The position numbers were made by a program, and so were the translations under genes. DNA of 64,000 nucleotides from Alphaproteobacteria bacterium (GTDB taxonomy: Bacteria; Pseudomonadota; Alphaproteobacteria; Sphingomonadales; Sphingomonadaceae). The stretch lies in NCBI GenBank assembly GCA_005883305.1, contig VBAC01000001.1:806001-870000 (forward strand). Direction: 5' to 3'. Below the pieces are notes generated by a model. The model saw only the letters and a list, made by a program, of their open reading frames with translations. It did no database searches and was not told where the DNA came from. Below are positions 1 to 64,000 of the stretch, piece after piece (within the stretch, counting starts at the first letter, position 1; each line of letters begins with the position of its first letter).

Positions 1-339
1 GCGAGCATCGTCGTTCCGATGGGATCGGTGCTCGGCGGCGAGCTCATGAACCTGCTCGACTGCCGCGAGCAGGAAAAGGCCGCGCAGGCGACCGAGCAGG
101 TCACCGAACAGGCGACGGTGCAGGCCGAGCGGGGCGGCAGTGCCGTCGGCACCACGGCCACTTGGGAGAGCGAAACCCGCCCGGGCGTGACCGGGCGCTC
201 GACGGTCACCGCGGTCAACCGCACGGGCGGCGACGATTGCATGACGGTGACCGACGTCGTGATCATCGACGGCCAGGAAACGACCGCGCCGAAAACGATG
301 TGCCGCCGACCGCCGACCAACAGGTACGTCCGGGTCTAG
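1..339 (+). CDS. C-terminal part of a surface-antigen-like (17-kDa antigen/glycine-zipper type) envelope protein, 5' end outside window
   Basis: The reading frame is open from base 1 to the TAG at 337-339, so the start lies upstream of the window. The visible part has a small-residue stretch (SVLGGELMNLL) that fits the end of a glycine-zipper membrane segment. A Gln/Glu/Ala-rich linker follows, then a compact domain with two Cys residues (DDCMTV and KTMCRR). Paired cysteines in a short C-terminal domain are usual in the rickettsial 17-kDa surface-antigen family, which is the basis of the call. The ClpP-like gene starts five bases downstream, so the two are probably co-transcribed. Confidence 0.5.
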   Translation, partial: ASIVVPMGSVLGGELMNLLDCREQEKAAQATEQVTEQATVQAERGGSAVGTTATWESETRPGVTGRSTVTAVNRTGGDDCMTVTDVVIIDGQETTAPKTMCRRPPTNRYVRV

Positions 340-343
340 CAAT

Positions 344-1057
344 ATGCCCCGCATGTTCGCGTCCTTCCTCGCCTTGGCCGCGCTCGCGAGCGCGCAGGGC
401 GCGGCGGCGCAGACCAGGGATCCCGACAACCCGACCTGTCCGCTTAACCCCAACGTATCGACCTACCGCCAGATGCGGTTCACGGTGCAGGAGGTGGATG
501 GCCGGCAGGTGCTGCTCGCCGAGGGTATGATCGACGACGACATGCTGCCGCGCCTGCAGGAGGCCGTTCGCAGCTTCCAGGGCGATGAAATCTGGCTCCG
601 TTCGCCCGGCGGCAATGCCCGGGTCGGCAATCAGGCCGGACGGTTCCTGCGCGACAACAATATGACCACGCGGATCCCGGCGGGCTGGGCCTGCTTTTCC
701 GCCTGCAACTTTCTGTTCATGGGCGGAGTCGTCCGCTACGTCGATCAGGGCGGGCTCTTCATCGTCCATATGTTCACCCACACGGGCGACCGCGCGGCGA
801 TCCGCCAGGAGGTCGCGCGCGGCGAGGACAATACGGTCAGCCTGATCGGCGAGATCGAGCAGCAATCGGCCTTGCTCGCCAGCGAGGACAACGATTTCCT
901 GATCCGCATGGGCATTTCGCGCGCGTTGCTGACCGAGGTGATGTACCGCCAGAGCGCGGTCGCCGACGCCGCCAACCGCTCGACCCGCCGCTGCCTGACC
1001 CAGGCCGAGGTCAACCGCTACAACGTCGCGACAGTGCCCTGGAGGCGCACCGGCTGA
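344..1057 (+). CDS. Exported ClpP-like serine hydrolase (COG3904-type periplasmic protein)
   Basis: This 237-residue protein has an N-terminal signal peptide (hydrophobic stretch about residues 5-20, AAAQ before the likely cleavage site). The rest looks like a single ClpP/crotonase-fold domain. SPGG at 87-90 matches the oxyanion-loop glycines, Ser119 in CFSAC sits where the ClpP nucleophile is, and His142 in VHMF is a candidate catalytic His. No ATPase-docking features are visible. Its location next to clpX is probably coincidental, because it is exported and on the opposite strand. Substrate is unknown. Confidence 0.7.
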   Translation: MPRMFASFLALAALASAQGAAAQTRDPDNPTCPLNPNVSTYRQMRFTVQEVDGRQVLLAEGMIDDDMLPRLQEAVRSFQGDEIWLRSPGGNARVGNQAGRFLRDNNMTTRIPAGWACFSACNFLFMGGVVRYVDQGGLFIVHMFTHTGDRAAIRQEVARGEDNTVSLIGEIEQQSALLASEDNDFLIRMGISRALLTEVMYRQSAVADAANRSTRRCLTQAEVNRYNVATVPWRRTG

Positions 1058-1073
1058 GCGGCGCTCCGCCCGA

Positions 1074-2333
<1,260 letters not shown>

Positions 2334-3109
2334 ATCGTCCCTTTGGGGCGCCCGGGCCCCATCCTTGTCTTCAATCGACCATCCTGACGGCAAATGTATA
2401 TCAGGACAATGGCCTATTCGTTAAGCGCTTCGCCCGGGGACGGTTCCGTCCCGGGGTGTTGCGGCGGCGTCAAGGGGCATGTGGCGTGGCGGGAGCGGCG
2501 GCGCAAGGGGCGAAGCCGCCCAGGCGTAGCGCGCAGCGCCAGGCCCGGAGCCGGCGCCCGCCCGGCCGACAGGTCCGCGCAGCGGAGCCTGATCGACGTC
2601 ACGGGACAATGGTTCCGTGGCGGAGCCTCGGCGGCCGAGCGAGGTGCTGGATCCCGGATCCAGTCCGGGGTTCGGCGCGATGCGTGCGCCGAAGTTTCCG
2701 AAGTTTCCGCTTCCATAGGGAAGAAAAACAGAACCTTCCAAACCCATCCCGCCGCCGGGGCTCGATCCGGCGCGAATGGTCCCAATGTTCGCACTGCCCA
2801 TGGGATGGAGCGGACCACGGCCTCCAAAGCCCGCCGAGCCGCCACGCGCGGTGCGACGCGCGCTTAGCGTGAATGAAAAGCCCAGCCATGTCCGCGAATC
2901 GCCTCCTGCGCCGAAGGCGATTTAGATATGCCAGTTCGGGGGGTGTAGGACAGGGGGTAGGGTAAGCTTTTGTGATTTTTAGCTAATTTGGTGAGGTGGT
3001 GAAACGGTGCGGCTACGGAGCCGGCGAATCGGGGCGGGGCCCTTGGGCGATTAGGGCGCATGGCGAGGGGGGTGTAGGAAAAAATCCCCCTTTGATTTCG
3101 GGGTGGCGG
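2334..3109. other. 776-bp intergenic region between clpX and the type IIG gene
   Basis: No convincing gene is visible: the open frames here are short, overlap on both strands and match no family. The stretch holds a copy of the hairpin repeat shared with the region upstream of clpP (2563-2624), then GATCC-rich inverted segments (about 2649-2671). From about 2920 to 3100 base composition falls well below that of the flanks (runs such as TTTTGTGATTTTTAGC at 2969-2984). It carries the clpX promoter region and the 3' flank of the acquired type IIG gene. Confidence 0.6.
2563..2624 (+). repeat. Dispersed intergenic repeat with AATG-loop hairpin, copy A
   Basis: These 62 bp match 7553-7614 at 59 positions, the first 38 bp being identical. 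The 3' part folds into an 8-bp hairpin, CACGGGAC-AATG-GTTCCGTG (2600-2619). Where the two copies differ inside the stem, pairing is kept through a G-U pair. This suggests that the structure, rather than just the sequence, is maintained. Confidence 0.75.
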
Positions 3110-6100
3110 CTAGGCTGCGTAGCGGCCATTGGCGAGTTTGCGCGCCCGTCCGATCGCGGCAAGCGCTCCAAGCACGGGCTCAACCGATGCCGCCCGCTTA
3201 CCCTTGAACGCCGCCGCCACATCGCGCGGAGTCATTGGAGTGGACGCACTTGCCAGAACCGCCGCGACCGCGCTGACCTGCTCCGGCAGTGTCTTAGGCC
3301 AAGGCAGCATCGATGCAGTGGGCGCGGCCGGCATTTCGCCGAGGTCCAGATCGGCCAACACTGGCGCCTTGGCCGCACCGGGCGCCTGGAAATCGGGCCG
3401 TAGCCAGCGCACAATTCCCTTCGCTTCCTCCGCAGCCCGTTCCTTGTTGAGCGCGACCAGCCGTTCGAGGATCACGGCGTCGGTCAGCGTGCCCGCCTCA
3501 TGATCCGCAAGCCAGCCATAAGCCTGGGCGACCAGCGCATCGATCGTATCGTGATGCTGCTTGATGAGCGTCACCAGCCCCCGATCGTGAATGGCGCGTT
3601 CCTTGTCCGTCAGCGCCCGCCCTTGGCGCAGCGCTTCAAGCACATTGTAGAGCCCGGTCAACGTTAGGTTGTCGTGCTCCGCCAACACCTTCTTGCGCAG
3701 TGCATCGAGGGCTTCGGCTTCGGCGCGGATCTTGTCCGTCAGGGCTTGGGGCACGTCAGCGGGGAAAGGGAATGGGTCAAAGCAGGTCTCGTTTACGTAG
3801 ACTGGCCTGTCCTCAAGCGTGCTTTGCGCTGCTGAAGACCACACCAAGCCAGGCTGCGAGGACAGAATACCTAGAATCAGCGCATCATCAGACGCGATCA
3901 CACGTATTTTTTGGTCCGGCAGGACTTGGCTGCCAATGAAATGGAAGAGTCGAAATTTGGCCGTTTCCACTGTTCCGATGAAGCGAGGTAGCGCCGCAAG
4001 CGCTTTTCGCATCCCGACGCGCGCCTCACCAAAAACCCACCATTTGATGCGATGGTTCTTGCGCTCTGCTGCGGCTCGTGCGGGACGAACGTGAATTAGC
4101 AAATGCTGGTAAATGTTCGGAAACCTATCACGAAGCTCGGTTTCGGTAAGAAGGCTAACGTCGATAATTCGCTCCACGCCGACGTTGTCCGTTAGGTTCT
4201 CGCCGTTCAAATACGGGAACACACGCGCTCGCTCTTCGGCGCTGAAGCGATCCATATCGGCAGGAGTTACGCGGAAACCCTCTCCAACGGGTATTACACC
4301 CATGTAGGCGAGCTTACGATTGGCTTTGAGTGGCGCGGCAGCACTCACATCCGGCCCGATCGTGAGATCGCTATTGATCCGACCGACCCGCTCTTTGAGT
4401 TCAATTTCCGCGATTTCGTAACGCACGGACTTCTCGGCGACCACAGTTTGAAGTCGCCCAAGTAGATCACCGCTTTGCCCAACCGTCATTGCTACGCGTA
4501 CCTTGGCGTCGGTCTCCTCATCTCGCCAAGGATGATCCGGGATGGCAAAAGTGATGCTGACGGGCTGAATGTGTTCACGCGCGGCCCGCAGCACCTTCCT
4601 ATTGGAAACCTGTTTGATGCTATTCGTGGATATAAAACCGAATGAGCGCGCGGTTCCGGCCCGAACGGCGCCGGCAGCAACGTGCCACCAGTACATCACG
4701 TAATCTACGTCTCCCGGTACCTTGCCCCAGCATCGGCGGAGAGCGTCAACGTACCCGTCATCAAGACGGCGACGCATAAGCTTGTTGCCGATGAAAGGCG
4801 GGTTTCCGACAATGAAATCGGCTTTTGGCCATCTCGCCGCCTTCGGATTGATATAGCGTAGTCGCTCCATCCGTGCCGAGGGATCAGGCACCTTGCGGCC
4901 GCTTACAGGGTCTTTGAGTTTGGTGATCCCGTCCCAACGATGGAGCGGTTGACCCCGATCGTCGCGCACCAGCTCGGTTCTGTCCCAGGTCATCAGCGCG
5001 TCCCGGTTCTCGATCGTCCGGACATCACGCAGGATAGGCTCGCTCGGCATGCGGTCGGCGCCATTCACCCGGAAATGCCATTGCAGATAGCCGATCCACA
5101 ATACGAGCTGGGCGATCGCCGCCGCGCGCGGGTTGATCTCAATCCCGAGGAAATTCTCTGGGGTGATCGTGTGTCCGGAAAGTTCGGCAACATATTGCCG
5201 ATCGCCGAGTTCAATCAGCAGCGCGACGACCTCGCCCTCCAGCGCCTTCATCTGGGCCATGGCGACATAAAGGAAATTGCCGGTGCCGCAGGCGGGATCG
5301 AGCACGTAGGTCTGCGCCAGCTTGCGGTGGAAATCCTCAACTGCCTTTTTCGCCTCGTCGGCCGAACCCGCTTCGATCAGTTGTCCAGCTGCGGCACGCA
5401 CCCCATCCCAATCGGCGCGGAGGGGCTCGATCACCGTCGGCATCACCAGCCGCTCGACATAGGCGCGGGGCGTATAGTGAGCGCCCAGCTTCGCTCGCTC
5501 CTTCGCTTCCAGCGCCCGTTCCAGCAAGGTGCCGAAGATAGCCGGCTCGACCTTGTCCCATTTCTTCTCCGCCGCCGCCAGCAGCAGACCGATCTCGTCG
5601 GGCTTGAGAGCGATGACTGTTTTGTCTTTGAACAGATAGCCGTTGAATTTCTTCACCGTGGTTCCGACTTTGCCGAGAACGCCGACATAGCCGCCCGAAT
5701 CCATGCCGGCCCAAAGCGCGGAGAGCGCCGGCGCGAAATTATCCGGGTCGTCGCGCAGGTTTTCGAGCAGCTCAGTGAAGCTGCCCTTAGGGATCAGATC
5801 GACGTCCTCCGCGAACATCGTGAACAGGCAGCGCATAAGGAAATCCGCGACCCGGGTTGGATTATTCTCGCGCGCCTCGAGCCGCTTCGAAAGCTCGGCG
5901 AGCTTGTCGGCGATCTCGCGCGTGACCTTGGCCGCTTCCTTCGACGCATCGAGGCTGTGCGGCTCGGTCCAGATTTTCGCCAGCCGCTCCCGCACCTCGC
6001 CATCACGAAGGTCGTCGAGCATGATCCGGAAGCGAGCCGCGTCGGGGAACTGGGTGTACTGCTTCCCGGTCCCCGAGAAATCAGCATAGACGTCGATGCA

Positions 6101-6586
6101 ATAGCCGACATCAGTGACCAGCAGAAACGGCGGCCAGCCATGCTCCACCGGCACCGCCTTGGCATAGCGCTCCGCTTGGCCGCGGGCCGAATCCATGGCC
6201 TTGGACCAGCCCGGCGTGCCCCGCCGCGCTGTGCCGCGCTTTACCCTAACGGCGGCGGTCTGGCCGAAAATGTCGAGGTCAGCTTCGCCTTTCTCCGCCG
6301 CAGTTCGATCCGCCTCCGATCCCTGCTTGGCCTCCAGCACGAAAGAGTTGCGCTTGTAAGCGTCGATCCTTCCGAAGCTCTCCGAACCGTCGGCTTCCTT
6401 CTGAAACACCCGCCGCTCAAACACATAATCATTGTGGGCGTCGTCGGCGCGGCTACCCTTGGGCGGATCGACGCCGATCAGCGCAGCGAGGCCGTTGACG
6501 AAGCTTTGCGTATTGGCCAGCTCCGAGCCGCCGGTCGGTGCCCATTCAGCGATAAAGGCGTCAATCTGCTCGGGCGTAGCGGTCAT
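3110..6586 (-). CDS. Type IIG (MmeI-like) restriction-modification enzyme: fused nuclease and adenine methyltransferase
   Basis: A single 1158-residue polypeptide with the order expected for MmeI-family (type IIL/IIG) enzymes. The N-terminal region carries a PD-(D/E)XK-like nuclease motif (Asp75 in GRIDAY, then Glu85 and Lys87 in LEAK). A helical connector follows, then an N6-adenine methyltransferase with SAM motif DPACGTGNF (430-438) and catalytic NPPF (595-598), then a target-recognition region and a helical C-terminus. Such enzymes both cut and methylate, so no separate restriction gene is needed. No drmA, drmB or other DISARM/BREX partners lie beside it. Base composition drops in the target-recognition part (about 3800-4700), fitting horizontal exchange. 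It lies on the same strand between clpP and clpX, so it may be transcribed with them. Confidence 0.8.
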   Translation of the reverse strand: MTATPEQIDAFIAEWAPTGGSELANTQSFVNGLAALIGVDPPKGSRADDAHNDYVFERRVFQKEADGSESFGRIDAYKRNSFVLEAKQGSEADRTAAEKGEADLDIFGQTAAVRVKRGTARRGTPGWSKAMDSARGQAERYAKAVPVEHGWPPFLLVTDVGYCIDVYADFSGTGKQYTQFPDAARFRIMLDDLRDGEVRERLAKIWTEPHSLDASKEAAKVTREIADKLAELSKRLEARENNPTRVADFLMRCLFTMFAEDVDLIPKGSFTELLENLRDDPDNFAPALSALWAGMDSGGYVGVLGKVGTTVKKFNGYLFKDKTVIALKPDEIGLLLAAAEKKWDKVEPAIFGTLLERALEAKERAKLGAHYTPRAYVERLVMPTVIEPLRADWDGVRAAAGQLIEAGSADEAKKAVEDFHRKLAQTYVLDPACGTGNFLYVAMAQMKALEGEVVALLIELGDRQYVAELSGHTITPENFLGIEINPRAAAIAQLVLWIGYLQWHFRVNGADRMPSEPILRDVRTIENRDALMTWDRTELVRDDRGQPLHRWDGITKLKDPVSGRKVPDPSARMERLRYINPKAARWPKADFIVGNPPFIGNKLMRRRLDDGYVDALRRCWGKVPGDVDYVMYWWHVAAGAVRAGTARSFGFISTNSIKQVSNRKVLRAAREHIQPVSITFAIPDHPWRDEETDAKVRVAMTVGQSGDLLGRLQTVVAEKSVRYEIAEIELKERVGRINSDLTIGPDVSAAAPLKANRKLAYMGVIPVGEGFRVTPADMDRFSAEERARVFPYLNGENLTDNVGVERIIDVSLLTETELRDRFPNIYQHLLIHVRPARAAAERKNHRIKWWVFGEARVGMRKALAALPRFIGTVETAKFRLFHFIGSQVLPDQKIRVIASDDALILGILSSQPGLVWSSAAQSTLEDRPVYVNETCFDPFPFPADVPQALTDKIRAEAEALDALRKKVLAEHDNLTLTGLYNVLEALRQGRALTDKERAIHDRGLVTLIKQHHDTIDALVAQAYGWLADHEAGTLTDAVILERLVALNKERAAEEAKGIVRWLRPDFQAPGAAKAPVLADLDLGEMPAAPTASMLPWPKTLPEQVSAVAAVLASASTPMTPRDVAAAFKGKRAASVEPVLGALAAIGRARKLANGRYAA

Positions 6587-6662
6587 GCCATCGGTTTAGT
6601 CGCGTCGCGCGCATTGGCAACATGGCCCGCGTCGCTGCTACCCAACTGCTGCTTCGCTAGTG

Positions 6663-6686
6663 GTCAGAGGACCATTGTCCTCTGAC
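6663..6686 (-). terminator. Perfect 10-bp hairpin with AATG/CATT loop downstream of clpP
   Basis: GTCAGAGGAC and GTCCTCTGAC pair perfectly around a CATT loop, which reads AATG on the minus strand. It lies between the clpP stop and the start of the type IIG gene and could terminate or attenuate clpP transcription, although no T-run follows. The loop is the same as in the repeats at 2600-2619 and 7590-7609, so it may belong to that repeat family. Confidence 0.55.
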
Positions 6687-6788
6687 TCGTCGGACGGGTT
6701 CGCCGGACTCTCGATCCGCCGGCGCGCCGTCCGGGCGGTCGCCGTCTGCGTGCGTAGCGCTGCGGCACTACGCAAGCGCGGCTTCGGC

Positions 6789-7433
6789 CTAAGCCGCCTT
6801 GGCCGTCTCGCCGTCCTCCGCCGGACTGGGCCGCCGCTCGAACACCTCATCCACCAAACCAAAATCCTTCGCCTCGTGGGCCGAAAAGAACTTGTCGCGC
6901 TCGACGTTCTTCTCGATCTCCTCGATCGGCTGGCCGGTATATTGGGCCATCAGCTCGTTCATCCGGTGGCGGATGCGGAGGATCTCCTTGGCCTGGATCT
7001 CGATGTCGCTGGCCATGCCCTGGGCGCCGCCCGAGGGCTGGTGGATCATGATCCGCGCGTTCTGGAGCGCGACTCGCATTCCGGGCTCGCCGGCGGAAAG
7101 GAGGAAGGCGCCCATCGAGGCGGCCTGGCCGATGCACACCGTGCCGACCTTGGGCCGGATGTAGTTCATCGTATCGTGGATCGCCATGCCCGCAGTCACC
7201 ACCCCGCCCGGCGAGTTGATGTACATGTAGATGTCCTTCTTGGGGTTTTCGCTCTCGAGGAACAGGAGCTGGGCGGTGATCACCGAGGCCATGTGGTCCT
7301 CGACCCCGCCGGTGACGAAGATGATCCGCTCGCGCAGCAGCCGCGAATAGATGTCGAAGCTGCGCTCGCCGCGGTTCGATTGCTCGACGACGACGGGGAT
7401 GAGCTGGGAGACGATGTCCTGATGATCGGGCAC
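6789..7433 (-). CDS. clpP: ATP-dependent Clp protease proteolytic subunit ClpP
   Basis: ClpP is the tetradecameric serine protease chamber that works with ClpX or ClpA. The GTG at 7433 is preferred because an AAGAAGGA ribosome-binding site lies eight bases upstream and the resulting 214 residues begin as the family does ([13 protein letters not shown]). Upstream in-frame codons come from repeat DNA. The catalytic triad is Ser106 (GQAASMGAF), His131 (MIHQPSGG) and Asp180. It is intact and, unusually, separated from clpX by 4.5 kb. Confidence 0.96.
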
Positions 7434-7552
7434 GGGGAGGGTCCTTCTTGGAGCGAATGGCGTGCGGGATACATCGGCGGTTCGGCGCGGAGGTTCAAGT
7501 GCGAAGCCGCAGGTGAGCAGCGCGCAGCGCAGCGAACGCTGTCGGCGCACGC

Positions 7553-7614
7553 CGGCCGACAGGTCCGCGCAGCGGAGCCTGATCGACGTCGCGGCACAAT
7601 GGTGCCGTGGCGGA
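7553..7614 (+). repeat. Dispersed intergenic repeat with AATG-loop hairpin, copy B
   Basis: Direct-orientation partner of 2563-2624 (59 of 62 bp). The hairpin is at 7590-7609, with GGCAC-AATG-GTGCC at its core. Relative to copy A the stem has changed from GGGAC/GTTCC to GGCAC/GTGCC, keeping the pairing. Confidence 0.75.
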
Positions 7615-7674
7615 CCCGTTCCCCGGCCCTTCGACGCCGCCTGCGGCGGCGCCCAGGATAAACTTCGGCGGAGC

Positions 7675-7755
7675 CGAAAGCCGGGGTCCAGGTGTGAAGC
7701 GCGTGTCGGAACCGAGGCTTCGCCCCGGCCTGGGCCCCGGCCTTCGCCGGGGAAC
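7675..7755. repeat. Degenerate copy of the CCCCGG-CTTCG-CCGGGG intergenic palindrome
   Basis: The right arm (GGCCCCGGCCTTCGCCGGGG) closely matches the arms at 8939-9028 and 20003-20106, and the inner segment CCGGGGTCCAGG is also shared. The left outer arm has diverged. No coding capacity is supported. Confidence 0.6.
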
Positions 7756-7765
7756 AGTTGGGTGA

Positions 7766-7795
7766 GTCCGCCACGGCACCATTGTGCTGCGATCC
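7766..7795 (-). repeat. Inverted partial copy of the AATG-loop hairpin repeat
   Basis: Read on the minus strand, this segment matches the hairpin core and right flank of copies A and B (CACAATGGTGCCGTGGCGGA). One stem mismatch is present, so this copy looks older or less constrained. Confidence 0.6.
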
Positions 7796-7920
7796 GGGAT
7801 CGAGTCCGGGACAGGCTTAATCAGGCTGGGCCTCGCCCACCTGTCGGCCGGCCGGGCCGCCTCCGGCCGCGGCGCCTTGGCCGCTGCGCGTCCGCGGTGC
7901 TGCCGCCGGGTCGGCCTCGG

Positions 7921-8349
7921 CTAGCGCAGGTCGCCGTCGAGGAGGGCGAGCCAGCTTCCGTTTCCGGCGGCGACGAACATGCGGCTCTCGCCGGCCTCCA
8001 GCCCCACCGCCCGGCTGCCCTCAATCCTGTCGCTGCCGCTTGGCCGGATCGCGGCGAGTTCGACGGCCCGAATGACGAAGGCGCGGCCCTGCGGGACATC
8101 CGCGATCGGCGGCAGAACGATCTGTGCCTCCCGCTGCACGATGATGAGATCCGCCGCCAGATCCGGCGTGATGGTCAAACTGCGCTCTGTGACGATCAGC
8201 GTGCGGAGCCGAAACGGTGCGGGTTCCGCCGCGGGCGCCGGCCGCTCGTCGGCGGCGTTGCCGGGCGGCGGCTGGGTGAAATTGCAGCCGGCCGTCAACG
8301 CCATCGCCAGGACGGCGGCCGGGCCTGTTGCGCGTTTCATTCGAGCCAT
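7921..8349 (-). CDS. Small putative lipoprotein of unknown function
   Basis: The start at 8349 is preferred: GGAG lies nine bases upstream and the 143-residue product then opens with a typical lipoprotein signal (basic MARMKR, hydrophobic AVLAMA, lipobox LTAGC), predicting lipidation of the Cys. The mature part begins with a Pro/Ala-rich linker and then a compact region of alternating hydrophobic residues. No family was recognised. The GFA-family gene lies upstream on the same strand, 84 bp away. Confidence 0.65.
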   Translation of the reverse strand: MARMKRATGPAAVLAMALTAGCNFTQPPPGNAADERPAPAAEPAPFRLRTLIVTERSLTITPDLAADLIIVQREAQIVLPPIADVPQGRAFVIRAVELAAIRPSGSDRIEGSRAVGLEAGESRMFVAAGNGSWLALLDGDLR

Positions 8350-8433
8350 GTCTTCAGCTCCGCCAGAGTGCGTACGCCTTACAATCGGCGCATTGGAGAG
8401 AAGCTGCAAGTCCTGGCGGAGACGCGGGCCGCG

Positions 8434-8814
8434 CTAATGCTCGTGCTGCGGCAGGCCATCGGAGATCTCGTAATAATCCCCCTTGTCGGCGACGAAGATG
8501 TGCATTTCGAGGTGCGCGCCGGTCGGATTGTCGAAGCAGCCCATGGCGATGCTGGTCCAGTCGCGCTCGAGCGGGTCCCAGAACAGGGTCGAGCCGCAGA
8601 TCGTGCAGAAGCCGCGGCGGACCTTCTCCGACGAGCGGTACCAGCCGATCTTGTCCTCGCCCTCGATGGCCAGGGCGTCGCGCGGCACGTTGGTCGAGGC
8701 GAGATAGTGGCCGGTCTGCTTGCGGCATTGGGTGCAGTGGCAGGCGTCGGCCGGCGCGAGCGGCTGCGAAACGGTCAATCGGACGGCGCCGCAAAGGCAG
8801 GATCCCTGGGGCAT
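8434..8814 (-). CDS. GFA family (glutathione-dependent formaldehyde-activating enzyme-like) zinc protein
   Basis: The start at 8814 (GGAAAAAG just upstream) gives 126 residues, the usual size for the family. The zinc-binding cysteines are visible as GSCLCGAVR near the N-terminus, CHCTQCRKQ (about 26-32) and GFCTICGSTLFW (about 69-80). GFA-like proteins bind zinc in a Mss4-like fold. Real substrates are seldom known, so formaldehyde or glutathione activity should not be assumed. Confidence 0.88.
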   Translation of the reverse strand: MPQGSCLCGAVRLTVSQPLAPADACHCTQCRKQTGHYLASTNVPRDALAIEGEDKIGWYRSSEKVRRGFCTICGSTLFWDPLERDWTSIAMGCFDNPTGAHLEMHIFVADKGDYYEISDGLPQHEH

Positions 8815-8938
8815 TCTTTTTCCTCCCGGGCGGCGCGATAGCACGGGTCGGCTGGGGCCGTCACGGGACCCTTGAGCCGGGACGTGGGACGGGCTCGGCC
8901 GGCTTCGGGCCGACCTCCCGCCGATGTTGCGGAAGGCC

Positions 8939-9028
8939 GTTCCCCGGCGGAGGCCGGGGCCCAGGCGCGAAGCGTTTGCTGAGACCGCGGCTTCGCCCCG
9001 GCCTGGGCCCCGGCCTGCGCCGGGGAAC
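8939..9028. repeat. CCCCGG-type intergenic palindrome
   Basis: Inverted arms GTTCCCCGGCGGAGGCCGGGG and its near-complement close this 90-bp element upstream of tRNA-His. The same arms occur at 20003-20106 and, decayed, at 7675-7755. Such elements are common in alphaproteobacterial intergenic DNA. Confidence 0.7.
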
Positions 9029-9106
9029 GGGAGGAGGGCGGGGGCGGGGGCCTGCCTTGACGCTGGCCCGCACGCGCCATTATGTGCGCGCACTCAAATG
9101 ACGCGT

Positions 9107-9184
9107 GGCGACCATAGCTCAGCTGGTTAGAGCACCGGTTTGTGGTACCGGGGGTCGCGGGTTCAAATCCCGTTGGTCGCCCCA
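9107..9184 (+). tRNA. tRNA-His (anticodon GTG)
   Basis: A cloverleaf fits: acceptor GCGACCA with TGGTCGC, D arm GCTCAGCTGGTTAGAGC, anticodon stem CCGGT/ACCGG around TTGTGGT, and T arm GCGGG-TTCAAAT-CCCGT. The anticodon is GTG. The extra G at 9107 can pair with C73 at 9181 as position -1, the standard identity element of tRNA-His, and CCA (9182-9184) is encoded. This is worth noting because some alphaproteobacteria have lost G-1. Confidence 0.95.
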
Positions 9185-9213
9185 TTCCTGCAAAGACTTA
9201 GGACAGGCGCCCG

Positions 9214-10263
9214 ATGGACTCGCTCTGGAATTATCCGGATTTCGACGAGCACGAGCTCGTTCATTTCGTCACCGACCGAAAGACCGGCCTGAGGGCGGTG
9301 ATCGCGGTCCATTCGAGCCATCTGGGGCCCGGCGCGGGCGGCACGCGCTTCTGGCATTATGCCGATCCGGCGCAGGCGGTGGCCGACGTGCTCCGGCTGT
9401 CGCGGGGGATGAGCTACAAGAACGCGATGGCGGGGCTGCCGCTCGGCGGCGGCAAGGCGGTGATCCTGGCGGACTCCGCCAAGACCAAGACTCCCGACAT
9501 GCTCGCCGCCTTCGCCCGGGCGGTGGACGGGCTTGGCGGGCGCTACGTCACCGCCGAGGATGTCGGGGTCAATGTGGCGGACATGGTCGCGATCTCGAAG
9601 CAGACGCGCTTCGTCGCCGGCCTGCCGGTGGCCGAGGGCGCGGTCGGCGGCGATCCGGGGCCGCACACCAGCTACGGCGTGTTCCTGGGCGTGAAGGCCG
9701 CGGTGAAGCGCAAGCTGGGCAAGGACAGCCTTTCGGGCCTCCACTTGGCCATCCAGGGCGCGGGCAGCGTCGCCTCCGGGCTGGCGCGGCGCGCGGCGGA
9801 GGAAGGCGCCCGGATCAGCATCGCCGACATCGACGAGGCCAAGGCGCGCGCCCTGGCCGAAGAGGTCGGGGGAAATGTGGTCGGCACCGGCGAGATCATG
9901 ACTCTGGAGGCCGACGTGCTCAGCCCCAACGCGCTCGGCGCGATCCTGACCGAGGAGTCGATCGCCGCGCTCAACGTGCCGGTCGTCGCCGGGGGCGCCA
10001 ACAACCAGCTCGCCACCCGCGCCGACGGCGACCGCCTCGCGGCGCGCGGAATCCTCTATGCGCCGGATTACGTGATCAACGCCGGCGGGATCATCAACGT
10101 CTCCACCGAATATGTGAAGGACGGCGACCGGGAGAAGGTGCGCGAGCGGATCGAGGGCATACCGGGCCGGCTCGAAGCGATCTGGGACGAGAGCGAGGCG
10201 AGCGGCGAAAACCCCGCGGAGGTGGCCGACGCGATGGCGCGGCGGCTGATCGGGCGGGGGTAG
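9214..10263 (+). CDS. Leu/Glu/Phe/Val-type amino-acid dehydrogenase (leucine dehydrogenase-like)
   Basis: This family catalyses NAD-dependent oxidative deamination of a branched-chain or aromatic amino acid to its 2-oxo acid. The 349 residues match leucine dehydrogenase in length. The substrate domain has the catalytic lysine in LPLGGGKAVI (Lys81) and the upstream YKNAMAG (Lys69); the Rossmann domain shows IQGAGSVASG. Exact substrate cannot be read from the sequence. It follows tRNA-His by 29 bp and converges on the EamA transporter. Confidence 0.88.
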   Translation: MDSLWNYPDFDEHELVHFVTDRKTGLRAVIAVHSSHLGPGAGGTRFWHYADPAQAVADVLRLSRGMSYKNAMAGLPLGGGKAVILADSAKTKTPDMLAAFARAVDGLGGRYVTAEDVGVNVADMVAISKQTRFVAGLPVAEGAVGGDPGPHTSYGVFLGVKAAVKRKLGKDSLSGLHLAIQGAGSVASGLARRAAEEGARISIADIDEAKARALAEEVGGNVVGTGEIMTLEADVLSPNALGAILTEESIAALNVPVVAGGANNQLATRADGDRLAARGILYAPDYVINAGGIINVSTEYVKDGDREKVRERIEGIPGRLEAIWDESEASGENPAEVADAMARRLIGRG

Positions 10264-10281
10264 AGCCCCGCTAGGTAAGTC

Positions 10282-10307
10282 GGGGACAGTTACTAGTAAC
10301 TGTCCCC
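10282..10307. repeat. 26-bp perfect palindrome between convergent genes (REP-like, possible bidirectional terminator)
   Basis: The half-site GGGGACAGTTACT is followed directly by its exact complement. The palindrome fills the 44-bp gap between the dehydrogenase stop and the stop of the convergent transporter, so it could serve both genes as a terminator. From memory, GGGGACAGTTAC palindromes resemble REP elements moved by RAYT-type transposases, but no such transposase gene is in the window. Confidence 0.65.
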
Positions 10308-11207
10308 TCAGAGCGGCTCGGGCCTCGGCTTGTCGCGGCCGAGCTTGTGCTCGCGGTGGATGGTGTAGAGGCCGCTGGCGACGATCACCGCGGCGCCGGC
10401 CCAGGTGCCGGGGGCGGGGCGGGTCGACCACAGGGCCCAGCCGAGCAGCACCGCCCAGATCAGCTGGACGTAGTCGAACGGCACGACCACGGCGACCGGG
10501 GCGAACCGAAGCGCCGAGGTGAGGAACAGCTGGCCGAGGCCTCCGGCGAGACCGAGCCCGGCGAGGATCGCCCAGGTCGCGGCGTCGTGGCCCAGGGCGT
10601 AGACCGGCATGAAGAGGCCGGCGACCAGGATCGAGAAGCAGGTGAACCACAAGACGATGGTCGGAGTCGCCTCGGTGCGGCCGATCTGGCGGATGGTGAT
10701 CGTCACCGCCGCGGTGCCGAGCGCCGCGAGCAAGGCGAGGGCGAGGCCGAGCGCGGGCAGGTGGCTGCTCCCCGGCTGAATGACGATCAGAACGCCCGCG
10801 AGGCCCAGAGCGACCGCGCTCCAGCGGTGCCGGCCGACCGGCTCCTTGAGGACCAGGGCCGAGAGCATCACCGAGAAGAGCGGGGCGGCGAAGCCGATCG
10901 TGGCCGCCTCGGCGAGCGGCAGCCAGGCCAAGGCGGCGAAGGCGCAGGCCATCGTCGAAAGGCCGAGCGCGCCGCGGGCGAGGTGGGCGAGCGGGCGCTT
11001 CGTGCGCCAGGCGCCGTAATTGCGGGTGATGAGGATCCAGGCCAGCAATGGCGGCAGGCCGAAGGCGAAGCGGTAGAAGGCCTGCTCGGGCAGGGCCACG
11101 CCGCGCGCGGCGGCGAGCTTGATCGCCGCGGCCATGAAGCCGAAGCTGGTCGCCGCGCCGATCCGCAAGCCTATGCCCAAGAGCCGGTTCTGCTTAAGGA
11201 TGCCCAC
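10308..11207 (-). CDS. EamA/DMT-superfamily membrane transporter
   Basis: The 299 residues contain about ten hydrophobic helices in two EamA-like halves, the second starting near residue 150. The family pattern is visible in the first half (FAALAWLPLAEAATIGFAAP) and in the second (FAPVAVVVPFDYVQLIWAVL). It is an inner-membrane permease, most often an exporter of amino acids or other metabolites. Location beside an amino-acid dehydrogenase is suggestive but does not define the substrate. Confidence 0.85.
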   Translation of the reverse strand: MGILKQNRLLGIGLRIGAATSFGFMAAAIKLAAARGVALPEQAFYRFAFGLPPLLAWILITRNYGAWRTKRPLAHLARGALGLSTMACAFAALAWLPLAEAATIGFAAPLFSVMLSALVLKEPVGRHRWSAVALGLAGVLIVIQPGSSHLPALGLALALLAALGTAAVTITIRQIGRTEATPTIVLWFTCFSILVAGLFMPVYALGHDAATWAILAGLGLAGGLGQLFLTSALRFAPVAVVVPFDYVQLIWAVLLGWALWSTRPAPGTWAGAAVIVASGLYTIHREHKLGRDKPRPEPL

Positions 11208-11269
11208 CTCCCCGCCTTAAGCACAAGCTTTCGCGCCGCCCAAGGCTTCGCTACACCGCGCCCAAGAAC

Positions 11270-11992
11270 ATGCACGCCTTCGCCAATCCCGCCCGCTTCC
11301 TCAAGATCGCGCGACCGCTGACCTTCTGGCTCACCGGGCCGGGCGCGCTTCTGGTCGCGGTGTCGCTCGCCGTCGGCCTGTTCTACGCGCCGCCCGAGCG
11401 GTTTCAGGGCGAGAGCGTCAGGATCCTCTACGTCCACGTCCCCGCGGCCTGGCTGGCGATGGCCGGATGGTCGGGGATCGCCATCGCCAGCCTGATGCAG
11501 ATCGTCTGGCGCCACCCGCTGGCGGCGGTGGCGGGGCGCGCCCTCGCCGTGCCGGGCGCGGCCTTCACCGCCATCTGCCTCGTCACCGGCTCGCTCTGGG
11601 GACGCCCGGCCTGGGGGACCTGGTGGGAATGGGACGGGCGGATGACCTCGATGCTCATCCTCTTCTTCCTCTATCTCGGCTATATCGCCCTCGCCGGGGC
11701 TGAGAAGGAGAAGGGCGCGGAAGGGCGGATCACGGCGATCTTCGGCTTGGTGGGCGCGGTCAACCTGCCGATCATCCATTATTCGGTCTTGTGGTGGAAC
11801 ACGCTCCACCAGGGCGAGAGCATCAGCTTCGTTCGCGGCACCTCGACCATCGCCGCGCCGATGCTGTGGCCGCTGCTCGCCTCGGCGCTCGGTTTCTCGC
11901 TTCTCTTTGGGGGCATCGTGCTGATGCGAATGCGGGCCGAGCTTGCGCGCGGCAAGGTCGAAGCGCGGATGCGGCGGAGGGCCGCGGAATGA
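11270..11992 (+). CDS. ccmC: Cytochrome c maturation heme-handling protein CcmC
   Basis: CcmC is the inner-membrane protein that delivers heme to CcmE. The 240-residue product has six hydrophobic helices and the periplasmic tryptophan-rich heme motif GTWWEWDGRMT. Conserved histidines lie on either side of it (LYVHVPAAW and NLPIIHYSVLWWN). It opens the ccm operon here; ccmA and ccmB are not in the window. Its TGA overlaps the ccmD start (ATGA). Confidence 0.95.
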   Translation: MHAFANPARFLKIARPLTFWLTGPGALLVAVSLAVGLFYAPPERFQGESVRILYVHVPAAWLAMAGWSGIAIASLMQIVWRHPLAAVAGRALAVPGAAFTAICLVTGSLWGRPAWGTWWEWDGRMTSMLILFFLYLGYIALAGAEKEKGAEGRITAIFGLVGAVNLPIIHYSVLWWNTLHQGESISFVRGTSTIAAPMLWPLLASALGFSLLFGGIVLMRMRAELARGKVEARMRRRAAE

Positions 11993-12120
11993 ACCCCTGG
12001 CCCTTCGTCTACGGCGCTTACGCTTTCTCCGTCGGCGGCACGGTGGTGCTGACCGCGTGGAGCTGGCTTGCGATGCGGCGCGCCGAAGCCGGGGCCGCCA
12101 GGCTGAGCGAGCGCGCGTGA
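11989..12120 (+). CDS. ccmD: Heme exporter protein CcmD (43-residue single-span membrane protein)
   Basis: The ATG overlaps the ccmC stop by four bases and the stop overlaps the ccmE start, the usual place of ccmD. The 43 residues have one transmembrane segment (about 8-29, YGAYAFSVGGTVVLTAWSWL) and a basic cytoplasmic tail. CcmD helps release holo-CcmE from the CcmABC complex. It is poorly conserved, so the call rests on position, size and topology. Confidence 0.85.
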   Translation: MNPWPFVYGAYAFSVGGTVVLTAWSWLAMRRAEAGAARLSERA

Positions 12121-12554
12121 AGCCCAAGAACCAGCGGCTGGTCCTGATCCTCGTCGCGCTGGCTGCGATGCTGGGCGCCGCCTTGCTCGCCATGTCGGCG
12201 ATGCGCGCCCAAGCCAGCTTCTTCTACGCGCCGGCGGACGTCGCGGCGAAAGGGCTGCCGCTCGACCGGCCGGTGAGGATCGGGGGAATGGTGCGGACGG
12301 GGTCGATCCGCCGCCACGCGGATGGGGTGACGATCGACTTCGTCGTCGGAGACGAGACGCGCGCGACGATCGCGGTCACCTATACCGGGATCACGCCGGA
12401 CCTGTTCCGCGAGGGCAGCGGGGTGATCGCCGAGGGGCGCTTTCAGCCGGACGGACGCTTCGTCGCGACCGAAATCCTCGCCAAGCATGACGAGAATTAC
12501 CAGCCGCCGGTGCTCGGGCCCGAGGGCATGCACAAGACGGACCGGGTCCGTTGA
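12117..12554 (+). CDS. ccmE: Heme chaperone CcmE
   Basis: CcmE binds heme covalently in the periplasm and passes it to CcmF/H. The GTG at 12117 overlaps the ccmD stop and gives 145 residues: a short basic N-terminus, one membrane anchor (about 8-28), an OB-fold domain, and the conserved LAKHDENYQPP, whose His carries the heme. The downstream Tyr is also conserved. Confidence 0.95.
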   Translation: MKPKNQRLVLILVALAAMLGAALLAMSAMRAQASFFYAPADVAAKGLPLDRPVRIGGMVRTGSIRRHADGVTIDFVVGDETRATIAVTYTGITPDLFREGSGVIAEGRFQPDGRFVATEILAKHDENYQPPVLGPEGMHKTDRVR

Positions 12555-14470
12555 TCGCGGAGGCCGGCCTCGGCGCCTTGTGGCTGGCGGCGGCGCTGTC
12601 GCTGCTCCAGCTCGTGCTCGGCGCGGCGGGCGCGCGTGCGGACGGAGTCGAATTGCGGCCCTTGGTCCGCCCGATCGCCGTGGCGCAGGGATTGCTCGCC
12701 GGGTTCGCCTTCCTCATGCTGATCTGGCTGTTCCTGCGCACAGACCTTTCGGTCGCCCTCGTCGCCGCGAACAGCCATTCGATGAAGCCCTGGCTCTACA
12801 AGTTCGCGGGCGCATGGGGGAATCACGAAGGCTCGATGCTGCTGTGGGTCACCGTTCTCGCACTCGCCGGGGGCGCGGTCGCCTTGTTCGAGCGGCGGCT
12901 GCCGAGCGCGACCCTGACCGCGACGCTGGCCGCGCAGGCGCTGATCGCGCTCGGCTTCTACGCCTTCCTGCTGTTCGCCTCGAACCCGTTCGCAAGGCTG
13001 AGCCCGGTCCCGTTCGAGGGCAACGGGCTCAATCCCCTGCTGCAGGATCCGGGCCTCGCCTTCCATCCGCCCACGCTCTATTTCGGCTATGTCGGGATCT
13101 CGATCGCCTTCTCCTTCGCGGTCGGCGCCTTAGTGACCCGCGACGTCGGCCCCGCCTTCGCGCGGGCGATGCGCCCCTGGGTGCTGGGGGCGTGGATCTT
13201 CCTCACGCTTGGCATCACCGCAGGCTCCTATTGGGCCTATTACGAGCTCGGCTGGGGCGGGTGGTGGTTCTGGGACCCGGTCGAGAACGCCTCCTTGATG
13301 CCTTGGCTCGCGGCCACCGCACTGCTGCACAGCGTCACCGTGCTGGCCACGCGCGACGGGCTCAGGGCATGGACGGTGATGCTCGCGGTGGTCGCCTTCT
13401 CGATGTCGATGATCGGCACCTTCCTGGTCCGCTCGGGAATCCTCACCAGCGTTCACGCCTTCGCCGTCGATCCGAGCCGCGGCGCCTTCATCCTCGTCCT
13501 GCTGCTGCTGTACATCGGCGGCGCCCTGGCGCTCTATGCCCTGCGAGTCGGGACGGTGAAGGAAGGATCGCGCTTCGATTTCTTCAGCAGGGAAGGCGCG
13601 CTGGTCGCCAACAACCTGCTTCTGTCGGCGGCGCTCGGCGTCGTTTTCGTCGGAACCATCTACCCGCTGATTACGGAAGCGCTCGGAGCCAAGATCTCGG
13701 TCGGCTCGCCCTATTTCAACTTCGCCGTCGGGCCCATCGCCCTGATCCTCGTCGCGATCATGGGGGCGGGCCCGATGCTGCGCTGGCGGCGCGACGATTC
13801 GCGGGCGCTCCTTCGCCGGATCGCCGTTCCGGCGACGCTCTGCGCCGCCGCTGCCTTGGCCCTCGCCCTCCTCGCGCCGGGGACGCGAATCCTGCCCTGG
13901 CTCGGCTTGGCTCTCGCCGCGGGCGCGGCGGCGGCGAGCCTCGCGCCCTTGTGGAAGCGCAATTTGCGGCGAACGCCGCTGTTCACCTACGGCATGGTCG
14001 TCTCCCACCTCGGCATCGCCGTCGCTCTGGCCGGAATGGCCTGCGAGAGTGCGTTCACGCGAGAGACGCTGGTCGCGGCCCGCCCGGGCCAAGTCGTTCA
14101 GGCCGGGCCCTTCGCGGTCCGCTTCGACGGCGTTGAGCCGGTGGCCGGGCCGAACTGGACGGCGATCGAGGCGCGGCTGACCGCGATTCGCGGCGGCTCG
14201 TCCTACGATCTCCACCCGCAGGCGCGGATGTTCAGCGCGCCGCCGACGCCGACCACCGAGGCGGCGATCGAGACGGTGCTCGACGGTCAGCTCTACGTCT
14301 CGCTGGGCGAGACGGACTCGCAGGGTCGCTGGCAGCTGCGGCTGTGGTGGAAGCCGATGGTCACTTTGATCTGGCTCGGCGGGGCTATGGTCGCCTTCGG
14401 CGGCTTCCTGTCGCTGCTCGGGCGGCTGCTGCGCGAGCGGCGCGCGAGATTGCGGGAGGCGCTGGCATGA
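12551..14470 (+). CDS. ccmF: Cytochrome c heme lyase subunit CcmF
   Basis: CcmF is the large membrane component that joins heme to apocytochrome c. The TTG at 12551 overlaps the ccmE stop and gives 639 residues with many hydrophobic helices. The WWD motif GWGGWWFWDPVENASLMPW lies near residue 235 and conserved His-bearing loops flank it (FHPPTLYFGYVG). It overlaps ccmG by four bases. Confidence 0.95.
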   Translation: MIAEAGLGALWLAAALSLLQLVLGAAGARADGVELRPLVRPIAVAQGLLAGFAFLMLIWLFLRTDLSVALVAANSHSMKPWLYKFAGAWGNHEGSMLLWVTVLALAGGAVALFERRLPSATLTATLAAQALIALGFYAFLLFASNPFARLSPVPFEGNGLNPLLQDPGLAFHPPTLYFGYVGISIAFSFAVGALVTRDVGPAFARAMRPWVLGAWIFLTLGITAGSYWAYYELGWGGWWFWDPVENASLMPWLAATALLHSVTVLATRDGLRAWTVMLAVVAFSMSMIGTFLVRSGILTSVHAFAVDPSRGAFILVLLLLYIGGALALYALRVGTVKEGSRFDFFSREGALVANNLLLSAALGVVFVGTIYPLITEALGAKISVGSPYFNFAVGPIALILVAIMGAGPMLRWRRDDSRALLRRIAVPATLCAAAALALALLAPGTRILPWLGLALAAGAAAASLAPLWKRNLRRTPLFTYGMVVSHLGIAVALAGMACESAFTRETLVAARPGQVVQAGPFAVRFDGVEPVAGPNWTAIEARLTAIRGGSSYDLHPQARMFSAPPTPTTEAAIETVLDGQLYVSLGETDSQGRWQLRLWWKPMVTLIWLGGAMVAFGGFLSLLGRLLRERRARLREALA

Positions 14471-14994
14471 GGCGGCTGATCCTGTGGGTGCCGCTCGGCC
14501 TGTTCGTCGCCTTCCTGGCGGTGGTGGCGGCGGGCCTCTTCGCGCCGGCCGACCGCGAGATCCGTTCCGCCTTGATCGGCCAGCCGGTGCCCGAGTTCAG
14601 CCTCGCGCCGGGCGCGGCCGGGCGGTCCGGCGCCTCGAGCGCGGACCTGCGCAACGGTAGGCCCCATCTGGTCAACGTCTTCGCCAGCTGGTGCGTGCCG
14701 TGCCGGGTCGAGGCGCCGCAGCTCGCCGCTTTGTCGCGCCGGGGCGTGCCGATCGTCGGAATCGCCGTTCGCGACCGGCCCGAGGACCTCGCCCGCTTCC
14801 TCGCCGCCTACGGCAACCCGTTCCAGGCGATCGGCGCCGACAGCGACCGGCGCGTGCAGATCGAGCTGGGATCTGCGGGTGTGCCCGAGACGTTCGTCGT
14901 CGACGGCCGGGGGATCATCCGCCACCAGCATATCGGCGCGATCGCCGACAGCGACGTGGGGGGGATCTACGCGGCCTGGGAGGCGGCGCGGTGA
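14467..14994 (+). CDS. ccmG: Thiol:disulfide interchange protein CcmG (DsbE)
   Basis: CcmG is a membrane-tethered periplasmic thioredoxin that keeps apocytochrome cysteines reduced. The 175 residues start with a membrane anchor (about 4-25) followed by a thioredoxin domain with the active site WCVPC and the cis-proline region GVPETFVVD. The start overlaps the ccmF stop, and the stop overlaps the ccmH start (TGATG). Confidence 0.95.
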   Translation: MRRLILWVPLGLFVAFLAVVAAGLFAPADREIRSALIGQPVPEFSLAPGAAGRSGASSADLRNGRPHLVNVFASWCVPCRVEAPQLAALSRRGVPIVGIAVRDRPEDLARFLAAYGNPFQAIGADSDRRVQIELGSAGVPETFVVDGRGIIRHQHIGAIADSDVGGIYAAWEAAR

Positions 14995-15488
14995 TGTTCC
15001 TTAAGCAGTCATTGCGAGGAGCGAAGCGACGCGGCAATCCAGCGGGCCTCGGAGGCCGCGCTGGATTGCTTCGCTTCGCTCGCAATGACGTGGTGCTTGC
15101 TCTGGCGCTCTTATGGGCAGCCCCCGCCCTCGCCGATTCCGCCCTCCCGCCCGCCGCTCTCGCCGACACGCAGCTCCCCGATCCCCGCCAGGAGCGGCAG
15201 GCCAGGGCGCTGATGGAGGAGATTCGCTGCCTGGTCTGTCAGGGGCAGTCGATCGCCGACAGCAATGCCGAAATGGCCGGCGACATGCGCGCTCTGATCC
15301 GAAGCCGGATCCAGCGCGGCGAGAGCGCCGAATCGATCCGCGCCTGGCTGATCGCGCGCTACGGCGATTGGGTCAGCTACGATCCGCCGCTGGAGCCGGT
15401 GACCTGGCCGCTCTGGGCGCTTCCGGCGCTGCTGATCCTCGCCGGCCTGTGGCTCGCGCGCGGGCGCTTCAGGCGGAGGGCGCGGTGA
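14994..15488 (+). CDS. ccmH: Cytochrome c maturation protein CcmH, with a palindromic repeat inside its signal-peptide region
   Basis: CcmH is the periplasmic oxidoreductase that prepares the apocytochrome CXXCH site. The redox motif is IRCLVCQ in the usual context (SIADSNAEMA), followed by a C-terminal membrane anchor (WPLWALPALLILAGLWLA). The ATG overlaps the ccmG stop, so it should be the original start. Between that start and the hydrophobic core of the signal peptide (VVLALALLWAAPALA) lie about 27 Arg/Gly-rich residues encoded by an intergenic-type palindrome (15008-15089). The reading frame is kept, giving 164 residues with an unusually long basic n-region. Confidence 0.92.
   Translation: MFLKQSLRGAKRRGNPAGLGGRAGLLRFARNDVVLALALLWAAPALADSALPPAALADTQLPDPRQERQARALMEEIRCLVCQGQSIADSNAEMAGDMRALIRSRIQRGESAESIRAWLIARYGDWVSYDPPLEPVTWPLWALPALLILAGLWLARGRFRRRAR
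15008..15089. repeat. GTCATTGCGAG palindromic element inserted in the ccmH coding sequence
   Basis: Outer arms GTCATTGCGAG and CTCGCAATGAC and inner arms GCAATCCAGCG/CGCTGGATTGC bracket an 82-bp palindrome. The same element, by sequence, lies between genes at 63574-63654. Here it is translated in frame as the n-region of the CcmH signal peptide. Confidence 0.85.
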
Positions 15489-16123
15489 CCGGCTGGATCG
15501 TCATGGCCGTGCTGACGCTGCTTACCGGCGGCGGGCTCGCCATCTTCGTCCGCGGCGACAAGGGGGCGCTTCAGTTCACCGCGGCGGCGCTTCTGCTCGC
15601 CCTGGCCGGCTATGCCTGGCAGGGCCATCCGGGCTTCGCCGGCGCGCCGAGGGTCGCGCCGGGCCGGATCAGCCTTCCCGACAGCGAGTTCGCCAAGACT
15701 CGCGGCGACATGCTCGGGCGGTTCGACCAGGCCTCGGCCTGGCTCAACATGGCCGACAGCTTCCAGCGGCGCGGCGACACGCAGACGGCGGCGGAGCTTC
15801 TCCAGGGCGCCGTCAGGCGCACGCCGGACAATCCCGACCTGTGGGTCGGCTACGGCAACGCCCTGCTGCTCCACGGCGGCGGAATCATGAACCCGGCGGC
15901 TGAGCTCGCCTTCGAGCGCGCCGCGGCCCTCGCCCCAGGCCATCCGGCGCCGCGCTTCTTCTACGGCCTCGCTCTGGCCCAGAGCGGCGATTATGCGGCC
16001 GCCGAGCGCATCTGGCGGGAGATCGTCGCCGAGGCGCCGCCGGGCGCGGAATATCGCGCGGTGGTCGAGGAGAGGCTGCGGGCGATCGAGCAGGCGCGGG
16101 CGGCGGGGCAGATTCCGCGCTGA
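15485..16123 (+). CDS. ccmI: CcmI-type TPR protein of cytochrome c maturation
   Basis: The GTG at 15485 overlaps the ccmH stop. The 212 residues have two N-terminal membrane spans (about 2-22 and 30-45) and tetratricopeptide-like repeats (about 85-200). CcmI proteins hold the C-terminus of apocytochrome c for the CcmF/H ligase. At 212 residues it is shorter than the roughly 400-residue enterobacterial form, as is common for alphaproteobacteria. Confidence 0.85.
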   Translation: MTGWIVMAVLTLLTGGGLAIFVRGDKGALQFTAAALLLALAGYAWQGHPGFAGAPRVAPGRISLPDSEFAKTRGDMLGRFDQASAWLNMADSFQRRGDTQTAAELLQGAVRRTPDNPDLWVGYGNALLLHGGGIMNPAAELAFERAAALAPGHPAPRFFYGLALAQSGDYAAAERIWREIVAEAPPGAEYRAVVEERLRAIEQARAAGQIPR

Positions 16124-16126
16124 AGA

Positions 16127-16239
16127 GTCATCCCGGCGAAAGCCGGGACCCATGAACACCTATGTATGAAGCGGGCCAAGGCGTTATCGCTCGTCCTCGC
16201 CCTCTTCGGTTCATGGGCCCCGGCTTTCGCCGGGGTGAC
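16127..16239. repeat. GTCATCCCGGCG palindromic element
   Basis: Arms GTCATCCCGGCGAAAGCCGGG and a matching inverted arm ending GGGGTGAC enclose a 113-bp element in the gap between convergent ccmI and ald. A second copy is at 62146-62259; both carry the inner arm pair CCCATGAAC/GTTCATGGG. It may also act as a terminator for both genes. Confidence 0.8.
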
Positions 16240-16257
16240 TACCACTACTCCGTCGCT

Positions 16258-17358
16258 TTACGCAGGCTCGTAGTCCAGCCCCAAAGCGTCGGCGACGGCC
16301 TTGTGGCGGATCTTGCCGGCGGAGACGTTGAGGCCGTTCGCGAGGTGGGGATCGGCTTTCATCGCCGCTTCGGCGCCCTGGTTGGCGAGCTTGAGGACGA
16401 ACGGCAGGGTCGCGTTGTTGAGCGCGAAGGCCGAGGTTCGGGCGACCGCGCCCGGCATGTTCGCGACGCAATAATGGATCACGCCGTCGATCTCGTAGAC
16501 CGGATCCGAATGGGTGGTGGCGTGGCTGGTCTCGAAGCAGCCGCCCTGATCGATCGAGATGTCGACCAGCACCGAGCCGCGCTTCATCGTCTTCAGCATC
16601 TCGCGGGTAACCAGCTTGGGCGCGGCGGCGCCGGGGATGAGAACGGCGCCGATCACCACTTCGGCCTTCTTCACCGCTTCGGCGATCGCCGCGCGCGAGG
16701 CGTAGGCGGTCTTGATCTGGCTGCCGAAGAACATGTCGAGCTCGGCCAAGCGGGCGTTGGAGATGTCGTAGATGGTGACGTCGGCGCGCATTCCGACCGC
16801 CATCTGCGCCGCGTTGACCCCGGCGATTCCGCCGCCGAGGATCATGATCCGCGCCGGGGCGACGCCCGGAACGCCGCCCAGAAGCACGCCGCGGCCGCCC
16901 TGCTCCTTCTCGAGATAGTGGGCGCCGACCTGGATCGACATCCGGCCGGCAACCTCGCTCATCGGCTTGAGGAGCGGAAGCGAGCCGTCATTGGCCGTCA
17001 CCGTCTCGTAGGCGATGCAGGTCGCTCCGGAAGCGATGAGGCCCCTGGTCTGCTCGGGATCGGGGGCGAGGTGGAGGTAGGTGAAGAGGAGGTGGCGCGG
17101 CTCCAGGAGGGCGATCTCCTGCGCCTGCGGCTCCTTCACCTTCACGATCATGTCCGACTGGGCGAAGACCTCGGCCGCCGTCGGGGCGATCGTCGCTCCG
17201 GCGTCGACATAGTCCTGGTCGGAAAAGTCGATGCCGAGCCCGGCCCTGGTCTCGACCACCACCTCATGGCCGGCCTGGATCAGCTCCTTGACCGAGGCCG
17301 GGGTCAGCCCGACGCGATATTCGTGAACCTTGATCTCTTTCGGCACGCCGACGCGCAT
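16258..17358 (-). CDS. ald: Alanine dehydrogenase
   Basis: Catalyses the reversible NAD-dependent deamination of L-alanine to pyruvate and ammonia in the cytoplasm. The 366 residues are close to the family length. The N-terminus MRVGVPKEIKVHEYRVGLTP carries the conserved Arg/Lys of the substrate site, His94 or so lies in TYLHLAPD, and the Rossmann motif is ILGGGIAGVNAA. The C-terminal signature VANMPGAVARTSAFALNN is present. Divergently oriented from kup, with 157 bp between them. Confidence 0.95.
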   Translation of the reverse strand: MRVGVPKEIKVHEYRVGLTPASVKELIQAGHEVVVETRAGLGIDFSDQDYVDAGATIAPTAAEVFAQSDMIVKVKEPQAQEIALLEPRHLLFTYLHLAPDPEQTRGLIASGATCIAYETVTANDGSLPLLKPMSEVAGRMSIQVGAHYLEKEQGGRGVLLGGVPGVAPARIMILGGGIAGVNAAQMAVGMRADVTIYDISNARLAELDMFFGSQIKTAYASRAAIAEAVKKAEVVIGAVLIPGAAAPKLVTREMLKTMKRGSVLVDISIDQGGCFETSHATTHSDPVYEIDGVIHYCVANMPGAVARTSAFALNNATLPFVLKLANQGAEAAMKADPHLANGLNVSAGKIRHKAVADALGLDYEPA

Positions 17359-17515
17359 CTTGCTCTCCCGGGCTGGTGATTTCGGGCGCTCCTATAACGA
17401 CCCAATATCGCTTTGTCGCCGTTGCGAAGGCACCGGCGCGGTGCTAATCCCCGCGCCGCCTTGGCAGGGGCCTGGGCAACGACAAGAGGATGTGGGACGT
17501 TTCCGTTCCTGACCG

Positions 17516-19450
17516 ATGAGCGATAGCCCAGCCCCAGAGCAGCCCGCCGAGCAATCGGCCGGGCACCATCCTCAATCGGGACTGATGGGCCTTGCGGTGT
17601 CGGCGATCGGCATCGTCTTCGGCGACATCGGCACCAGCCCGATCTACGCATTCCGCGAGACCTTCTCGGGCCATCACGAGCTGCCCAACGGCCCGACCGA
17701 GATCCTCGGCGTGCTCAGCCTGATCTTCTGGTCGATGATGATCGTCGTGACCCTCAAATATGTCGCGGTGATCATGCGCGCCGACAATAAGGGGGAGGGC
17801 GGAAGCCTGGCCCTGCTGGCGCTGATCAACCGCAAGTCGGATTCGGGCAAGCGCAAGTGGACGAGGGGAATCGTCCTTCTGGGCGTGTTCGCCTGCGCGC
17901 TCTTCTACGGCGATTCGATGATCACCCCGGCCATCTCCGTCCTCTCGGCGGTCGAGGGCCTGACGACGGTTCAGGACGGCTTCCAGCCCTATGTCGTGCC
18001 GATCGCCATCGGAATCCTGGTCGGCCTGTTCGCGATCCAGGCGACGGGGACGGCCAAGGTCGGCGCCTTGTTCGGGCCGGTGATGATCGTCTATTTCGTG
18101 ACCATCGCCGTGCTCGGAATCATCCACATCGTCGACGATCCCTGGATCATCGTCGAGACGATCAATCCGGCCAATGCGGTCCGCTTCTTCCTCAACGACA
18201 AGCTCCACGCCTTTCTCGCGCTCGGCTCGGTGGTCCTGGCCGTGACGGGGGCCGAGGCGCTCTACGCCGACATGGGCCATTTCGGGCGCAAGCCGATCGG
18301 AATCTCCTGGCTGTTCTTCGTCGTGCCCGCCCTGATGCTCAACTATATGGGGCAGGGGGCGATGGTCCTGTCGATGGACCCGGCGCTGGCCGACGCGACG
18401 CTGGAGAATCCGTTCTTCTTCCTCGCACCCGAAAGCCTTCGCCTGCCGCTCGTCATCCTCGCGACCTTCGCCACGGTGATCGCCAGCCAGGCGGTGATCT
18501 CCGGCGCCTTTTCGGTCACCCAGCAGGCGATGCACCTCGGCTTCATCCCGCGCCTCAGGATCCAGCACACCAGCGAATCGGCGATGGGCCAGATCTACAT
18601 TCCGGTGGTCAACTGGGCGCTGATGGTGATGGTCATCCTGCTCGTCCTGTTCTTCCAGAATTCGTCGAACCTCGCCGCCGCCTACGGGATCGCGGTTACG
18701 GGCGCGATGTTCATCGACACCTGCCTGCTCAGCGTCGTCCTCTTCTCGCTGTGGCGGTGGAAGCCGTGGCTGGCGATCCCGACGCTGGCGGTCTTCTTTA
18801 CCGTCGATATCGCCTATTTCGCCGCCAACCTCACCAAGGTCCCGGCCGGCGGCTGGTTCCCGCTGCTCGTCGGCCTGTTCGCCTTCACCATGCTCACCAC
18901 CTGGGCGAAGGGCCGCCAGCTGATGATCAAGCGGATGAACGAGGCGGCGATGCCGGCCTCGATCTTCATCAAGTCCGCCGCCTCCAGCGCCACCCGAGTG
19001 CCGGGCACCGCCGTGTTCATGACCACCGCGTCCGACGGCGTCCCGCACGCGCTGCTGCACAATTTGAAGCACAACAAGGTGCTCCACGAGCGCGTGCTTC
19101 TGCTGACCGTCAGGATCGAGGACGTCCCCTATGTCGAGGAGCAGAAGACCTTCCACCTCGAGGAGCTGGGGCAGGGCTTCTACCGGCTGATCGTCCGCTA
19201 CGGATTCATGCAGGAGACCAACGTGCCGGCGGCTCTGGCGCGGATCGACAATTGCGGCCCGACCTTCAAGATGATGGACACCAGCTTCTTCCTCGCCCGG
19301 CAGACCCTGATCACCAGCCCCAAGCCGGGAATGGCGGTGTGGCGCGAGAAGCTGTTCGCCTGGATGCTGCGCAACGCGGAAAGCGCGATGGAATTCTTCA
19401 ACCTGCCGCCCAACCGCGTGGTGGAGCTCGGCAGCCAGGTCGAGATTTGA
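17516..19450 (+). CDS. kup: KUP-family potassium uptake transporter
   Basis: A 644-residue H+/K+ symporter with the family signature [14 protein letters not shown] near residue 40, about twelve hydrophobic helices up to residue 460, and a hydrophilic cytoplasmic C-terminal domain. It is full length. The RNA ligase-like gene overlaps its stop by four bases, which suggests translational coupling. Confidence 0.95.
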
Positions 19451-19947
19451 GGCCGATCGTCGTCACCGCCACGTTCGGCGACGGCGACAATGGCTGGCTC
19501 CAGCAGCTCCGGCGCGATCATTATCCCGCCGAGCGCAACCGCGTTCCGGCGCACCTCACCCTCTTCCGCCAGCTTCCGCCGAGCATCGAGAGCGAGCTTT
19601 CAGGGCGCCTCGCCCGAACCGCCGCGGCCAGGCCGCCCCGAGCGACGATCGCCCGGATCGTCGATCTGGGGGAGGGGACGGCGCTGGAGGTGGAGAGCGA
19701 GGCGCTGGAGGAGATTCGCGCGGACCTCGCCGAAGCCTTTCACGGCCTCCTGACGCCGCAGGATTTCGCGCCCTGGCGGCCGCATGTGACGATCCAGAAC
19801 AAGGTCGCCCCGCGCGAGGCGCGTGCGCTTCAGCAGCGGCTGCGGGCCGGCTTCGAGCCGCGGCCGCTGGCGATCCGCGGGCTTGCCGCCTGGCGCTATC
19901 TTGATGGGCCCTGGGAGCCGATCAGGAGCTGGAGCTTTCGCGGTTAG
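19447..19947 (+). CDS. 2'-5' RNA ligase/cyclic phosphodiesterase-like protein (2H family)
   Basis: The TTG at 19447 overlaps the kup stop and gives 166 residues. Two HXT motifs of the 2H phosphoesterase fold are present: HLTLF (His36, Thr38) and HVTIQ (His113, Thr115). Relatives act on 2'-5' RNA bonds or cyclic phosphates; the cellular substrate is unknown. Confidence 0.85.
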
Positions 19948-20002
19948 GCCTCCCCCATCGGGAGAGGGAGATAGAAGGGCGTTCGACCAGTCTCCCCATG
20001 CT

Positions 20003-20106
20003 GTTCCCCGGCGAAGGCCGGGGTCCAGGCCCGGCGCTCGCCGGGCTCGGGTGCGGCGATCTTCCAAAAGCCTCCGGCTCCTGGACCCCGGCCTTCGCCG
20101 GGGAAC
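20003..20106. repeat. CCCCGG-type intergenic palindrome
   Basis: Outer arms GTTCCCCGGCGAAGGCCGGGG and CCCCGGCCTTCGCCGGGGAAC are perfect complements, with inner arms GTCCAGG/CCTGGAC. It lies between convergent genes and may terminate both. Same family as 8939-9028. Confidence 0.8.
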
Positions 20107-20133
20107 GATCAAGCGAAGTCCGGACCGGCCGCC

Positions 20134-20556
20134 TCAATCCATCTGGCCGACGCCCTCGCAGCTGTAATCGAACGCGGCGAGCCCGGCTTCGAGATGGCCG
20201 CCGAGCAAGGGCATGTCGGTCAGCTCGTCGATCCTCTCCTCGGTGTCGAGCTCGGTCGCCTCGGCCATCGCCTCGTCCCATTCGCTGACGTCGTAGGTGC
20301 CTCGGCCGACCCAGGCCAAAGCGACGATCTCGGCGAGCTGGTCGTCGGCGAGATCGTCGAGCATCGCCTGGACCTCCTCCTCGACGCTGTCGTTGAGCTC
20401 GTCCTCGAGCACGGAAAGCGCGGCGCCGTCCTCGTCGTCGAGATCGTCGACATTGTCCGCCTCCTGCTCGGGATCGGCGGCCGGAACCTGAGCCTCCAGT
20501 TCCTTGGCGCGAAGGATGAGGCGGCAGATCGAGTCGAGCGGCGTCAGCAATTCCAT
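20134..20556 (-). CDS. DUF3775-type acidic protein
   Basis: The start at 20556 gives 140 residues. The protein is strongly acidic in its first half (DDLDDEDGAAL) and helical, with the region VALAWVGRGTYDVSEWDEA typical of the DUF3775 family. No function is established. It stands alone between kup/ligT and tRNA-Met. Confidence 0.7.
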   Translation of the reverse strand: MELLTPLDSICRLILRAKELEAQVPAADPEQEADNVDDLDDEDGAALSVLEDELNDSVEEEVQAMLDDLADDQLAEIVALAWVGRGTYDVSEWDEAMAEATELDTEERIDELTDMPLLGGHLEAGLAAFDYSCEGVGQMD

Positions 20557-20709
20557 GGCTTCGAGTCTCCGTGACGCTTGGCGAAACGACAGGGAGGCGC
20601 GGCGGGTTCCGGCCTTGAAATCGCGCCGCCGCCACTCCAGTTGACCGGGTGCGCGCCGATACCTATAGCCCCGCGGCGCGCGCGCCCAGGCGGCGCGGGG
20701 CCTCAACGG

Positions 20710-20786
20710 GGCGGAGTAGCTCAGCTGGTTAGAGCAGCGGAATCATAATCCGCGTGTCGGGGGTTCAAGTCCCTCCTCCGCTACCA
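20710..20786 (+). tRNA. tRNA-Met (anticodon CAT, elongator type), prophage attachment site
   Basis: Acceptor GGCGGAG/CTCCGCT (G-U first pair), D arm GCTCAGCTGGTTAGAGC, anticodon stem GCGGA/TCCGC around ATCATAA, T arm GGGGG-TTCAAGT-CCCTC and an encoded CCA are all present. The CAT anticodon with this body fits elongator Met; a lysidine-modified tRNA-Ile2 cannot be fully excluded. Its last 13 bases are the left copy of the prophage attachment core, and they regenerate a complete tRNA. Confidence 0.9.
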
Positions 20787-22377
20787 CCGTAACCGCCAGA
20801 GGCGCACCCCTTCGCGCCGCTGGTCGACCTGTCGCGAGGGCGACCGCCGATTCAAGTGATCCAGTAAACTCGATCGCATGTCCTCCGGCTTCGGCCGGGG
20901 TGACGTGGATCGCTTCGACGAGGCCGCGAATGTCGGCTTTTACCTGGTCGGAAAGAGGCTCGCCGGCGGCGATCGCCGCAGTGATGCGGCGAACGTGCTG
21001 GCGATAGGCTTCGACAATTTGCGGGTGAAGGACGATCACCGGGACCGCGTCCTCCTCGCCGAGCTCGGCGCGCGCGCGATCGCGCTCCTCGATCTTCCTG
21101 GCCAGCGCCTGGCGCAGCTCGGCGAACTCGCCGCCGCCGTCGGCGATCGCGGCGACGAGGCGCTCAACGGCGGCCACGGCCTTGGCGAGCTGCCTTTCCC
21201 GCGCGGCCCGGGCCCGCCCGCCCTCGCGAAGCTTCCGCTCGCGCTCGAGGTGGAACTCGCGCACCAAGATCGACACCGCTTCAGGAGAGAGCAGCTGCTC
21301 CTCGAGGCCGGCGAGGACGCGGGCCTGCAGCTCCCCCAGCTGCAGGCGGCGGTTGTGGCCGCAGGTGCCGGCCTCGCGGGCGCGACTGCAGGCGAGCCGC
21401 GTATCGGCGACGATCGTCATCGAGCCGCCGCAGAGGCCGCATTGGATCAAGCCCGAGAAGAGGTGGCGCGGGCGCTTGCGATAGACGAGGGGCTGGCCGG
21501 CGCGGCGCCGTAGCACCTCCTGGACCTGCTCCCACAGCTCATCGCTGACGATACGCAGCTCGGGGACGTCTATCGTCACCCGCTCGCTGACGGGATTGAG
21601 CCTCGAAACGCGATTCCGGCTGTCCGGATCGCGCCGCATGTTGACGCGGTTGTAGACGAAGCGGCCGACATAGATCGGGTTTTGAAGGATGCCGATCTGA
21701 CGTCCGCGATGACCGATGATCGCCGGCGCGCGCCACTCGCCGCCTCTGGCGGATTTGATCCCGTCGGCATTGAGGCCCTTGGCGATCGCCTTCGGGCTGC
21801 GGCCCGCCGCGTACTCTTCATAGACGCGGACTACGACGGCTGCCTGCATCAGGTTGATCCGGCGGCGCCCCGCGTCAACCTGCCCTCTTTCGTCGAACTC
21901 CCTGACGACCTCGTAGCCATAGCAGAGGCCGCCCGGGATACGGCCGCGGGCGAGGGCGCCGCGCTGGCCGCGCCTGATCTTGTCGGCCATCTTGCGCAGC
22001 TCGAGCGCGTCCATCGTGCCCTTGAAGCCAATCTTGAATTCGTCGACATCGCCTTGGGAGAGCGTGATCAGGCCGACGTCGTGATGGCGAAGGCGCTTGA
22101 AGATGCCGGCGCTATCCTCCTGATCGCGGGCGATGCGATCGAGATCCTCGGCGAGGACTATCTCGAAGAGGCCGCGGGGGACGTCGGCGAGGAGGGACGT
22201 CATTCCGGGCCGCCTATTATCGGCGCCGGAGATCGCGTGGTCGGCATAGACCCTGACGACTTCCCAGCCTTCGCGCTCAGCGTGACGCCGGCACTCTCGC
22301 TCCTGGTCTTCGGCCGAGGTGGGCGAGCACTTGTCGTCTGAGAAGCGGGCGTAGATCGCGCAGCGGCGGGCGGACAT
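20743..22377 (-). CDS. Large serine recombinase (phage integrase)
   Basis: A 544-residue member of the large serine recombinases, which integrate and excise DNA by a double-strand break with a serine nucleophile. The resolvase domain begins RCAIYARFSDD (Ser13 catalytic; further family motif in EDLDRIARD). A recombinase domain (about 165-280), a zinc ribbon (CGLCGGSM then LACSRA and GTCGHNRR) and a coiled-coil C-terminus follow. The gene is last in the early operon. Its final codons lie inside the host tRNA gene, so the last ten residues (EGLEPPTRGL) come from host DNA and differ from those of the excised phage. Confidence 0.93.
   Translation of the reverse strand: MSARRCAIYARFSDDKCSPTSAEDQERECRRHAEREGWEVVRVYADHAISGADNRRPGMTSLLADVPRGLFEIVLAEDLDRIARDQEDSAGIFKRLRHHDVGLITLSQGDVDEFKIGFKGTMDALELRKMADKIRRGQRGALARGRIPGGLCYGYEVVREFDERGQVDAGRRRINLMQAAVVVRVYEEYAAGRSPKAIAKGLNADGIKSARGGEWRAPAIIGHRGRQIGILQNPIYVGRFVYNRVNMRRDPDSRNRVSRLNPVSERVTIDVPELRIVSDELWEQVQEVLRRRAGQPLVYRKRPRHLFSGLIQCGLCGGSMTIVADTRLACSRAREAGTCGHNRRLQLGELQARVLAGLEEQLLSPEAVSILVREFHLERERKLREGGRARAARERQLAKAVAAVERLVAAIADGGGEFAELRQALARKIEERDRARAELGEEDAVPVIVLHPQIVEAYRQHVRRITAAIAAGEPLSDQVKADIRGLVEAIHVTPAEAGGHAIEFTGSLESAVALATGRPAARRGAPLAVTVVAEEGLEPPTRGL
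20774..20786 (+). other. attL core (TCCTCCGCTACCA)
   Basis: The 3' terminal 13 bases of tRNA-Met, identical to 61740-61752. The flanking bases differ at the two copies on both sides, so the shared block ends there. The recombinase reading frame crosses this core. Confidence 0.85.
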
Positions 22378-22520
22378 GGTCGAATCCCCTTATTCTGGTC
22401 CAGGGGCGCATCCTGTCGGGGCCTCCGCACCGGGTCCAGCGCGGCGGCGTCCTCGGCCGCCATCTCGCGGGCAATGGTCCGGACTAAGCCCGCGATCGCC
22501 GGGTGCAGGCCGGGGCTCAC
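22378..22520 (-). CDS. Possible short early-operon gene overlapping the recombinase start
   Basis: A GTG at 22520 overlaps the stop of the upstream gene (GTGA), as do the other junctions of this operon. The first 30 codons read as a plausible helical protein (SPGLHPAIAGLVRTIAREMA, then AEDAAALDP). The frame stays open to 22200, well inside the recombinase gene, where it resembles shadow coding. The true 3' end is therefore unclear; the interval given covers only the part outside the recombinase. Confidence 0.35.
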
Positions 22521-23188
22521 CAGACGGCCTCAAATTGGACGAGCGAGGATCCGCTCGCCGGGTCAATCGTCGCTGGGCGCAGATCCATTTTTGGACGTAC
22601 AGCCGCTCCCGCCTTCACGGCCGCCATCTGACGATCGAAAGGTGTCATGCGCGCGCGATCGGCGCGGATCTGCTCCTCGACCAAGCGGCGTGCCTCACCG
22701 GCGCCGGCGCCCTTACGGAGCTCGCGATACAGACCGCGATATTCTTCGGGGCACCAGGCCAGCCTCGTTGCCGTGCGGCGAGCGATCGTTTCGGGCCGCA
22801 GCTTCCGCCTGGATCCGCGGCTCGCCTTCCCCAAGGCGTGGGCGTGCCGGCTGAGCTGGGCGGCGAAATCAGGGTCGGAGGCCAGGCGATCACGGCGCCG
22901 GCGTGATATCTTCGCGCCCCGTAGGGCCTTCGCGCGCGGATCGGTCTTCAGGAATCTCCTCGAGCATGGGTCGCAGCGTTTGGCTCTGAAGCCTTTGGAC
23001 CGGCCACAATCGAGGCAGCCGGCGGCGGCCTTGGCGGCCTTGGCTGCGCGCTTACAGAGGAGGCATACGCCGCTCTTGTTGGTGGCCGACAGCGGCCCCC
23101 TGCAGCGCCCGCACGACGTGGGCCGCAGGTCAGCGACGCGTTGCCAACGTCGCCGCTGCCTTTCGGGCTTGGACGTCGCGGCGCTCAC
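22517..23188 (-). CDS. Basic zinc-cluster protein of the early operon, function unknown
   Basis: The GTG at 23188 overlaps the stop of the preceding gene and gives 223 residues. The N-terminal half has three CXXC-type pairs (CGRC, CLLC, CLDC) and CDPC, suggesting two zinc ribbons. The rest is strongly basic, with a region typical of DNA-binding linkers (RGAKISRRRRDRLASD, then SRGSRRKLRPETIARR). A nucleic-acid-binding role is likely from composition; no named family was recognised. Confidence 0.65.
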   Translation of the reverse strand: MSAATSKPERQRRRWQRVADLRPTSCGRCRGPLSATNKSGVCLLCKRAAKAAKAAAGCLDCGRSKGFRAKRCDPCSRRFLKTDPRAKALRGAKISRRRRDRLASDPDFAAQLSRHAHALGKASRGSRRKLRPETIARRTATRLAWCPEEYRGLYRELRKGAGAGEARRLVEEQIRADRARMTPFDRQMAAVKAGAAVRPKMDLRPATIDPASGSSLVQFEAVW

Positions 23189-23394
23189 GGCTTTTTTCCC
23201 GGGGCGTCGATCGTCATTGTAACGCCGCAGCACCGCGGCCAGCCTGAGCGAAGGCAATGGGCCGCGGCGACCTCCCTCGAGGCGCCGCACGATCGGCACC
23301 ACACGCGGCCGCGGGCGAGGGCAGGGATGCGGGCAATCTCGGCGGGTAGTCCTGACAGGGCGCGCACGGCGCGTTCAAAGGCGTCGGTCATCAT
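23185..23394 (-). CDS. Small cysteine-rich (zinc-finger-like) phage protein
   Basis: This 69-residue protein has CRSCG, a single Cys and CCG positioned as a possible zinc site. Start and stop overlap the neighbouring genes by four bases each, supporting real translation. Function unknown. Confidence 0.6.
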   Translation of the reverse strand: MMTDAFERAVRALSGLPAEIARIPALARGRVWCRSCGASREVAAAHCLRSGWPRCCGVTMTIDAPGKKP

Positions 23395-25055
23395 TCGTCA
23401 CCCATGATCGAAGGAGCCAGGCGGACACGCTTCCCCTGCGCCTCGAGAAGCCCATTGCTGCGCAGTCGGCCGAGATACGTCCCGAAGGTGCCGCCATCGG
23501 CCGACATTCCCAGATCAGCGGCGAGGCCTTCGCGGGTGGTGAAGTGCGGGCTTCGCTTGATCAGGACGTCTACCATGCGGCGGACGCCGGGAATTCTGGC
23601 GCCCCAAAAGCGGGCGAGCTCGGGCCCGGCCGCCGGCAGCGGCTCGATCTCGATCCCGCTCGCCTCGACGCCGGTGAGAGTGGCGCCCCATTTTTCGCCG
23701 TCCTGCTCGATATAACCGGCGCCGCGCAGCGCGCCTTTGTAGGTTCCCCACGTCCCGCCGCTTTTCGAGAAGCCGGCGAGGGTCGCCCACTGTGCTTCGC
23801 TGAGGCGCGCCGGGTAAATTCGCGCCAGCGGCAGCAAAGCCTTTCGACCGCGGCGAAGCGCCTGATCGTCGCCGTTCGGCTTAGGGTTGGGGGAGGCGGG
23901 AGGACGGACCTTGGCCGGTGTCCTCGCCGCCTCCCCCCCACCGGCGGGTGGAACGGGCTCAGAGGGGGCCCTGGGCCGTTCCTTGCCGGCGGAAACCGTT
24001 TCGAGATGGATCTCCGCGACAGCTCTGCCGATCGTCGCCAGCGCCGCGGTTCGTATATCGAGGAGCTGCTCGGCCGACGCCAGACGCTGGGCCAGGTCCC
24101 GGTGCGCGCAGCGCAGGCGCCCTATCTCCACATCCTTCCCGGCGAGCTGCGCCGCGACGTCGGCGCCCACGACGGCCGCGGCGATCGGCGCGTCGGCCGC
24201 CGGCTTCGCGAGGGCGGCCGCGATCGCCGAGACGTCGAGCTCGGCGAGCAGCTTCGGCTCGACATGCACTTCGCCAGGCGCCGGCGTTCTACTCGAATCG
24301 AAGGTGGCGATCGCCGGCGTGAAGCCGCGCTCGAGGATGCCGAGCCGGGGGCTATAGATCCACCGCTCGCCCCGCCCTAGCGAGGGCAGCGATCGCATGA
24401 CTTCGGCTCGGACGTCCTTATCGCCCTTGGCCTTGAGATAGTCGTCGATCGCCTTCTGATCGCGCGGATCGACGAGCTGGTGGGCGATGATCGTTTGAGC
24501 CTGGGAAAGGACGGCCTTCGACACGTCAGCGGGGCGCTGAGTGATCAGGTGAAGCACGAAGCCGGCGACGCGGCCGCGCTTCGCGATCCAGATCATGTCG
24601 CGCGTCAGGCCGAAGGCGACGTCGTCGGGCGCCATTTGCGGACAGACCTCTTCGGCCTCGTCGACGATCAGGTGGAAATTCCCGCGCGGCTTGGCGCGGA
24701 GCCGCCGCATGAAGGCAGCGAGGAAGACGCGCTGCAGGGCGTCGTCGTGGATATGGGCGAGGCTGACGATCGCCGAAACGCGCTGCTCGATCACGATCCG
24801 CGCGATAGCGTCGCCGTCGTAAGGGCCGATCGGGACGTCGCCGTGGGCGCCGCCGAAAATCGGAATGTCGAAGCCGGCGCCAGTGCCGGCGCGATCGGAC
24901 CGCAGCCCGTACCAAACATCGGTGAGATCGATGATCGCCAAGTGTCGGCGCTCGGTGAGGAGCTGCTCGGCCTCTTCCTTGGCCGTCACCGTCTTCCCGG
25001 CGCCGCTGTTGCCGACGATCGCGTGGTGCTCGTCGATATAGGCGCGATCAGTCAT
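23391..25055 (-). CDS. HerA-like ATPase with duplicated C-terminal winged-helix repeats
   Basis: The start at 25055 gives 554 residues. Residues 1-260 form a HerA/FtsK-type motor ATPase with Walker A GNSGAGKT (15-22) and Walker B LIVDEAEE (129-136), and a sensor-like LHLITQRPADV. A variable linker and coiled segment follow. The C-terminal 130 residues hold two related winged-helix units, recognisable from GTWGTYKGALRGAGYIE and GTFGTYLGRLRSNGLLE. It lies in the operon with the ParB-like gene. A helicase, DNA-translocase or packaging-accessory role is inferred. Confidence 0.75.
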   Translation of the reverse strand: MTDRAYIDEHHAIVGNSGAGKTVTAKEEAEQLLTERRHLAIIDLTDVWYGLRSDRAGTGAGFDIPIFGGAHGDVPIGPYDGDAIARIVIEQRVSAIVSLAHIHDDALQRVFLAAFMRRLRAKPRGNFHLIVDEAEEVCPQMAPDDVAFGLTRDMIWIAKRGRVAGFVLHLITQRPADVSKAVLSQAQTIIAHQLVDPRDQKAIDDYLKAKGDKDVRAEVMRSLPSLGRGERWIYSPRLGILERGFTPAIATFDSSRTPAPGEVHVEPKLLAELDVSAIAAALAKPAADAPIAAAVVGADVAAQLAGKDVEIGRLRCAHRDLAQRLASAEQLLDIRTAALATIGRAVAEIHLETVSAGKERPRAPSEPVPPAGGGEAARTPAKVRPPASPNPKPNGDDQALRRGRKALLPLARIYPARLSEAQWATLAGFSKSGGTWGTYKGALRGAGYIEQDGEKWGATLTGVEASGIEIEPLPAAGPELARFWGARIPGVRRMVDVLIKRSPHFTTREGLAADLGMSADGGTFGTYLGRLRSNGLLEAQGKRVRLAPSIMGDE

Positions 25056-25311
25056 TGTCGGGTCTTCCGTTGCGGAGATCGACGAAGCGGATCGTGCCGC
25101 CAAAGTCGGCGAGGATTCCGCCGTCCGTGGCGACGTCGAGCGGCTCGCCCTTTTCGTGGTGCGTGGCGAAGGTCTGCGGGGGGCGTCGGGTGACGCCCCC
25201 CATCTTCCGTTCGTCGAACTCGAGGAAGCACCGGCGGCGCCCGTCGATCTTAACGGGCGAGCCGTGGGGCATCCTCTCCCCGGCGATCGCGGCGATCGTG
25301 CCCGGCCTCAT
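25048..25311 (-). CDS. Small phage protein of unknown function
   Basis: An 87-residue product from the ATG at 25311, which overlaps the upstream stop (ATGA). It ends eight bases inside the ATPase gene. The sequence has charged beta-like segments (CFLEFDERKMGG, then GGTIRFVDLRNG). No family was recognised. Confidence 0.6.
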   Translation of the reverse strand: MRPGTIAAIAGERMPHGSPVKIDGRRRCFLEFDERKMGGVTRRPPQTFATHHEKGEPLDVATDGGILADFGGTIRFVDLRNGRPDND

Positions 25312-25556
25312 ACCGCAGAGCCGTCCTGGGCGGCGCCAGCGCGCCGCGCCAGCATTGCCGCCGCGTCCTGGCTTAGGCCGTAGGCCACGGCCCACCAGCG
25401 CGCCCAGAGCGCCTCCTGGATAGCGAGGCGGAAGGCGCCGCCGATCTGATACCAGCATGAGCGGCAGAGGTTGCGCCGGCCCATCGCCCGTCCGGCGCAG
25501 CCGGGCGTCATGCAATGGACCGGCCGCGTCGGCCGAGCGCGACGTCGCCACTTCAC
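25308..25556 (-). CDS. Small zinc-finger-like phage protein
   Basis: These 82 residues include HCMTPGC and CRSC, a likely four-Cys/His metal site near the N-terminus, followed by an amphipathic helical part. ATGA overlaps at both ends place it firmly in the operon between the ParB-like and ATPase genes. Function unknown. Confidence 0.6.
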   Translation of the reverse strand: MKWRRRARPTRPVHCMTPGCAGRAMGRRNLCRSCWYQIGGAFRLAIQEALWARWWAVAYGLSQDAAAMLARRAGAAQDGSAV

Positions 25557-27358
25557 GACGCCGTCTCTGCGATCGTCTCGGCCGCCGGCACTTCGGCGGG
25601 CGGGGTGCCCGCGGCCTCGCCGCCGGCATCCTCGTCCGCGGTGGGTTCGGCGCCGGCTTCTTTGGCCTCCTCCTCCTCGGCTTTCGCCGCGAGTTCCCGC
25701 TCGTAGAGTGCCTCGGCCTCTGCGAAGCGCTCCTGGACGTCGGCCGCCGGAATCCTGACGAGCAAGGCGACGACGAAGGTGCCGTCTTCTTCCTTCGCGA
25801 TCGACGGGACATAGTCGTCGTTGGCGTTGTCGGGCCAGAACGTGCGGCCCTCGAGCGGCGTCCCGGCCACCGGCGGCGCCGCCAGGCGCGCCGCCTTATA
25901 TTCGATCGCCTCCTTTCGCTGCTCGGCCTCCCATGCCGCCTGATCGAAAGGCTTCCCGGGATTTGCCGGCGGCGCGGGCTCGGCCTTGATGAAGCACGAT
26001 TCGACGCGCCTCAGGCCGCCGGCGGCGCTGACTTCGAAGATCGCAATCGAGGCGTCGCGCTGATCGGGCGTCAGCCGATCGGCGGCGTTGTAAGCGGCCT
26101 TGAAGCCCGCCGGGGGATCGGGGAGCTGCCAGCTTTGCTTCGCGAGGCTCAACACGCCGTCGGCCCAGCCTTCGCCCTGGGCGAGCTTGCCGACCTCGAT
26201 ATCGCCCTTCTCGCGGGCGAGGCGGTCGACGATCGACGGATCGAGCAGCACTTCGCGATCTTCGGCGCCAAAGAAGAGATCAGCCTCCACGCGGCCGCCG
26301 GCGTCCCGATAGGCGTCGAGCCCGACGTAGATCACCAGTTTATTGTCGGCGGCGTAGACCTTGCCGGCGATCGCATCGCGGATCGTGCCGGGGCTGTGCG
26401 CGTTATAGGGCTTCTTCTTCTCGGCTTCGAAGATTTTGAGCTGCACCGCCTGATCGGGGTGGCCGGCATAGGCCTTGGCCGAATCAAGCGTAATCTCGCC
26501 CTTGCGCAGCGCATCGAGGATCGCCGGCGCCAGATCCGCGAGCCTGACACGCTGCTCGATATAGCGGACGGTGGTGCCGAACCGGCGAGCGCAATGAGCG
26601 AGCTGCTCCCGGCGATCGTTCATCCCGCCTTCGGCATAGCCCTGGATGATCGCCGCGAAGGCCTCGACCTCGTCGGCAGGATTCATGTCCTCCCGAAGAT
26701 TCTCGGCGAGGCTCGCCTCCGCTAAGGCTTCACGCGAGACGATCTTGACCGGCACGTCCCAGTCGCGCGCGATTCGCTTCTTCTTGACGTTGAGGCTGAG
26801 GGCCCGCCAGCGACGGCCGCCACCGCCGACTTCATGGAGGCCCTTGCCGCCAAGGGCTTCGGCTACGACGAGATTTTGGAGCAGGCCTTTCTCGTGGATC
26901 GAATCGGCGAGCGCCTCGATCCCGACCTCGCCGTCCGTCTTTCTGACGTTGAGCGGAGAGAGGATCAGCTTGTTCAAAGGGATTGTCGTCTTCATATGGG
27001 TATCTCCGGTTCCAGTTGGATTGGTGCCGGGCCGATCGCGCTTCGATCGGGCGGCTTGCTCGCCCGCGACGTCAGGCAACGTCGTTTCGGAGTTCGGGGA
27101 AGGGCCGCGGCGCGAGCCGGCGGCCCTTCCTTTTTTAGGGGTGGGGCGGAAGTAATGGACGCCGCCCTTCGCGGGGTGGGGCTCGCGCTGCCAGCCTTCG
27201 GCCGATAGGTAGCGGGCGATCGTCGTCGCGCCGAAATCGATCCCGGTTTCGGCTTTGACGAGGGCGGCGAGATCGCCGGGGAGCACCTTCGTATTCCCCG
27301 GTTCGGCGATGAATCGCGCGACGGCCGCTTTGACGCGAGCCTTATCCTGGTCGCTCAT
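25553..27358 (-). CDS. ParB/Spo0J-family protein with an extra N-terminal winged-helix extension
   Basis: The full frame encodes 601 residues. Residues 122-290 are a ParB N-terminal and HTH region (SPLNVRKTDGEVGIEALADS; ENLREDMNPADEVEAF). The following 300 residues are acidic and less conserved. Residues 1-75 form a separate helix-turn-helix-like domain (LVKAETGIDFGATTIARYLS), joined by a low-complexity linker. The ATG at 26995 has its own GGAG eight bases upstream and starts exactly where ordinary ParB proteins start. A second, shorter product of 480 residues is therefore plausible. No parA is present, so plasmid-like partition is not implied. Confidence 0.8.
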   Translation of the reverse strand: MSDQDKARVKAAVARFIAEPGNTKVLPGDLAALVKAETGIDFGATTIARYLSAEGWQREPHPAKGGVHYFRPTPKKGRAAGSRRGPSPNSETTLPDVAGEQAARSKRDRPGTNPTGTGDTHMKTTIPLNKLILSPLNVRKTDGEVGIEALADSIHEKGLLQNLVVAEALGGKGLHEVGGGGRRWRALSLNVKKKRIARDWDVPVKIVSREALAEASLAENLREDMNPADEVEAFAAIIQGYAEGGMNDRREQLAHCARRFGTTVRYIEQRVRLADLAPAILDALRKGEITLDSAKAYAGHPDQAVQLKIFEAEKKKPYNAHSPGTIRDAIAGKVYAADNKLVIYVGLDAYRDAGGRVEADLFFGAEDREVLLDPSIVDRLAREKGDIEVGKLAQGEGWADGVLSLAKQSWQLPDPPAGFKAAYNAADRLTPDQRDASIAIFEVSAAGGLRRVESCFIKAEPAPPANPGKPFDQAAWEAEQRKEAIEYKAARLAAPPVAGTPLEGRTFWPDNANDDYVPSIAKEEDGTFVVALLVRIPAADVQERFAEAEALYERELAAKAEEEEAKEAGAEPTADEDAGGEAAGTPPAEVPAAETIAETAS

Positions 27359-27600
27359 GACGACGCTCCTTTCGTTGCCGCCGCTGCGACGGCGATCGCC
27401 GCCTCGGTGGCGTCGATCGCCGCCTCGAGGCGGCGAACCTCTCCCTCGAGCGCGGGATCGAGGGCGTCGCGATCGGGGACGCCCTCACAGAATTCGTCGC
27501 ATCCGATCTCGAGGATCGTGACGAGCTGCTCCTGCATCGCGGGCAGGGCGAGCCGGGCTGCGGCAAGCAGCGTGGGCGTGACGAGCTGGGGCGCGTTCAT
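27355..27600 (-). CDS. Small early-operon phage protein
   Basis: An 81-residue, mostly helical acidic protein (LEGEVRRLEAAIDATEAAIA suggests a short coiled coil). It overlaps both neighbours by four bases. No family was recognised. Confidence 0.55.
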   Translation of the reverse strand: MNAPQLVTPTLLAAARLALPAMQEQLVTILEIGCDEFCEGVPDRDALDPALEGEVRRLEAAIDATEAAIAVAAAATKGASS

Positions 27601-27803
27601 GGCCGCACCCCCAAGGTCGCTTCGATTGCGGGCCAGAAGTGGATCGCGATGAGCACGATCGAAATGACCGCGCCCACGGCCAGGCCGAGCAGCGCGTCTC
27701 GCTTGCCCTCGCGGATCTGGCGGCGATGTTCGGCCATGCACCTGCCGCACTGGCAGGCCGACGCGTGGGGGATCGCCGCGATGAGCGTGAGATCATGCCG
27801 CAT
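27597..27803 (-). CDS. Small single-span membrane protein with N-terminal Cys motif
   Basis: A 68-residue protein with CQCGRC near residue 18 and one transmembrane segment (about 39-58, LLGLAVGAVISIVLIAIHF). The stop overlaps the next start (ATGA). Function unknown; possibly a membrane-acting early phage protein. Confidence 0.6.
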   Translation of the reverse strand: MRHDLTLIAAIPHASACQCGRCMAEHRRQIREGKRDALLGLAVGAVISIVLIAIHFWPAIEATLGVRP

Positions 27804-28221
27804 GGCTGGCCTCCCCGTGGTCGTTGGCCGGCGATTTGCCGACGCAGGCGGTGCAGAGATCGATCTCGGCCCAGGAGCAAGGCGGGTCGCATGGATCGCA
27901 CCAGGTGCAGCCGCAGACGCGGCAGATCGCCGGTAGCGGCAGCTCGCTTTCGGGATCGTGCGAGCGATCGACGAGGAGCGAGTAAATCGTGGCGTCGAAG
28001 CGAAAGAGTCCGGCCATGCGATCAACAAGGGGACGATAGTCGTCCGGCGAGGGGTCGCCGCATTCGAGCATGTGAATCTCGTTGCGGAAGCCGGCGGTCT
28101 CCCTCGGCGTGGAGCCGAGCATGGTCGCGAGCGCGTCGATCGACAGGCCGCGCGCCGAACGCCGAAGGCGCATATAGCGCCCCGGCGTCATCGCGGGCGG
28201 TAGAGGCGTGGTGTCAGTCAT
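27793..28221 (-). CDS. XRE-like DNA-binding protein with C-terminal cysteine cluster
   Basis: The 142-residue product starts at 28221 behind an AAGGA site. Residues 12-60 resemble a helix-turn-helix (YMRLRRSARGLSIDALATML). The C-terminal 45 residues contain CRVCGCTWCDPCDPPC and CTAC, a dense metal-binding cluster. Likely an early transcriptional or DNA-binding factor. Confidence 0.6.
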   Translation of the reverse strand: MTDTTPLPPAMTPGRYMRLRRSARGLSIDALATMLGSTPRETAGFRNEIHMLECGDPSPDDYRPLVDRMAGLFRFDATIYSLLVDRSHDPESELPLPAICRVCGCTWCDPCDPPCSWAEIDLCTACVGKSPANDHGEASHAA

Positions 28222-28252
28222 GATGGTCCTTTCCAGGCAACAGAAAGGCCGT

Positions 28253-28272
28253 CCCGCCGGTTGGTCGGCGGG
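28253..28272 (-). terminator. 7-bp GC hairpin after the Ogr-like gene
   Basis: CCCGCCG and CGGCGGG pair around GTTGGT in the 103-bp gap between the Ogr-like gene and the next early gene. It could reduce read-through into the distal operon. No T-run follows, so activity is uncertain. Confidence 0.35.
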
Positions 28273-28324
28273 TGGCTGATTGGCGTTCAGGTGATAATTG
28301 CGGAGAGGGCCGAGGCCCCGCCCG

Positions 28325-28681
28325 TCAGCTTGCGGTGTTGACCGCTTCGCCAACACCGCCGTCGTCATTCGCTGCGCGGAGCGGCGCCACCCCCGGGGCG
28401 CTGGCGCCAAAGCGCCCGTCGTCGTTGGCGGCGACTAGCCGCTGCCGGGGCGGGGCCATGCGCAGCGTCACCGCTGGGTTAGACATCGCGCTCGGCGAGA
28501 TTCCGTGGGTGATCTCGACGGCGGCGCCATAGGTCGCGCCGCATTCGATGTTGGAGCATTGCAGTTGGAGCTGCCGGTAGGTTGGCGCCACGTCACGGCT
28601 TGTCCGAACGCGCGTCGGCGCCTCGCAATGGGGACAGTCGATCGAACGCAATCTAGGTACAACAGGTAACACTCTCGTCAC
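28325..28681 (-). CDS. Ogr/Delta-type late transcription activator
   Basis: P2 Ogr and P4 Delta are small zinc proteins that bind upstream of late promoters and recruit RNA polymerase. Here the cysteine spacing is exactly theirs: Cys16, Cys19, Cys42 and Cys47 (CX2C, X22, CX4C), in the context DCPHCEAPTRVRTSRD and QCSNIECGATY. The GTG at 28681 has a G-rich ribosome-binding site and follows the upstream stop by one base; a later TTG at 28651 would give the more typical short N-terminus. The 118 residues include a C-terminal extension. Unlike P2, where ogr follows the tail operon, this copy is in the early operon. The probable targets are the four dyads at 38337, 41512, 49360 and 56387. Confidence 0.87.
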   Translation of the reverse strand: MTRVLPVVPRLRSIDCPHCEAPTRVRTSRDVAPTYRQLQLQCSNIECGATYGAAVEITHGISPSAMSNPAVTLRMAPPRQRLVAANDDGRFGASAPGVAPLRAANDDGGVGEAVNTAS

Positions 28682-28682
28682 G

Positions 28683-29201
28683 TTATTTCCCCCTCCCCGG
28701 GGCGGATCTCGGCATGTCCCCTGACTGCGCCGTTTCCGTTTGCACCTTGCCCGTTCGCCCCGCGCGAAGGGTTGCAAGCGTGTCTGTGCTGGCGGCGATC
28801 GACTCCTCGAGCTCGGCCTCTGCTATGGCGAGCGCGGAATCGGTGGCACCAGGCTGGGCCGCCGCGATCACGGCGGCGATCGCTTCGCCGCCTTCCCGCG
28901 CGGCCTTCGCGATCTTGTGATTGAGAAGCGCGAGATCCGCGCAGGCCTCGGCCGTATCGGCCTCGAGGCGAAGGGAGTAGCATTGCAGCAAAGGGAAGCC
29001 ATCGCCGCCGGCGGAGCGATAAGCGACGTCGAGCTTCAGCGCGGCGTCGAGCCTGATGCCCGCGGCCGCGTCGGGATCGCTCCAGTTGCGCACCGCCCGC
29101 TCCGATTGGCCGACAATCTCCGCCGCCACTTGCCATCCGATAACGCCGGCGATCTTGGTGAGCGCGAGCTCGAAGGTGAGAGGAGCTCGCCGCTTCGTCA
29201 T
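28683..29201 (-). CDS. Early phage protein, possible CII-like regulator
   Basis: A 172-residue helical protein. Residues 1-60 look like a DNA-binding region used by phage CII-type proteins (ALTKIAGVIGWQVAAEIVGQ, then SERAVRNWSDP). The rest is a long amphipathic helix. ATGA overlap with the upstream gene and a one-base gap to the Ogr-like gene. The regulator call is by pattern and position only. Confidence 0.55.
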   Translation of the reverse strand: MTKRRAPLTFELALTKIAGVIGWQVAAEIVGQSERAVRNWSDPDAAAGIRLDAALKLDVAYRSAGGDGFPLLQCYSLRLEADTAEACADLALLNHKIAKAAREGGEAIAAVIAAAQPGATDSALAIAEAELEESIAASTDTLATLRAGRTGKVQTETAQSGDMPRSAPGRGK

Positions 29202-29512
29202 GCGGCGGCACTGCCATTTAGGGCAGACGCCGGGCTGCCATGTTGGCCGTCAAGGCAACCCGGCGCGTCGCCGACAGTCCCCCCGAGCGGGGGGCCGCTC
29301 GAGTTATCGGCGAAAGGAACTAGGGCGTTCTCGAGGAGCAGAAGCGAAGCGTGTTGTGAGGGCTGCAATCGCCCCGCGTCGAAGCTGATCCGGAAGCCGG
29401 CCAGCACGGCGCGCGCGGCCTCGATCAGGAGGATCGTGTCGGCATCCAAGACCGCGGCGTCGGCCGCCGGCGTCTCGCCGGCGGTGCCGTTGGCCCCTCG
29501 GGCGGCGATCAT
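29198..29512 (-). CDS. Early-operon phage protein of unknown function
   Basis: 104 residues, with a hydrophobic helical centre (LLIEAARAVLAGFRISFDAG) and a Gly/Ser/Pro-rich tail. Both ends overlap neighbouring genes by four bases. No family was recognised. Confidence 0.5.
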   Translation of the reverse strand: MIAARGANGTAGETPAADAAVLDADTILLIEAARAVLAGFRISFDAGRLQPSQHASLLLLENALVPFADNSSGPPLGGTVGDAPGCLDGQHGSPASALNGSAAA

Positions 29513-29871
29513 CGGACCGCCTCGCCCAGGCGGGCGGCGTGACGCGCACCTTGCAAAACGGGGCGACGATCGCACTCGTCGACCGCCGCCCCTACCCCTA
29601 CGGTGTGCCCAGTGGGGGTCCGAGAAATGGGGGGATCAAGTTGTCTGGCGACGCTGGCAGGTTCTGGGCGAAGGCCCAAGGCAATCGCGATCTGCAGCGA
29701 TTCGCCGCGTATCGCCATCCGCTTTCCCTCCAGCACCTTGTAAACGACCGCCGGCTTGAAGTTGTGCCGATTCGCCCATTCCCCGATTGTCTCGCCGGCT
29801 TCGACGAGCCTCGCCCGCGCAGAGCGGATTGCCTTCATCGGGATTGGATCGAAAAGAGAATCGGCTTGCAT
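29509..29871 (-). CDS. Cro-like DNA-binding protein (BcepMu gp16-type), first gene of the early operon
   Basis: The 120-residue product contains a helix-turn-helix of the BcepMu gp16 type (EWANRHNFKPAVVYKVLEGK, then RGESLQIAIALGL). It is the first gene read away from the repressor, with only 23 bp between the two starts. This is the place of a Cro-type switch protein. A second possible start is Met12 (29838), but its ribosome-binding site is weaker. Confidence 0.72.
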   Translation of the reverse strand: MQADSLFDPIPMKAIRSARARLVEAGETIGEWANRHNFKPAVVYKVLEGKRMAIRGESLQIAIALGLRPEPASVARQLDPPISRTPTGHTVGVGAAVDECDRRPVLQGARHAARLGEAVR

Positions 29872-29888
29872 CTCACATTCGCCTAAAG

Positions 29889-29912
29889 TGTCGAATGGCA
29901 GGACATTCGACA
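29889..29912. promoter_or_regulatory. Candidate repressor operator dyad
   Basis: TGTCGAAT and ATTCGACA form an inverted repeat around eight bases, covering the repressor start codon. A third half-site TGTCGAAT is at 29948-29955, and ATTCG (29877-29881) faces CGAAT (29892-29896) on the early-operon side. Half-sites clustered between divergent repressor and Cro-like genes are what a lysogeny switch operator should look like. Confidence 0.65.
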
Positions 29913-30329
29913 GATCAGTCTAAGAGTCAAGCGAGATTCGGCACTTCTGTCGAATTTGGTAAGCGGCTCGCGGAGGAACGGGGGCGCTTCGGGGCAACAC
30001 AAAAGGACTTCGGCGCGCGCGCTGGCGTCACCCTCGATTCCCAAAGTCGCTACGAGACGGGGAAGACCGTCCCTAACGCTGAATACCTAGCCGCGCTGGC
30101 GGCGGTCGGCGTCGATGTGAATTATCTTTTGACCGGACTTCGGGAGCGATCCCACATCCTCGATGGCGAATCGACGTCGCTCCTTCGCGACTTTGAATTG
30201 CTGGCGCCGCACCTTCGCACGGCGGCAATCGGAGTGATTCGCGCGCTCGCCCTTGGCGATCCGGATAAAGGTGGCGGCACCATCCAGATGCGTGAAGATC
30301 AACAGCACTATCGCAACCACGGGATATAA
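29895..30329 (+). CDS. Phage repressor (XRE-family helix-turn-helix)
   Basis: The 144-residue protein has an XRE helix-turn-helix at about 20-75 (RLAEERGRFGATQKDFGARA, then SRYETGKTVPNAEYLAALAA) and a short C-terminal helical part without a LexA-like protease domain. It is therefore unlikely to be cleaved by RecA-driven autoproteolysis. It is one of the few plus-strand prophage genes and diverges from the early operon, so it is the probable lysogenic repressor. Confidence 0.8.
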   Translation: MAGHSTDQSKSQARFGTSVEFGKRLAEERGRFGATQKDFGARAGVTLDSQSRYETGKTVPNAEYLAALAAVGVDVNYLLTGLRERSHILDGESTSLLRDFELLAPHLRTAAIGVIRALALGDPDKGGGTIQMREDQQHYRNHGI

Positions 30330-30366
30330 GGCGGAGGATCGGGCTTCAGACACCGGCCGCCCTCAG

Positions 30367-31431
30367 CTAGCGCGTCTCTAGCTTCAATTCCGTCTTCAGG
30401 CCCTCGCTCGGCGTAAAGCTGTGCGAGCATTCCGCGATCAGCCACTTCTTCGCATCGATCTCGGGCTTGAAGCCGCTGAGGCTGATCGGACGCTCGGGAT
30501 AGAGGTCGGGGCGGCCGAGCGCGAGCGTATAGGTGAACTCGGCCGAGCCTCTGCTCATTCGCCGCGCTTCCGACCGCGCCGCGTGGCGCGCGTCGGCCTC
30601 GTTGTGAAAGACGCGGCGAATGCGGCGAACGCCGCGATCGCGGCCGCCGGCGTCGGCCGAGCCCGCCGATTCGGGTTGATCCGTGCCATCGGCGCCGACG
30701 CGCACCGTGCGCCGTCTTGCGCCCGCCTGGTCGTGGTGGCGGGCCTCGACGGCGCCGTACTGGCCCCGATCGGCGTCGCGGTAGCTGTATTTGTCGCCAT
30801 CCCGCTTCGTCAGTGCGGCGGCAGGTATCGCGCGGCCGCTGGCCGTCACGCCGGCGGCGATCGGCGCGAAGATCAGCCGACCGCGTTTGACCTGGGCGAC
30901 GGCGTCGTGCCGGCGCCCCAGACGGCGGATCAACGCCATGTCGCTGACCTGGTCCTGGGCGAGCACGGGAACCTCGATCGACGCCAGCTCGGGCGCGACG
31001 TGGGGCGTGAGCCCTTGGGCTGCGGCTACGCGGCGCACGATCGCGCCGATCGTCGTATTGCGGTGCGATCGTTCCCGGCGCTGGCGGTATCCGCCCGTCA
31101 GGTCGGCCGAGCGTCCCTTGATCGTGATCAAGTCGGGCGGCCCACCCCACTCGCGCTCGTCGACCTTGAACGTCCCCTTGTCGACCATCCCAGCGGAAAT
31201 GCCTTCGCCCTCCGCCGCCTTCGTGTAGCCGAGCGACACCTGCAGGCGGGCGCCCTTCTTCGGAATCGCCATCGCTCCGTCGTGATCGTGCAGCACCAGC
31301 TCGAGCTCGTCGGCCTCGCCACCCCGCTTCTCGGTGATCGAAAGCTGGATCAGACGGGGAGCGACCGCGTCGGTGAGGTCGCGGCCGTCGAGCGTGACGC
31401 GGAAGGCGGGAATGTTGGAGGCGTCAGACAT
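30367..31431 (-). CDS. Tail protein D (baseplate hub, P2 gpD/late control protein family)
   Basis: The start at 31431 gives 354 residues beginning as gpD proteins do (PAFRVTLDGRDLTDAVAPRL). The family forms the gp27-like hub under the tube and above the spike V. Typical segments are LIQLSITEKRGGEADELELV and ADLTGGYRQRRERSHRNTT. It is the last gene of the tail operon and converges on the repressor. Confidence 0.9.
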   Translation of the reverse strand: MSDASNIPAFRVTLDGRDLTDAVAPRLIQLSITEKRGGEADELELVLHDHDGAMAIPKKGARLQVSLGYTKAAEGEGISAGMVDKGTFKVDEREWGGPPDLITIKGRSADLTGGYRQRRERSHRNTTIGAIVRRVAAAQGLTPHVAPELASIEVPVLAQDQVSDMALIRRLGRRHDAVAQVKRGRLIFAPIAAGVTASGRAIPAAALTKRDGDKYSYRDADRGQYGAVEARHHDQAGARRRTVRVGADGTDQPESAGSADAGGRDRGVRRIRRVFHNEADARHAARSEARRMSRGSAEFTYTLALGRPDLYPERPISLSGFKPEIDAKKWLIAECSHSFTPSEGLKTELKLETR

Positions 31432-31591
31432 TGCGGTCGCGGCCGCGCCAGCGATCGGCACCGGGCCCGCGCGAACCACTGCCGATCACTCGCGCGCGGA
31501 CGATCTGGCAATCATAGCAGCCGCAGATCGACGGATTATGAAAAGCGCGAAGAGCGTTCAAATCGACGGCGATAATGCGTTTGTCCGCCAT
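31424..31591 (-). CDS. Short tail-operon ORF (55 residues) with CXCXXC motif
   Basis: An ATG at 31591 with a strong GAGGT ribosome-binding site six bases upstream opens a 55-codon frame between U and D, ending eight bases inside D. The product includes SICGCYDCQIV and a basic tail. The position, start signal and overlap support translation. Function unknown. Confidence 0.6.
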   Translation of the reverse strand: MADKRIIAVDLNALRAFHNPSICGCYDCQIVRARVIGSGSRGPGADRWRGRDRNV

Positions 31592-31594
31592 CGC

Positions 31595-31972
31595 TTACCT
31601 CACTCTCTTTAATTCGATAGTGAAATCGACTTTGCGGGGAATGCCGTCGGCCATGATGAAGGTTTGCTTCTTGTCGATTTGCTCGATCGTGTAGTGGCCC
31701 CAGACCACGCCTTCGGCGTCGACGAGGGGTTGAGCCTCGCCCTGCTCGCCGATCGCCTCGAGGACGCGGAGATTGGAATAGGTGCCGGCGAGCGGCGGGA
31801 TCAGCGCGCCCGCGATCGAGACCGAATCTTCCCCGGGCCCAAGAAACTGCGCCGCCGCGAAGGCGCCCACGCGCTCGGTTCGGCCGTGGCGCCAGCTCAT
31901 CTTGCGCGACAGCTCCTGATAAGGGACGCTGTCGAGCGCGAAGAGGAACATGCCGAGCGACATCATCGGCAT
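31595..31972 (-). CDS. Tail terminator/tube-associated protein U (P2 gpU)
   Basis: The 125 residues begin PMMSLGMFLFALDSVPYQEL, the usual gpU opening, and include RVGAFAAAQFLGPGEDSVSI. In P2 gpU caps the tail during sheath and tube assembly. The start at 31972 overlaps the upstream winged-helix gene. Confidence 0.92.
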   Translation of the reverse strand: MPMMSLGMFLFALDSVPYQELSRKMSWRHGRTERVGAFAAAQFLGPGEDSVSIAGALIPPLAGTYSNLRVLEAIGEQGEAQPLVDAEGVVWGHYTIEQIDKKQTFIMADGIPRKVDFTIELKRVR

Positions 31973-32322
31973 TGGATCACCTCGACATTCAGGCGATAGC
32001 CGCGACCGATCACTGTTTGGACGATCGTCGCCGGTGCGCCTGCATCGCGCAGCTTGCGGCGAATCCTTGTCATGAAGACCTCGATCACGTTGCCGAGCGT
32101 CTCGTTGCCGACGCGCTCGCAAAGCACCGCGCGGGCGACGATCGCGCCGCCGGCCTGGGCGAGGCTCCCGAAAACCAAGTGCTCGGCCGCCGTGAAGGAA
32201 AGGATCGATCCGCGCCAGCGGGTGAAGCCGCGCGGATCATGGGCGAGTTCGCCGATTAAGACGGGCCGCTCAGCCTCGAGATTGCAGCCGCAGCCCGGGC
32301 AGAAGGCGAGAGCCTCAATCAT
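31963..32322 (-). CDS. OmpR-type winged-helix DNA-binding protein inside the tail operon
   Basis: A 119-residue protein whose residues 40-119 match an OmpR/PhoB trans_reg_C domain (FTAAEHLVFGSLAQAGGAIV, then MTRIRRKLRDAGAPATIVQT and GRGYRL). The N-terminus has CPGCGC, a possible metal site, in place of a receiver domain. It lies between the tape measure gene and U, overlapping both, and P2 has nothing here. A regulator acting late in infection is the simplest reading. Confidence 0.8.
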   Translation of the reverse strand: MIEALAFCPGCGCNLEAERPVLIGELAHDPRGFTRWRGSILSFTAAEHLVFGSLAQAGGAIVARAVLCERVGNETLGNVIEVFMTRIRRKLRDAGAPATIVQTVIGRGYRLNVEVIQCR

Positions 32323-34894
32323 CGTCGTAGCTGGAGCGCGCGGCCGATGCCGCGCGGCGCTGGGCCTCGGCCAGTGCCTCTTCGACGGCGCGCCGGATCG
32401 CGACGGGATCGCCGCCGGGGGCATTGATCGTGATCGCCACGCTCATTGAGATCGGTGCCGCGATCGGCCCGCGGCCGCCGGCGGCGCCGGCGCCGCCGGC
32501 GCCCGCCGGGACGCCTGCCGCGAGCGCCGGCGCCGCCGCGCCGATGGCCAGGGCCGCCGTCATGCGACGGGCGAGACTGGAGATCCTTTCGATCGGCCCG
32601 CCGGCGCCACGATCGATGCCGATCCCGAGGCCCTCGGTGACGAAGTTGCCGAGTTGCATAAAAACGCGCGAGGGCGAGTTGATCCCGAGCTTGCGGCGGA
32701 ACCAGTTGCCCGTTCGCTCGGCGAGGCTGGTCACGCTGTCGCGTACCCAGGCGGCGCCCGACCGAATGCCATTCGCCAAGCCGCGGGCGATCGACTGGCC
32801 CCAGGCGTAGAAGCGCGACCCCAAGCCGGCGAAGTATCCGCCGACGGACGAAAAGATATTCATGATGCCGCGCCAGATTGCGGGCAAGACGGCTAGGAGC
32901 GTCTGTATCGGTGACAGGAAGAGGCCGACACCGAAGGCGACATAGCCGCCGATCTGGCGCCAAACGCCCGAGATCCAATTGCCGACGCCGCTGAAGATGG
33001 AGCGGATCGATTGCCACGCGCGGCCGAGCCAGCCGATCGCGGCGAAGAAGGCTGCCTTGATCTCGTCCCAGTAGGTCCAGATCAGGTAGGCCGCGACCGC
33101 GATCGCGGTGATCGCAAGGCCGATCGGATTGAGCATAAGAGCGCGGCCGAGCCACAGGATCACCGTCCCCGCGATCCGCAGCGCCGAGCCAATCCTCGTC
33201 ATGATCCCGATCACGCCGCCGACGCCGCGCAGCCAGGCGAATGCTCGGACGAGCGCTCCGATCCCCGAAACCGTCGCGCCGAGGACGGTAACGACCGGGC
33301 CGAGCGCCGCCGCCAGCACCAGGCCCTTGATGATCGTCTCCTGCATTCCCGGCGAAAGTCGGCTGAAACGCTCGGCGAGGCCGGCGACGATCTCGGCGAT
33401 TCGCGAGAGGGCGGGAAGCATCCGATCGCCCGCCTGGGCCAGTGACGCAAACATCTGATTTCGCATCATCTGGCGTTGGCCGCCTCGGGTCCGCTGCTGG
33501 CGATCGAATGCAGCGTTGAGCTGGTCCTGGCCCGATCGCATCCCCGCGAGCGTGTCGGTGAACATGCGGTTTTGCGTGCCGGTGAGCGCGATCATCGCGC
33601 CATAGGCTTCGGTCGAGCCGAGCAGCTCGATCATTTGGGCGTCGTTGCCATGCAGCGCGTTGCGGATGCGGGTGAAGGCGGGAACCATGCCGCCCGATTC
33701 GCGCACGAGCTCGCGGAATGTCGTCGCGCCGAGCTGGCGGAAGACGCGCTTCGAAAGCGTCGTCTCGCGGGTGAGGCCGGCAACCGCCGCGCGGATCTGC
33801 GTATGGACCTGAGCCGCCGGCGCACCGAGCGCCGTCATGGCCGAGACGCTCGCCAGATATTCGTCGAGCTTCACGCCGGCATTTGCGATCTGAGGTGCGA
33901 CCGATCCGAAGCCCTGGGCGAGGCCGGCCACCGTAGTTTTACCGCCTCGCACCGTGCGGAAAATGATGTCGTAGACGCGCTGCTGCTCGCGGCCGTGGAG
34001 GTTGAAGGCGTTGATCGAGGACGTGACAAGGTCGACCGCTTCGCTGGTCTGGCCGAGGCCGGCCACAGCAAGGCGCCCCGATCCCTCGAGGACGCGGAAC
34101 TGATCGTTGGCAGATATCCCCGCCGACCGGACCTGGTAGAGTGCGTCGCCGAGCTCGACGATCGGCTTGGGCATCCGCCGCCCGATCGCCAGCACTCGCT
34201 CGCCCATCTGGTCGATGTTCTCGACGTTGTTGTCGATCAGCGTCGAGACGTTGGACATCGATGTTTCGAATTGCGTCGCCGCGCCATCGGCCGCGGCGCC
34301 CAGAGCGAGCAGCGGGGCCGTAAGGAATAGCGAGGCGCGGCCACCGGCGGACATAATCCGCCCGCCGGCGTTCTGGATCGCCTGGCCGCGTTGCTGAAGG
34401 CGCTGAATGCGCTCGAGCTGCGTCCTCTGCTCGGCGAGGCGGCGCGTGGCGTCCTGAGTGCTGTTCGCCAGCCGGTCTTCGTAGCGATGGAGCTCGGCGA
34501 CGTCGGCGCCGGCGCGCTCGAGTCTGCCGCCGAGATCCTGCAGCTCGCGACCTTGCTTCTCGTGCTGCTCGGTTAGCTTCTTCTCCTGCGCCTCGGCGCG
34601 CGCCAGCGCCGCCCTCATCTTGTTAGTCGGCGCCTCGGCCTGGGCGATCTCCGATCGGAGCGCTGCCGTCTTCTGGCGCGCCTCCTCGAGCTTAACGTTC
34701 GTGCCCCTAAGCCGGGTCTCGAGGCCCTTGAACGCGGTGAGCTGCGCCTGTGCCCGCCTGAGGTTGGCGACCTCCTGCGTCGTGGCGGCGAGGGCCTGCT
34801 TGGTAGCGCGCGATCCCCCGGCGATCGATCGCAGCGGCGCGCTCAGCCGATCGAGGGCGTCGAAGATAACCCGAAGGCGAAGGTCGCGGTCCAT
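32315..34894 (-). CDS. Tail tape measure protein T
   Basis: The 859-residue product sets tail length. Residues 1-180 are predicted coiled coil (RAQAQLTAFKGLETRLRGTN), then the TP901-type tape-measure core (MSNVSTLIDNNVENIDQMGE), then hydrophobic segments at about 520-680 that could cross the membrane at DNA entry. Arg/Gly/Ala-rich helices end it. Length is in the P2 T range (815). Confidence 0.93.
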   Translation of the reverse strand: MDRDLRLRVIFDALDRLSAPLRSIAGGSRATKQALAATTQEVANLRRAQAQLTAFKGLETRLRGTNVKLEEARQKTAALRSEIAQAEAPTNKMRAALARAEAQEKKLTEQHEKQGRELQDLGGRLERAGADVAELHRYEDRLANSTQDATRRLAEQRTQLERIQRLQQRGQAIQNAGGRIMSAGGRASLFLTAPLLALGAAADGAATQFETSMSNVSTLIDNNVENIDQMGERVLAIGRRMPKPIVELGDALYQVRSAGISANDQFRVLEGSGRLAVAGLGQTSEAVDLVTSSINAFNLHGREQQRVYDIIFRTVRGGKTTVAGLAQGFGSVAPQIANAGVKLDEYLASVSAMTALGAPAAQVHTQIRAAVAGLTRETTLSKRVFRQLGATTFRELVRESGGMVPAFTRIRNALHGNDAQMIELLGSTEAYGAMIALTGTQNRMFTDTLAGMRSGQDQLNAAFDRQQRTRGGQRQMMRNQMFASLAQAGDRMLPALSRIAEIVAGLAERFSRLSPGMQETIIKGLVLAAALGPVVTVLGATVSGIGALVRAFAWLRGVGGVIGIMTRIGSALRIAGTVILWLGRALMLNPIGLAITAIAVAAYLIWTYWDEIKAAFFAAIGWLGRAWQSIRSIFSGVGNWISGVWRQIGGYVAFGVGLFLSPIQTLLAVLPAIWRGIMNIFSSVGGYFAGLGSRFYAWGQSIARGLANGIRSGAAWVRDSVTSLAERTGNWFRRKLGINSPSRVFMQLGNFVTEGLGIGIDRGAGGPIERISSLARRMTAALAIGAAAPALAAGVPAGAGGAGAAGGRGPIAAPISMSVAITINAPGGDPVAIRRAVEEALAEAQRRAASAARSSYDDD

Positions 34895-34897
34895 CGA

Positions 34898-35023
34898 TCA
34901 CTCGCCTTTGTGGACGTCGTTGAATCGTTGGACGGCGAGCGCCCTCCAGTGGATAAGCTCGCCGAGCTCCATCTCGTCGAGGCGATCCGGGGGCCAGTGG
35001 AAGACGAAGGCGATATCGGCCAT
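34898..35023 (-). CDS. Tail assembly protein E' (GpE), expressed by -1 frameshift from E
   Basis: The 41-residue stretch from the Met at 35023 matches the GpE family (MADIAFVFHWPPDRLDEMEL). In the -1 frame relative to E it is open without a stop from the slippery site at 35071-35077 down to 34898. It is therefore probably made mainly as an E-E' fusion, as in P2, where both forms are assembly chaperones for the tape measure. Confidence 0.82.
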   Translation of the reverse strand: MADIAFVFHWPPDRLDEMELGELIHWRALAVQRFNDVHKGE

Positions 35024-35031
35024 CGCCTCCT

Positions 35032-35340
35032 CTACGCGGGCTGGGATTCCGGCCTCATCCCCGCCGGCAAGAAAAAATTTCCCAGCTCTCCCGCCAAGGC
35101 GATGAGGTCGCTCGGATCGAGCTCGTCGATCTCATGCGCGAGCAATGGGGGCATGGTGACGCGCGGCAGAACCTGGCGGCAGCAATCGACGTCGAACTTC
35201 AGAAGATCGTGAAGCGAGAGGCCGCGCAGCTCGCCGGACTTCGGCTTGCGGATCTGCACCGACTCGATCTTCTGTTCGCCGCGCACGACCGGCGCCGACA
35301 GCATGACCGCATCGGAAACCGTGGCTTTAAAATCGGACAC
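35032..35340 (-). CDS. Tail assembly chaperone E
   Basis: The 102-residue protein is a phage tail E-type assembly protein with the usual KPKSGELRGLSLHDLLKFDV core and DELDPSDLIALAGELGNFFL. It sits between the tube gene FII and T, as in P2. Its end contains the candidate frameshift site leading into E'. Confidence 0.88.
   Translation of the reverse strand: MSDFKATVSDAVMLSAPVVRGEQKIESVQIRKPKSGELRGLSLHDLLKFDVDCCRQVLPRVTMPPLLAHEIDELDPSDLIALAGELGNFFLPAGMRPESQPA
35071..35077 (-). other. Slippery heptamer for programmed -1 frameshifting (E to E')
   Basis: On the minus strand the sequence reads T TTT TTC in the E frame (codons AAT TTT TTC). Slipping back one base joins the frame that continues uninterrupted through GIPARVEEAMADI into E'. 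Position, near the end of E, matches P2-type phages. Confidence 0.75.
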
Positions 35341-35394
35341 TTGCTTTCCCCTCTAGGGTTGGCGGCGCAGCGTTAACGGCGCCGCGAGGTGTGA

Positions 35395-35979
35395 TCAGAG
35401 ATCCAGTCCAAAGCCGCCGAGGCCGGGGACCTGGACGTTCGGGCCAGAGATCAGGCTGGCGAGCGGGCTACTATCGACGCCTATCGCCGCGCGGATCTCG
35501 GCCATGCGGTCGACGCCGCCGACGATGTAGATACAGTTGACGAGATCGATCTCGACCTCGACGCGGCCGCCGATCGTCCATTTGAGGTAGGAGAGCGTCG
35601 ATTTCACCTTCCATTCGGTGTCCTCGCCGGCCTTGGCATTGCCCGGGTCGATCTCCTCGTGACGGCCGCGGACGATCAGCTCGGCCGCGGTGACGCCGCC
35701 GGTGTCGTCGCTCTGATAGGCGCCATTGAAGCGGAGCAGTACGCCGTCGTGGCGAACCATCCCCATCTGGCGCAAGATGCCGACGACGAGGCCACCATAG
35801 GTGACTTCGATCTCGAGCCCCTCGAGGCCCATGTCCACCTTGACCGGGCCCAGCATCCCGCCGCCCCGATATTCCTCCATCTTGGCGGCGATCTTGGAAA
35901 GCGCGACTTCCTTCGCCTCGCCGAGGTAGGACTGGGCGTCGCTGAAGACGTGGTACTGCTTTAGCTTGCGGGGCAGCAT
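35395..35979 (-). CDS. Tail tube protein FII
   Basis: The ATG at 35979 is preferred over the GTG at 35988, because AGGAG is eight bases upstream. The 194 residues match the P2 FII tube protein (MLPRKLKQYHVFSDAQSYLG; RFNGAYQSDDTGGVTAAELI; KAGEDTEWKVKSTLSYLKW). It polymerises inside the sheath. Confidence 0.94.
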   Translation of the reverse strand: MLPRKLKQYHVFSDAQSYLGEAKEVALSKIAAKMEEYRGGGMLGPVKVDMGLEGLEIEVTYGGLVVGILRQMGMVRHDGVLLRFNGAYQSDDTGGVTAAELIVRGRHEEIDPGNAKAGEDTEWKVKSTLSYLKWTIGGRVEVEIDLVNCIYIVGGVDRMAEIRAAIGVDSSPLASLISGPNVQVPGLGGFGLDL

Positions 35980-36025
35980 TTGGGGCACTCCTGACTAGGT
36001 TCGTTCTGGGGCGATCGGGATGGCG

Positions 36026-37141
36026 CTACTGGCCCAAAAGCTGGCCGTAATAGCGATCGGTGATCCGCTGATTGAGGATGATGTTCTCCGCCGGCGCACA
36101 GGGCGTGAAGTCGTAGTCGATCGTCACCTTGCCCTGGGCGAGCTGGTCGGCGGCGTTGAGCGCCGGATCGAACCAAGCGCGGGCGCCGACGATCCGGCCT
36201 TGGGCGACCAAGGCCCGGAAATTGGCGTTGATCGTCTCGATGACGTCGCCGATCAGGTTCCGCGTTACCGGCTTGTCGATCGCCCAGATCAGGCCCCGGG
36301 CAATCGCGTCCTGCAGCGCTTGGCTGGTGCGGACCGCGCTTTCGAAGGCGAAGAGGGGGTCGTCGGAGCAAGTCCGATTGCCCCAGAAGCGATAGCCGTT
36401 CATGCGGACCAGCGTCGTCACCGGCGCCGCGTTGAGCAGCCCGGCGTCATTGTCGCCGCTCTGCAGATCGAAACCGATCGGGGCGCTGAGGCCGGTGACG
36501 CCGGCGACCGCGACGTTGGAAAGCGTCTTGTGCCAGCCCGTCTCCTGGTCGATCCGCGCGCGGGTGCCGAGCGCGACCGCGACGGCATGGCCGGGGAAGC
36601 CGCTGAAATCGGGATAGATCAGCATCAGCTCGCGATCGCCGAATTCCCCCCGATAGATGACGGCCTCGGCAACGGTGTTCGCGGCGTCGCAGCTCGCGTA
36701 GACGAAGCCGCGCAGCTTCTTCGCCACGGTGACGAGCTCGGTGATGACGGCTTGGGTGTCGAGGCCAGGAACGCCGAGAATTCGGGGGCGCACGCCGAGC
36801 TGGCTTTCGGCCGCGACCAGGGCGTGAACGCCCGTATAGGTGCCGACGTCGCCGGCGATCGCCGTTTCGGTGGCGGCGTCGTCGGCGCCAGGCGCAACGC
36901 GGACGAGGATGATGATGGGGCTGCACTGCAGCGCGATCGCCTCGAGCGCCTTCGGCAACGTGCCCGTGGCGCCGATCGTCGCTAGTGCGGCGCGGACGTC
37001 GGTGATCAGGATCGGCTTGTCGAGCGGATAGTCGTCGTTCGGCGCCGCCGGCGCGGTGCCGACGATACCGATCACCGCGGTCGCGACGGCCGCGATCGGG
37101 CGGGTGCCGGCGAGAGGTTCGTTGACCGTGATTCCGTGCAT
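36026..37141 (-). CDS. Tail sheath protein FI
   Basis: A 371-residue contractile tail sheath protein with the typical N-terminus (NEPLAGTRPIAAVATAVIGI) and C-terminal sheath domain (NLIGDVIETINANFRALVAQ; FTPCAPAENI). AGGAG precedes the ATG. Its presence marks this as a contractile-tailed myovirus. Confidence 0.96.
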   Translation of the reverse strand: MHGITVNEPLAGTRPIAAVATAVIGIVGTAPAAPNDDYPLDKPILITDVRAALATIGATGTLPKALEAIALQCSPIIILVRVAPGADDAATETAIAGDVGTYTGVHALVAAESQLGVRPRILGVPGLDTQAVITELVTVAKKLRGFVYASCDAANTVAEAVIYRGEFGDRELMLIYPDFSGFPGHAVAVALGTRARIDQETGWHKTLSNVAVAGVTGLSAPIGFDLQSGDNDAGLLNAAPVTTLVRMNGYRFWGNRTCSDDPLFAFESAVRTSQALQDAIARGLIWAIDKPVTRNLIGDVIETINANFRALVAQGRIVGARAWFDPALNAADQLAQGKVTIDYDFTPCAPAENIILNQRITDRYYGQLLGQ

Positions 37142-37156
37142 CGGGTGCTCCTGGGA

Positions 37157-37528
37157 TTACGCGGCTTGCATCGCGCCGCTGAGGCGAATGGGGATGGTGA
37201 GGCGGGTGAGGCTGTTGGGCGACGGGCGATCGAGCCGCTCGCCCTCGATCGCCACGACGACGGCGCCGGCGACGTCGCCCTTGCTGATCAGGACGCGGCG
37301 AAGCAGGAGCCGGGGCTCCCATCGCCCGAGCGCGATCGCGGTCGCGGCGTGAAGCAGGGCGCGGGTGACGGCGTTGAAGGGCTTGTCGATCAGCTCAAAG
37401 AGGAGCGAGCCGTAATCGCGCCGCATGACGCGGCTGCCGATCGGCGTCGTAAGAATGTCGGCGATCGACTGGGCCAGATGATCCTCGCCCTCGATCGCGG
37501 CGCCGGTCACGGCGTTCATCCCCCTCAT
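37157..37528 (-). CDS. Baseplate wedge protein W (gp25-like)
   Basis: The 123-residue product has the gp25-like core (HLAQSIADILTTPIGSRVMR, then RDYGSLLFELID). It is a small baseplate wedge component. The start overlaps the stop of the preceding membrane protein gene (ATGA). Confidence 0.92.
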   Translation of the reverse strand: MRGMNAVTGAAIEGEDHLAQSIADILTTPIGSRVMRRDYGSLLFELIDKPFNAVTRALLHAATAIALGRWEPRLLLRRVLISKGDVAGAVVVAIEGERLDRPSPNSLTRLTIPIRLSGAMQAA

Positions 37529-37713
37529 GGCCTCCCTCCCGCGATATCGAGGCAGGTCGCGACGAGGGACCAGAGAGCCGAGAGGAAATTGACGGCGGCC
37601 GCCCCAACCAGGAAGCGGCCAATCTTGTCATACGTGGTCGGCTGAAGACGAGGCTTCGCCCACATCATCACGAGGGCGACGACCAGGATGATGGCGCAGA
37701 TGGTGACGTTCAT
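37525..37713 (-). CDS. Small membrane protein between V and W
   Basis: A 62-residue protein with two hydrophobic segments (about 3-18 and 35-52), overlapping V and W by four bases each. In P2, V and W are adjacent. Function unknown. Confidence 0.65.
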   Translation of the reverse strand: MNVTICAIILVVALVMMWAKPRLQPTTYDKIGRFLVGAAAVNFLSALWSLVATCLDIAGGRP

Positions 37714-38291
37714 TGCACGGGCTTCCCGGAGATCCCGCCGCCGGCGGAAACGCCGGTATGCTTGTGATCCTTCAGGCTGACGGTGTCGGCGAGCACGTCG
37801 GCGTCCGATCCGATATCGCCGGTGACGTGGAGCTCGCCCTCGATCGTGACGTCGCCGACGATCGAAAGGCCGCCGTCGCTGGCGTCGATCGTAACGCCGC
37901 CGGCGGCAATGATGCTGACGGTGGCGCCGTCGGGAAGGTGAGCCTCGAGCGCGTGGGCCTCGGGATCGTAGGCGATCAGCGCGCCGTCGCCGAACTGGAT
38001 CAGCTCGCGCAGGGAATCGCCCGCTGGAGGGAAGTCGTCGGAATGGAAGCCGCCGATTGCGTAGGCGCCGGCGAGATCCCCGCTCGGCGCGTGCAGCGCG
38101 ACCTGCTCGCCCACGGTGGGCGGCGACCAGATCCGCGTCGCGCCGGCGCGCCCCGTCGAGAAGCGAACCCAATCCGATTGGACGTCGCCGGTGTCGACGC
38201 GCACCATGCCGCGCGCGAGATCGACTTCGGCAATGGTGCCGAAGTTGACCAGGTCGCCCATGTCGCCTTCGAAGTTGTGATCCTCGCGCAT
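37710..38291 (-). CDS. Baseplate spike protein V
   Basis: The 193-residue product has the OB-fold region (GTIAEVDLARGMVRVDTGDV), the beta-helical shaft and a C-terminal apex motif DHKHTGV with His176 and His178, which in P2-type spikes bind iron at the tip. A start at Met11 (38261), with GAAGG upstream, is also possible and would leave room for a transcript starting about 55 bases from the nearby dyad. Confidence 0.93.
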   Translation of the reverse strand: MREDHNFEGDMGDLVNFGTIAEVDLARGMVRVDTGDVQSDWVRFSTGRAGATRIWSPPTVGEQVALHAPSGDLAGAYAIGGFHSDDFPPAGDSLRELIQFGDGALIAYDPEAHALEAHLPDGATVSIIAAGGVTIDASDGGLSIVGDVTIEGELHVTGDIGSDADVLADTVSLKDHKHTGVSAGGGISGKPVQ

Positions 38292-38336
38292 TTCCGCGCA
38301 TGGTGGCGGAGGACGGCCCGAGGTGCGCGGCCTGGC

Positions 38337-38361
38337 TGTTGTATAGGCGCCGGTTACAACA
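38337..38361. promoter_or_regulatory. Late-promoter dyad copy 1 (candidate Ogr site)
   Basis: TGTTGTA, 11 bases, TACAACA, with GGCGCC at the centre. It lies between V (minus) and the glycosyltransferase-like gene (plus). Its centre is 58 bases from the V start and 59 from the plus-strand start. TGCTAA at 38393-38398, a possible -10 hexamer, would put the plus-strand transcript start about 56 bases from the centre, close to the P2 Ogr geometry of -55. Confidence 0.75.
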
Positions 38362-38407
38362 GAGCCGCAGAGTGGCCCACCGCGGCGGCGGCTGCTAAGC
38401 CCGGCCT

Positions 38408-39070
38408 ATGAAGATCGCGGTTTGCATCCCCGTCTATGGCGACACCAAAGCCAAGTTCACCTTGAGCCTCCTGCAGATGTTCGCGTTCACTGCCAAGGCA
38501 ATGCCCGACGTCGACCTCGTTCCGTTGATGGTGCAGAGCACCCCTATAATCGAGGCTCGACGAATCCTGCTCGAGGCGGCGCTCAAGTGCAAAGCGACGC
38601 ACATCCTTTGGGCCGATGCGGACCACGTCTTTCCCCCCGACGCCCTGAAGCGTCTGCTCGCCCACCGATTGCCCGTCGTCGGTTGCAGCCAGCCCCGGCG
38701 GACGCCGCCCCACCTGCCAAGCGCGGCCGTCTTCGTCAGCGGAAAGCGCAGGCCGCTCTGGACGACGGCCGAGAAGGCGGCCGCCGGCGTCGTCGAACCC
38801 GTCGCCAGTCTGGGGCTTGGCTTCTGCCTGGTCGAGACGGCCGCGCTCGCGGCGATCGAGCCGCCCTTCTTCGCCGGCGTCAACGAGGACACCCACTTTC
38901 ACGACAAGCTGCTCGCCGCCGGCGTCCATCCCCACGTCGATCACCGGCTCTCGGCCGAGATGGGGCATATCGCCGAAACCGTGCTGTCCCTCGAGTGGGC
39001 CTTGCAACAGCACATCGATCAGGGCTCGGCCGCGGCCGAGGAGCTCAACCGAGGGCTCAGGGGAAAGTAA
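38408..39070 (+). CDS. Glycosyltransferase-like (GT-A fold) phage accessory protein
   Basis: This 220-residue protein starts MKIAVCIPVYGDTKAKFTLS and has a DXD-like site in ILWADADHVFPP, both typical of GT-A nucleotide-sugar transferases. It has no membrane segment. Being on the opposite strand among tail genes and next to a late-promoter dyad, it looks like an accessory gene expressed late, perhaps modifying phage or host glycans. Its stop overlaps the convergent fibre gene by 14 bp. Confidence 0.65.
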   Translation: MKIAVCIPVYGDTKAKFTLSLLQMFAFTAKAMPDVDLVPLMVQSTPIIEARRILLEAALKCKATHILWADADHVFPPDALKRLLAHRLPVVGCSQPRRTPPHLPSAAVFVSGKRRPLWTTAEKAAAGVVEPVASLGLGFCLVETAALAAIEPPFFAGVNEDTHFHDKLLAAGVHPHVDHRLSAEMGHIAETVLSLEWALQQHIDQGSAAAEELNRGLRGK

Positions 39071-40364
39071 CGAGCTTCACCGAGATATTGTCGATCTGGG
39101 CGGAGAAGCCGGCGCCAGAGGTGGCGATCCGGATGACGTCGGCACCTGGGGGCGTCCCGGTCTCGGTGCAATCGACGTCTTCCGCGTAGGTGGCCGCGAC
39201 CGATTGAGCGATCGTCGACGGAAGGGTGCCATATCCGAGGCAGACTTCGCACTCACCGACAATGTCGTCGATCGTCCAAGTGACCCGGTAGATGCCCGGG
39301 CCGAGTGTGTCCGTCGTCGGTATCTCGATCGAGCCGCCGACCGTGAAGATCGCTTTTCCGCCGGTGATCTCGGGAACGGGATTGCCGCCTTCGTTTGAGC
39401 ACGTCCACAGGCCCGGATTGTTGAATTCCGGATCTGGGTTGAGCTCGGGGCCGAGGGTGCCGTCCAGCGCGTTGGTGACCGTAACGGTGAGGTCGGTCGA
39501 CCGCGGCGAGTTGGCCACGCCGGGCCTCGTCTCCACGACAGTAATTTCGTGGCTCGAGGCGGTTTCGAAATTTAGACCACCGGCAACGCGCAGCTCGTGG
39601 CCCACGACCTCAAATAGGCCGCCGGCGTCGTCGGAGAGGCTGAGCACCGACCCTTCGAAAGTCCTCGAAAACGCGCCGACGACGGTCCCGGCGGGCGAGT
39701 TCTCGGAAATGCTGCCCTCGGAAAGAACAAGGGAGTTGAGCGCGCGGGTGACGCTGACATTGTCGACGGTGAGGACGGCGCCACTGCTCGCGAAGATCAA
39801 TATGTCCTGGCCGATCAAACCGGCCAGCTCTATCACGCCGGAATAATTGCCGGGGGCTGAAAAGTTGGCCGTCGAAGTTCCGGCGGAGATTCCATCCGCG
39901 CCGATCGAGAGCAAGCAAAGGCCCGAGGTGCGGCTGACAATGTCGAAGCTGTAGGCATAGGCCTGATCCTGGACCAGCGTTTCGCCCGCCACCCAATATG
40001 CCCGCTTCAAGCCCCCGCCGGCACCGAAGACGAGCTGCCCGCCTGTGATCGATGCGCCCGCTCCGGAGACCGTCCAGCCCGAGGCGTCGTTGAATGCGCC
40101 GCCAGCCACGATCTGCGCGGGTGGGCCCCCGTAGGCGACGGGGCCGATCGGCATGTCGGCGTAGCTGGTCGACGTGAAAGCGACGACGACGCGATCTTCA
40201 TCGGTGAGCACGTAGACCTTTCCTGGCGTCAACTCGCCGTCGAGAGCGAGATCCATCATCGCCGCTTGGGTAAGGGCCGCGAGCGATGCCTCGTCGCGCA
40301 CAGCGTTGAACTCGGCGGCGAGGCGATCGGCGAGATCTGCGATGCGCTGGGCGAGGTCGGACAT
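39057..40364 (-). CDS. Tail fibre/adhesin-like protein with a cadherin-like domain
   Basis: The 435-residue protein has a short helical N-terminus and two jelly-roll-like beta regions. One cadherin-type unit is at about 215-300 (SISENSPAGTVVGAFSRTFE; GGLFEVVGHELRVAGGLNFE). The C-terminal part resembles a carbohydrate-binding module. It is the last gene of the second fibre operon, so a surface adhesin or decoration role is likely. Confidence 0.65.
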   Translation of the reverse strand: MSDLAQRIADLADRLAAEFNAVRDEASLAALTQAAMMDLALDGELTPGKVYVLTDEDRVVVAFTSTSYADMPIGPVAYGGPPAQIVAGGAFNDASGWTVSGAGASITGGQLVFGAGGGLKRAYWVAGETLVQDQAYAYSFDIVSRTSGLCLLSIGADGISAGTSTANFSAPGNYSGVIELAGLIGQDILIFASSGAVLTVDNVSVTRALNSLVLSEGSISENSPAGTVVGAFSRTFEGSVLSLSDDAGGLFEVVGHELRVAGGLNFETASSHEITVVETRPGVANSPRSTDLTVTVTNALDGTLGPELNPDPEFNNPGLWTCSNEGGNPVPEITGGKAIFTVGGSIEIPTTDTLGPGIYRVTWTIDDIVGECEVCLGYGTLPSTIAQSVAATYAEDVDCTETGTPPGADVIRIATSGAGFSAQIDNISVKLVTFP

Positions 40365-40366
40365 TC

Positions 40367-40900
40367 CTAGACCAGCCCCGCCTCAAAGGTGGTGACGAAG
40401 TTGGTGTCCGGGTTGCCGATCTCGGCCGCGGCCTGGGCGCCGATGTTGGTCCGCGCGTTGGCTTGCTGCGGCGCGGTGAGGCCTTGGGCGGCCGTGTCGG
40501 TGCGGACGCGATTGGCGAGCGCGGTGTTGATGGTCGCGATCGAGGCGCCGTCGCCCTCGAGGTAGGCCTGCAGCTCGAGGAGCGTGTCATAGGCCGCGCT
40601 CGCGCCGCCGAGTATCTCAGCCTTCACCGCGGCCCCGGTGGCGGCGAGCTCGGCCGCGATCTTGTCGACCGACCAGGTGATATCGTCGCCGGCGCCGGCG
40701 GTGTCGTCGATCAGATCCGTCAGATCGATCGCGACGACCATCGCGCGGACTTCGTTGAGGGCCGCGACCAGGTTGGCCTTCGCCGTGGTGGTGAGCGCGG
40801 CGAGATCCGCCACGTTGCCGTTGATGGCGGTGCGAAGGGTCTTGCACTCGGTGGCGACGCGGGTCGCCAGATCCTGCAGGCGGACTTGAAGGGTCGCCAT
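40367..40900 (-). CDS. Tail fibre shaft/connector protein
   Basis: A 177-residue Ala-rich, coiled-coil protein with segments often found in phage fibre shafts (AAYDTLLELQAYLEGDGASI; TALANRVRTDTAAQGLTAPQ). It is two bases from the next gene. Probably trimerises. Confidence 0.6.
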   Translation of the reverse strand: MATLQVRLQDLATRVATECKTLRTAINGNVADLAALTTTAKANLVAALNEVRAMVVAIDLTDLIDDTAGAGDDITWSVDKIAAELAATGAAVKAEILGGASAAYDTLLELQAYLEGDGASIATINTALANRVRTDTAAQGLTAPQQANARTNIGAQAAAEIGNPDTNFVTTFEAGLV

Positions 40901-40910
40901 AAGTGTCTCC

Positions 40911-41150
40911 TCAGATAAGCTTGTTGTCGAAGATCAGGATGAGATCGCCGGGATCTTCGTTCGTGGCCGACTCCCCCGGCGGGCCCGCGGGCCCTTGAAG
41001 CCCGTCGATGCCGGGGCGGCCTTGCTGCCCCATCTTCGCGATCGCCACGGCCGCGACCCCGGTATCGAGCGTCGTCGACGGCGTGGCGGAATCGATGCGG
41101 TCGACGACGATCGTCGGGCCGCGCCTCTCGACGAAGAGGGCGCCCGTCAC
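40911..41150 (-). CDS. Small collagen-like phage protein
   Basis: A 79-residue protein with a short Gly-X-Y stretch (GRPGIDGLQGPAGPPGE) in its second half. The start overlaps the stop of the preceding gene. Probably a trimeric fibre component. Confidence 0.6.
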   Translation of the reverse strand: MTGALFVERRGPTIVVDRIDSATPSTTLDTGVAAVAIAKMGQQGRPGIDGLQGPAGPPGESATNEDPGDLILIFDNKLI

Positions 41151-41446
41151 GGCTCGACCAGGATCGGGAGGTTATGCGGGATCGTGATCTGGCCGCCGGC
41201 GCTGGTATAGCGGAGCTTCACGAAGTAGCGGCGGCGCTCCGTACAGCTCAGCCCCTGCGCCTCACTGATCGACAGGCGCGCTCGACCGCCGGCGCGGTCA
41301 TCCCAGGCAAGCGCGGGCGGGAAGGGGAGATCGGTCGCGATCACCTCGAGCGTCCCGCCCGTGCAGTCGAGGGCGAGGGTGCGAGCGTTGTCCTGGTAGA
41401 AGGCGAGCGCCCACTCCGGCGTTTCGCCACGGCGAAAATCGAGCAT
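41147..41446 (-). CDS. Small phage structural protein, first gene of the second fibre operon
   Basis: The ATG at 41446 has AAAGGA upstream and gives 99 residues of beta-rich sequence (DFRRGETPEWALAFYQDNAR; TERRRYFVKLRYTSAGGQIT). It resembles the small beta-sandwich proteins that start fibre cassettes. No exact family was recognised. Dyad copy 2 is 65 bases upstream. Confidence 0.55.
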   Translation of the reverse strand: MLDFRRGETPEWALAFYQDNARTLALDCTGGTLEVIATDLPFPPALAWDDRAGGRARLSISEAQGLSCTERRRYFVKLRYTSAGGQITIPHNLPILVEP

Positions 41447-41511
41447 CACGGTCCTTTGGAGATCGGGTCGCTCGATATTGGTCGATCGCGCGCCGCCGCG
41501 CCCATTTCGGC

Positions 41512-41536
41512 TGTTGTATAGGCGCCGGTTACAACA
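41512..41536. promoter_or_regulatory. Late-promoter dyad copy 2 (candidate Ogr site)
   Basis: Identical over 25 bp to copy 1 and in the same orientation. The only gene start near it is on the minus strand (41446; 78 bases from the centre). CAATAT on the minus strand lies at a fitting place for a -10 element. Confidence 0.72.
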
Positions 41537-41575
41537 GGGCCGGCGACGATCGCCGGCCCTGTCGATCGGCGCCGA

Positions 41576-42424
41576 TCAGTCGTCGTTCGCCGCCATCGCC
41601 GCGAGCGCGAGCGGCCGATTGGTGATGATGAGCTCCTTGCCCTCGGGGTTGCCACCGCCATGCTTGCGCGCCAGCGTGTAGCGGAACGCCACGGGCAGGA
41701 TCGAGAACTCGCCGAAGAAGTCGCGCACTTCGGGCTTGTCGTTGAGCGTCAGGATGAAGCTCCCCGCCAAGCGGCGAAGCCGCTCCCTCAAAAGCTCATA
41801 GTCGCCCCTCGTGAAGAGCTCCTTTCCGTAGAGGCCTTCGATCCCCCAGTAGGGCGGATCGATGAAATAGAGCGTATGCTCGGTGTCATAGCGCCGCATG
41901 AGATCATCGAAGGGCAGCCGCTCGATCACGACGCCGGCCAAGCGCTCGTGCAGCTCCTCGAGCGCGGGCTGCAGCCGCGTCACGTCGAATCTGCCTGGGC
42001 GGTTCGGTCGCAAGCCGAAGACACCTTCTCGCAACCCGCCGTAAGTGGTGCATTGTAGATAGAGGAAGCGCGCGGCGCGCTCGAGATCCGTGAGCGTCTC
42101 GGGATTGGTCGCCTTCAGCCGCTCGAATTCCGCCCGCGTGGTGAGCTGGAATCGCAGCATGTCGAGGAAGGCGACGTAGTGACGCTGAAGGATGCGGAAG
42201 AAGGTCGAGACGTCGCCCGACAGATCGTTGATTACTTCCGACGACGGCTTGCGATGGCGGCGAAGGAAGACGCCGCCCATTCCGAGGAAGGGCTCGGCGT
42301 AGGTCTTATGGGGAATCGCGTCGATCATGGCGATCAGGCGCTTCGCCAGCCGGCTTTTCCCGCCCACGTAGGGGGCTGGGGGGGTGACGGGCGTTACGGA
42401 AACGAAATTAGCGGTGGACTCCAT
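41576..42424 (-). CDS. DNA adenine methyltransferase (Dam family)
   Basis: The start at 42424 gives 282 residues. Motif order is Dam-type: YVGGKSRLAKRL (SAM region, about 19-30), AEPFLGMGG (43-51) and DPPYW (189-193). Phage Dam-like enzymes usually protect phage DNA against restriction. It lies alone between two fibre cassettes without a partner nuclease. Confidence 0.9.
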   Translation of the reverse strand: MESTANFVSVTPVTPPAPYVGGKSRLAKRLIAMIDAIPHKTYAEPFLGMGGVFLRRHRKPSSEVINDLSGDVSTFFRILQRHYVAFLDMLRFQLTTRAEFERLKATNPETLTDLERAARFLYLQCTTYGGLREGVFGLRPNRPGRFDVTRLQPALEELHERLAGVVIERLPFDDLMRRYDTEHTLYFIDPPYWGIEGLYGKELFTRGDYELLRERLRRLAGSFILTLNDKPEVRDFFGEFSILPVAFRYTLARKHGGGNPEGKELIITNRPLALAAMAANDD

Positions 42425-42476
42425 TTGTCTAACTCTGCTTACACGGCCCCGCCGGTGTGCCCGGTGGGGAGACTGA

Positions 42477-42494
42477 GCGCGGCCCGGGCCGCGC
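42477..42494. terminator. 18-bp GC palindrome between the fibre operon and dam
   Basis: GCGCGGCCC followed by its complement forms a perfect 18-bp palindrome in the 148-bp gap downstream of the DUF4376 gene. It could end the J-to-fibre transcript. A second inverted pair, GCCCCGCCG/CGGTGGGG, lies just beyond. No T-run is present. Confidence 0.4.
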
Positions 42495-42572
42495 AAGGTG
42501 CGAGCTCAACCTCGCGGTTCAGGCTGTTGACGCAGCCCGGCCCTCCCCCTGTTTCCAAGGGATCGGGATTTC

Positions 42573-43088
42573 TTAGCCAGGCCAGCCCTGGTCGACGTCG
42601 ACGGCCACGATCTCCTCGATCGACCCGGCGGCCCCGATCATCTCACGCAGCTCCTGGGCGCGGGCATGGCAGGCGGCGACGTGACCGGCGGCCGCGAGGT
42701 GCGCCGCGACGATCGCCTGCGCGTCGAGGACCGCGATCCTGTTGTCGGCCAACTTCCACGCGATCGGCACGAAGGCCTCGCCCTGGGCGATCGCCTGAGT
42801 GACGAAGGTGTGAAGGCGGCGCTGGCTCGCCTCGCTCGTCTCGATCCGTCCCTGGGCGATCATGCAGCCGCCGAGCTCGGCCGCAGCGCGGCGCTCCTTG
42901 ACCTGGCGCCAGCGCTCGGCGCGGGGCACCTGGAGATTGTTGACGATCGCGCCGCCCTCGTGGACGGCGAGCATCGGATCGACGCCGGCGGGGATCGGCC
43001 CGAGCACCTCCCACTTTCGGAGATCGTAACCTTCGGCCGTCTCGACGGAGGCGAGCTCGCCGCCTTTGCGCCTGCGAATGAGGATCAC
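42573..43088 (-). CDS. DUF4376-type tail fibre assembly protein
   Basis: The 171-residue product has a short N-terminal part and a C-terminal DUF4376 pattern ([20 protein letters not shown], then [20 protein letters not shown]). This domain is common in proteins encoded after tail fibres and thought to help folding or attachment. Start overlaps the fibre stop. Confidence 0.72.
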
Positions 43089-45832
43089 GTCACTTGCTCC
43101 GCGAAGAGGGTCATGGTCGAGCTCACCATGTCGTTGCCGATCCGATAATCGACGACGATAAGCTCGTAGGCTCCGCCGACCGTGAGGCCGGTGAGGGTGA
43201 TCGCCCCGGTCGAAAGAGTGCCGGTGCTCTGCCTGTGAGGTTCGAAGGTCTCCTCCGAATCAGATCCCGTCACGGCCGACCCGACGACATCGACGACCGT
43301 TCCGCTTGTAGGCCGGATCATGATCTTCGCCTGGACGCGGCCGCCGCCGCCCAGGGCGCATTTGTACGTGCCGGTGAGGCTGACCTTCAGCTTGCCGGTG
43401 CCGCTGGCATTGATCGCAAGGGGAACGCCGTGCTGGGCGTAGCTCGGCCAGGTTATCGGGCCCGACGCGCCGCCGGCGGCCGAGCTTGAGCCGCCGCTCC
43501 CGGCGGGAACGACGAGAAAGGTGATCCGCTTGCGCACCGTCTGCCCCGCGGCCGCGACGTCATAGTCGATATAGCCTTCGCCGACCGGGTTGTTGCCCTG
43601 GACGTCAGTGCCGACGACGGCGGCGGTGCAATTCCCGGCGCCGACGATCGTGACGCCGGTGATCGGGACGACGACGCCGGCCTGAGTGGCGGTATTGGCG
43701 GTGGCGAAGGGGAGTTGATCGGCGTTCGGGACGCCGCCGGCATTGGCGGCGATCGTGTGCGCCGGCGGGCGCGCCTCGACGGCGATCGGAGAGACGCCGT
43801 TGGCGCCGTTGTTCCCGTTCGTGCCCGGCGTACCCGGAGTGCCCGGCGTGCCTGCCGCGCCATCCTGCGCCTTCACGATCGAGAGGAGGTCGCTGATATT
43901 GTCGGGCCCGCCAGACGTGGCCGTGACGACGAGGCGCTGCCATCCTGCCGGAAGCTGGCCCGACTGCAGGTAGACGATCGTCTGATTGGTCGCCGCGGTC
44001 GTACCGCCGGCGGTAGTGCGCAGCGCGACCGCGCCGAGCCCGGCGCCGGCAGCGTCATAGGCGGTCGCGGACCAGGTGAGCGCACCGGCGTTGTTCTGGC
44101 GATTGGCAGTGAGGGTGACGACCTGGGCCGCCGGGGCAAGCGCGCCGGCACCGTTGTAGGTGACGTGCTGAAAATCGGAGGCGAGATAGATAGTCTTGGC
44201 CGACGCGCCATCGGCCCCGTTGGTGCCCGGGGTGCCGTTGCTGCCGGCGGCGCCGTCCTGCACCTTCACGATCGAGGCCTGGTCGCTGACGTTGTCCGGC
44301 GCGGCCGACGTCGCCGTGACGATCACGCTCGCCGTCCCCGCCGGAAGCTGCCCCGACTGAAGATAAACGGTGTTCTGGGTTGTCGCGGCGATCGTGCCGC
44401 CCGCGGTGGTGCGCAACGTCACCGCCCCCAGGTTGGCCCCGGCGCCATTGTAGGCGACGGCAGACCAGCTCAGCGCGCCGACGTTGTTCTGGCGATTGGC
44501 GGTGAGGCTGATTACCTGCGTCGCCGGGTTGAGGGCGCCCGCACTGTTATAGGTGAATTGCTGGCGATCGGAGGTGAGGTAGAGGGTCTTCGCGGGAGCC
44601 CCGGGGGCGCCGTCAATGCCGTTGGTGCCGTTGGTGCCGGCTGTGCCGGCGATGCCATCCTGAACCTTCACGACGCTAAGGAGGTCGCTGATATTGTCCG
44701 GTGCGCCCGACGTCGCGATGACGATCACGCTCGCCGTCCCCGCCGGGAGCTGGCCCGACTGCAGATAGACAATACCCTGACTCGTGGCGGCGATCGTTCC
44801 GCCGGCGGTGGTGCGCAGCGTCACGCCGCCGAGATTACCTCCGGCGGCGTTGTAGGCGATCGCGGCCCAGCTCAGGGCGCCGGCATTGTTCTGGCGATTG
44901 GCGGTGAGGGTGACCACTTGGCCCGCCGGCGCCAGCGCGCCGGCGCTGTCGTAGGTGAATTGCTGGCGATCGGAGGTGAGGTAGAGCGTCTTCGCCGAGG
45001 CGCCGGGGGTGCCGGGGGTGCCGTTCTCGCCATCCGCCCCGTCGACGCCGTCCTGGGTAACGACGATCGAGACGAGGTCGCTCAAATTGTCCGGGGCGCT
45101 GCTCGACGCCGCGACGATTAGCGTCTTCGTACCTGGGGGGAGCATACCCGACTGAAGGTAGACGGTCGTCTGGTTGGTGGCGGCGACGGTGCCTGTTTTC
45201 GTGGTGCGCAGGGTGGTCGCGCTAAGCACGTTCCCGTTCAGGTCATAGGCCGTCGCGGTCCACGACAGCGCGCCGGTGTTGTTCTGGCGGTAAGCGTCGA
45301 GCTTGATCGCCTGAGTCGCCGGCGTCAGCCCGTAGGCATTGCCGGTGAACTGCTGCCGATCGGCGGTGACATAGAGCGTCTTCGCGGCAGCGCCGGCAGG
45401 GCCGGGCCCTCCGGTATTGCCGGGAATGCCTTGCGGTCCCTGAATTCCGGGATTGCCTTGGGGGCCGGCGATTCCCTGCAGGCCTGGCGGGCCTTCCTGT
45501 CCCTCGGGGCCTTCCGGCCCGATCGGCCCTTCCTCCCCCGGCGGGCCCTCGGGACCGACGCCGGCGGGGCCTTCCGGTCCCTCGGGCCCGGCGTCGCCGC
45601 GCAGCGCCTCGAGGAATTCGGCTTGGCTTTTGCCGGCATTGCCCGGTTGCGCGAGCCACGTCCCGTAGGCGCTGGCGCCGCCAGCGAGCTCGGCCTCGAT
45701 CGGCGCGCGCGCGGCGGCTGACACGGCGCCGATCGTCGTTCCCTTCGTCTGGCCGCCCTGGACGATCGGGATCGCCTCGTCGCCGGCGAGCGCGCCAGCG
45801 GGATTGTCATCGTGAAGGTGGCTGATCTTCAT
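43085..45832 (-). CDS. Large collagen-like tail fibre with four tandem repeats
   Basis: The 915-residue protein has an N-terminal shaft with Gly-X-Y triplets ([20 protein letters not shown]) and then four copies of a unit of about 130 residues. Each unit starts near [15 protein letters not shown] and ends in a short collagen-like linker ([13 protein letters not shown]). A beta-rich C-terminal head (last 200 residues) follows. The repeats lie at about 43790-45400 in DNA. It is a good candidate for the receptor-binding fibre. Confidence 0.82.
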
Positions 45833-46314
45833 GCGTCGGCGCTCCAGTGGGAATCGTCCCCCGGATCGAAGCCGGCGAGCTCGTCGGCCGACATTGCGGA
45901 GATCCGCGCCTCGACCTGATCGCTTGCACCGCGGATGTTGCCGATCGCTCGCTGGCGCTCGAGGGCCCGCTGAGCCTCGCGCGAGCCCGCGTCTCCGTAA
46001 TAAGCTGCTTCGGCGATCGCCGCCGCGTCATTGAGCTGTCGCCAATAGGGCGCGATCGCGAGGATTCGCGCGCGGGCTTGGCGCTTCACGGCGCCGACCG
46101 CCGCGCTGCGCGCCGCCGCGAGCGTCACCTTAGGGAAGCGCGCGATCGGCGCCCCGTTCGATCCGGCGCCGATCTCGGCGCCGGCGGCCTGGTCCTCGAG
46201 GAGCCGGGCATGACGCGCCGCCGAGATCCGCACGACGTCCGCCGGCATTGCCTCGCCGTGGAGCTCGGCCGTGTAGAAACCGCCCGTCGAGGGGCTGAAA
46301 AATACGGTGCTCAT
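45829..46314 (-). CDS. Tail fibre assembly protein (G-like)
   Basis: The 161 residues begin [20 protein letters not shown], the usual opening of tail assembly chaperones found after fibre genes, with a helical C-terminus. It overlaps fibre H and the collagen-like fibre by four bases each. Confidence 0.75.
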
Positions 46315-47789
46315 TTGCCGATCGCTCGCCAGAAGTAGGAGGCGGCCGCGCGATCGCCCCGGAAGCTGATTGTGAAGCCGGCGGGGGTCCAGGAGCTGAC
46401 CCAGATATCCTCGTCGGATTCGTCGCCGTTGTTGGTGTTGCCGAGCGCCTGCAGGGTGACGCCGTCGCACTGCACGGGGAAGGAGACGTTGAAGCTCTTG
46501 GACGTCGGCGCCGGCGTCGCGCTGCCGCTGGCGGGACAGAAGACGGTTCCCCATTGCTCAATCGTTCCGCCGGCGCGGCGCTCAGTGTTCGGGCCCAAGC
46601 TGGTCGCGGCCGCCGCGAGCGCCGCAGGCGTCGTCGCCTTTTCGTCGTCGGTTCCGGCGACGACGTCGGCCGAGCTCGCCTTCGGGACGGTGATCGTGCG
46701 ATCGGCGCCCAGATTGCCGCCGCCCTGGGCGAGGCCGGCGGTGAGGATCTGACGCGCCGCCGGCGTCGAGGCCGCGATCAAGGCGAGGATCAGGGCGAGG
46801 GAATCGGGCGCGAGCGCCTTGTCGCCGATGAGGCCGGCGAGCGCCTCCTCGGGCGAGGCCTTGGGGACGTCGATCGTGCGGTTGCCGGCGAAGTTACCGC
46901 CGCCGGCGGCGAGCCCGGTGGCGCTGATCGTGCGCGACGTCGGCGGCGCGCCGACGTCGCCGGCAGTCAGGATGACGTCGCCAATCTGCCCGTTGACGGA
47001 TCGCACCGGCGCGCCGGGGGAGAGGAATTCAAGCCAGTTGGCGAGGGTCGACGCCGGCAGCGCGGCGAGCTGGTAGGTGACTTCCTCGTCGGTGCGCCGC
47101 GCGAAGTCGCCCACGGTTGCCGCGAGGGCGAGCATTTCCGCTTCGCTGTCGACGGTGAAGGTGTCGATCGAGCTGACAGGCGGGAGGTAGACCGGCGGAA
47201 TCTTCCCGTCGGCGCCGAGCGGGGCAACGCCGTTGATCGCGCCCTTCTCGGTGAGTTTGATGTAGACGCCGGCGAGCGCCGCCGGCGTGACGATCTTCTC
47301 GGCGTCGGCGCCGGCGGCGACCTCGGCGGCCGAGGCGAGGAATGCGACGCCCTTCGTCGTCGACGTCGCCGGCGGATAGAGGAAATTCGTGTCGCCGAAC
47401 TCGATCAGCTCGGCGACGTCCTGGGCGAAGGTGATATCGGCCGCGAGGAGGAAGGTCGAAACGCTCGCCTTCTGGAATATCGGGTCCGCCTGGCCGTAGA
47501 CAGCGAAAAGCTGGCCGCCCTCGAGGTAGAGGCCGAAGCCGCGCACCGTGTAGAGATCCGTCGAATCGTCGCGCGCGACCATGTGCAGGACGCGATCGCT
47601 CGCCGCCATGCCGGCGATAGTGTCGAGCCGAGTGAACTCGCCGGGCAACTCCTCGAGCGTCGTCGCCGCAGCGAAGTCCTCGGCCGTCAGGCCAATCTCG
47701 ACGATCCGAACGGCGTTGGTGATGCCCTCCTCGGCGTCGAGCAAGGCGGCGAGGCCGCCTTCGGTGATATAGATCGGAAGGCCGGTCAT
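46311..47789 (-). CDS. Tail fibre protein H (DUF3751-type N-terminus)
   Basis: The 492-residue protein starts with the phage collar/fibre N-terminal domain that attaches to gpI (LPIYITEGGLAALLDAEEGI; VRIVEIGLTAEDF). The middle carries repeated KASPEEALAG/KASSADVVAG elements, and a small C-terminal beta head (WGTVFCPASGSATPAPTSKS) follows. Position after I matches P2 H. Confidence 0.88.
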   Translation of the reverse strand: MTGLPIYITEGGLAALLDAEEGITNAVRIVEIGLTAEDFAAATTLEELPGEFTRLDTIAGMAASDRVLHMVARDDSTDLYTVRGFGLYLEGGQLFAVYGQADPIFQKASVSTFLLAADITFAQDVAELIEFGDTNFLYPPATSTTKGVAFLASAAEVAAGADAEKIVTPAALAGVYIKLTEKGAINGVAPLGADGKIPPVYLPPVSSIDTFTVDSEAEMLALAATVGDFARRTDEEVTYQLAALPASTLANWLEFLSPGAPVRSVNGQIGDVILTAGDVGAPPTSRTISATGLAAGGGNFAGNRTIDVPKASPEEALAGLIGDKALAPDSLALILALIAASTPAARQILTAGLAQGGGNLGADRTITVPKASSADVVAGTDDEKATTPAALAAAATSLGPNTERRAGGTIEQWGTVFCPASGSATPAPTSKSFNVSFPVQCDGVTLQALGNTNNGDESDEDIWVSSWTPAGFTISFRGDRAAASYFWRAIGK

Positions 47790-47792
47790 GCG

Positions 47793-48413
47793 TCAGAGCT
47801 CCAGGAGATCGCCGGATTCGGCCTGCAGCGGCTCGCCGTCCTCGGTGGTGAGGAAGCTCCCCTCCTCGACGACGGCCGCCAGATCGAGGCGGGCGAAGCC
47901 GGCGGTGCGACCGGCGCCAACGACGGAAAGGCCGGCGGCCGCGGTGATCGACTGGATGAACTCGAGGTGAGAGCGCAGCGGCTTCACGCGCGAGATCTCG
48001 CGCACGAGCCGCTCAGCGAATGCCGCCGTCGATCGATCGCCGCCGCCGGCGAGCAACGGGAGTGTCACCTGGAAGCGGTGGGGGTCGAGCCGCGGCTCCG
48101 CTTCGAACCATTCGACCAGCTCGAGGAGCGGATCGAAGCGGCCGAGGACGGCGTCGATCGTCGCTGGCGTCCCCTTCCGGCGCTGGATCTCGATCGCGCG
48201 CGCCGTCTCCTCGCGCTTGCGCGCTTCGGACCAGGCCGAATCCCAGGTGTCGATCGACAGGCCCCACGCCAGCCAGGGCAGGAGATCGGCGGCGCACATT
48301 GCCGGATTCCACAGATCGGGGAGCGGGATCGGGACGCCGGAGACGCGCGCGGCCGCGGCCTCGAGGCCGCGCTCGAGCGGCCGCGCGTTGGGAGGGAGGA
48401 GCGTCTCCGTCAT
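47793..48413 (-). CDS. Baseplate protein I
   Basis: The 206 residues match P2 gpI, with PAMCAADLLPWLAWGLSIDT and WSEARKREETARAIEIQRRK. gpI is a baseplate wedge protein that connects J with the fibre H. Start chosen after the J stop. Confidence 0.93.
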   Translation of the reverse strand: MTETLLPPNARPLERGLEAAAARVSGVPIPLPDLWNPAMCAADLLPWLAWGLSIDTWDSAWSEARKREETARAIEIQRRKGTPATIDAVLGRFDPLLELVEWFEAEPRLDPHRFQVTLPLLAGGGDRSTAAFAERLVREISRVKPLRSHLEFIQSITAAAGLSVVGAGRTAGFARLDLAAVVEEGSFLTTEDGEPLQAESGDLLEL

Positions 48414-48415
48414 GC

Positions 48416-49324
48416 TCAGTCGCCCACCCCGCCGGCGGTGAGCTCGATCCCGGTGCACCAGGGCGCCTGAGTGGCGCCGAGCACCAGATTGTCGGCGGGC
48501 GAGACCAGATTGACCCGTTGCACCCCTTCGACGTGGAGGGAGGCGTAGAGGCCCGATATCGTGATATCGCGGCCGAGCCGCTGCGCGCTGTCGCGATAGG
48601 CCTCGACGCTGGCCTGGGCGACGTCGAGCACGACGGAAAGATCGGGCCCGTCGTAGACGAAGAGCTGGGCCTCGATCGCATATTCGACGATCTCGGCCGA
48701 CGCGACGGTGACGAGATCGGTGAGCGGCCGAACGCTACGCCCATTGACGACGGCCGCGACGGTCTCGAGCAGCTCGGCGCCGGCGGCGCCGTTGCCCGAT
48801 CGCGAAAGGACGCTGACGAGGACCTGGCCCGGCTCGGGGCTGGTCGCGCTGGCGTCCAGCACTTCGGCGTCGGCCGAGCGGGCGTGGAAGACGTATGCGA
48901 GCTCGGGCCCGGCGACGGAATAGCTTTCGGGCGCGAGCACGACGCGGCCGCGCAGCGCGTCGTCGTCCTCGAGCTGCTCGGCGATGCCATGCTCGGGATC
49001 GGCCTCGACGAGCACGAGGCGCGTCACCCCGAAGATCGCGGCCAAATGATCGAGATCCGCGCCGCGCGCGAAGGCGAGCATGACGGAGAGTGCGCGATCG
49101 TTGAATTGCTGGCGAAGCAATGTCTCGCGGTATGCGAAGACCTGGAGCATCTTGACCGCCGGCTCCGATTCAACCGTGGCGTCGAAGTCGGGCAGGATCT
49201 CGCGCAGCCGAGCGAGGCCGTCGGCGTAAATCTCCTCGAAAGAGATCTTCTCGACGACAGCGGGCGGCGGCAGCCGCGAGAGGTCGACGGCGGTTGAGGC
49301 GGCAGATCCGGACACGATCGCCAT
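48416..49324 (-). CDS. Baseplate protein J
   Basis: The 302-residue product is a gpJ (gp6-like) wedge protein: VDLSRLPPPAVVEKISFEEI near the N-terminus and AVKMLQVFAYRETLLRQQFN. It heads the J-I-H fibre operon, without the V and W genes that precede J in P2. Confidence 0.94.
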   Translation of the reverse strand: MAIVSGSAASTAVDLSRLPPPAVVEKISFEEIYADGLARLREILPDFDATVESEPAVKMLQVFAYRETLLRQQFNDRALSVMLAFARGADLDHLAAIFGVTRLVLVEADPEHGIAEQLEDDDALRGRVVLAPESYSVAGPELAYVFHARSADAEVLDASATSPEPGQVLVSVLSRSGNGAAGAELLETVAAVVNGRSVRPLTDLVTVASAEIVEYAIEAQLFVYDGPDLSVVLDVAQASVEAYRDSAQRLGRDITISGLYASLHVEGVQRVNLVSPADNLVLGATQAPWCTGIELTAGGVGD

Positions 49325-49359
49325 GTCGCCGCCCGATGCGCGCCGCCGCCAGCGAGGCC

Positions 49360-49384
49360 TGTTGTAACCGGCGCCTATACAACA
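49360..49384. promoter_or_regulatory. Late-promoter dyad copy 3 (candidate Ogr site)
   Basis: The same 25-bp dyad, in the opposite orientation to copies 1 and 2. Its centre is 48 bases from the J start (minus) and 60 from the DUF2158 start (plus). Confidence 0.73.
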
Positions 49385-49431
49385 GGCGGCGCGCAGCTTG
49401 CGAATATACGCTAGGCGACTATGCGGAGGTC

Positions 49432-49626
49432 ATGGAGACAGAAGTTTTCAAACCCGGCGACGTCGTGCGGCTGAAGTGCGGCGGGCCGACCATGGTCATC
49501 GCACCTCCGGCGGGCGTGGTGGGCAGTCAGGATTCGGTCTACTGCCTCTGGCATAGCAGCGAAGGCGTCCTTCAAGGGCAGGCCTTCAGCCCGGTCGTTC
49601 TTCGACGGTCTACGCCCTCGAGCTAG
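49432..49626 (+). CDS. DUF2158 (YodC-family) small protein
   Basis: A 64-residue protein with the family pattern VFKPGDVVRLKCGGPTMVI, then VYCLWHSSEGVLQGQAFSP. It diverges from J across dyad copy 3 and its stop overlaps that of convergent S by four bases. Function of the family is not known; in phages it is usually an accessory gene. Confidence 0.78.
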   Translation: METEVFKPGDVVRLKCGGPTMVIAPPAGVVGSQDSVYCLWHSSEGVLQGQAFSPVVLRRSTPSS

Positions 49627-50102
49627 CCGCGAAGATGGGCGTCAACTAGCTCGAGCACCTTTAGCCGATCTTCGGGCCCGAAACCGAGGACGCGCCGCAT
49701 CGGGTATTGAGCGACGGGCGAGCTGGGGTCGCGGGTGACCGTGTCCTCAAGACCCTCCTGGTGAACCGTCATGATCCGGGCCATCGCCCCGACGAAGCCA
49801 ACCCGCGATTCGCTCGCCGTGGCCTGGACGCGAAGATGCTGCCGAGCGCGGGCGCGCAGAAACATCTTCCCTTGCTTACGCCGCAGCGCCCCACCGCCGG
49901 CCTTCGATCGCAGCCGGCGGGCCCGCTTGCGCGGAGTGAAGGCGGTGCCCTCCGGGTCGACGTTCTCCCCGATCCGCTGGGCGTTGGCCTTCTGCAGCTC
50001 GCCGGCGATCTTTCGGCCGAGCTTGGTGCGCTCCGCCGGCTTCAGGCGGCCCACGAAGTCGACGAGGTAGTCGTCGAGGGCCTCAAGGCCGTCGGCCATC
50101 AT
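49623..50102 (-). CDS. Tail completion protein S (virion morphogenesis)
   Basis: The 159 residues match P2 gpS (LEALDDYLVDFVGRLKPAER; AQRIGENVDPEGTAFTPRKR; GFVGAMARIMTVHQEGLED). It acts in joining tail to head. Confidence 0.92.
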   Translation of the reverse strand: MMADGLEALDDYLVDFVGRLKPAERTKLGRKIAGELQKANAQRIGENVDPEGTAFTPRKRARRLRSKAGGGALRRKQGKMFLRARARQHLRVQATASESRVGFVGAMARIMTVHQEGLEDTVTRDPSSPVAQYPMRRVLGFGPEDRLKVLELVDAHLRG

Positions 50103-50608
50103 TCATCGCCGGCATCGAGGATAAGCGTGTCGCCGAAATATATCTGCGTCAGCGGCGGCCGCGGCGGCGTCAGGCCGCCGATCGGCTCGCCCAGCAGTAG
50201 ATCGTCGAGAGAGGGCTCGGGCTCGTGCACCGCGTCGAAGCCGCCGGCGTCGCGCGGAATTACGCGCACCGTCTCGCTCAGCTCCAGCTCGAAAAGCAGA
50301 TCGACCGTCTTCGTGTCGATTACCTCCACTTCGAAGGGCACGGCCTGATCGCCCCTGTCGTGATTGAGGAGGAGATCGGGCTGGTGCTCGCGAAGCCAGT
50401 TCACGATCGCGATCGCGATCGCGTCCTCGCTCCCGGTGAAGTCGATGATCAGGACATTGAGCCGATAGCGATATTCGAAGCCTAGCGGCCCGCCGAGCCG
50501 CCCCGCGATCCGGCCCTTGTCGCTCCAGATCCTGAGTAGCGCCGGATCGCGCTTTAGCTCCGGGACCGCCCCGGTGAGGACGTTGCGAAGGCTGGCGGGC
50601 TTCAGCAT
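50099..50608 (-). CDS. Tail completion protein R
   Basis: The start at 50608 gives 169 residues resembling gpR (MLKPASLRNVLTGAVPELKR; LNVLIIDFTGSEDAIAIAIV; LREHQPDLL). Overlaps S. It is adjacent to the spanin genes, as in P2 (lysC-R-S). Confidence 0.9.
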   Translation of the reverse strand: MLKPASLRNVLTGAVPELKRDPALLRIWSDKGRIAGRLGGPLGFEYRYRLNVLIIDFTGSEDAIAIAIVNWLREHQPDLLLNHDRGDQAVPFEVEVIDTKTVDLLFELELSETVRVIPRDAGGFDAVHEPEPSLDDLLLGEPIGGLTPPRPPLTQIYFGDTLILDAGDE

Positions 50609-50615
50609 CGGCGGA

Positions 50616-50987
50616 TCACCGAGCCGGCGCCGCCCTCGCGGCCTCGAGTTCGCGATCGCAGCGGCGCGCGGAGCGACGGTTGGCCATGCACGCGGAAAAA
50701 TTGTGCACCCAGGAGAGGCGGCGATTCGCCTCGGCGAGCGCACCGTCATAGCCGCGCAGGACCTGGGCGGCGTCGGCATCGGTGTAGCAAAGGCGTGTCG
50801 GATCGAACGCGCAGGTAGCGGACGCTTGGGGAATGGAGGGCCCGGGAACCTGCTCAGTCCGCTCCGGCGGAATCGTTACCGCTCGCGTCGGGCGGATCGA
50901 CGTCGCCAATCCGCAGGCTGTCAAGGACAGCAGCAGTGGCAGGGCCGACAGGCTGAGCGCTCTGCTCGGGATATTCGGTGACCGCAT
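50616..50987 (-). CDS. Rz1-like outer-membrane spanin lipoprotein
   Basis: A 123-residue product with a lipoprotein signal (LSLSALPLLLSLTAC) and a Pro-containing mature part. The gene starts inside the Rz-like gene in another frame, the arrangement typical of Rz/Rz1 pairs. Together the two proteins would fuse inner and outer membranes at lysis. Longer than lambda Rz1. Confidence 0.72.
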   Translation of the reverse strand: MRSPNIPSRALSLSALPLLLSLTACGLATSIRPTRAVTIPPERTEQVPGPSIPQASATCAFDPTRLCYTDADAAQVLRGYDGALAEANRRLSWVHNFSACMANRRSARRCDRELEAARAAPAR

Positions 50988-51288
50988 TATTGATTTCCCT
51001 TTCGAGATGTTCGGAGCGGGCGCGGTTGCGCTGCTCGATGCGGACGTCTTCCGCGTTGGCGGCGCGCTCGGAAGTGAGCTCGCGCCTGGTGACCTCGGCC
51101 GTGACGCCGTTCTCGTAGTTTTGGATGACGCCGCGGTCGTGAAAGTAGAACCACAGCTTGACGCCGCCGAAGATCGCGCCGGCGGTAAGAGGGATCGCGA
51201 TGGCGACGAGGATGCGCATCGCGATCTTGGGGGCGACGTCGCTGGCAACACCGCGGGCGACCAGCTTCGCGACGAGCCAGGCGATCAT
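50854..51288 (-). CDS. Rz-like inner-membrane spanin
   Basis: 144 residues with one N-terminal membrane segment (about 24-46, MRILVAIAIPLTAGAIFGGV) and a charged coiled-coil region (ANAEDVRIEQRNRARSEHLE), the topology of an i-spanin. Overlapped out of frame by the lipoprotein gene. Confidence 0.72.
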   Translation of the reverse strand: MIAWLVAKLVARGVASDVAPKIAMRILVAIAIPLTAGAIFGGVKLWFYFHDRGVIQNYENGVTAEVTRRELTSERAANAEDVRIEQRNRARSEHLEREINNAVTEYPEQSAQPVGPATAAVLDSLRIGDVDPPDASGNDSAGAD

Positions 51289-51494
51289 TGCCCGGGCATC
51301 CTGCGCACGAGGACGGCGATCACGCCGGCGGCGATCGCCACATAGCTAAAGGGCTCGGCCAGCTCCTTCGCCCCGATGACGGCGCCGACGACGCCGGTCC
51401 AAGTGGACGGCTCCCGGCCTCGGGCGATCAGCCATTGGCCGAACTCGCGCGCCTCGCCGACAAGGTGGCGGAGATAGGCGATCGGGCGGATCAT
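51285..51494 (-). CDS. Small membrane protein of the lysis cassette
   Basis: A 69-residue protein with a hydrophobic C-terminal half (TWTGVVGAVIGAKEL, then YVAIAAGVIAVLV). It sits between the lysozyme and Rz with four-base overlaps. Antiholin or second holin is possible. Confidence 0.6.
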   Translation of the reverse strand: MIRPIAYLRHLVGEAREFGQWLIARGREPSTWTGVVGAVIGAKELAEPFSYVAIAAGVIAVLVRRMPGQ

Positions 51495-52120
51495 CGGCCT
51501 GCTCCCGAGCATTTGCGTCGGTCGACGTTGCCGACGCGGTGGGCGATCCAGCCTCGGTAGAAGACGCGCAGCCGGGGATTGACCCTAACGAGGCGACCGT
51601 ATTCATCGCGCTGCCGGGCATCGAGGCTGCTCAGCATCGCGACGCAAAGCCGCATAGCGCCGAGCCGCGCCTGGCACGATGCGAACGCGGCCACCGTGCC
51701 GGTGGCAACCCGCCCGTCGACGGGAATTCGCGTGCCGCAAAGACCGTTGATCGATTGCTGGAGCCACCGCGACGGCCGCTGCGCCCCCATGTTGACGGCC
51801 GTGTCGAAAAGCTCCTCGGCGACCGCCGCGTCGAGCTCGATCAGTGGAGCGTAGCCCGGCGCCACCAGATATTGCCGATAGTAGATGCTCTGCGCGACTT
51901 CGCGAGGAAGCTGGCGCATCGGCCCGGTATAACCGTTCTGGACCGCAACTCGCTTGGTGATCCCCATATTGGTCTCGCCGCCGGGGTCCGCTTTGTGGTT
52001 GACGTAGCCGCCCTCGACCGCGAGCACGCCCACGATCATGGCTAGGGCGGCGGCGCCGATCGACTTTCCGCCGACGCGCCTTCCGGCGGGCTGCGGCGCG
52101 GGACCACTCCTGTTCGTCAT
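51491..52120 (-). CDS. Phage lysozyme (glycoside hydrolase family 108-type)
   Basis: The 209-residue protein has the GH108 signature VEGGYVNHKADPGGETNMG with Glu36 as the probable catalytic acid, and a peptidoglycan-binding-like C-terminal part. A hydrophobic stretch (21-35) directly before the motif may be a signal-anchor or simply the first helix. It degrades peptidoglycan at the end of infection. Confidence 0.9.
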   Translation of the reverse strand: MTNRSGPAPQPAGRRVGGKSIGAAALAMIVGVLAVEGGYVNHKADPGGETNMGITKRVAVQNGYTGPMRQLPREVAQSIYYRQYLVAPGYAPLIELDAAVAEELFDTAVNMGAQRPSRWLQQSINGLCGTRIPVDGRVATGTVAAFASCQARLGAMRLCVAMLSSLDARQRDEYGRLVRVNPRLRVFYRGWIAHRVGNVDRRKCSGAGR

Positions 52121-52233
52121 TGGTCTTCCTTCTCAGTCTCGAGGGGCATGTCGGCCGCGCCGGGGCGGTCGTCCCTGTGCGGCTCGTTGTCGTTGGCGGG
52201 CGTGGGAAGCCGATCGGCGCCGGCGAGGATCAT
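52117..52233 (-). CDS. 38-residue lysis-cassette ORF
   Basis: An ATG at 52233 overlaps the holin stop and the TGA overlaps the lysozyme start, both as ATGA. The product is hydrophilic (ANDNEPHRDDRPG). Its position suggests translational coupling of lysozyme to holin rather than a known protein function. Confidence 0.6.
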   Translation of the reverse strand: MILAGADRLPTPANDNEPHRDDRPGAADMPLETEKEDQ

Positions 52234-52583
52234 TCCGATTCCTCCCTGCGGCGCCGCAGCCAGGCGCGGGCAATGTCGGGCAGCTCGGCGACGACGGCGA
52301 TCGCGCGCTCGCGGAAGCGGGGGAGGGCGTCGTAGGCGATCAGGCCGGCGGTGAAACCGATCGCCTGCCCCATGAAGTCGCCGACATCGAAGATCGCTTC
52401 GAAGGCGAGGCGGACGTACCAGGAGACGCAGATCCCGATGGCAATCTGAATCAGCCGTTGCGTCCAGCTCAGCCCCCCCTTCAGCGCGACGGCCACCGTC
52501 GCGCCGATCGCCGAAGGCGCCAGCGCGGCCGCGAGGTTCTTGATCGCGGCGAGGATCTCGGCGGGGATAGTCGGGTGGTCCAT
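52230..52583 (-). CDS. Holin-like membrane protein
   Basis: From the ATG at 52583, 117 residues with two hydrophobic segments (about 22-40 and 45-90) and a basic C-terminus (ARAWLRRRREESE). The position directly upstream of the lysozyme and downstream of X fits the holin of P2-like phages. Confidence 0.7.
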   Translation of the reverse strand: MDHPTIPAEILAAIKNLAAALAPSAIGATVAVALKGGLSWTQRLIQIAIGICVSWYVRLAFEAIFDVGDFMGQAIGFTAGLIAYDALPRFRERAIAVVAELPDIARAWLRRRREESE

Positions 52584-52585
52584 TT

Positions 52586-52801
52586 TCAGTCCCAAAGTTG
52601 AATCAGGGGTTGATCGGCCGCCGGCGCGGCCGCGATCGCGGGCAGGAAGACGGACGTCCCTTCGGGTAGGAATGCGCCGAGCTCGGCGAGGCCTCGGTTA
52701 GCGGCGAGCACGGGCTCGATGGCGACGGTGCCGATCGAGCGCCAAAGGAGCGCGTCGAGCGGCTCGCCGGCGTGGGCGGCCACGGTGAGGCCGGCGGCCA
52801 C
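52586..52801 (-). CDS. Tail protein X (LysM-like)
   Basis: 71 residues matching the P2 gpX family (GEPLDALLWRSIGTVAIEPV, ending IQLWD). It is an essential tail protein of uncertain location. Overlaps L by one base. Confidence 0.9.
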   Translation of the reverse strand: MAAGLTVAAHAGEPLDALLWRSIGTVAIEPVLAANRGLAELGAFLPEGTSVFLPAIAAAPAADQPLIQLWD

Positions 52802-53277
52802 TAGATCAGCTCCACGCTGGTCCTGGGGACGCCCAGGATGTCGCGGATCGCATGAATGCCGTTGCGGCGGTGTTCGTCGGCCGAGAGACTTCGCTCGTCG
52901 TTCCGTTTCTCGCCGTCCTTCGTCGCGCTGATATCGCTATGCGTCTCTGCCAGATCGGCGGCGGCATGGGCGAAGACCGCGCGGCGGTAGAGGATCACGA
53001 GCTCGGGCTCGAAATCGACCTCGTCGCACGCGACGCCGTCGAGCGCGGGGAATCCTGCCGCTATCTTCTCGATCGCCCAAGCCCTCAGTTCACGCCTGAC
53101 AGTGAGGATGCCACCGCGCAGAGCGTCTCGGGCGCGCGGATCGGTGACGATCGCGCCGAGCCGCATCGAATCGCGGAAGCCGGACAGGCTGACAGGCGGG
53201 AAGAATCCCCCGCCGTCGACCATGTCCGCATCCTGCTCGGGAGGGCCTTCATCTTCGGACGCAACGAAACCGGACAC
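52801..53277 (-). CDS. Head completion/stabilisation protein L
   Basis: 158 residues from a GTG at 53277 with AAGGGAAG upstream. The gpL pattern is visible: FRDSMRLGAIVTDPRARDAL near the N-terminus, then RRELRAWAIEKIAAGF and LYRRAVFAHAAADLAETH. In P2 it closes the filled head before tail joining. Confidence 0.9.
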   Translation of the reverse strand: MSGFVASEDEGPPEQDADMVDGGGFFPPVSLSGFRDSMRLGAIVTDPRARDALRGGILTVRRELRAWAIEKIAAGFPALDGVACDEVDFEPELVILYRRAVFAHAAADLAETHSDISATKDGEKRNDERSLSADEHRRNGIHAIRDILGVPRTSVELI

Positions 53278-53432
53278 AGGCGACGACTTCCCTTCGAAAT
53301 TTACGGGGGGTGGGGGAGCCGATCAGAGGCGTAGGCAAAGGGAAAACCCCGCCTCGATCTTCTCCCGCCCCCCGAGCGCCGCGGGGCGAGCTATGGTGCC
53401 GGGTGTCCCCCACCGGCGGAATTCGTCGGCGG
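53278..53432 (-). other. 155-bp gap between M and L
   Basis: The only long gap inside the head operon. It is G/C-homopolymer-rich (GGGGGGTGGGGG on the plus strand at 53307-53318), with no ORF supported. It may hold an internal promoter or transcript-processing site; no dyad copy is present. Confidence 0.4.
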
Positions 53433-54188
53433 TTAGGCGCCGCCCTCGTCGCCGGCGGCGAGCTTGATCCGCTCGCGCTCGAGGCGCTCGACCTGTTTCT
53501 TGACGCCGGCCTTCGGATCGAGCTCGAGCGCCCGCCGTAGGCGGCTAATCGCGCCTTCGGTCGCGGCCCGCTTCGCGCCGGCGGGTCCATCGGCGCCGGC
53601 CTCGATCGCATCGGCCGCGCGCGCGAGCTCAAGACCGATCGCCTTCGCCAGCTTCGCGCGGACCTGGTCCGGCATATCCTCGCCGGCGGTGAGATCGTCG
53701 GCCTCGAGGAGCACGGCGAGATCGAAGGCATCGCCGGCCCCGAGCGTCTTCAGCGCGTTCTCGGCGATTTGCTCGGCGACGACGCAGCCCGCCGTCCGCT
53801 CGAAACGGGACGGCAGTTCCACTTTCCACCGCAGCACATAGGCGGCCAGATCGAGGGCGAGGCGGTAATCCTCGACGTCGATCGCCCAAATCATGATCTG
53901 GGCCACAACGTCATCCTGGGCGCCGGTGGCGCCCTCGGCCGCGACCGCGTCGAGCACGCCGGCGCACCACGCGTAATAGTTGGGGATGAGATCGCACTTC
54001 AGCCCGATCTTCCCTTCCGTGGACTGGATCTCGCGCAGCTTCGCGAGATCCTGCCCCAACTGGGCGCGCATGAGCTCATAAGCCGTTGCTTCGGGGCCTT
54101 CGGGCCCGCGCTGCTCCGGCGCCAGCGCGGCGGCGGCCGCGCTGGCGGTGGCGAGGCAGCGATCGCGGTGGCGACGTGCAAGGCTCAT
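53433..54188 (-). CDS. Terminase small subunit M
   Basis: The start at 54188 (MSLARRHRDR, with GAGGG nine bases upstream) is preferred over 54197. The 251 residues match gpM (LAKLREIQSTEGKIGLKCDL; AWCAGVLDA; VLRWKVELPSRFERTAGCVV). With P it cuts and packages DNA at cos. Confidence 0.92.
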   Translation of the reverse strand: MSLARRHRDRCLATASAAAAALAPEQRGPEGPEATAYELMRAQLGQDLAKLREIQSTEGKIGLKCDLIPNYYAWCAGVLDAVAAEGATGAQDDVVAQIMIWAIDVEDYRLALDLAAYVLRWKVELPSRFERTAGCVVAEQIAENALKTLGAGDAFDLAVLLEADDLTAGEDMPDQVRAKLAKAIGLELARAADAIEAGADGPAGAKRAATEGAISRLRRALELDPKAGVKKQVERLERERIKLAAGDEGGA

Positions 54189-54223
54189 CTTTCTCATCCC
54201 TCTCGGTTCCTATCGCTCAGGGC

Positions 54224-55345
54224 TTACGGGGCGACCGCGCGGGCGGGGGCCGGGCCCATGACGATATTCTCGACGAGGGCGGAGCGGCCGTAATCCTCGA
54301 CGACATAGGCCTCGTTCACGCTCTGATAGTCCTCGATCTGATCCAGCGCCGGCTCGTCCTTGATCTGGCGCCGGCGGGTGCCTTCCTGAGCGTAGATCGA
54401 GAGGTTATCGAGGCTGGTGATCAGGAGCGCGTTGGCCGGGAAGAACGGCACGGCGACAGCCTTCTTGCCGCCGATCTTCTTGGCCGATTCGAGGATGCGA
54501 TCGCGCGCCTCGATCTCGGTCGCGGTGTTGGCCGCCGAGTTGATGATCGGGAAATATTTGTCCTCCTGGAGGTCGCGGCCCAGGATCACGACGAGATCGG
54601 TGTCGTCACGATGCCACTCGTCGAGCAGCTCGGTCGCGTCCTTCACCAGCGCGTCGAGATTGACGTAATCGGCCTCGGCCGTGGTGGCGTTGGTGCCGTC
54701 GTAGAGCTCTCCGACGTCGGCGACGTAGATCGCCTTCAGCGCGGCGCGATTGGTGCCGTTGGAATAGACGGTGAGATCGCCGTCGTTGAGGACGCGCGCC
54801 GGCGCGAAGGCGCGGATCTTGAACAGCCAGCCCTTGTTGACGTCCTGCAGAAGCGGATAGGCGACGCGATCGGTCTGCACGGCGACGTCGACACCGTTCC
54901 ATCCGATCATGATCCGGTCGCGGCCCTGCTGCTTGAGGATCACCGTCGTCAGGAGATTCTGGAATTCGGGCTTATGGCGCCAGGCGTCGAGCTTCGAATA
55001 TTTGATCGCCGTGTCGAAGTCGGTCTTCTCGCAGCGGTAGCGGCCCTCGTCCGACGTGTCGGTGGGATCGGTGGGAGTGCGGCGGTTGCCGGCGGCGGTG
55101 TTGGTGCGGCCCGCGATCGTACGGGTGACGTTCACGCCGACCTTGTCGCCTTCCTGCTGCACGACGAGCTCGAAATTGATCCTCGACAGGAAGTCGCTCT
55201 CGACCTGCAGCTTCTCCTCGAGCGTCTGCTCGACGGCGGGCGCGATCGTGAACTTGGTCGCCGTGACGTCGGTGTCGGAGACCTCGTTGATCTCGGCGAT
55301 GCGCTCGACATAGTTGTTGAAGAGCAGGCGGGTTGCTTTGAGCAT
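54224..55345 (-). CDS. Major capsid protein N
   Basis: The 373-residue product is a P2 gpN-type HK97-fold capsid protein (IKYSKLDAWRHKPEFQNLLT; DRIMIGWNGVDVAVQTDRVA; EGTRRRQIKDEPALDQIEDY). Proteolytic trimming by O is expected. Confidence 0.96.
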   Translation of the reverse strand: MLKATRLLFNNYVERIAEINEVSDTDVTATKFTIAPAVEQTLEEKLQVESDFLSRINFELVVQQEGDKVGVNVTRTIAGRTNTAAGNRRTPTDPTDTSDEGRYRCEKTDFDTAIKYSKLDAWRHKPEFQNLLTTVILKQQGRDRIMIGWNGVDVAVQTDRVAYPLLQDVNKGWLFKIRAFAPARVLNDGDLTVYSNGTNRAALKAIYVADVGELYDGTNATTAEADYVNLDALVKDATELLDEWHRDDTDLVVILGRDLQEDKYFPIINSAANTATEIEARDRILESAKKIGGKKAVAVPFFPANALLITSLDNLSIYAQEGTRRRQIKDEPALDQIEDYQSVNEAYVVEDYGRSALVENIVMGPAPARAVAP

Positions 55346-55402
55346 CTTAGTCTGTGTCCTTGCGGCCTAGCGGGAAGAAAAAGCGGGTTGGTCCCCTGAA
55401 GA

Positions 55403-56269
55403 TCAGCAGTCGGTGAGTGCGAAGTTCTTTCCGCCCGTGGCCGGCGGCCGACGACTGGTGCCGCCGTCCGTCGTCTCGACCGTCGTGGCGAGCGCGTCGT
55501 GATCGGAGCGGAGCTTGGTCAAAGACGCCTTCAGCTCCGCGTGTCCGGCGCCCATCGCGGCATTGAGCTTTTCGAAGCCCTGGCCGATCGATGCCTGCAG
55601 CGCCGCGAAGTCGCCGGTCTCGCCCCCGGGTGCGACAACCGGCGGGGTCGCCGGCGCCGGCGCGGCGGGCTTGAACTGGCTGAAGAACTCCGTCGCTGCC
55701 GCCACCGCGGCCGCGAAGCCGGTCTTCTCCTCGGCTGATGCCTCCTCGAAACCGAAGTCGATCGCCTCGTCGACCGCGCTGAAGAAGTTGCCCTTATCGA
55801 TCTTGCGCGACGCGAACGGGTTCTTTTCGCCCTGGGCCGCCGCGAAGGTGAGGATCTCGGTGCCGAGCGAAGCCGGGCTGTCGGTGACGGCGAGGCCCTG
55901 CAGATAGGCCTTGCCGCTGTCAGCGAAGCTGGGGTTGATCTCGATCGAGGGAAAGAGCTTCTGGCCCTTGGCGTTGGTGGAGACGAGGTTGTCGAGCGCG
56001 TCGACCTGGCCGTAGAGCGCCAGGCGCTTTTCCGTCTTGCCGGCGATGTTGAGGTTGATCTCGCGCGCCTCGACGGCGACGACGTCGCCCTGGGCGTTGA
56101 AGGGCGGTTCGGGCGAGATCCCGCGCAAATGCTCGATATTGACGCGGGCCTGATAGGTGGCCGGATCATAGGTCTCGGCCATTTCCTGGATCAGCTTGCG
56201 ATCGATCGTGCGCCCGTCACAGGTCGCGCCTTCGACGGCGAGGCGGAAGAACTTCGATCGTTTTGCCAT
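55403..56269 (-). CDS. Capsid scaffolding protease O
   Basis: From Met at 56269, 288 residues: a serine-protease N-terminal half (DGRTIDRKLIQEMAETYDPA; ARVNIEHLRGISPE; LTGLAVTDSPASLGTE-like segment with Ser near 135) and a scaffolding C-terminal helical part, as in P2 gpO. Dyad copy 4 is 117 bases upstream. Confidence 0.93.
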   Translation of the reverse strand: MAKRSKFFRLAVEGATCDGRTIDRKLIQEMAETYDPATYQARVNIEHLRGISPEPPFNAQGDVVAVEAREINLNIAGKTEKRLALYGQVDALDNLVSTNAKGQKLFPSIEINPSFADSGKAYLQGLAVTDSPASLGTEILTFAAAQGEKNPFASRKIDKGNFFSAVDEAIDFGFEEASAEEKTGFAAAVAAATEFFSQFKPAAPAPATPPVVAPGGETGDFAALQASIGQGFEKLNAAMGAGHAELKASLTKLRSDHDALATTVETTDGGTSRRPPATGGKNFALTDC

Positions 56270-56386
56270 TTGGGCTGAGCTCCGGTCCAAAAAATCTCGG
56301 TGGCGACGCGCCGGGACAGGGGAAAACCCGACGCGCCGCCGAAGCCCGGAATGGAAGGAAAGAACGGCCTCGGCTCAAGCCGGGCC

Positions 56387-56411
56387 TGTTGTAACCGGCG
56401 CCTATACAACA
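56387..56411. promoter_or_regulatory. Late-promoter dyad copy 4 (candidate Ogr site)
   Basis: Same 25-bp dyad and orientation as copy 3. It lies between O (minus, 130 bases from the centre) and terminase P (plus, 59 bases). P2 also has divergent late promoters between O and P. Confidence 0.75.
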
Positions 56412-56457
56412 GCGGGCGAGCGCCCGCCGGCGGCCGACGCGGTTAGCGTTCGGTCCC

Positions 56458-58290
56458 ATGCTCCTAGCCCCGATCGAGAGGCCTGAATTCGCAGATGTGC
56501 GCCGCGAGGCGCGCAGCCTCTATTGGCGCGGGTGGGGCGTGACGCAGATCGTCGACGAGCTCAACCGCATCGGCGAGACGATCGAGGGGTGGAAGGCCCT
56601 GAAGCGGTCGACCGTCGAAAGCTGGAAGCAGCGCGAGAAGTGGGAAGAGGCGCCTTCGATCCGGCGAGCAGAGGAATCGGTGATCGCCCGATTCCAGCAG
56701 CTCGTCGCCAAGGATCAAAAGACCGGCGGCGACTTCAAGGAGATCGACCTACTCGGCCGACAGATCGAGCGTCTCGAGCGATGCCGCCGTTACCGCGACT
56801 CAGGTAACGAGGCCGATCTCAACCCCAACGTCGCCAATCGAAATTCCGGCCCGAAAAAGAAGCCCCGACCCAACCAGCTCCTGCCGGAGCACGTCGAGCA
56901 GCTGCGCGAGGCCTTCGAAGAAGAGTGTTTCGAATATCAACTGACGTGGTGGCGCGCCCGCAACCAGCGGACGCGATTCATCCTCAAGAGCCGCCAGATC
57001 GGCGCGACCTGGTACTTCGCGCGCGAGGCGCTGATCGACGCGCTCGAAACCGGCCGAAACCAGATATTCCTTTCCGCCTCGAGGCGACAGGCCGAGATCT
57101 TCCGCCGCTACATCATCGAGTTCGTCTTCCGCGTGACGGGCGTACAGCTCAAGGGCGAGCACCTGATGATCGACCGCGGCGACGACGAGGAATCAGGCCA
57201 GCCGCTTGAGCGGCCGACGATCTTCTTCCTCGGCGCCAACTATCGCACCGCCCAGGGCGAGCACGGGAATTTCTACTACGACGAGTGCTTCTGGGCCCAA
57301 GACTTCGACACGACTGACGACGTTGCGAGCGGCATGGCTTCACAGAAGCGGTATCGGGAAACCTACTTCTCGACGCCGTCGACGGTCGCGCATCAGGCCT
57401 ACAAGAAATGGTCCGGCGAGAAATTCAACGAGGGCCGGCCGAAGAAGGATTGGACGAAGATCGATACCTACGCGCCGGAGCTGCAGGCCGGCGCGGTAGG
57501 CGAAGACGCAATCTGGCGCCATGTGGTGACGATCGAGGACGCGGCCGCGGGCGGCTGCGATCTGTTCGATATCGACGAGCTCCGCCGGCGCAAGGCCCCG
57601 GACGTCTTCGACAACCTCTATATGTGTCGCTTCGTCGACGACAGCCAATCGGCCTTCCCCTTGGCAATGATGTCGCCGTGCAGGGTCGACAGCTACGACA
57701 AATGGCGCGACTTCGACGGGCTGCAGCTCCGGCCGTACGGGCGAGGCGACGTGGCGATCGGCTACGATCCTCAGGAATCGGCCGACGGTGACGACGCCGC
57801 TTTGGCGGTGATCGCGCTGCCGACGAAGAAGGGCGGCAAATTCCGCGTTCTCGAGAAATTCCGGCTCAAGGGCGACTTCGAAGCCCAGGCCGGTGCGATC
57901 TTCCGGCAAATGGGGCGCTACAGCGTCGTCGACATCGCGATCGACAAGACCGGCGTGGGCGCCGCCGTTTACCAGCTAGTCGTCAAGCGATTCCCCGCCG
58001 CGCGCGGGATCGACTATTCGGCGCCGCTCAAGGCGATGATGGTCTATAAGGCGCGCAGCGTCATCCAGGCGGGCCGCCTCGAGTATGACGCCGGCGACAA
58101 GGATATCACCGCCAGCTTCATGTCGATCCGGCCCGAGCTTACCAAGGCCGGCCGATCGATCACCTACGTCGCGAGCCGCGCCGGCGACACGGGCCACGCC
58201 GACGTCGCCTGGGCGATCATGCACGTCCTCTATAACGAGCCGCTCGACGGCGAGCTCAGCCATTCCTCGAGCACAGTGGAGATATTCTAG
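56458..58290 (+). CDS. Terminase large subunit P
   Basis: The 610-residue ATPase-nuclease pumps DNA into the head. A variant Walker A is SRQIGATW (178-185), Walker B is FYYDECFWAQ, and the nuclease acidic site is VAIGYDPQESADGDDAA. The N-terminal 70 residues include a helix-turn-helix. No Shine-Dalgarno is seen near the ATG. Confidence 0.96.
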   Translation: MLLAPIERPEFADVRREARSLYWRGWGVTQIVDELNRIGETIEGWKALKRSTVESWKQREKWEEAPSIRRAEESVIARFQQLVAKDQKTGGDFKEIDLLGRQIERLERCRRYRDSGNEADLNPNVANRNSGPKKKPRPNQLLPEHVEQLREAFEEECFEYQLTWWRARNQRTRFILKSRQIGATWYFAREALIDALETGRNQIFLSASRRQAEIFRRYIIEFVFRVTGVQLKGEHLMIDRGDDEESGQPLERPTIFFLGANYRTAQGEHGNFYYDECFWAQDFDTTDDVASGMASQKRYRETYFSTPSTVAHQAYKKWSGEKFNEGRPKKDWTKIDTYAPELQAGAVGEDAIWRHVVTIEDAAAGGCDLFDIDELRRRKAPDVFDNLYMCRFVDDSQSAFPLAMMSPCRVDSYDKWRDFDGLQLRPYGRGDVAIGYDPQESADGDDAALAVIALPTKKGGKFRVLEKFRLKGDFEAQAGAIFRQMGRYSVVDIAIDKTGVGAAVYQLVVKRFPAARGIDYSAPLKAMMVYKARSVIQAGRLEYDAGDKDITASFMSIRPELTKAGRSITYVASRAGDTGHADVAWAIMHVLYNEPLDGELSHSSSTVEIF

Positions 58291-59322
58291 ATGACCGACC
58301 AGACCAGCAACGCCGGCGCGCGCAGCGCCCGCGTCGAGGCCTTCACCTTTGGAGATCCGGAGCCGGTGCTCGATCGCCGCGATTTGCTAGGCTGCGTCGA
58401 GACCAGGCACAATAATCGGTGGTACGAGCCTCCGGTCTCGATGAACACGCTGGTCCGCGCCTTCGATATCCCGGGCCCGCACTCGAGCTGTATCCGGCTC
58501 AAGGTCAATCTGCTCGTCGCGCATTTCGAGGCATCGCGCTGGCTCGGCCTGGCCGACTTCAGGAAATGGGCGCTCGACTTCCTCGCCACCGGCAACGGCT
58601 ATCTCGAGCAGCGCAACAATCTCGCCAGCCGGCCGCTGCGCCTCGCCCATAGCCTGTCGCGGTACACTCGACGCGGCCTGATCGAGGGTCGCTACTTCTT
58701 CACGCCGGGGTGGCGCCAAGAATACGAATTCGAGCCCGATCGGATATTCCACCTGATCCAGGAACACCCGACGCAGGAGCTCTACGGCGTTCCCGAATTC
58801 CTGGGCGCCCTGCAGGCGGGGTTGCTCGGCGAGGCAGCGACCCTCTTTCGTCGCCGCTACTATCTCAACGGCAGCCATGCCGGCTTCGTCTTTTACATGT
58901 CGGAAGAGAGCGTCACCAACGAGGACGTCGATTCGATCCGAAAGGCGCTGAAGGAAGCGAAGGGCCCGGGCAACTTCCGCAACCTCTTCCTTCACGCGCC
59001 CAAGGGCAAGAAGGACGGAGTACAGATCATCCCGATCAGCGAGGTCGCGGCCAAGGACGAGTTCCTGAATATCAAGATCGTGTCGCGCGACGAGATGTTG
59101 GCGGCCCATCGGGTGCCGCCCCAACTGCTCGGGGTGGTGCCGGCCAACGCCGGCGGCTTCGGCGACGTCGCGAAGGCGGCCGACGTCTTTCTTCGCCTCG
59201 AGATCGTGCCGCTCGCTATCCGATTCCTCGAGCTCAACGATTGGCTGGGCTTGCCGGCCGTGCGCTTCCCCTACCTCGAGCAGCTCGCCAAGTCGCCGGC
59301 CCTGCTCGAGGCCGCGGCCTAG
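58291..59322 (+). CDS. Portal protein Q
   Basis: A 343-residue P2 gpQ-type portal (PEPVLDRRDLLGCVETRHNN; WYEPPVSMNTLVRAF; AHRVPPQLLGVVPANAGGFG). It directly follows P on the plus strand. Its TAG is next to the stop of a convergent gene. Confidence 0.96.
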   Translation: MTDQTSNAGARSARVEAFTFGDPEPVLDRRDLLGCVETRHNNRWYEPPVSMNTLVRAFDIPGPHSSCIRLKVNLLVAHFEASRWLGLADFRKWALDFLATGNGYLEQRNNLASRPLRLAHSLSRYTRRGLIEGRYFFTPGWRQEYEFEPDRIFHLIQEHPTQELYGVPEFLGALQAGLLGEAATLFRRRYYLNGSHAGFVFYMSEESVTNEDVDSIRKALKEAKGPGNFRNLFLHAPKGKKDGVQIIPISEVAAKDEFLNIKIVSRDEMLAAHRVPPQLLGVVPANAGGFGDVAKAADVFLRLEIVPLAIRFLELNDWLGLPAVRFPYLEQLAKSPALLEAAA

Positions 59323-59823
59323 TCAGCGCCGGTCGCGCTCCTCGGCAACAGGTGCCAGCTCGGCCAGGCACCGCCATTTTCCTAGCAGCGCGAGGATCTC
59401 GCGCGCCGTTTCCCGGGCCCGGCGCCGGCGAGCGCGGGCTTCCGATGTGGCCTTCGCGCCCGAATAGAAGGCAGCATAGTCGACGACCGTGGCGATAGGA
59501 TCGACCAATCCGGCGAGCTCGACCGGCGCGGCCGCGGCCCGGTCGTCGGCCCGAATCGCCGCGACCTGAAGCATGAGGCGCTGCAGTTCGTCCTGCAGAG
59601 TGTGAACGTAGGCGCGCACTGGCGGCGGCAGCGCGGCGATCGACTTCTCGTCGGCTCGCCAGCCGGCCACGCCGCCGTACCCCCTGAGTAGCTCGAACAC
59701 GCGGCCGACGTCGGCCGCGCGCACCGTCATATACCCATTGTCAGTGGTGCGACGCATTGCCTCGCCCGCCTCCCGCTCGAGGCGGGCGACGAAGTCCTTC
59801 AGCGACTCGACAGGGGCGGCCAT
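59323..59823 (-). CDS. Phage protein of unknown function
   Basis: A 166-residue, mostly helical protein with a basic C-terminal part (EARARRRRARETAREILALL). It converges on Q with no gap between stops. No family was recognised; its position at the right end suggests an accessory or early gene. Confidence 0.6.
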   Translation of the reverse strand: MAAPVESLKDFVARLEREAGEAMRRTTDNGYMTVRAADVGRVFELLRGYGGVAGWRADEKSIAALPPPVRAYVHTLQDELQRLMLQVAAIRADDRAAAAPVELAGLVDPIATVVDYAAFYSGAKATSEARARRRRARETAREILALLGKWRCLAELAPVAEERDRR

Positions 59824-60070
59824 CGCCGCACATGGAACGAATGTAGAACGGAGCGCAAGGCGCCGGAGCTCGACCCCGAGCGCCGCGCTTGCCCCCGCGC
59901 CTCGCCTGCTCGCTTTTGGGGTCGCTATTGATGCAAATTGCCGCTTCCGCCCGCCTGGGGGCGGCGCCAGGCGGCAAGGCGATCGCCGGCCGAGCCCTAG
60001 GACCTCAGCGTCGCCGGCGCGCTTCTGGGGCGTTTACGGCGCCGATTCCGCGTGACGCGGATTGATGCAC

Positions 60071-60514
60071 CTACGCGGCGATTCTCGACGGCTCCGTTGG
60101 CGGGGGATCGTCGTCGGCCGAAGGTTCCAGATCCAGCGGCGTGACGCCCTCGATCTGCAGGGGATTCATGCTGCAATTTACTAGCGTCATGATTGGATCG
60201 CACATCGATCGCGCGGCGACGAAGTAGGCGGTGCCTCGGCATTTCGAGATCTTGCACTGGCTGGTCCGGTCGATCAGGGAAAAGTCGCCACCCCGAACTC
60301 GTGCCGTCGCCGGCAAATCGACGTCGAAAAACGTCCTGCATTTGACGCAGCCGGCGCGGACGACTGCGCTCTGCGCAATCATCTTCTCTACTGTTCTGGC
60401 CCAGTGGGGCCATATCCTCTTTCTCCACGGCATGAGCGGAACGTAAGTCATGAAAGATGAATAGGAAATAGCCCTGTAGTCGTCTTCGTCTCGGTCGGCG
60501 GCGTTCGGTGTCAC
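60071..60514 (-). CDS. Zinc-ribbon-like phage protein
   Basis: From a GTG at 60514 the product has 147 residues; later Met codons (60451) are equally possible. Cys56, Cys59, Cys87 and Cys92 form CX2C, X27, CX4C, recalling the Ogr layout with a longer loop (GCVKCRTF; QCKISKCRGTAYF). It could be a diverged regulator. The 247 bp upstream of position 60071 (59824-60070) show no gene. Confidence 0.55.
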   Translation of the reverse strand: MTPNAADRDEDDYRAISYSSFMTYVPLMPWRKRIWPHWARTVEKMIAQSAVVRAGCVKCRTFFDVDLPATARVRGGDFSLIDRTSQCKISKCRGTAYFVAARSMCDPIMTLVNCSMNPLQIEGVTPLDLEPSADDDPPPTEPSRIAA

Positions 60515-60652
60515 TGAGCTCGGCTTTTTCGTGCAGCCGGAAATCGCTGGCGCCCATTGGGAGCCCCCCGTCGGCGCAAGCCGGCGGGTTCGGCGGTCGC
60601 GTTCGATCCGCCGTTGGATGCCTGGTCGGCCTTGGGGGAAGTCGCCACCCGA

Positions 60653-61405
60653 TCAAGCAACGCCGCGCGTAGCGCGTCCGCTTATATTTAGATCCTGAGG
60701 TGGGGACACTGGCTGTATTGAACACTCGCGCTCAGCCACCTTGTCGCCGAGGCGGGCCAAGGCCTCGGCCAGCTCGCCGCTGGGCGAGGATTGTCGACGT
60801 TCTCTCTGGGGCACCGCCGGGGCAGAGTTCGCCCGTCGTCGGCGCCGACGTTCGCATAGGTCGCGGAATCGCTGCAGGACGCGCCTGGTGAGCTTGGTGA
60901 CGTCGAAGAAATAGGCGTTGGTGTCCTGCTCGCGCTGAGGGCCGGCGTTCCCAATGCGGTCTGTTGCGCGCGTCCGCCTGACCCAATCGAGGAAGCCATG
61001 CCGCCGCAGCCTTGCGAGCGCCTCGACGACGGTCTTCCGGGCAAAGCCCGTCACCTTCTCGATCCACGCGATTGGCGGATCGAGGCGCCCTGTCTTGAAG
61101 TCGAGCTTGTTGCCGAAGCATAGAGCCTCGAGCACGAGAACGCCGTAGGGCGTTATGGGCCCCCGGCTTCCGTCTCGGCGACCCCATGCATCGAATTCCT
61201 TGGCGCATTTGACCAGGTCCTCGAGCCACCCCAGCGCGACATTGGTCGAGCCGCCGGCGATCGGCCGAAACACCTTCGCCCTGGGATCGTCGACGTCGTA
61301 GCTGTTGCGTCTGACGCCTCGATCGGGGCCGCGCGTCTTCCCGGCCAGACCAAAGGCGGTGCGTTGAGTGATCGCGCGGATCTCGCGCTTGCTGGGCGCC
61401 GTCAT
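60653..61405 (-). CDS. Winged-helix replication-initiator-like protein
   Basis: A 250-residue protein. Residues 85-165 resemble a plasmid/phage replication initiator or MarR-like winged helix (PPIAWIEKVTGFARKTVVEA, then LARLRRHGFLDWVRR). A basic stretch (RDLCERRRRRRANS) follows. It is preceded by a leader ORF and a highly structured region. As no P2-type gpA is found, this is the best candidate for the replication initiator, by inference. Confidence 0.55.
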   Translation of the reverse strand: MTAPSKREIRAITQRTAFGLAGKTRGPDRGVRRNSYDVDDPRAKVFRPIAGGSTNVALGWLEDLVKCAKEFDAWGRRDGSRGPITPYGVLVLEALCFGNKLDFKTGRLDPPIAWIEKVTGFARKTVVEALARLRRHGFLDWVRRTRATDRIGNAGPQREQDTNAYFFDVTKLTRRVLQRFRDLCERRRRRRANSAPAVPQRERRQSSPSGELAEALARLGDKVAERECSIQPVSPPQDLNISGRATRGVA

Positions 61406-61482
61406 GGCCGGCGCTCCTGATAATCGGATTGGCGAACGGGGCAGCTAGCGCGCCCGCGCGCAGAGAAGGCGAACGATTTCAT
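61402..61482 (-). CDS. 26-codon leader ORF upstream of the initiator-like gene
   Basis: An ATG at 61482 with GGAGG five bases upstream opens a 26-codon frame (MKSFAFSARGRASC at its start) whose TGA overlaps the next ATG by four bases (ATGA). The strong start signal and overlap suggest that translation of the downstream gene is coupled to it. Confidence 0.55.
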   Translation of the reverse strand: MKSFAFSARGRASCPVRQSDYQERRP

Positions 61483-61524
61483 TTCGGCCTCCGGTGCGGA
61501 AGTCGATGGATGCACGAAACCGCC

Positions 61525-61692
61525 GGCTGAAGACGGGTCCTCAGCCGCGCGGCTCGCAAGCGAACCTGCGCTGATGCGCAGGGGAAAAGGGGAGTGAGCT
61601 CGCCCCGCTAATCTGGATTAGGTTGGCCCACGCCCTGGGCGTGTTCCCCGCGCGGGGGGCCACGAGGCCCGAGGGCCTTCGTCCCGCGCGGG
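61525..61692 (-). promoter_or_regulatory. Cluster of inverted repeats upstream of the leader ORF (structured leader or origin)
   Basis: Successive inverted repeats: GGCTGA/TCAGCC (61525-61546), GCCGCGCGGC (61544-61553), CCTGCGC-TGAT-GCGCAGG (61565-61582), CTAAT-CTGG-ATTAG (61608-61621), CACGCC-CTG-GGCGTG (61629-61643), CCCCGCGCGGGG (61646-61657), GGCC-ACGA-GGCC (61658-61669), GGCCC-GA-GGGCC (61666-61677) and CCCGCGCGGG (61683-61692), the last able to pair with 61646-61657. No ORF explains it. Confidence 0.5.
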
Positions 61693-61739
61693 TGCCTCAA
61701 ACCTTGATAGAGCGCCTCTGGCGATTACGTAGGTAGCAG

Positions 61740-61752
61740 TCCTCCGCTACCA
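61740..61752 (+). other. attR core (TCCTCCGCTACCA)
   Basis: Exact copy of the last 13 bases of tRNA-Met, isolated from any tRNA body, 47 bp before the first right-flank chromosomal gene. It marks the right end of the prophage. Confidence 0.85.
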
Positions 61753-61798
61753 TCCCGTTCCTGAAGCGTTCAGAACGAACACGGCAAAGGGCCAACGC

Positions 61799-62134
61799 AT
61801 GATCGCGACGACCGGATATCTGATCGCCTCCGCGCTCGCCTCGGCCGCGCCGGCGCAGCCGGCCGCGCCGGGCTTTTCGGGGCTGTGGACTCGCTGGTCC
61901 GGGGTCAACGCCGAATCCCTTCAGGCCGAGACGACCCGCGCCGCCCCGGCTCAGGCCGAGGGCGTCTATCGCGCCGGAAGTCCGGAGCTGGGCGCCCGCG
62001 TCGGCGAGGAAGTGCGCGGCGGAAATTGCGCGGAAGGCGAGCGGCTCGCCCGCGCCGCCGGCGATTTTCCGCTGCTCGAAGCGGTGCGGACCCATTGCCG
62101 CGCAGGTGCGGTCCAGGCCGTTTCGCGCCGGTAG
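61799..62134 (+). CDS. Small exported protein of unknown function
   Basis: A 111-residue product with a signal-like N-terminus (YLIASALASAAPAQPAAPG) and two cysteines in the mature part (GGNCAEGE; THCRAG) that could form a disulfide. First host gene after attR. No family was recognised. Confidence 0.6.
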   Translation: MIATTGYLIASALASAAPAQPAAPGFSGLWTRWSGVNAESLQAETTRAAPAQAEGVYRAGSPELGARVGEEVRGGNCAEGERLARAAGDFPLLEAVRTHCRAGAVQAVSRR

Positions 62135-62145
62135 ATTCACCCGGA

Positions 62146-62259
62146 GTCATCCCGGCGCAGGCCGGGACCCATGAACCGAAGCGTTTGTAAGGATGCAGCG
62201 AGTCTTTCATCTGTCTCTCAAACACCGTGTTCATGGGTCCCGGCCTTCGCCGGGATGAC
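62146..62259. repeat. GTCATCCCGGCG palindromic element
   Basis: Second copy of the element at 16127-16239, with arms GTCATCCCGGCG/CGCCGGGATGAC and inner arms CCCATGAAC/GTTCATGGG. It lies between convergent genes. Confidence 0.8.
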
Positions 62260-62268
62260 TCCATCCCT

Positions 62269-63489
62269 TTAAGCGATCCGCTCCAGATAGCCGCCCGACC
62301 AGAGCGTCTTGATCAGCTCGACGGGCTTCTCGCACTTGAGGTCCGCCGCCGTGAAGGGCGCGCCGGACAAAGCCACGTCGAGCGCGTCGCCGTCGTCGGC
62401 CTCGAACTGCGAATCGCCGCCCGGGCCGATCAGCACCAGCTTGCCTTCGTCGTCGGCCACGTTCCACGGCACGAAGCGGCGGCGGCGGAAGCGGTCGGTC
62501 TCGAGGCTGCCGGTGCCGGCGGTGGCGATCACCCCCGACACGTTGGGGCGGCGGCCGCGGACGAAATTGTCGGCCAGCAGGTCGAACGCGCCATCCATGC
62601 TCGCATGGTCGGCGATCTCCTGCCTCAGCAGGTCGAAATGCGCGCGGGCCTCCTCCCGGTCGAACTCGCGCGAGGCGAAGCCGGGCGGAAGCGAACGGCG
62701 GAAGGCGGGCGAGGTCAGCGCCAGCTCCGAGATCGATTCGAGTGCGAGATCGGCCCAGGTCTTGGTGATCAGGCCGACCGTGATGTGAAGCGACGGTTCG
62801 TCGCCGACATTCTCGGCGTCGTGCATCATTCCGCGCGGCATGTAGACGCAGTCGCCCGGGTTCATCGTGAATTGCTGGGTGATCTCGCCGGGCTCATGCT
62901 GGCCGAGCTGGAACGCCTCGCCCCGGAACGGAGTCTCGACCGGCGTGCCGTACATCCGCCAGGCCTTGGCGCCCGAGACCTGCATCACGAACACATCGTG
63001 ATTGTCGTAGTGGATCGGGAAGCCCTGGTTGCCCGAGGGCGTCAGGTAGATGTTGGTCTGGACGTGGCAGGAGAAGATCTCCTCCAGCGCGCGGCAGAAC
63101 TCGCCGAGGCGGAAGATCGAATCGTGAAGCTGCGGAAGGATGATCGTCGAGCCGTTCAGATATTCCTCGGCGATGGTCACCCGGCCGACCCGGCCGTGGC
63201 CGTCGACATAATCGTCGCGCGAAATCCGGTTCTTGTGGTTGGTGAGGTCGACCATCCCTTCGCGAAGGTCCGCGCTGTTGAGGAATTCGTCGAGCATCTC
63301 AAGCGTCAGCAGGTCGGCGTAGCGGCGCGGTTCGTTCCGAATGTTGATCAGCGCCTCGCGCTCGTAGACGCGCTTCAGGAAATCCTCGGGCGTGGTCGGG
63401 GCGATGAGGAAGCCGAGCGCGTCCTCCTCCCAGCTCGGCGAGGGGCCCGCCGTATCGTTGTCGCCCGTCTTCAGTGCAGCGCCCGTCAT
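62269..63489 (-). CDS. JmjC/cupin-type Fe(II)/2-oxoglutarate oxygenase-like protein
   Basis: The start at 63489 is chosen because GGGGAGG lies seven bases upstream; further upstream the open frame reads through a palindromic repeat. The 406 residues contain a cupin_4/JmjC domain with the metal motif HYDNHD (about 170) and a later His in MPRGMMHDAENV. Relatives include ribosomal oxygenases such as RoxA, but the substrate here is unknown. Confidence 0.8.
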   Translation of the reverse strand: MTGAALKTGDNDTAGPSPSWEEDALGFLIAPTTPEDFLKRVYEREALINIRNEPRRYADLLTLEMLDEFLNSADLREGMVDLTNHKNRISRDDYVDGHGRVGRVTIAEEYLNGSTIILPQLHDSIFRLGEFCRALEEIFSCHVQTNIYLTPSGNQGFPIHYDNHDVFVMQVSGAKAWRMYGTPVETPFRGEAFQLGQHEPGEITQQFTMNPGDCVYMPRGMMHDAENVGDEPSLHITVGLITKTWADLALESISELALTSPAFRRSLPPGFASREFDREEARAHFDLLRQEIADHASMDGAFDLLADNFVRGRRPNVSGVIATAGTGSLETDRFRRRRFVPWNVADDEGKLVLIGPGGDSQFEADDGDALDVALSGAPFTAADLKCEKPVELIKTLWSGGYLERIA

Positions 63490-63573
63490 TCCCATGCCTC
63501 CCCGGTGATGCGCCGACCTTATCGGCGGGCGGGGGGCGGCACAAGGAAGAGGGCGCTCACCGTGCGACACCTC

Positions 63574-63654
63574 GTCATTGCGAGCGTAGCGAAGCAATCC
63601 AGTCCGGACTCGGAGGCCGCTGGATTGCTTCGTCGCTACGCTCCTCGCAATGAC
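63574..63654. repeat. GTCATTGCGAG palindromic element
   Basis: Intergenic copy of the element inside ccmH, with arms GTCATTGCGAG and CTCGCAATGAC and inner arms GCAATCCAG/CTGGATTGC. Confidence 0.85.
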
Positions 63655-63682
63655 GGCCAAACCCTACGACAACCGCTTTATG

Positions 63683-64000
63683 TCAGGCCTCCGCCTTCGC
63701 CGCCGGGATGACTCCGCGCTTGATCTGGTCGAGCTCGATCGATTCGAACAAAGCCTTGAAATTGCCCTCGCCGAAGCCCTCGTTGCCCTTGCGCTGGATG
63801 ATCTCGAAGAAGATCGGGCCGATCATGTTCTCGGTGAAGATCTGAAGCAGCAGGCCCTCGCCCGTCTCGGGCGAGCCGTCGATCAGGATCCGCCGCTCGC
63901 GCATCGCCTTGACGTCGTGGGCGTGGCCGGGGATTCGCTGGTCGATCATGTCGTAATAGGTTTCGGGGCTGTCCTGGAAGCGGACGCCGTTGGCGCGGAG
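63683..64000 (-). CDS. hpd: 4-hydroxyphenylpyruvate dioxygenase, C-terminal part (5' end outside window)
   Basis: The frame is open to the window edge and encodes the last 105 or so residues. The C-terminal HPPD signature is clear: LLQIFTENMIGPIFFEIIQR, with the iron-binding Glu in FFEII, then GFGEGNFKALFESIE. The enzyme converts 4-hydroxyphenylpyruvate to homogentisate in tyrosine catabolism. Confidence 0.95.
   Translation of the reverse strand, partial: LRANGVRFQDSPETYYDMIDQRIPGHAHDVKAMRERRILIDGSPETGEGLLLQIFTENMIGPIFFEIIQRKGNEGFGEGNFKALFESIELDQIKRGVIPAAKAEA

Follow-up and report, generated by a model that had tools for sequence, protein, structure and literature searches.

FtsK and Streptomyces TraB are ring motors with a C-terminal winged helix that can read a short repeated sequence, and in FtsK it is the gamma domain that reads KOPS. 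In HerA proper, an N-terminal HAS barrel precedes the motor. A sensor-1 glutamine and an arginine finger upstream of strand 4 are given as features of the HerA/FtsK clade in PMC10853773, which also describes proposed HerA-FtsK capture systems, in which HerA/FtsK motors are joined to winged-helix readers, and motors and other domains are mixed between systems.

We analyzed a probable motor of this kind in the window, that is, the whole stretch of 64,000 nucleotides. Its gene and a ParB-like gene lie together in a compact operon within a P2-like prophage, whose host is probably a sphingomonad. The sequence-only reading had reported a 554-residue motor ATPase, two small proteins between it and ParB, and no ParA. 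The ATPase frame and the two overlapping small frames were confirmed, and no ParA family was found among the 42 window ORFs scanned, a subset of the prophage ORFs, each compared with at least one library (some with PHROGs only, some with Pfam only). The features are as follows.

20743-22377, minus strand: large serine integrase at the prophage end, its stop codon within the tRNA-Met gene
23391-25055, minus strand: HerA-type ATPase with C-terminal tandem winged helices, 554 aa (ORF, HerA_C, motifs, model)
23403-23582, minus strand: winged helix 2, residues 492-551 (model, matching)
23457-23495, minus strand: recognition helix 2, residues 521-533 (matching)
23658-23870, minus strand: winged helix 1, residues 396-466 (model, matching)
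23721-23759, minus strand: recognition helix 1, residues 433-445 (model, matching)
23994-24200, minus strand: predicted 69-residue helix (coiled coil), residues 286-354 (model)
24321-25055, minus strand: motor domain, residues 1-245 (motifs, model, fold match)
25048-25311, minus strand: small ORF, 87 aa (ORF list)
25308-25556, minus strand: small cysteine-bearing ORF, 82 aa (ORF list)
25553-26995, minus strand: ParB-fold protein, 480 aa, probable true start at 26995 (domains, fold, start analysis)
26996-27358, minus strand: in-frame stretch upstream of ParB, a small unit (codons 1-74) and a linker (codons 75-121)
56458-58290: terminase large subunit of the prophage (phrog_3746, 407.9 bits)

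The operon also encodes an Ogr/Delta zinc finger (52.9 bits), and a distant relative of the 87-aa ORF (32% identity) precedes the motor gene in the related locus L006. A search for a long repeat at the right end of the prophage found none.

In its AlphaFold model, the ATPase consists of a compact HerA-type motor, a coiled coil and, at the C-terminus, two winged helices. HerA_C was matched at 22.8 bits (Pfam cut-off 22). The motor carries a Walker A motif (GNSGAGKT), a Walker B motif (IVDE), a sensor glutamine (Q173) and a candidate arginine finger (R162). Among 109 aligned ATPases, the Walker A GK and the Walker B E133 were present in all 109, Q173 in 107 and R162 in 102. The motor model aligned with HerA (8xau) over 230 residues (Z 26.4, rmsd 2.2), and with the FtsK motor (2iut) at Z 15.8. 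By motifs and fold, the ATPase belongs to the HerA/FtsK clade of P-loop ATPases. Residue 1 of the model aligned to HerA residue 135 and Walker A begins at residue 15; the NCBIfam HerA equivalog NF040819 scored 41 bits against a cut-off of 970, and FtsK families were not confidently called (phrog_1358, E 0.043). The earlier pairing of a DNA-binding ParB-fold protein with a translocase-type motor was supported by fold for both proteins.

The two related winged-helix units proposed at the C-terminus were recovered in the model (pLDDT 89.3), where each has its recognition helix followed by two strands. The tandem arrangement goes beyond chance, being common to the family, with the two units matched to each other. 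The 13-residue block of the recognition helix was 71% identical within a protein and 30% between proteins (107 of 108 rows; the maximum of 2000 permutations was 34.4%). For 16 representatives with motors below 50% identity, the values were 72% and 30%, with a maximum of 48% in 5000 permutations. In the window protein, recognition helix 2 equals recognition helix 1 at all seven face positions. The excess of matching lay in the turn, the recognition helix, the N-terminus of the first helix and one wing position, whereas core positions (407, 410, 443 and 447 among them) showed little of it. Helix matching is concentrated on the putative DNA face, whose seven positions are 76% S/T/N/Q/G/Y and 1.9% acidic. 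Recent gene conversion is not the explanation, because matched residues shared codons at 51%, against 46% expected from codon use. Five proteins outside the 108-row alignment, one from a phage (L011, which was in the earlier search alignment A1) and four from plasmids, also had matching helices (69-85%). Four of the 108 proteins matched at three or fewer face positions, L111 at none; these poor matches may be misalignments. In some columns at the turn the shared residue is Gly or Ser, and this agreement may have a structural reason. What is new here is that two recognition helices within one protein are matched to each other; no account of this ATPase family or of matched tandem recognition helices was found in the part of the open PMC literature covered.

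The matched pair differs widely between close relatives. Among the 226 pairs of proteins whose motors share at least 60% identity, the mean identity of the winged-helix pair was 0.31; it was below 0.40 in 194 of them, and 6 retained winged-helix pairs at least 60% alike. The window protein and its L006 counterpart have motors 84% identical and winged-helix pairs 26% identical, and their alignment stops at residue 301, with identity collapsing near the coiled coil. The drop is not always at one place, since L020 and L019 retain 80% of the coil. The first winged helix showed 91 distinct faces in 108 proteins. The data showed that motor and winged-helix cassette are decoupled between relatives.

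On balance, we favor the reading that the ATPase is a self-contained, sequence-addressed translocase of double-stranded DNA with an exchangeable address cassette, and that ParB is a separate protein and not an obligate partner. The HerA-type motor would form a ring, presumably a hexamer as judged from its family, tied to the two winged helices by the coiled coil and a flexible linker. The two winged helices would read the same short DNA sequence twice, so that the ring might be loaded at a repeated, element-specific site, putatively on the phage's own DNA, and then move along the DNA. The C-terminal pair would be the address cassette, which may diverge or be replaced between phages while the motor stays, with the recognition helices kept matched as the cassette changes. 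ParB would be a DNA-binding protein of the ParB/KorB/Noc fold that shares the operon and perhaps a pathway. The most likely role of the ATPase is the handling of phage DNA in lytic growth. A broader proposal, which we put forward tentatively, is that phages and plasmids carry HerA-type engines with swappable, self-matched winged helices that give each lineage a repeated address and distinguish its own DNA from that of competitors. A motor programmed in this way might move the DNA of its own lineage or seize that of competitors.

Seizure of rival DNA is the core of a defense or superinfection-exclusion reading, in which the motor would act at a rival-specific site and the changes of address would reflect an arms race. 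The address does change rapidly, the capture idea has been proposed for HerA-FtsK systems (PMC10853773), and the best PADLOC matches were MADS mad8 (55.3 bits) and defense HerA models (54.5 bits and below). However, the best stretches of these matches span the motor domain only, and a Pfam scan of ten proteins from the operon region, small unassigned ORFs among them, recognized no nuclease. We regard a defense function as plausible and yet unlikely.

The ParB-fold protein was examined as a possible partner. ParB_N (28.1 bits, cut-off 26.3) and HTH_ParB (25.1 bits, cut-off 22.6) were matched in Pfam, TIGR00180 scored 39.5 bits, under its 58.45 cut-off, and the model matched 7bm8 (Z 13.4) and KorB (8qa9, Z 13.1). 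Its ENxxR motif lacks one residue, in the window as well as in L006 and L014. The ParA-binding motif of ParB, given as [LFI]G[KR]G[LFI] in PMC12704722, had no match in this protein. A length of 601 residues had been assigned to it; the frame does run on for 601 codons without a stop, but the part encoding ParB begins at an ATG at 26995, after GGAG, and the protein probably starts there with 480 aa. The 121 codons upstream consist of a small unit of about 74 codons, DNA-binding-like by eye only, and the 47-codon linker. In comparison with L014 (one pair, 47 codons), changes in the linker were 0.28, 0.26 and 0.17 at codon positions 1, 2 and 3, while third-position changes in the flanking stretches were 0.50 and 0.44. 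Because the linker lacks a coding signature in this comparison, a 601-aa product appears doubtful.

ParB was the commonest neighbor family found around the motor (31 of 144 non-redundant loci within 6 kb), on the motor's strand every time. The 32 ParB ORFs of this cluster lay upstream of the motor in 24 cases and downstream in 7, with 1 overlapping and ambiguous. With one control anchor type and phylogenetically non-independent loci, one-sided Fisher tests gave P = 0.0026 within 1.5 kb (24/144 motors against 3/80 control anchors), 0.013 within 3 kb (25/144 against 5/80) and 0.029 within 6 kb (32/144 against 9/80). The claim of one functional module kept weak support from enrichment, but most relatives separate the two genes. 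Consistent separation had been named beforehand as evidence against the module, and this is largely what the neighborhoods showed: for 112 of the 144 motors the search out to 6 kb found no ParB, and for 83 of 98 ParB loci the flanks showed no motor; some flanks were truncated at contig ends. In the same phage cassette, 37 ParB loci comprised 12 with the motor, 13 without it (the downstream sequence was clear of it for at least about 2.4 kb, or as far as an integrase) and 12 too short to tell. Of the 25 cassettes that could be decided, 13 therefore lack the motor. L005 also carries genes of this cassette, and no ParB was found there. The motor was matched in 63 plasmid records, and in the four plasmid loci viewed no ParA or ParB was named beside it, in gene tables that are incomplete. 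The neighbor annotated as a chromosome segregation protein in MW202482 was not accepted as ParB, as its translation looks like an SMC/SbcC-type ATPase by eye. Nor was ParB retained as the more constant gene of the cassette, since the cassettes were gathered by ParB search and L005 yielded none. An obligate partnership is disfavored by the frequent separation. A scheme in which ParB loads at a parS-like site and recruits the HerA-type motor, or loads it, in place of ParA fits the upstream same-strand placement and the enrichment but is quite unlikely, given also that the motor has its own winged-helix pair and that ParB lacks the ParA-binding motif.

A replication module, with ParB as origin-binding initiator and the HerA-type motor as accessory helicase, we consider very doubtful. 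It is consistent with the fact that no replication gene was recognized among the window ORFs scanned, and that in 25 ParB-cassette records of our choosing DnaB_C was found in none and Phage_GPA exceeded its cut-off in none (one weak match below it, 14.7 bits). However, those records may be fragments, small or unrecognized initiators would escape, and the phages may depend on host replication. The motor is also missing from about half of the decidable cassettes, and L005 has the cassette's genes with no ParB found.

DNA targets were sought for both proteins. The palindrome CTGTTGTA-N11-TACAACAG has four perfect copies and was the only long perfect palindrome (arm 8) found with at least three; five shuffles gave no arm-8 family of three or more. 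It is located in the late region and is a better candidate for an Ogr site than for parS. We set it aside as a parS candidate because the copies at 49359 and 56386 lie just upstream of late genes and the operon encodes the Ogr/Delta zinc finger; the copy at 38336 is likewise close to an ORF start. It had no exact match among 351 loci. For the winged helices, nothing convincing came from paired 6-mers common to four same-face loci, clustered words, or repeats beside plasmid copies, and when paired 5-6-mers were compared between 15 same-face blocks and the 93 other blocks, the best differences were within the range of 20 random groups. A surface for homotypic contact (protein-protein or ring assembly) would also require matching, and the searches made found no DNA site; but the winged-helix topology, the location of the matching (turn, recognition helix and one wing position) and the polar, almost acid-free face make it highly improbable that the helices serve contact and do not read DNA. 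Genome packaging, suggested by PHROG 2666 (labeled terminase large subunit, 72.7 bits), by the compact STIV packaging ATPase B204 (Z 19.6) and by packaging ATPases among the viral fold matches, is hardly credible, because the prophage encodes its own terminase large and small subunits and portal, and the ATPase gene lies between the integrase and the regulators.

In comparison with known systems, the window ParB has the same ParB N-domain and HTH fold as the ParB/KorB/Noc CTPase-fold proteins, and as the orphan prophage ParBs described in PMC12704722, but it lacks the ParA-binding motif, its ENxxR motif is altered and no ParA was found in the operon. The ATPase resembles the HerA-FtsK capture systems in joining a motor to winged-helix readers, but no nuclease or Orc/CDC6 ATPase was seen alongside it, and the phage and plasmid family is not described among the capture systems in the available part of PMC10853773. 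It shares motor fold and motifs with the HerA translocases (HerA-NurA, SIR2-HerA, DUF4297-HerA; HerA entries at Z about 18 to 26). Unlike HerA, it starts at the motor, leaving no room for a HAS barrel, has no recognized nuclease partner, and carries a coiled coil and tandem winged helices. If the addressed-translocase reading is true, it would add to the DNA translocases a class in which the specificity of loading changes fast and modularly, and the window and L006 ATPases, as natural sister proteins, make the address code directly testable by DNA binding. Specificity likewise changes quickly and modularly in restriction specificity subunits and ParB-parS pairs. Like FtsK and TraB, the window ATPase would be a ring motor with C-terminal winged helices that may read a short repeat; unlike them, it has a matched pair of winged helices, which is exchangeable between close relatives.

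Both genes are carried by a P2-like prophage in the window (G000:C1:806001-870000), which is part of a 3.03-Mb genome. A small terminase and a capsid gene were also recognised in it, together with the following features.

Features of the prophage
20743-22377, serine integrase, adjoining tRNA-Met
23391-25055, minus strand, HerA-type ATPase (the motor)
25553-26995, minus strand, ParB-fold protein
28328-28678, Ogr/Delta zinc finger
32315-34894, tape measure
36026-37141, sheath
56458-58290, large terminase
58291-59322, portal

The operon runs leftward from a BcepMu gp16-family HTH protein near 29871, takes in the Ogr/Delta zinc finger, ParB and the ATPase, and reaches as far as the integrase; it is called early from this position. 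The tRNA-Met gene (20710-20786) contains the stop codon of the integrase (20743), and no long repeat marking the other prophage end was found in the window. A D12-class adenine methyltransferase (41576-42496, 66 bits) lies amid the late genes, and the tail-fibre gene (43839-45326) holds a 300-nt repeat in four copies, 66-77% alike and spaced by about 395 nt. The palindrome CTGTTGTA-N11-TACAACAG has four perfect copies in the late region, at 38336, 41511, 49359 and 56386, the last two directly upstream of late genes. The Ogr/Delta zinc finger probably binds at these copies; zero exact copies were found among 351 loci compared.

By its motifs and predicted fold the motor belongs to the HerA/FtsK clade. 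The HAS barrel is absent. In the model, a short segment beyond residue 245 leads into a helix of 69 residues, which a disordered linker connects to the two winged helices. Counting the window, 153 locus records matched the ATPase profile; some shared a contig, and collapsing at 90% identity left 144 representatives. The sources were mainly viral contigs (80 of the 82 matches kept) and genomes (68 loci, one being L093, Sphingomonas jejuensis DSM 27651), and three of 396 sampled genomes of the order, this one included, carried the ATPase (E 1e-12). Nearly the whole profile was spanned by 113 of the 144 representatives, many of the others ending at a contig edge or lacking a full match; the tandem winged helices noticed in the sequence-only reading therefore belong to the family.

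Both genes were present, as were the two small ORFs described between them. The 601-codon frame reported for ParB is open, but the ParB domain is encoded from the ATG at 26995, with GGAG upstream. Among 14 aligned ParB ORFs, only that of L014, a relative, has the unit upstream as well, and in the single pair that was compared the linker joining unit and ParB showed no coding signature. We take the ParB length as probably 480 aa. Within the linker (about 27098-27136), a terminator-like hairpin with 11-bp arms, followed by six T on the plus strand, lies inside the open frame and antisense to it. The predicted ParB model (pLDDT 89.1) matched Caulobacter ParB 7bm8 (Z 13.4, rmsd 1.7, 94 residues) and KorB 8qa9 (Z 13.1, rmsd 5.5, 202 residues). 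In loci from other phages (L182-L190, L202, L204 and L215), genes for a DnaN-like clamp and a DnaG-like primase come after that of a related ParB, and a second ParB-like protein is frequent (labels by eye). A ParA-binding motif was looked for in the ParB sequence and was absent, and the motif that we take to be ENxxR was shorter by one residue. A recent survey (PMC12704722) assigns many orphan ParBs to mobile elements, and one of its section headings states that nucleotide specificity is not reliably predicted by sequence or AlphaFold3. Because of these two motif features and this survey, the window ParB is, on its sequence and model, an orphan prophage ParB-fold protein, for which CTPase activity is not implied.

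ParB was the commonest neighbour family of the motor, found within 6 kb in 31 of 144 loci and on the same strand in all, followed by DUF5131 (22; label checked on one member), a family presumed ASCH-like (16) and serine integrases (15). Of 32 ParB ORFs placed, 24 lay upstream of the motor, seven downstream and one was ambiguous. To test the pairing, a single HMM was applied to the motor loci and to one control anchor, DUF5131, represented by its top 80 loci out of at least 582. ParB occurred within 1.5 kb of 24/144 motors vs 3/80 controls (p 0.0026); the counts were 25/144 vs 5/80 for 3 kb (p 0.013) and 32/144 vs 9/80 for 6 kb (p 0.029). With flanks of varying length, 112 of 144 motor loci showed no ParB within 6 kb, and 83 of 98 ParB loci showed no motor in their flanks. 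Among 37 ParB loci with the same set of phage genes, the motor was present in 12, absent from the stretch seen in 13 and undecided in 12. ParB and the HerA-type motor are thus paired more often than in the DUF5131 background, but most loci separate the two genes, the finding named beforehand as counting against the proposed module. No ParB was found in L005, where a C5 cytosine methylase is immediately upstream of the motor, or in L009 (same place as L095), where a DUF5131 gene is upstream. The gene tables of four plasmid loci viewed name neither ParA nor ParB beside the motor, and FtsK/SpoIIIE-domain genes are near it in two of them. A small protein that we take to be GapR-like (DUF2312-like), from a cluster covering eight loci, adjoins or is near the motor at L015:9750-9992, L050:11547-12095 and L007:18588-18827. 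In L011 (MW202482.1), 9431-10825 is annotated 'chromosome segregation protein' and by eye resembles an SMC/SbcC-type ATPase. ParB may act in replication: DnaB_C was found in 0/25 chosen records with the shared phage genes vs 14/14 control genomes (10 above cut-off), and Phage_GPA was above cut-off in 0/25, with one weak match, vs matches in 2/14 controls, but the 25 records may be fragments.

The two winged helices were compared within each of 108 proteins (alignment A6), in which they were never aligned to each other. The 13-residue block that covers the turn and the recognition helix (431-443 and 519-531 in the window protein) had a mean identity of 71% within a protein vs 30% between proteins, and the same helix across two proteins averaged 29-33%; the highest value reached in 2000 permutations was 34.4% (107/108 rows). 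Representatives with motor identity below 50% (n = 16) gave 72% vs 30%, with a maximum of 48% in 5000 permutations, and those below 45% (n = 11) gave 71% vs 31%, with a permutation maximum of 59%. The matching excess was largest at 433-435, 437-439 and 441, extended to 401-403, 406, 420, 429-432 and, in the wing, 451, and was small at 407, 410, 443 and 447 among others. At the seven main positions, which were chosen after the column table was seen, so that the block permutations are the cleaner test, at least five matched in 97 of the 108 proteins, at least six in 83 and three or fewer in four. Five proteins outside A6 matched at 69-85%, and one of them, L011, had been part of the initial search alignment. 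Codon identity was 0.51 at matched residues vs 0.46 predicted by codon use, and 0.41 vs 0.39 at core residues. Codons only slightly more alike than predicted make recent gene conversion an unlikely source of the matching and point to selection on the protein.

Motor identity was a poor predictor of winged-helix identity (Spearman 0.11 with the core, 0.12 with the face, the seven main positions). Motors were at least 60% identical in 226 protein pairs, whose winged-helix pairs were below 40% in 194 cases and at least 60% in six (mean 0.31); another gap rule gave 242 such pairs, with faces at most 40% identical in 153. Where motors were less than 45% identical, a face was shared at 90% or more in 16 of 3620 pairs. 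Between the window and its sister L006, identity is 84% in the motor and 26% in the winged-helix pair, and the alignment stops at residue 301; between L020 and L019, 80% of the coil is kept and only 18% of the winged-helix pair. Fast divergence of the pair and replacement of the whole cassette would each fit, and the abrupt drop in identity favours replacement.

The matching lies on the surface with which winged helices usually contact DNA. Two readers changing together there imply that both would read one sequence, and hence a repeated target site, at which a HerA-type engine with two matched readers would act. In this the ATPase may work like FtsK, which has loading sites, or TraB, which has repeats, a likeness drawn by analogy. 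The target site was not found in sequence searches of the loci. No nuclease partner of the motor was recognised among the operon-region proteins scanned, and an address on the phage's own DNA rather than a rival's is favoured for this reason. Two papers describe HerA-FtsK motors with winged-helix readers from defence and mobile elements (PMC10853773; PMC12839542). Searches of open PMC papers turned up no description of this ATPase family of phages and plasmids, or of matched, exchangeable recognition helices.
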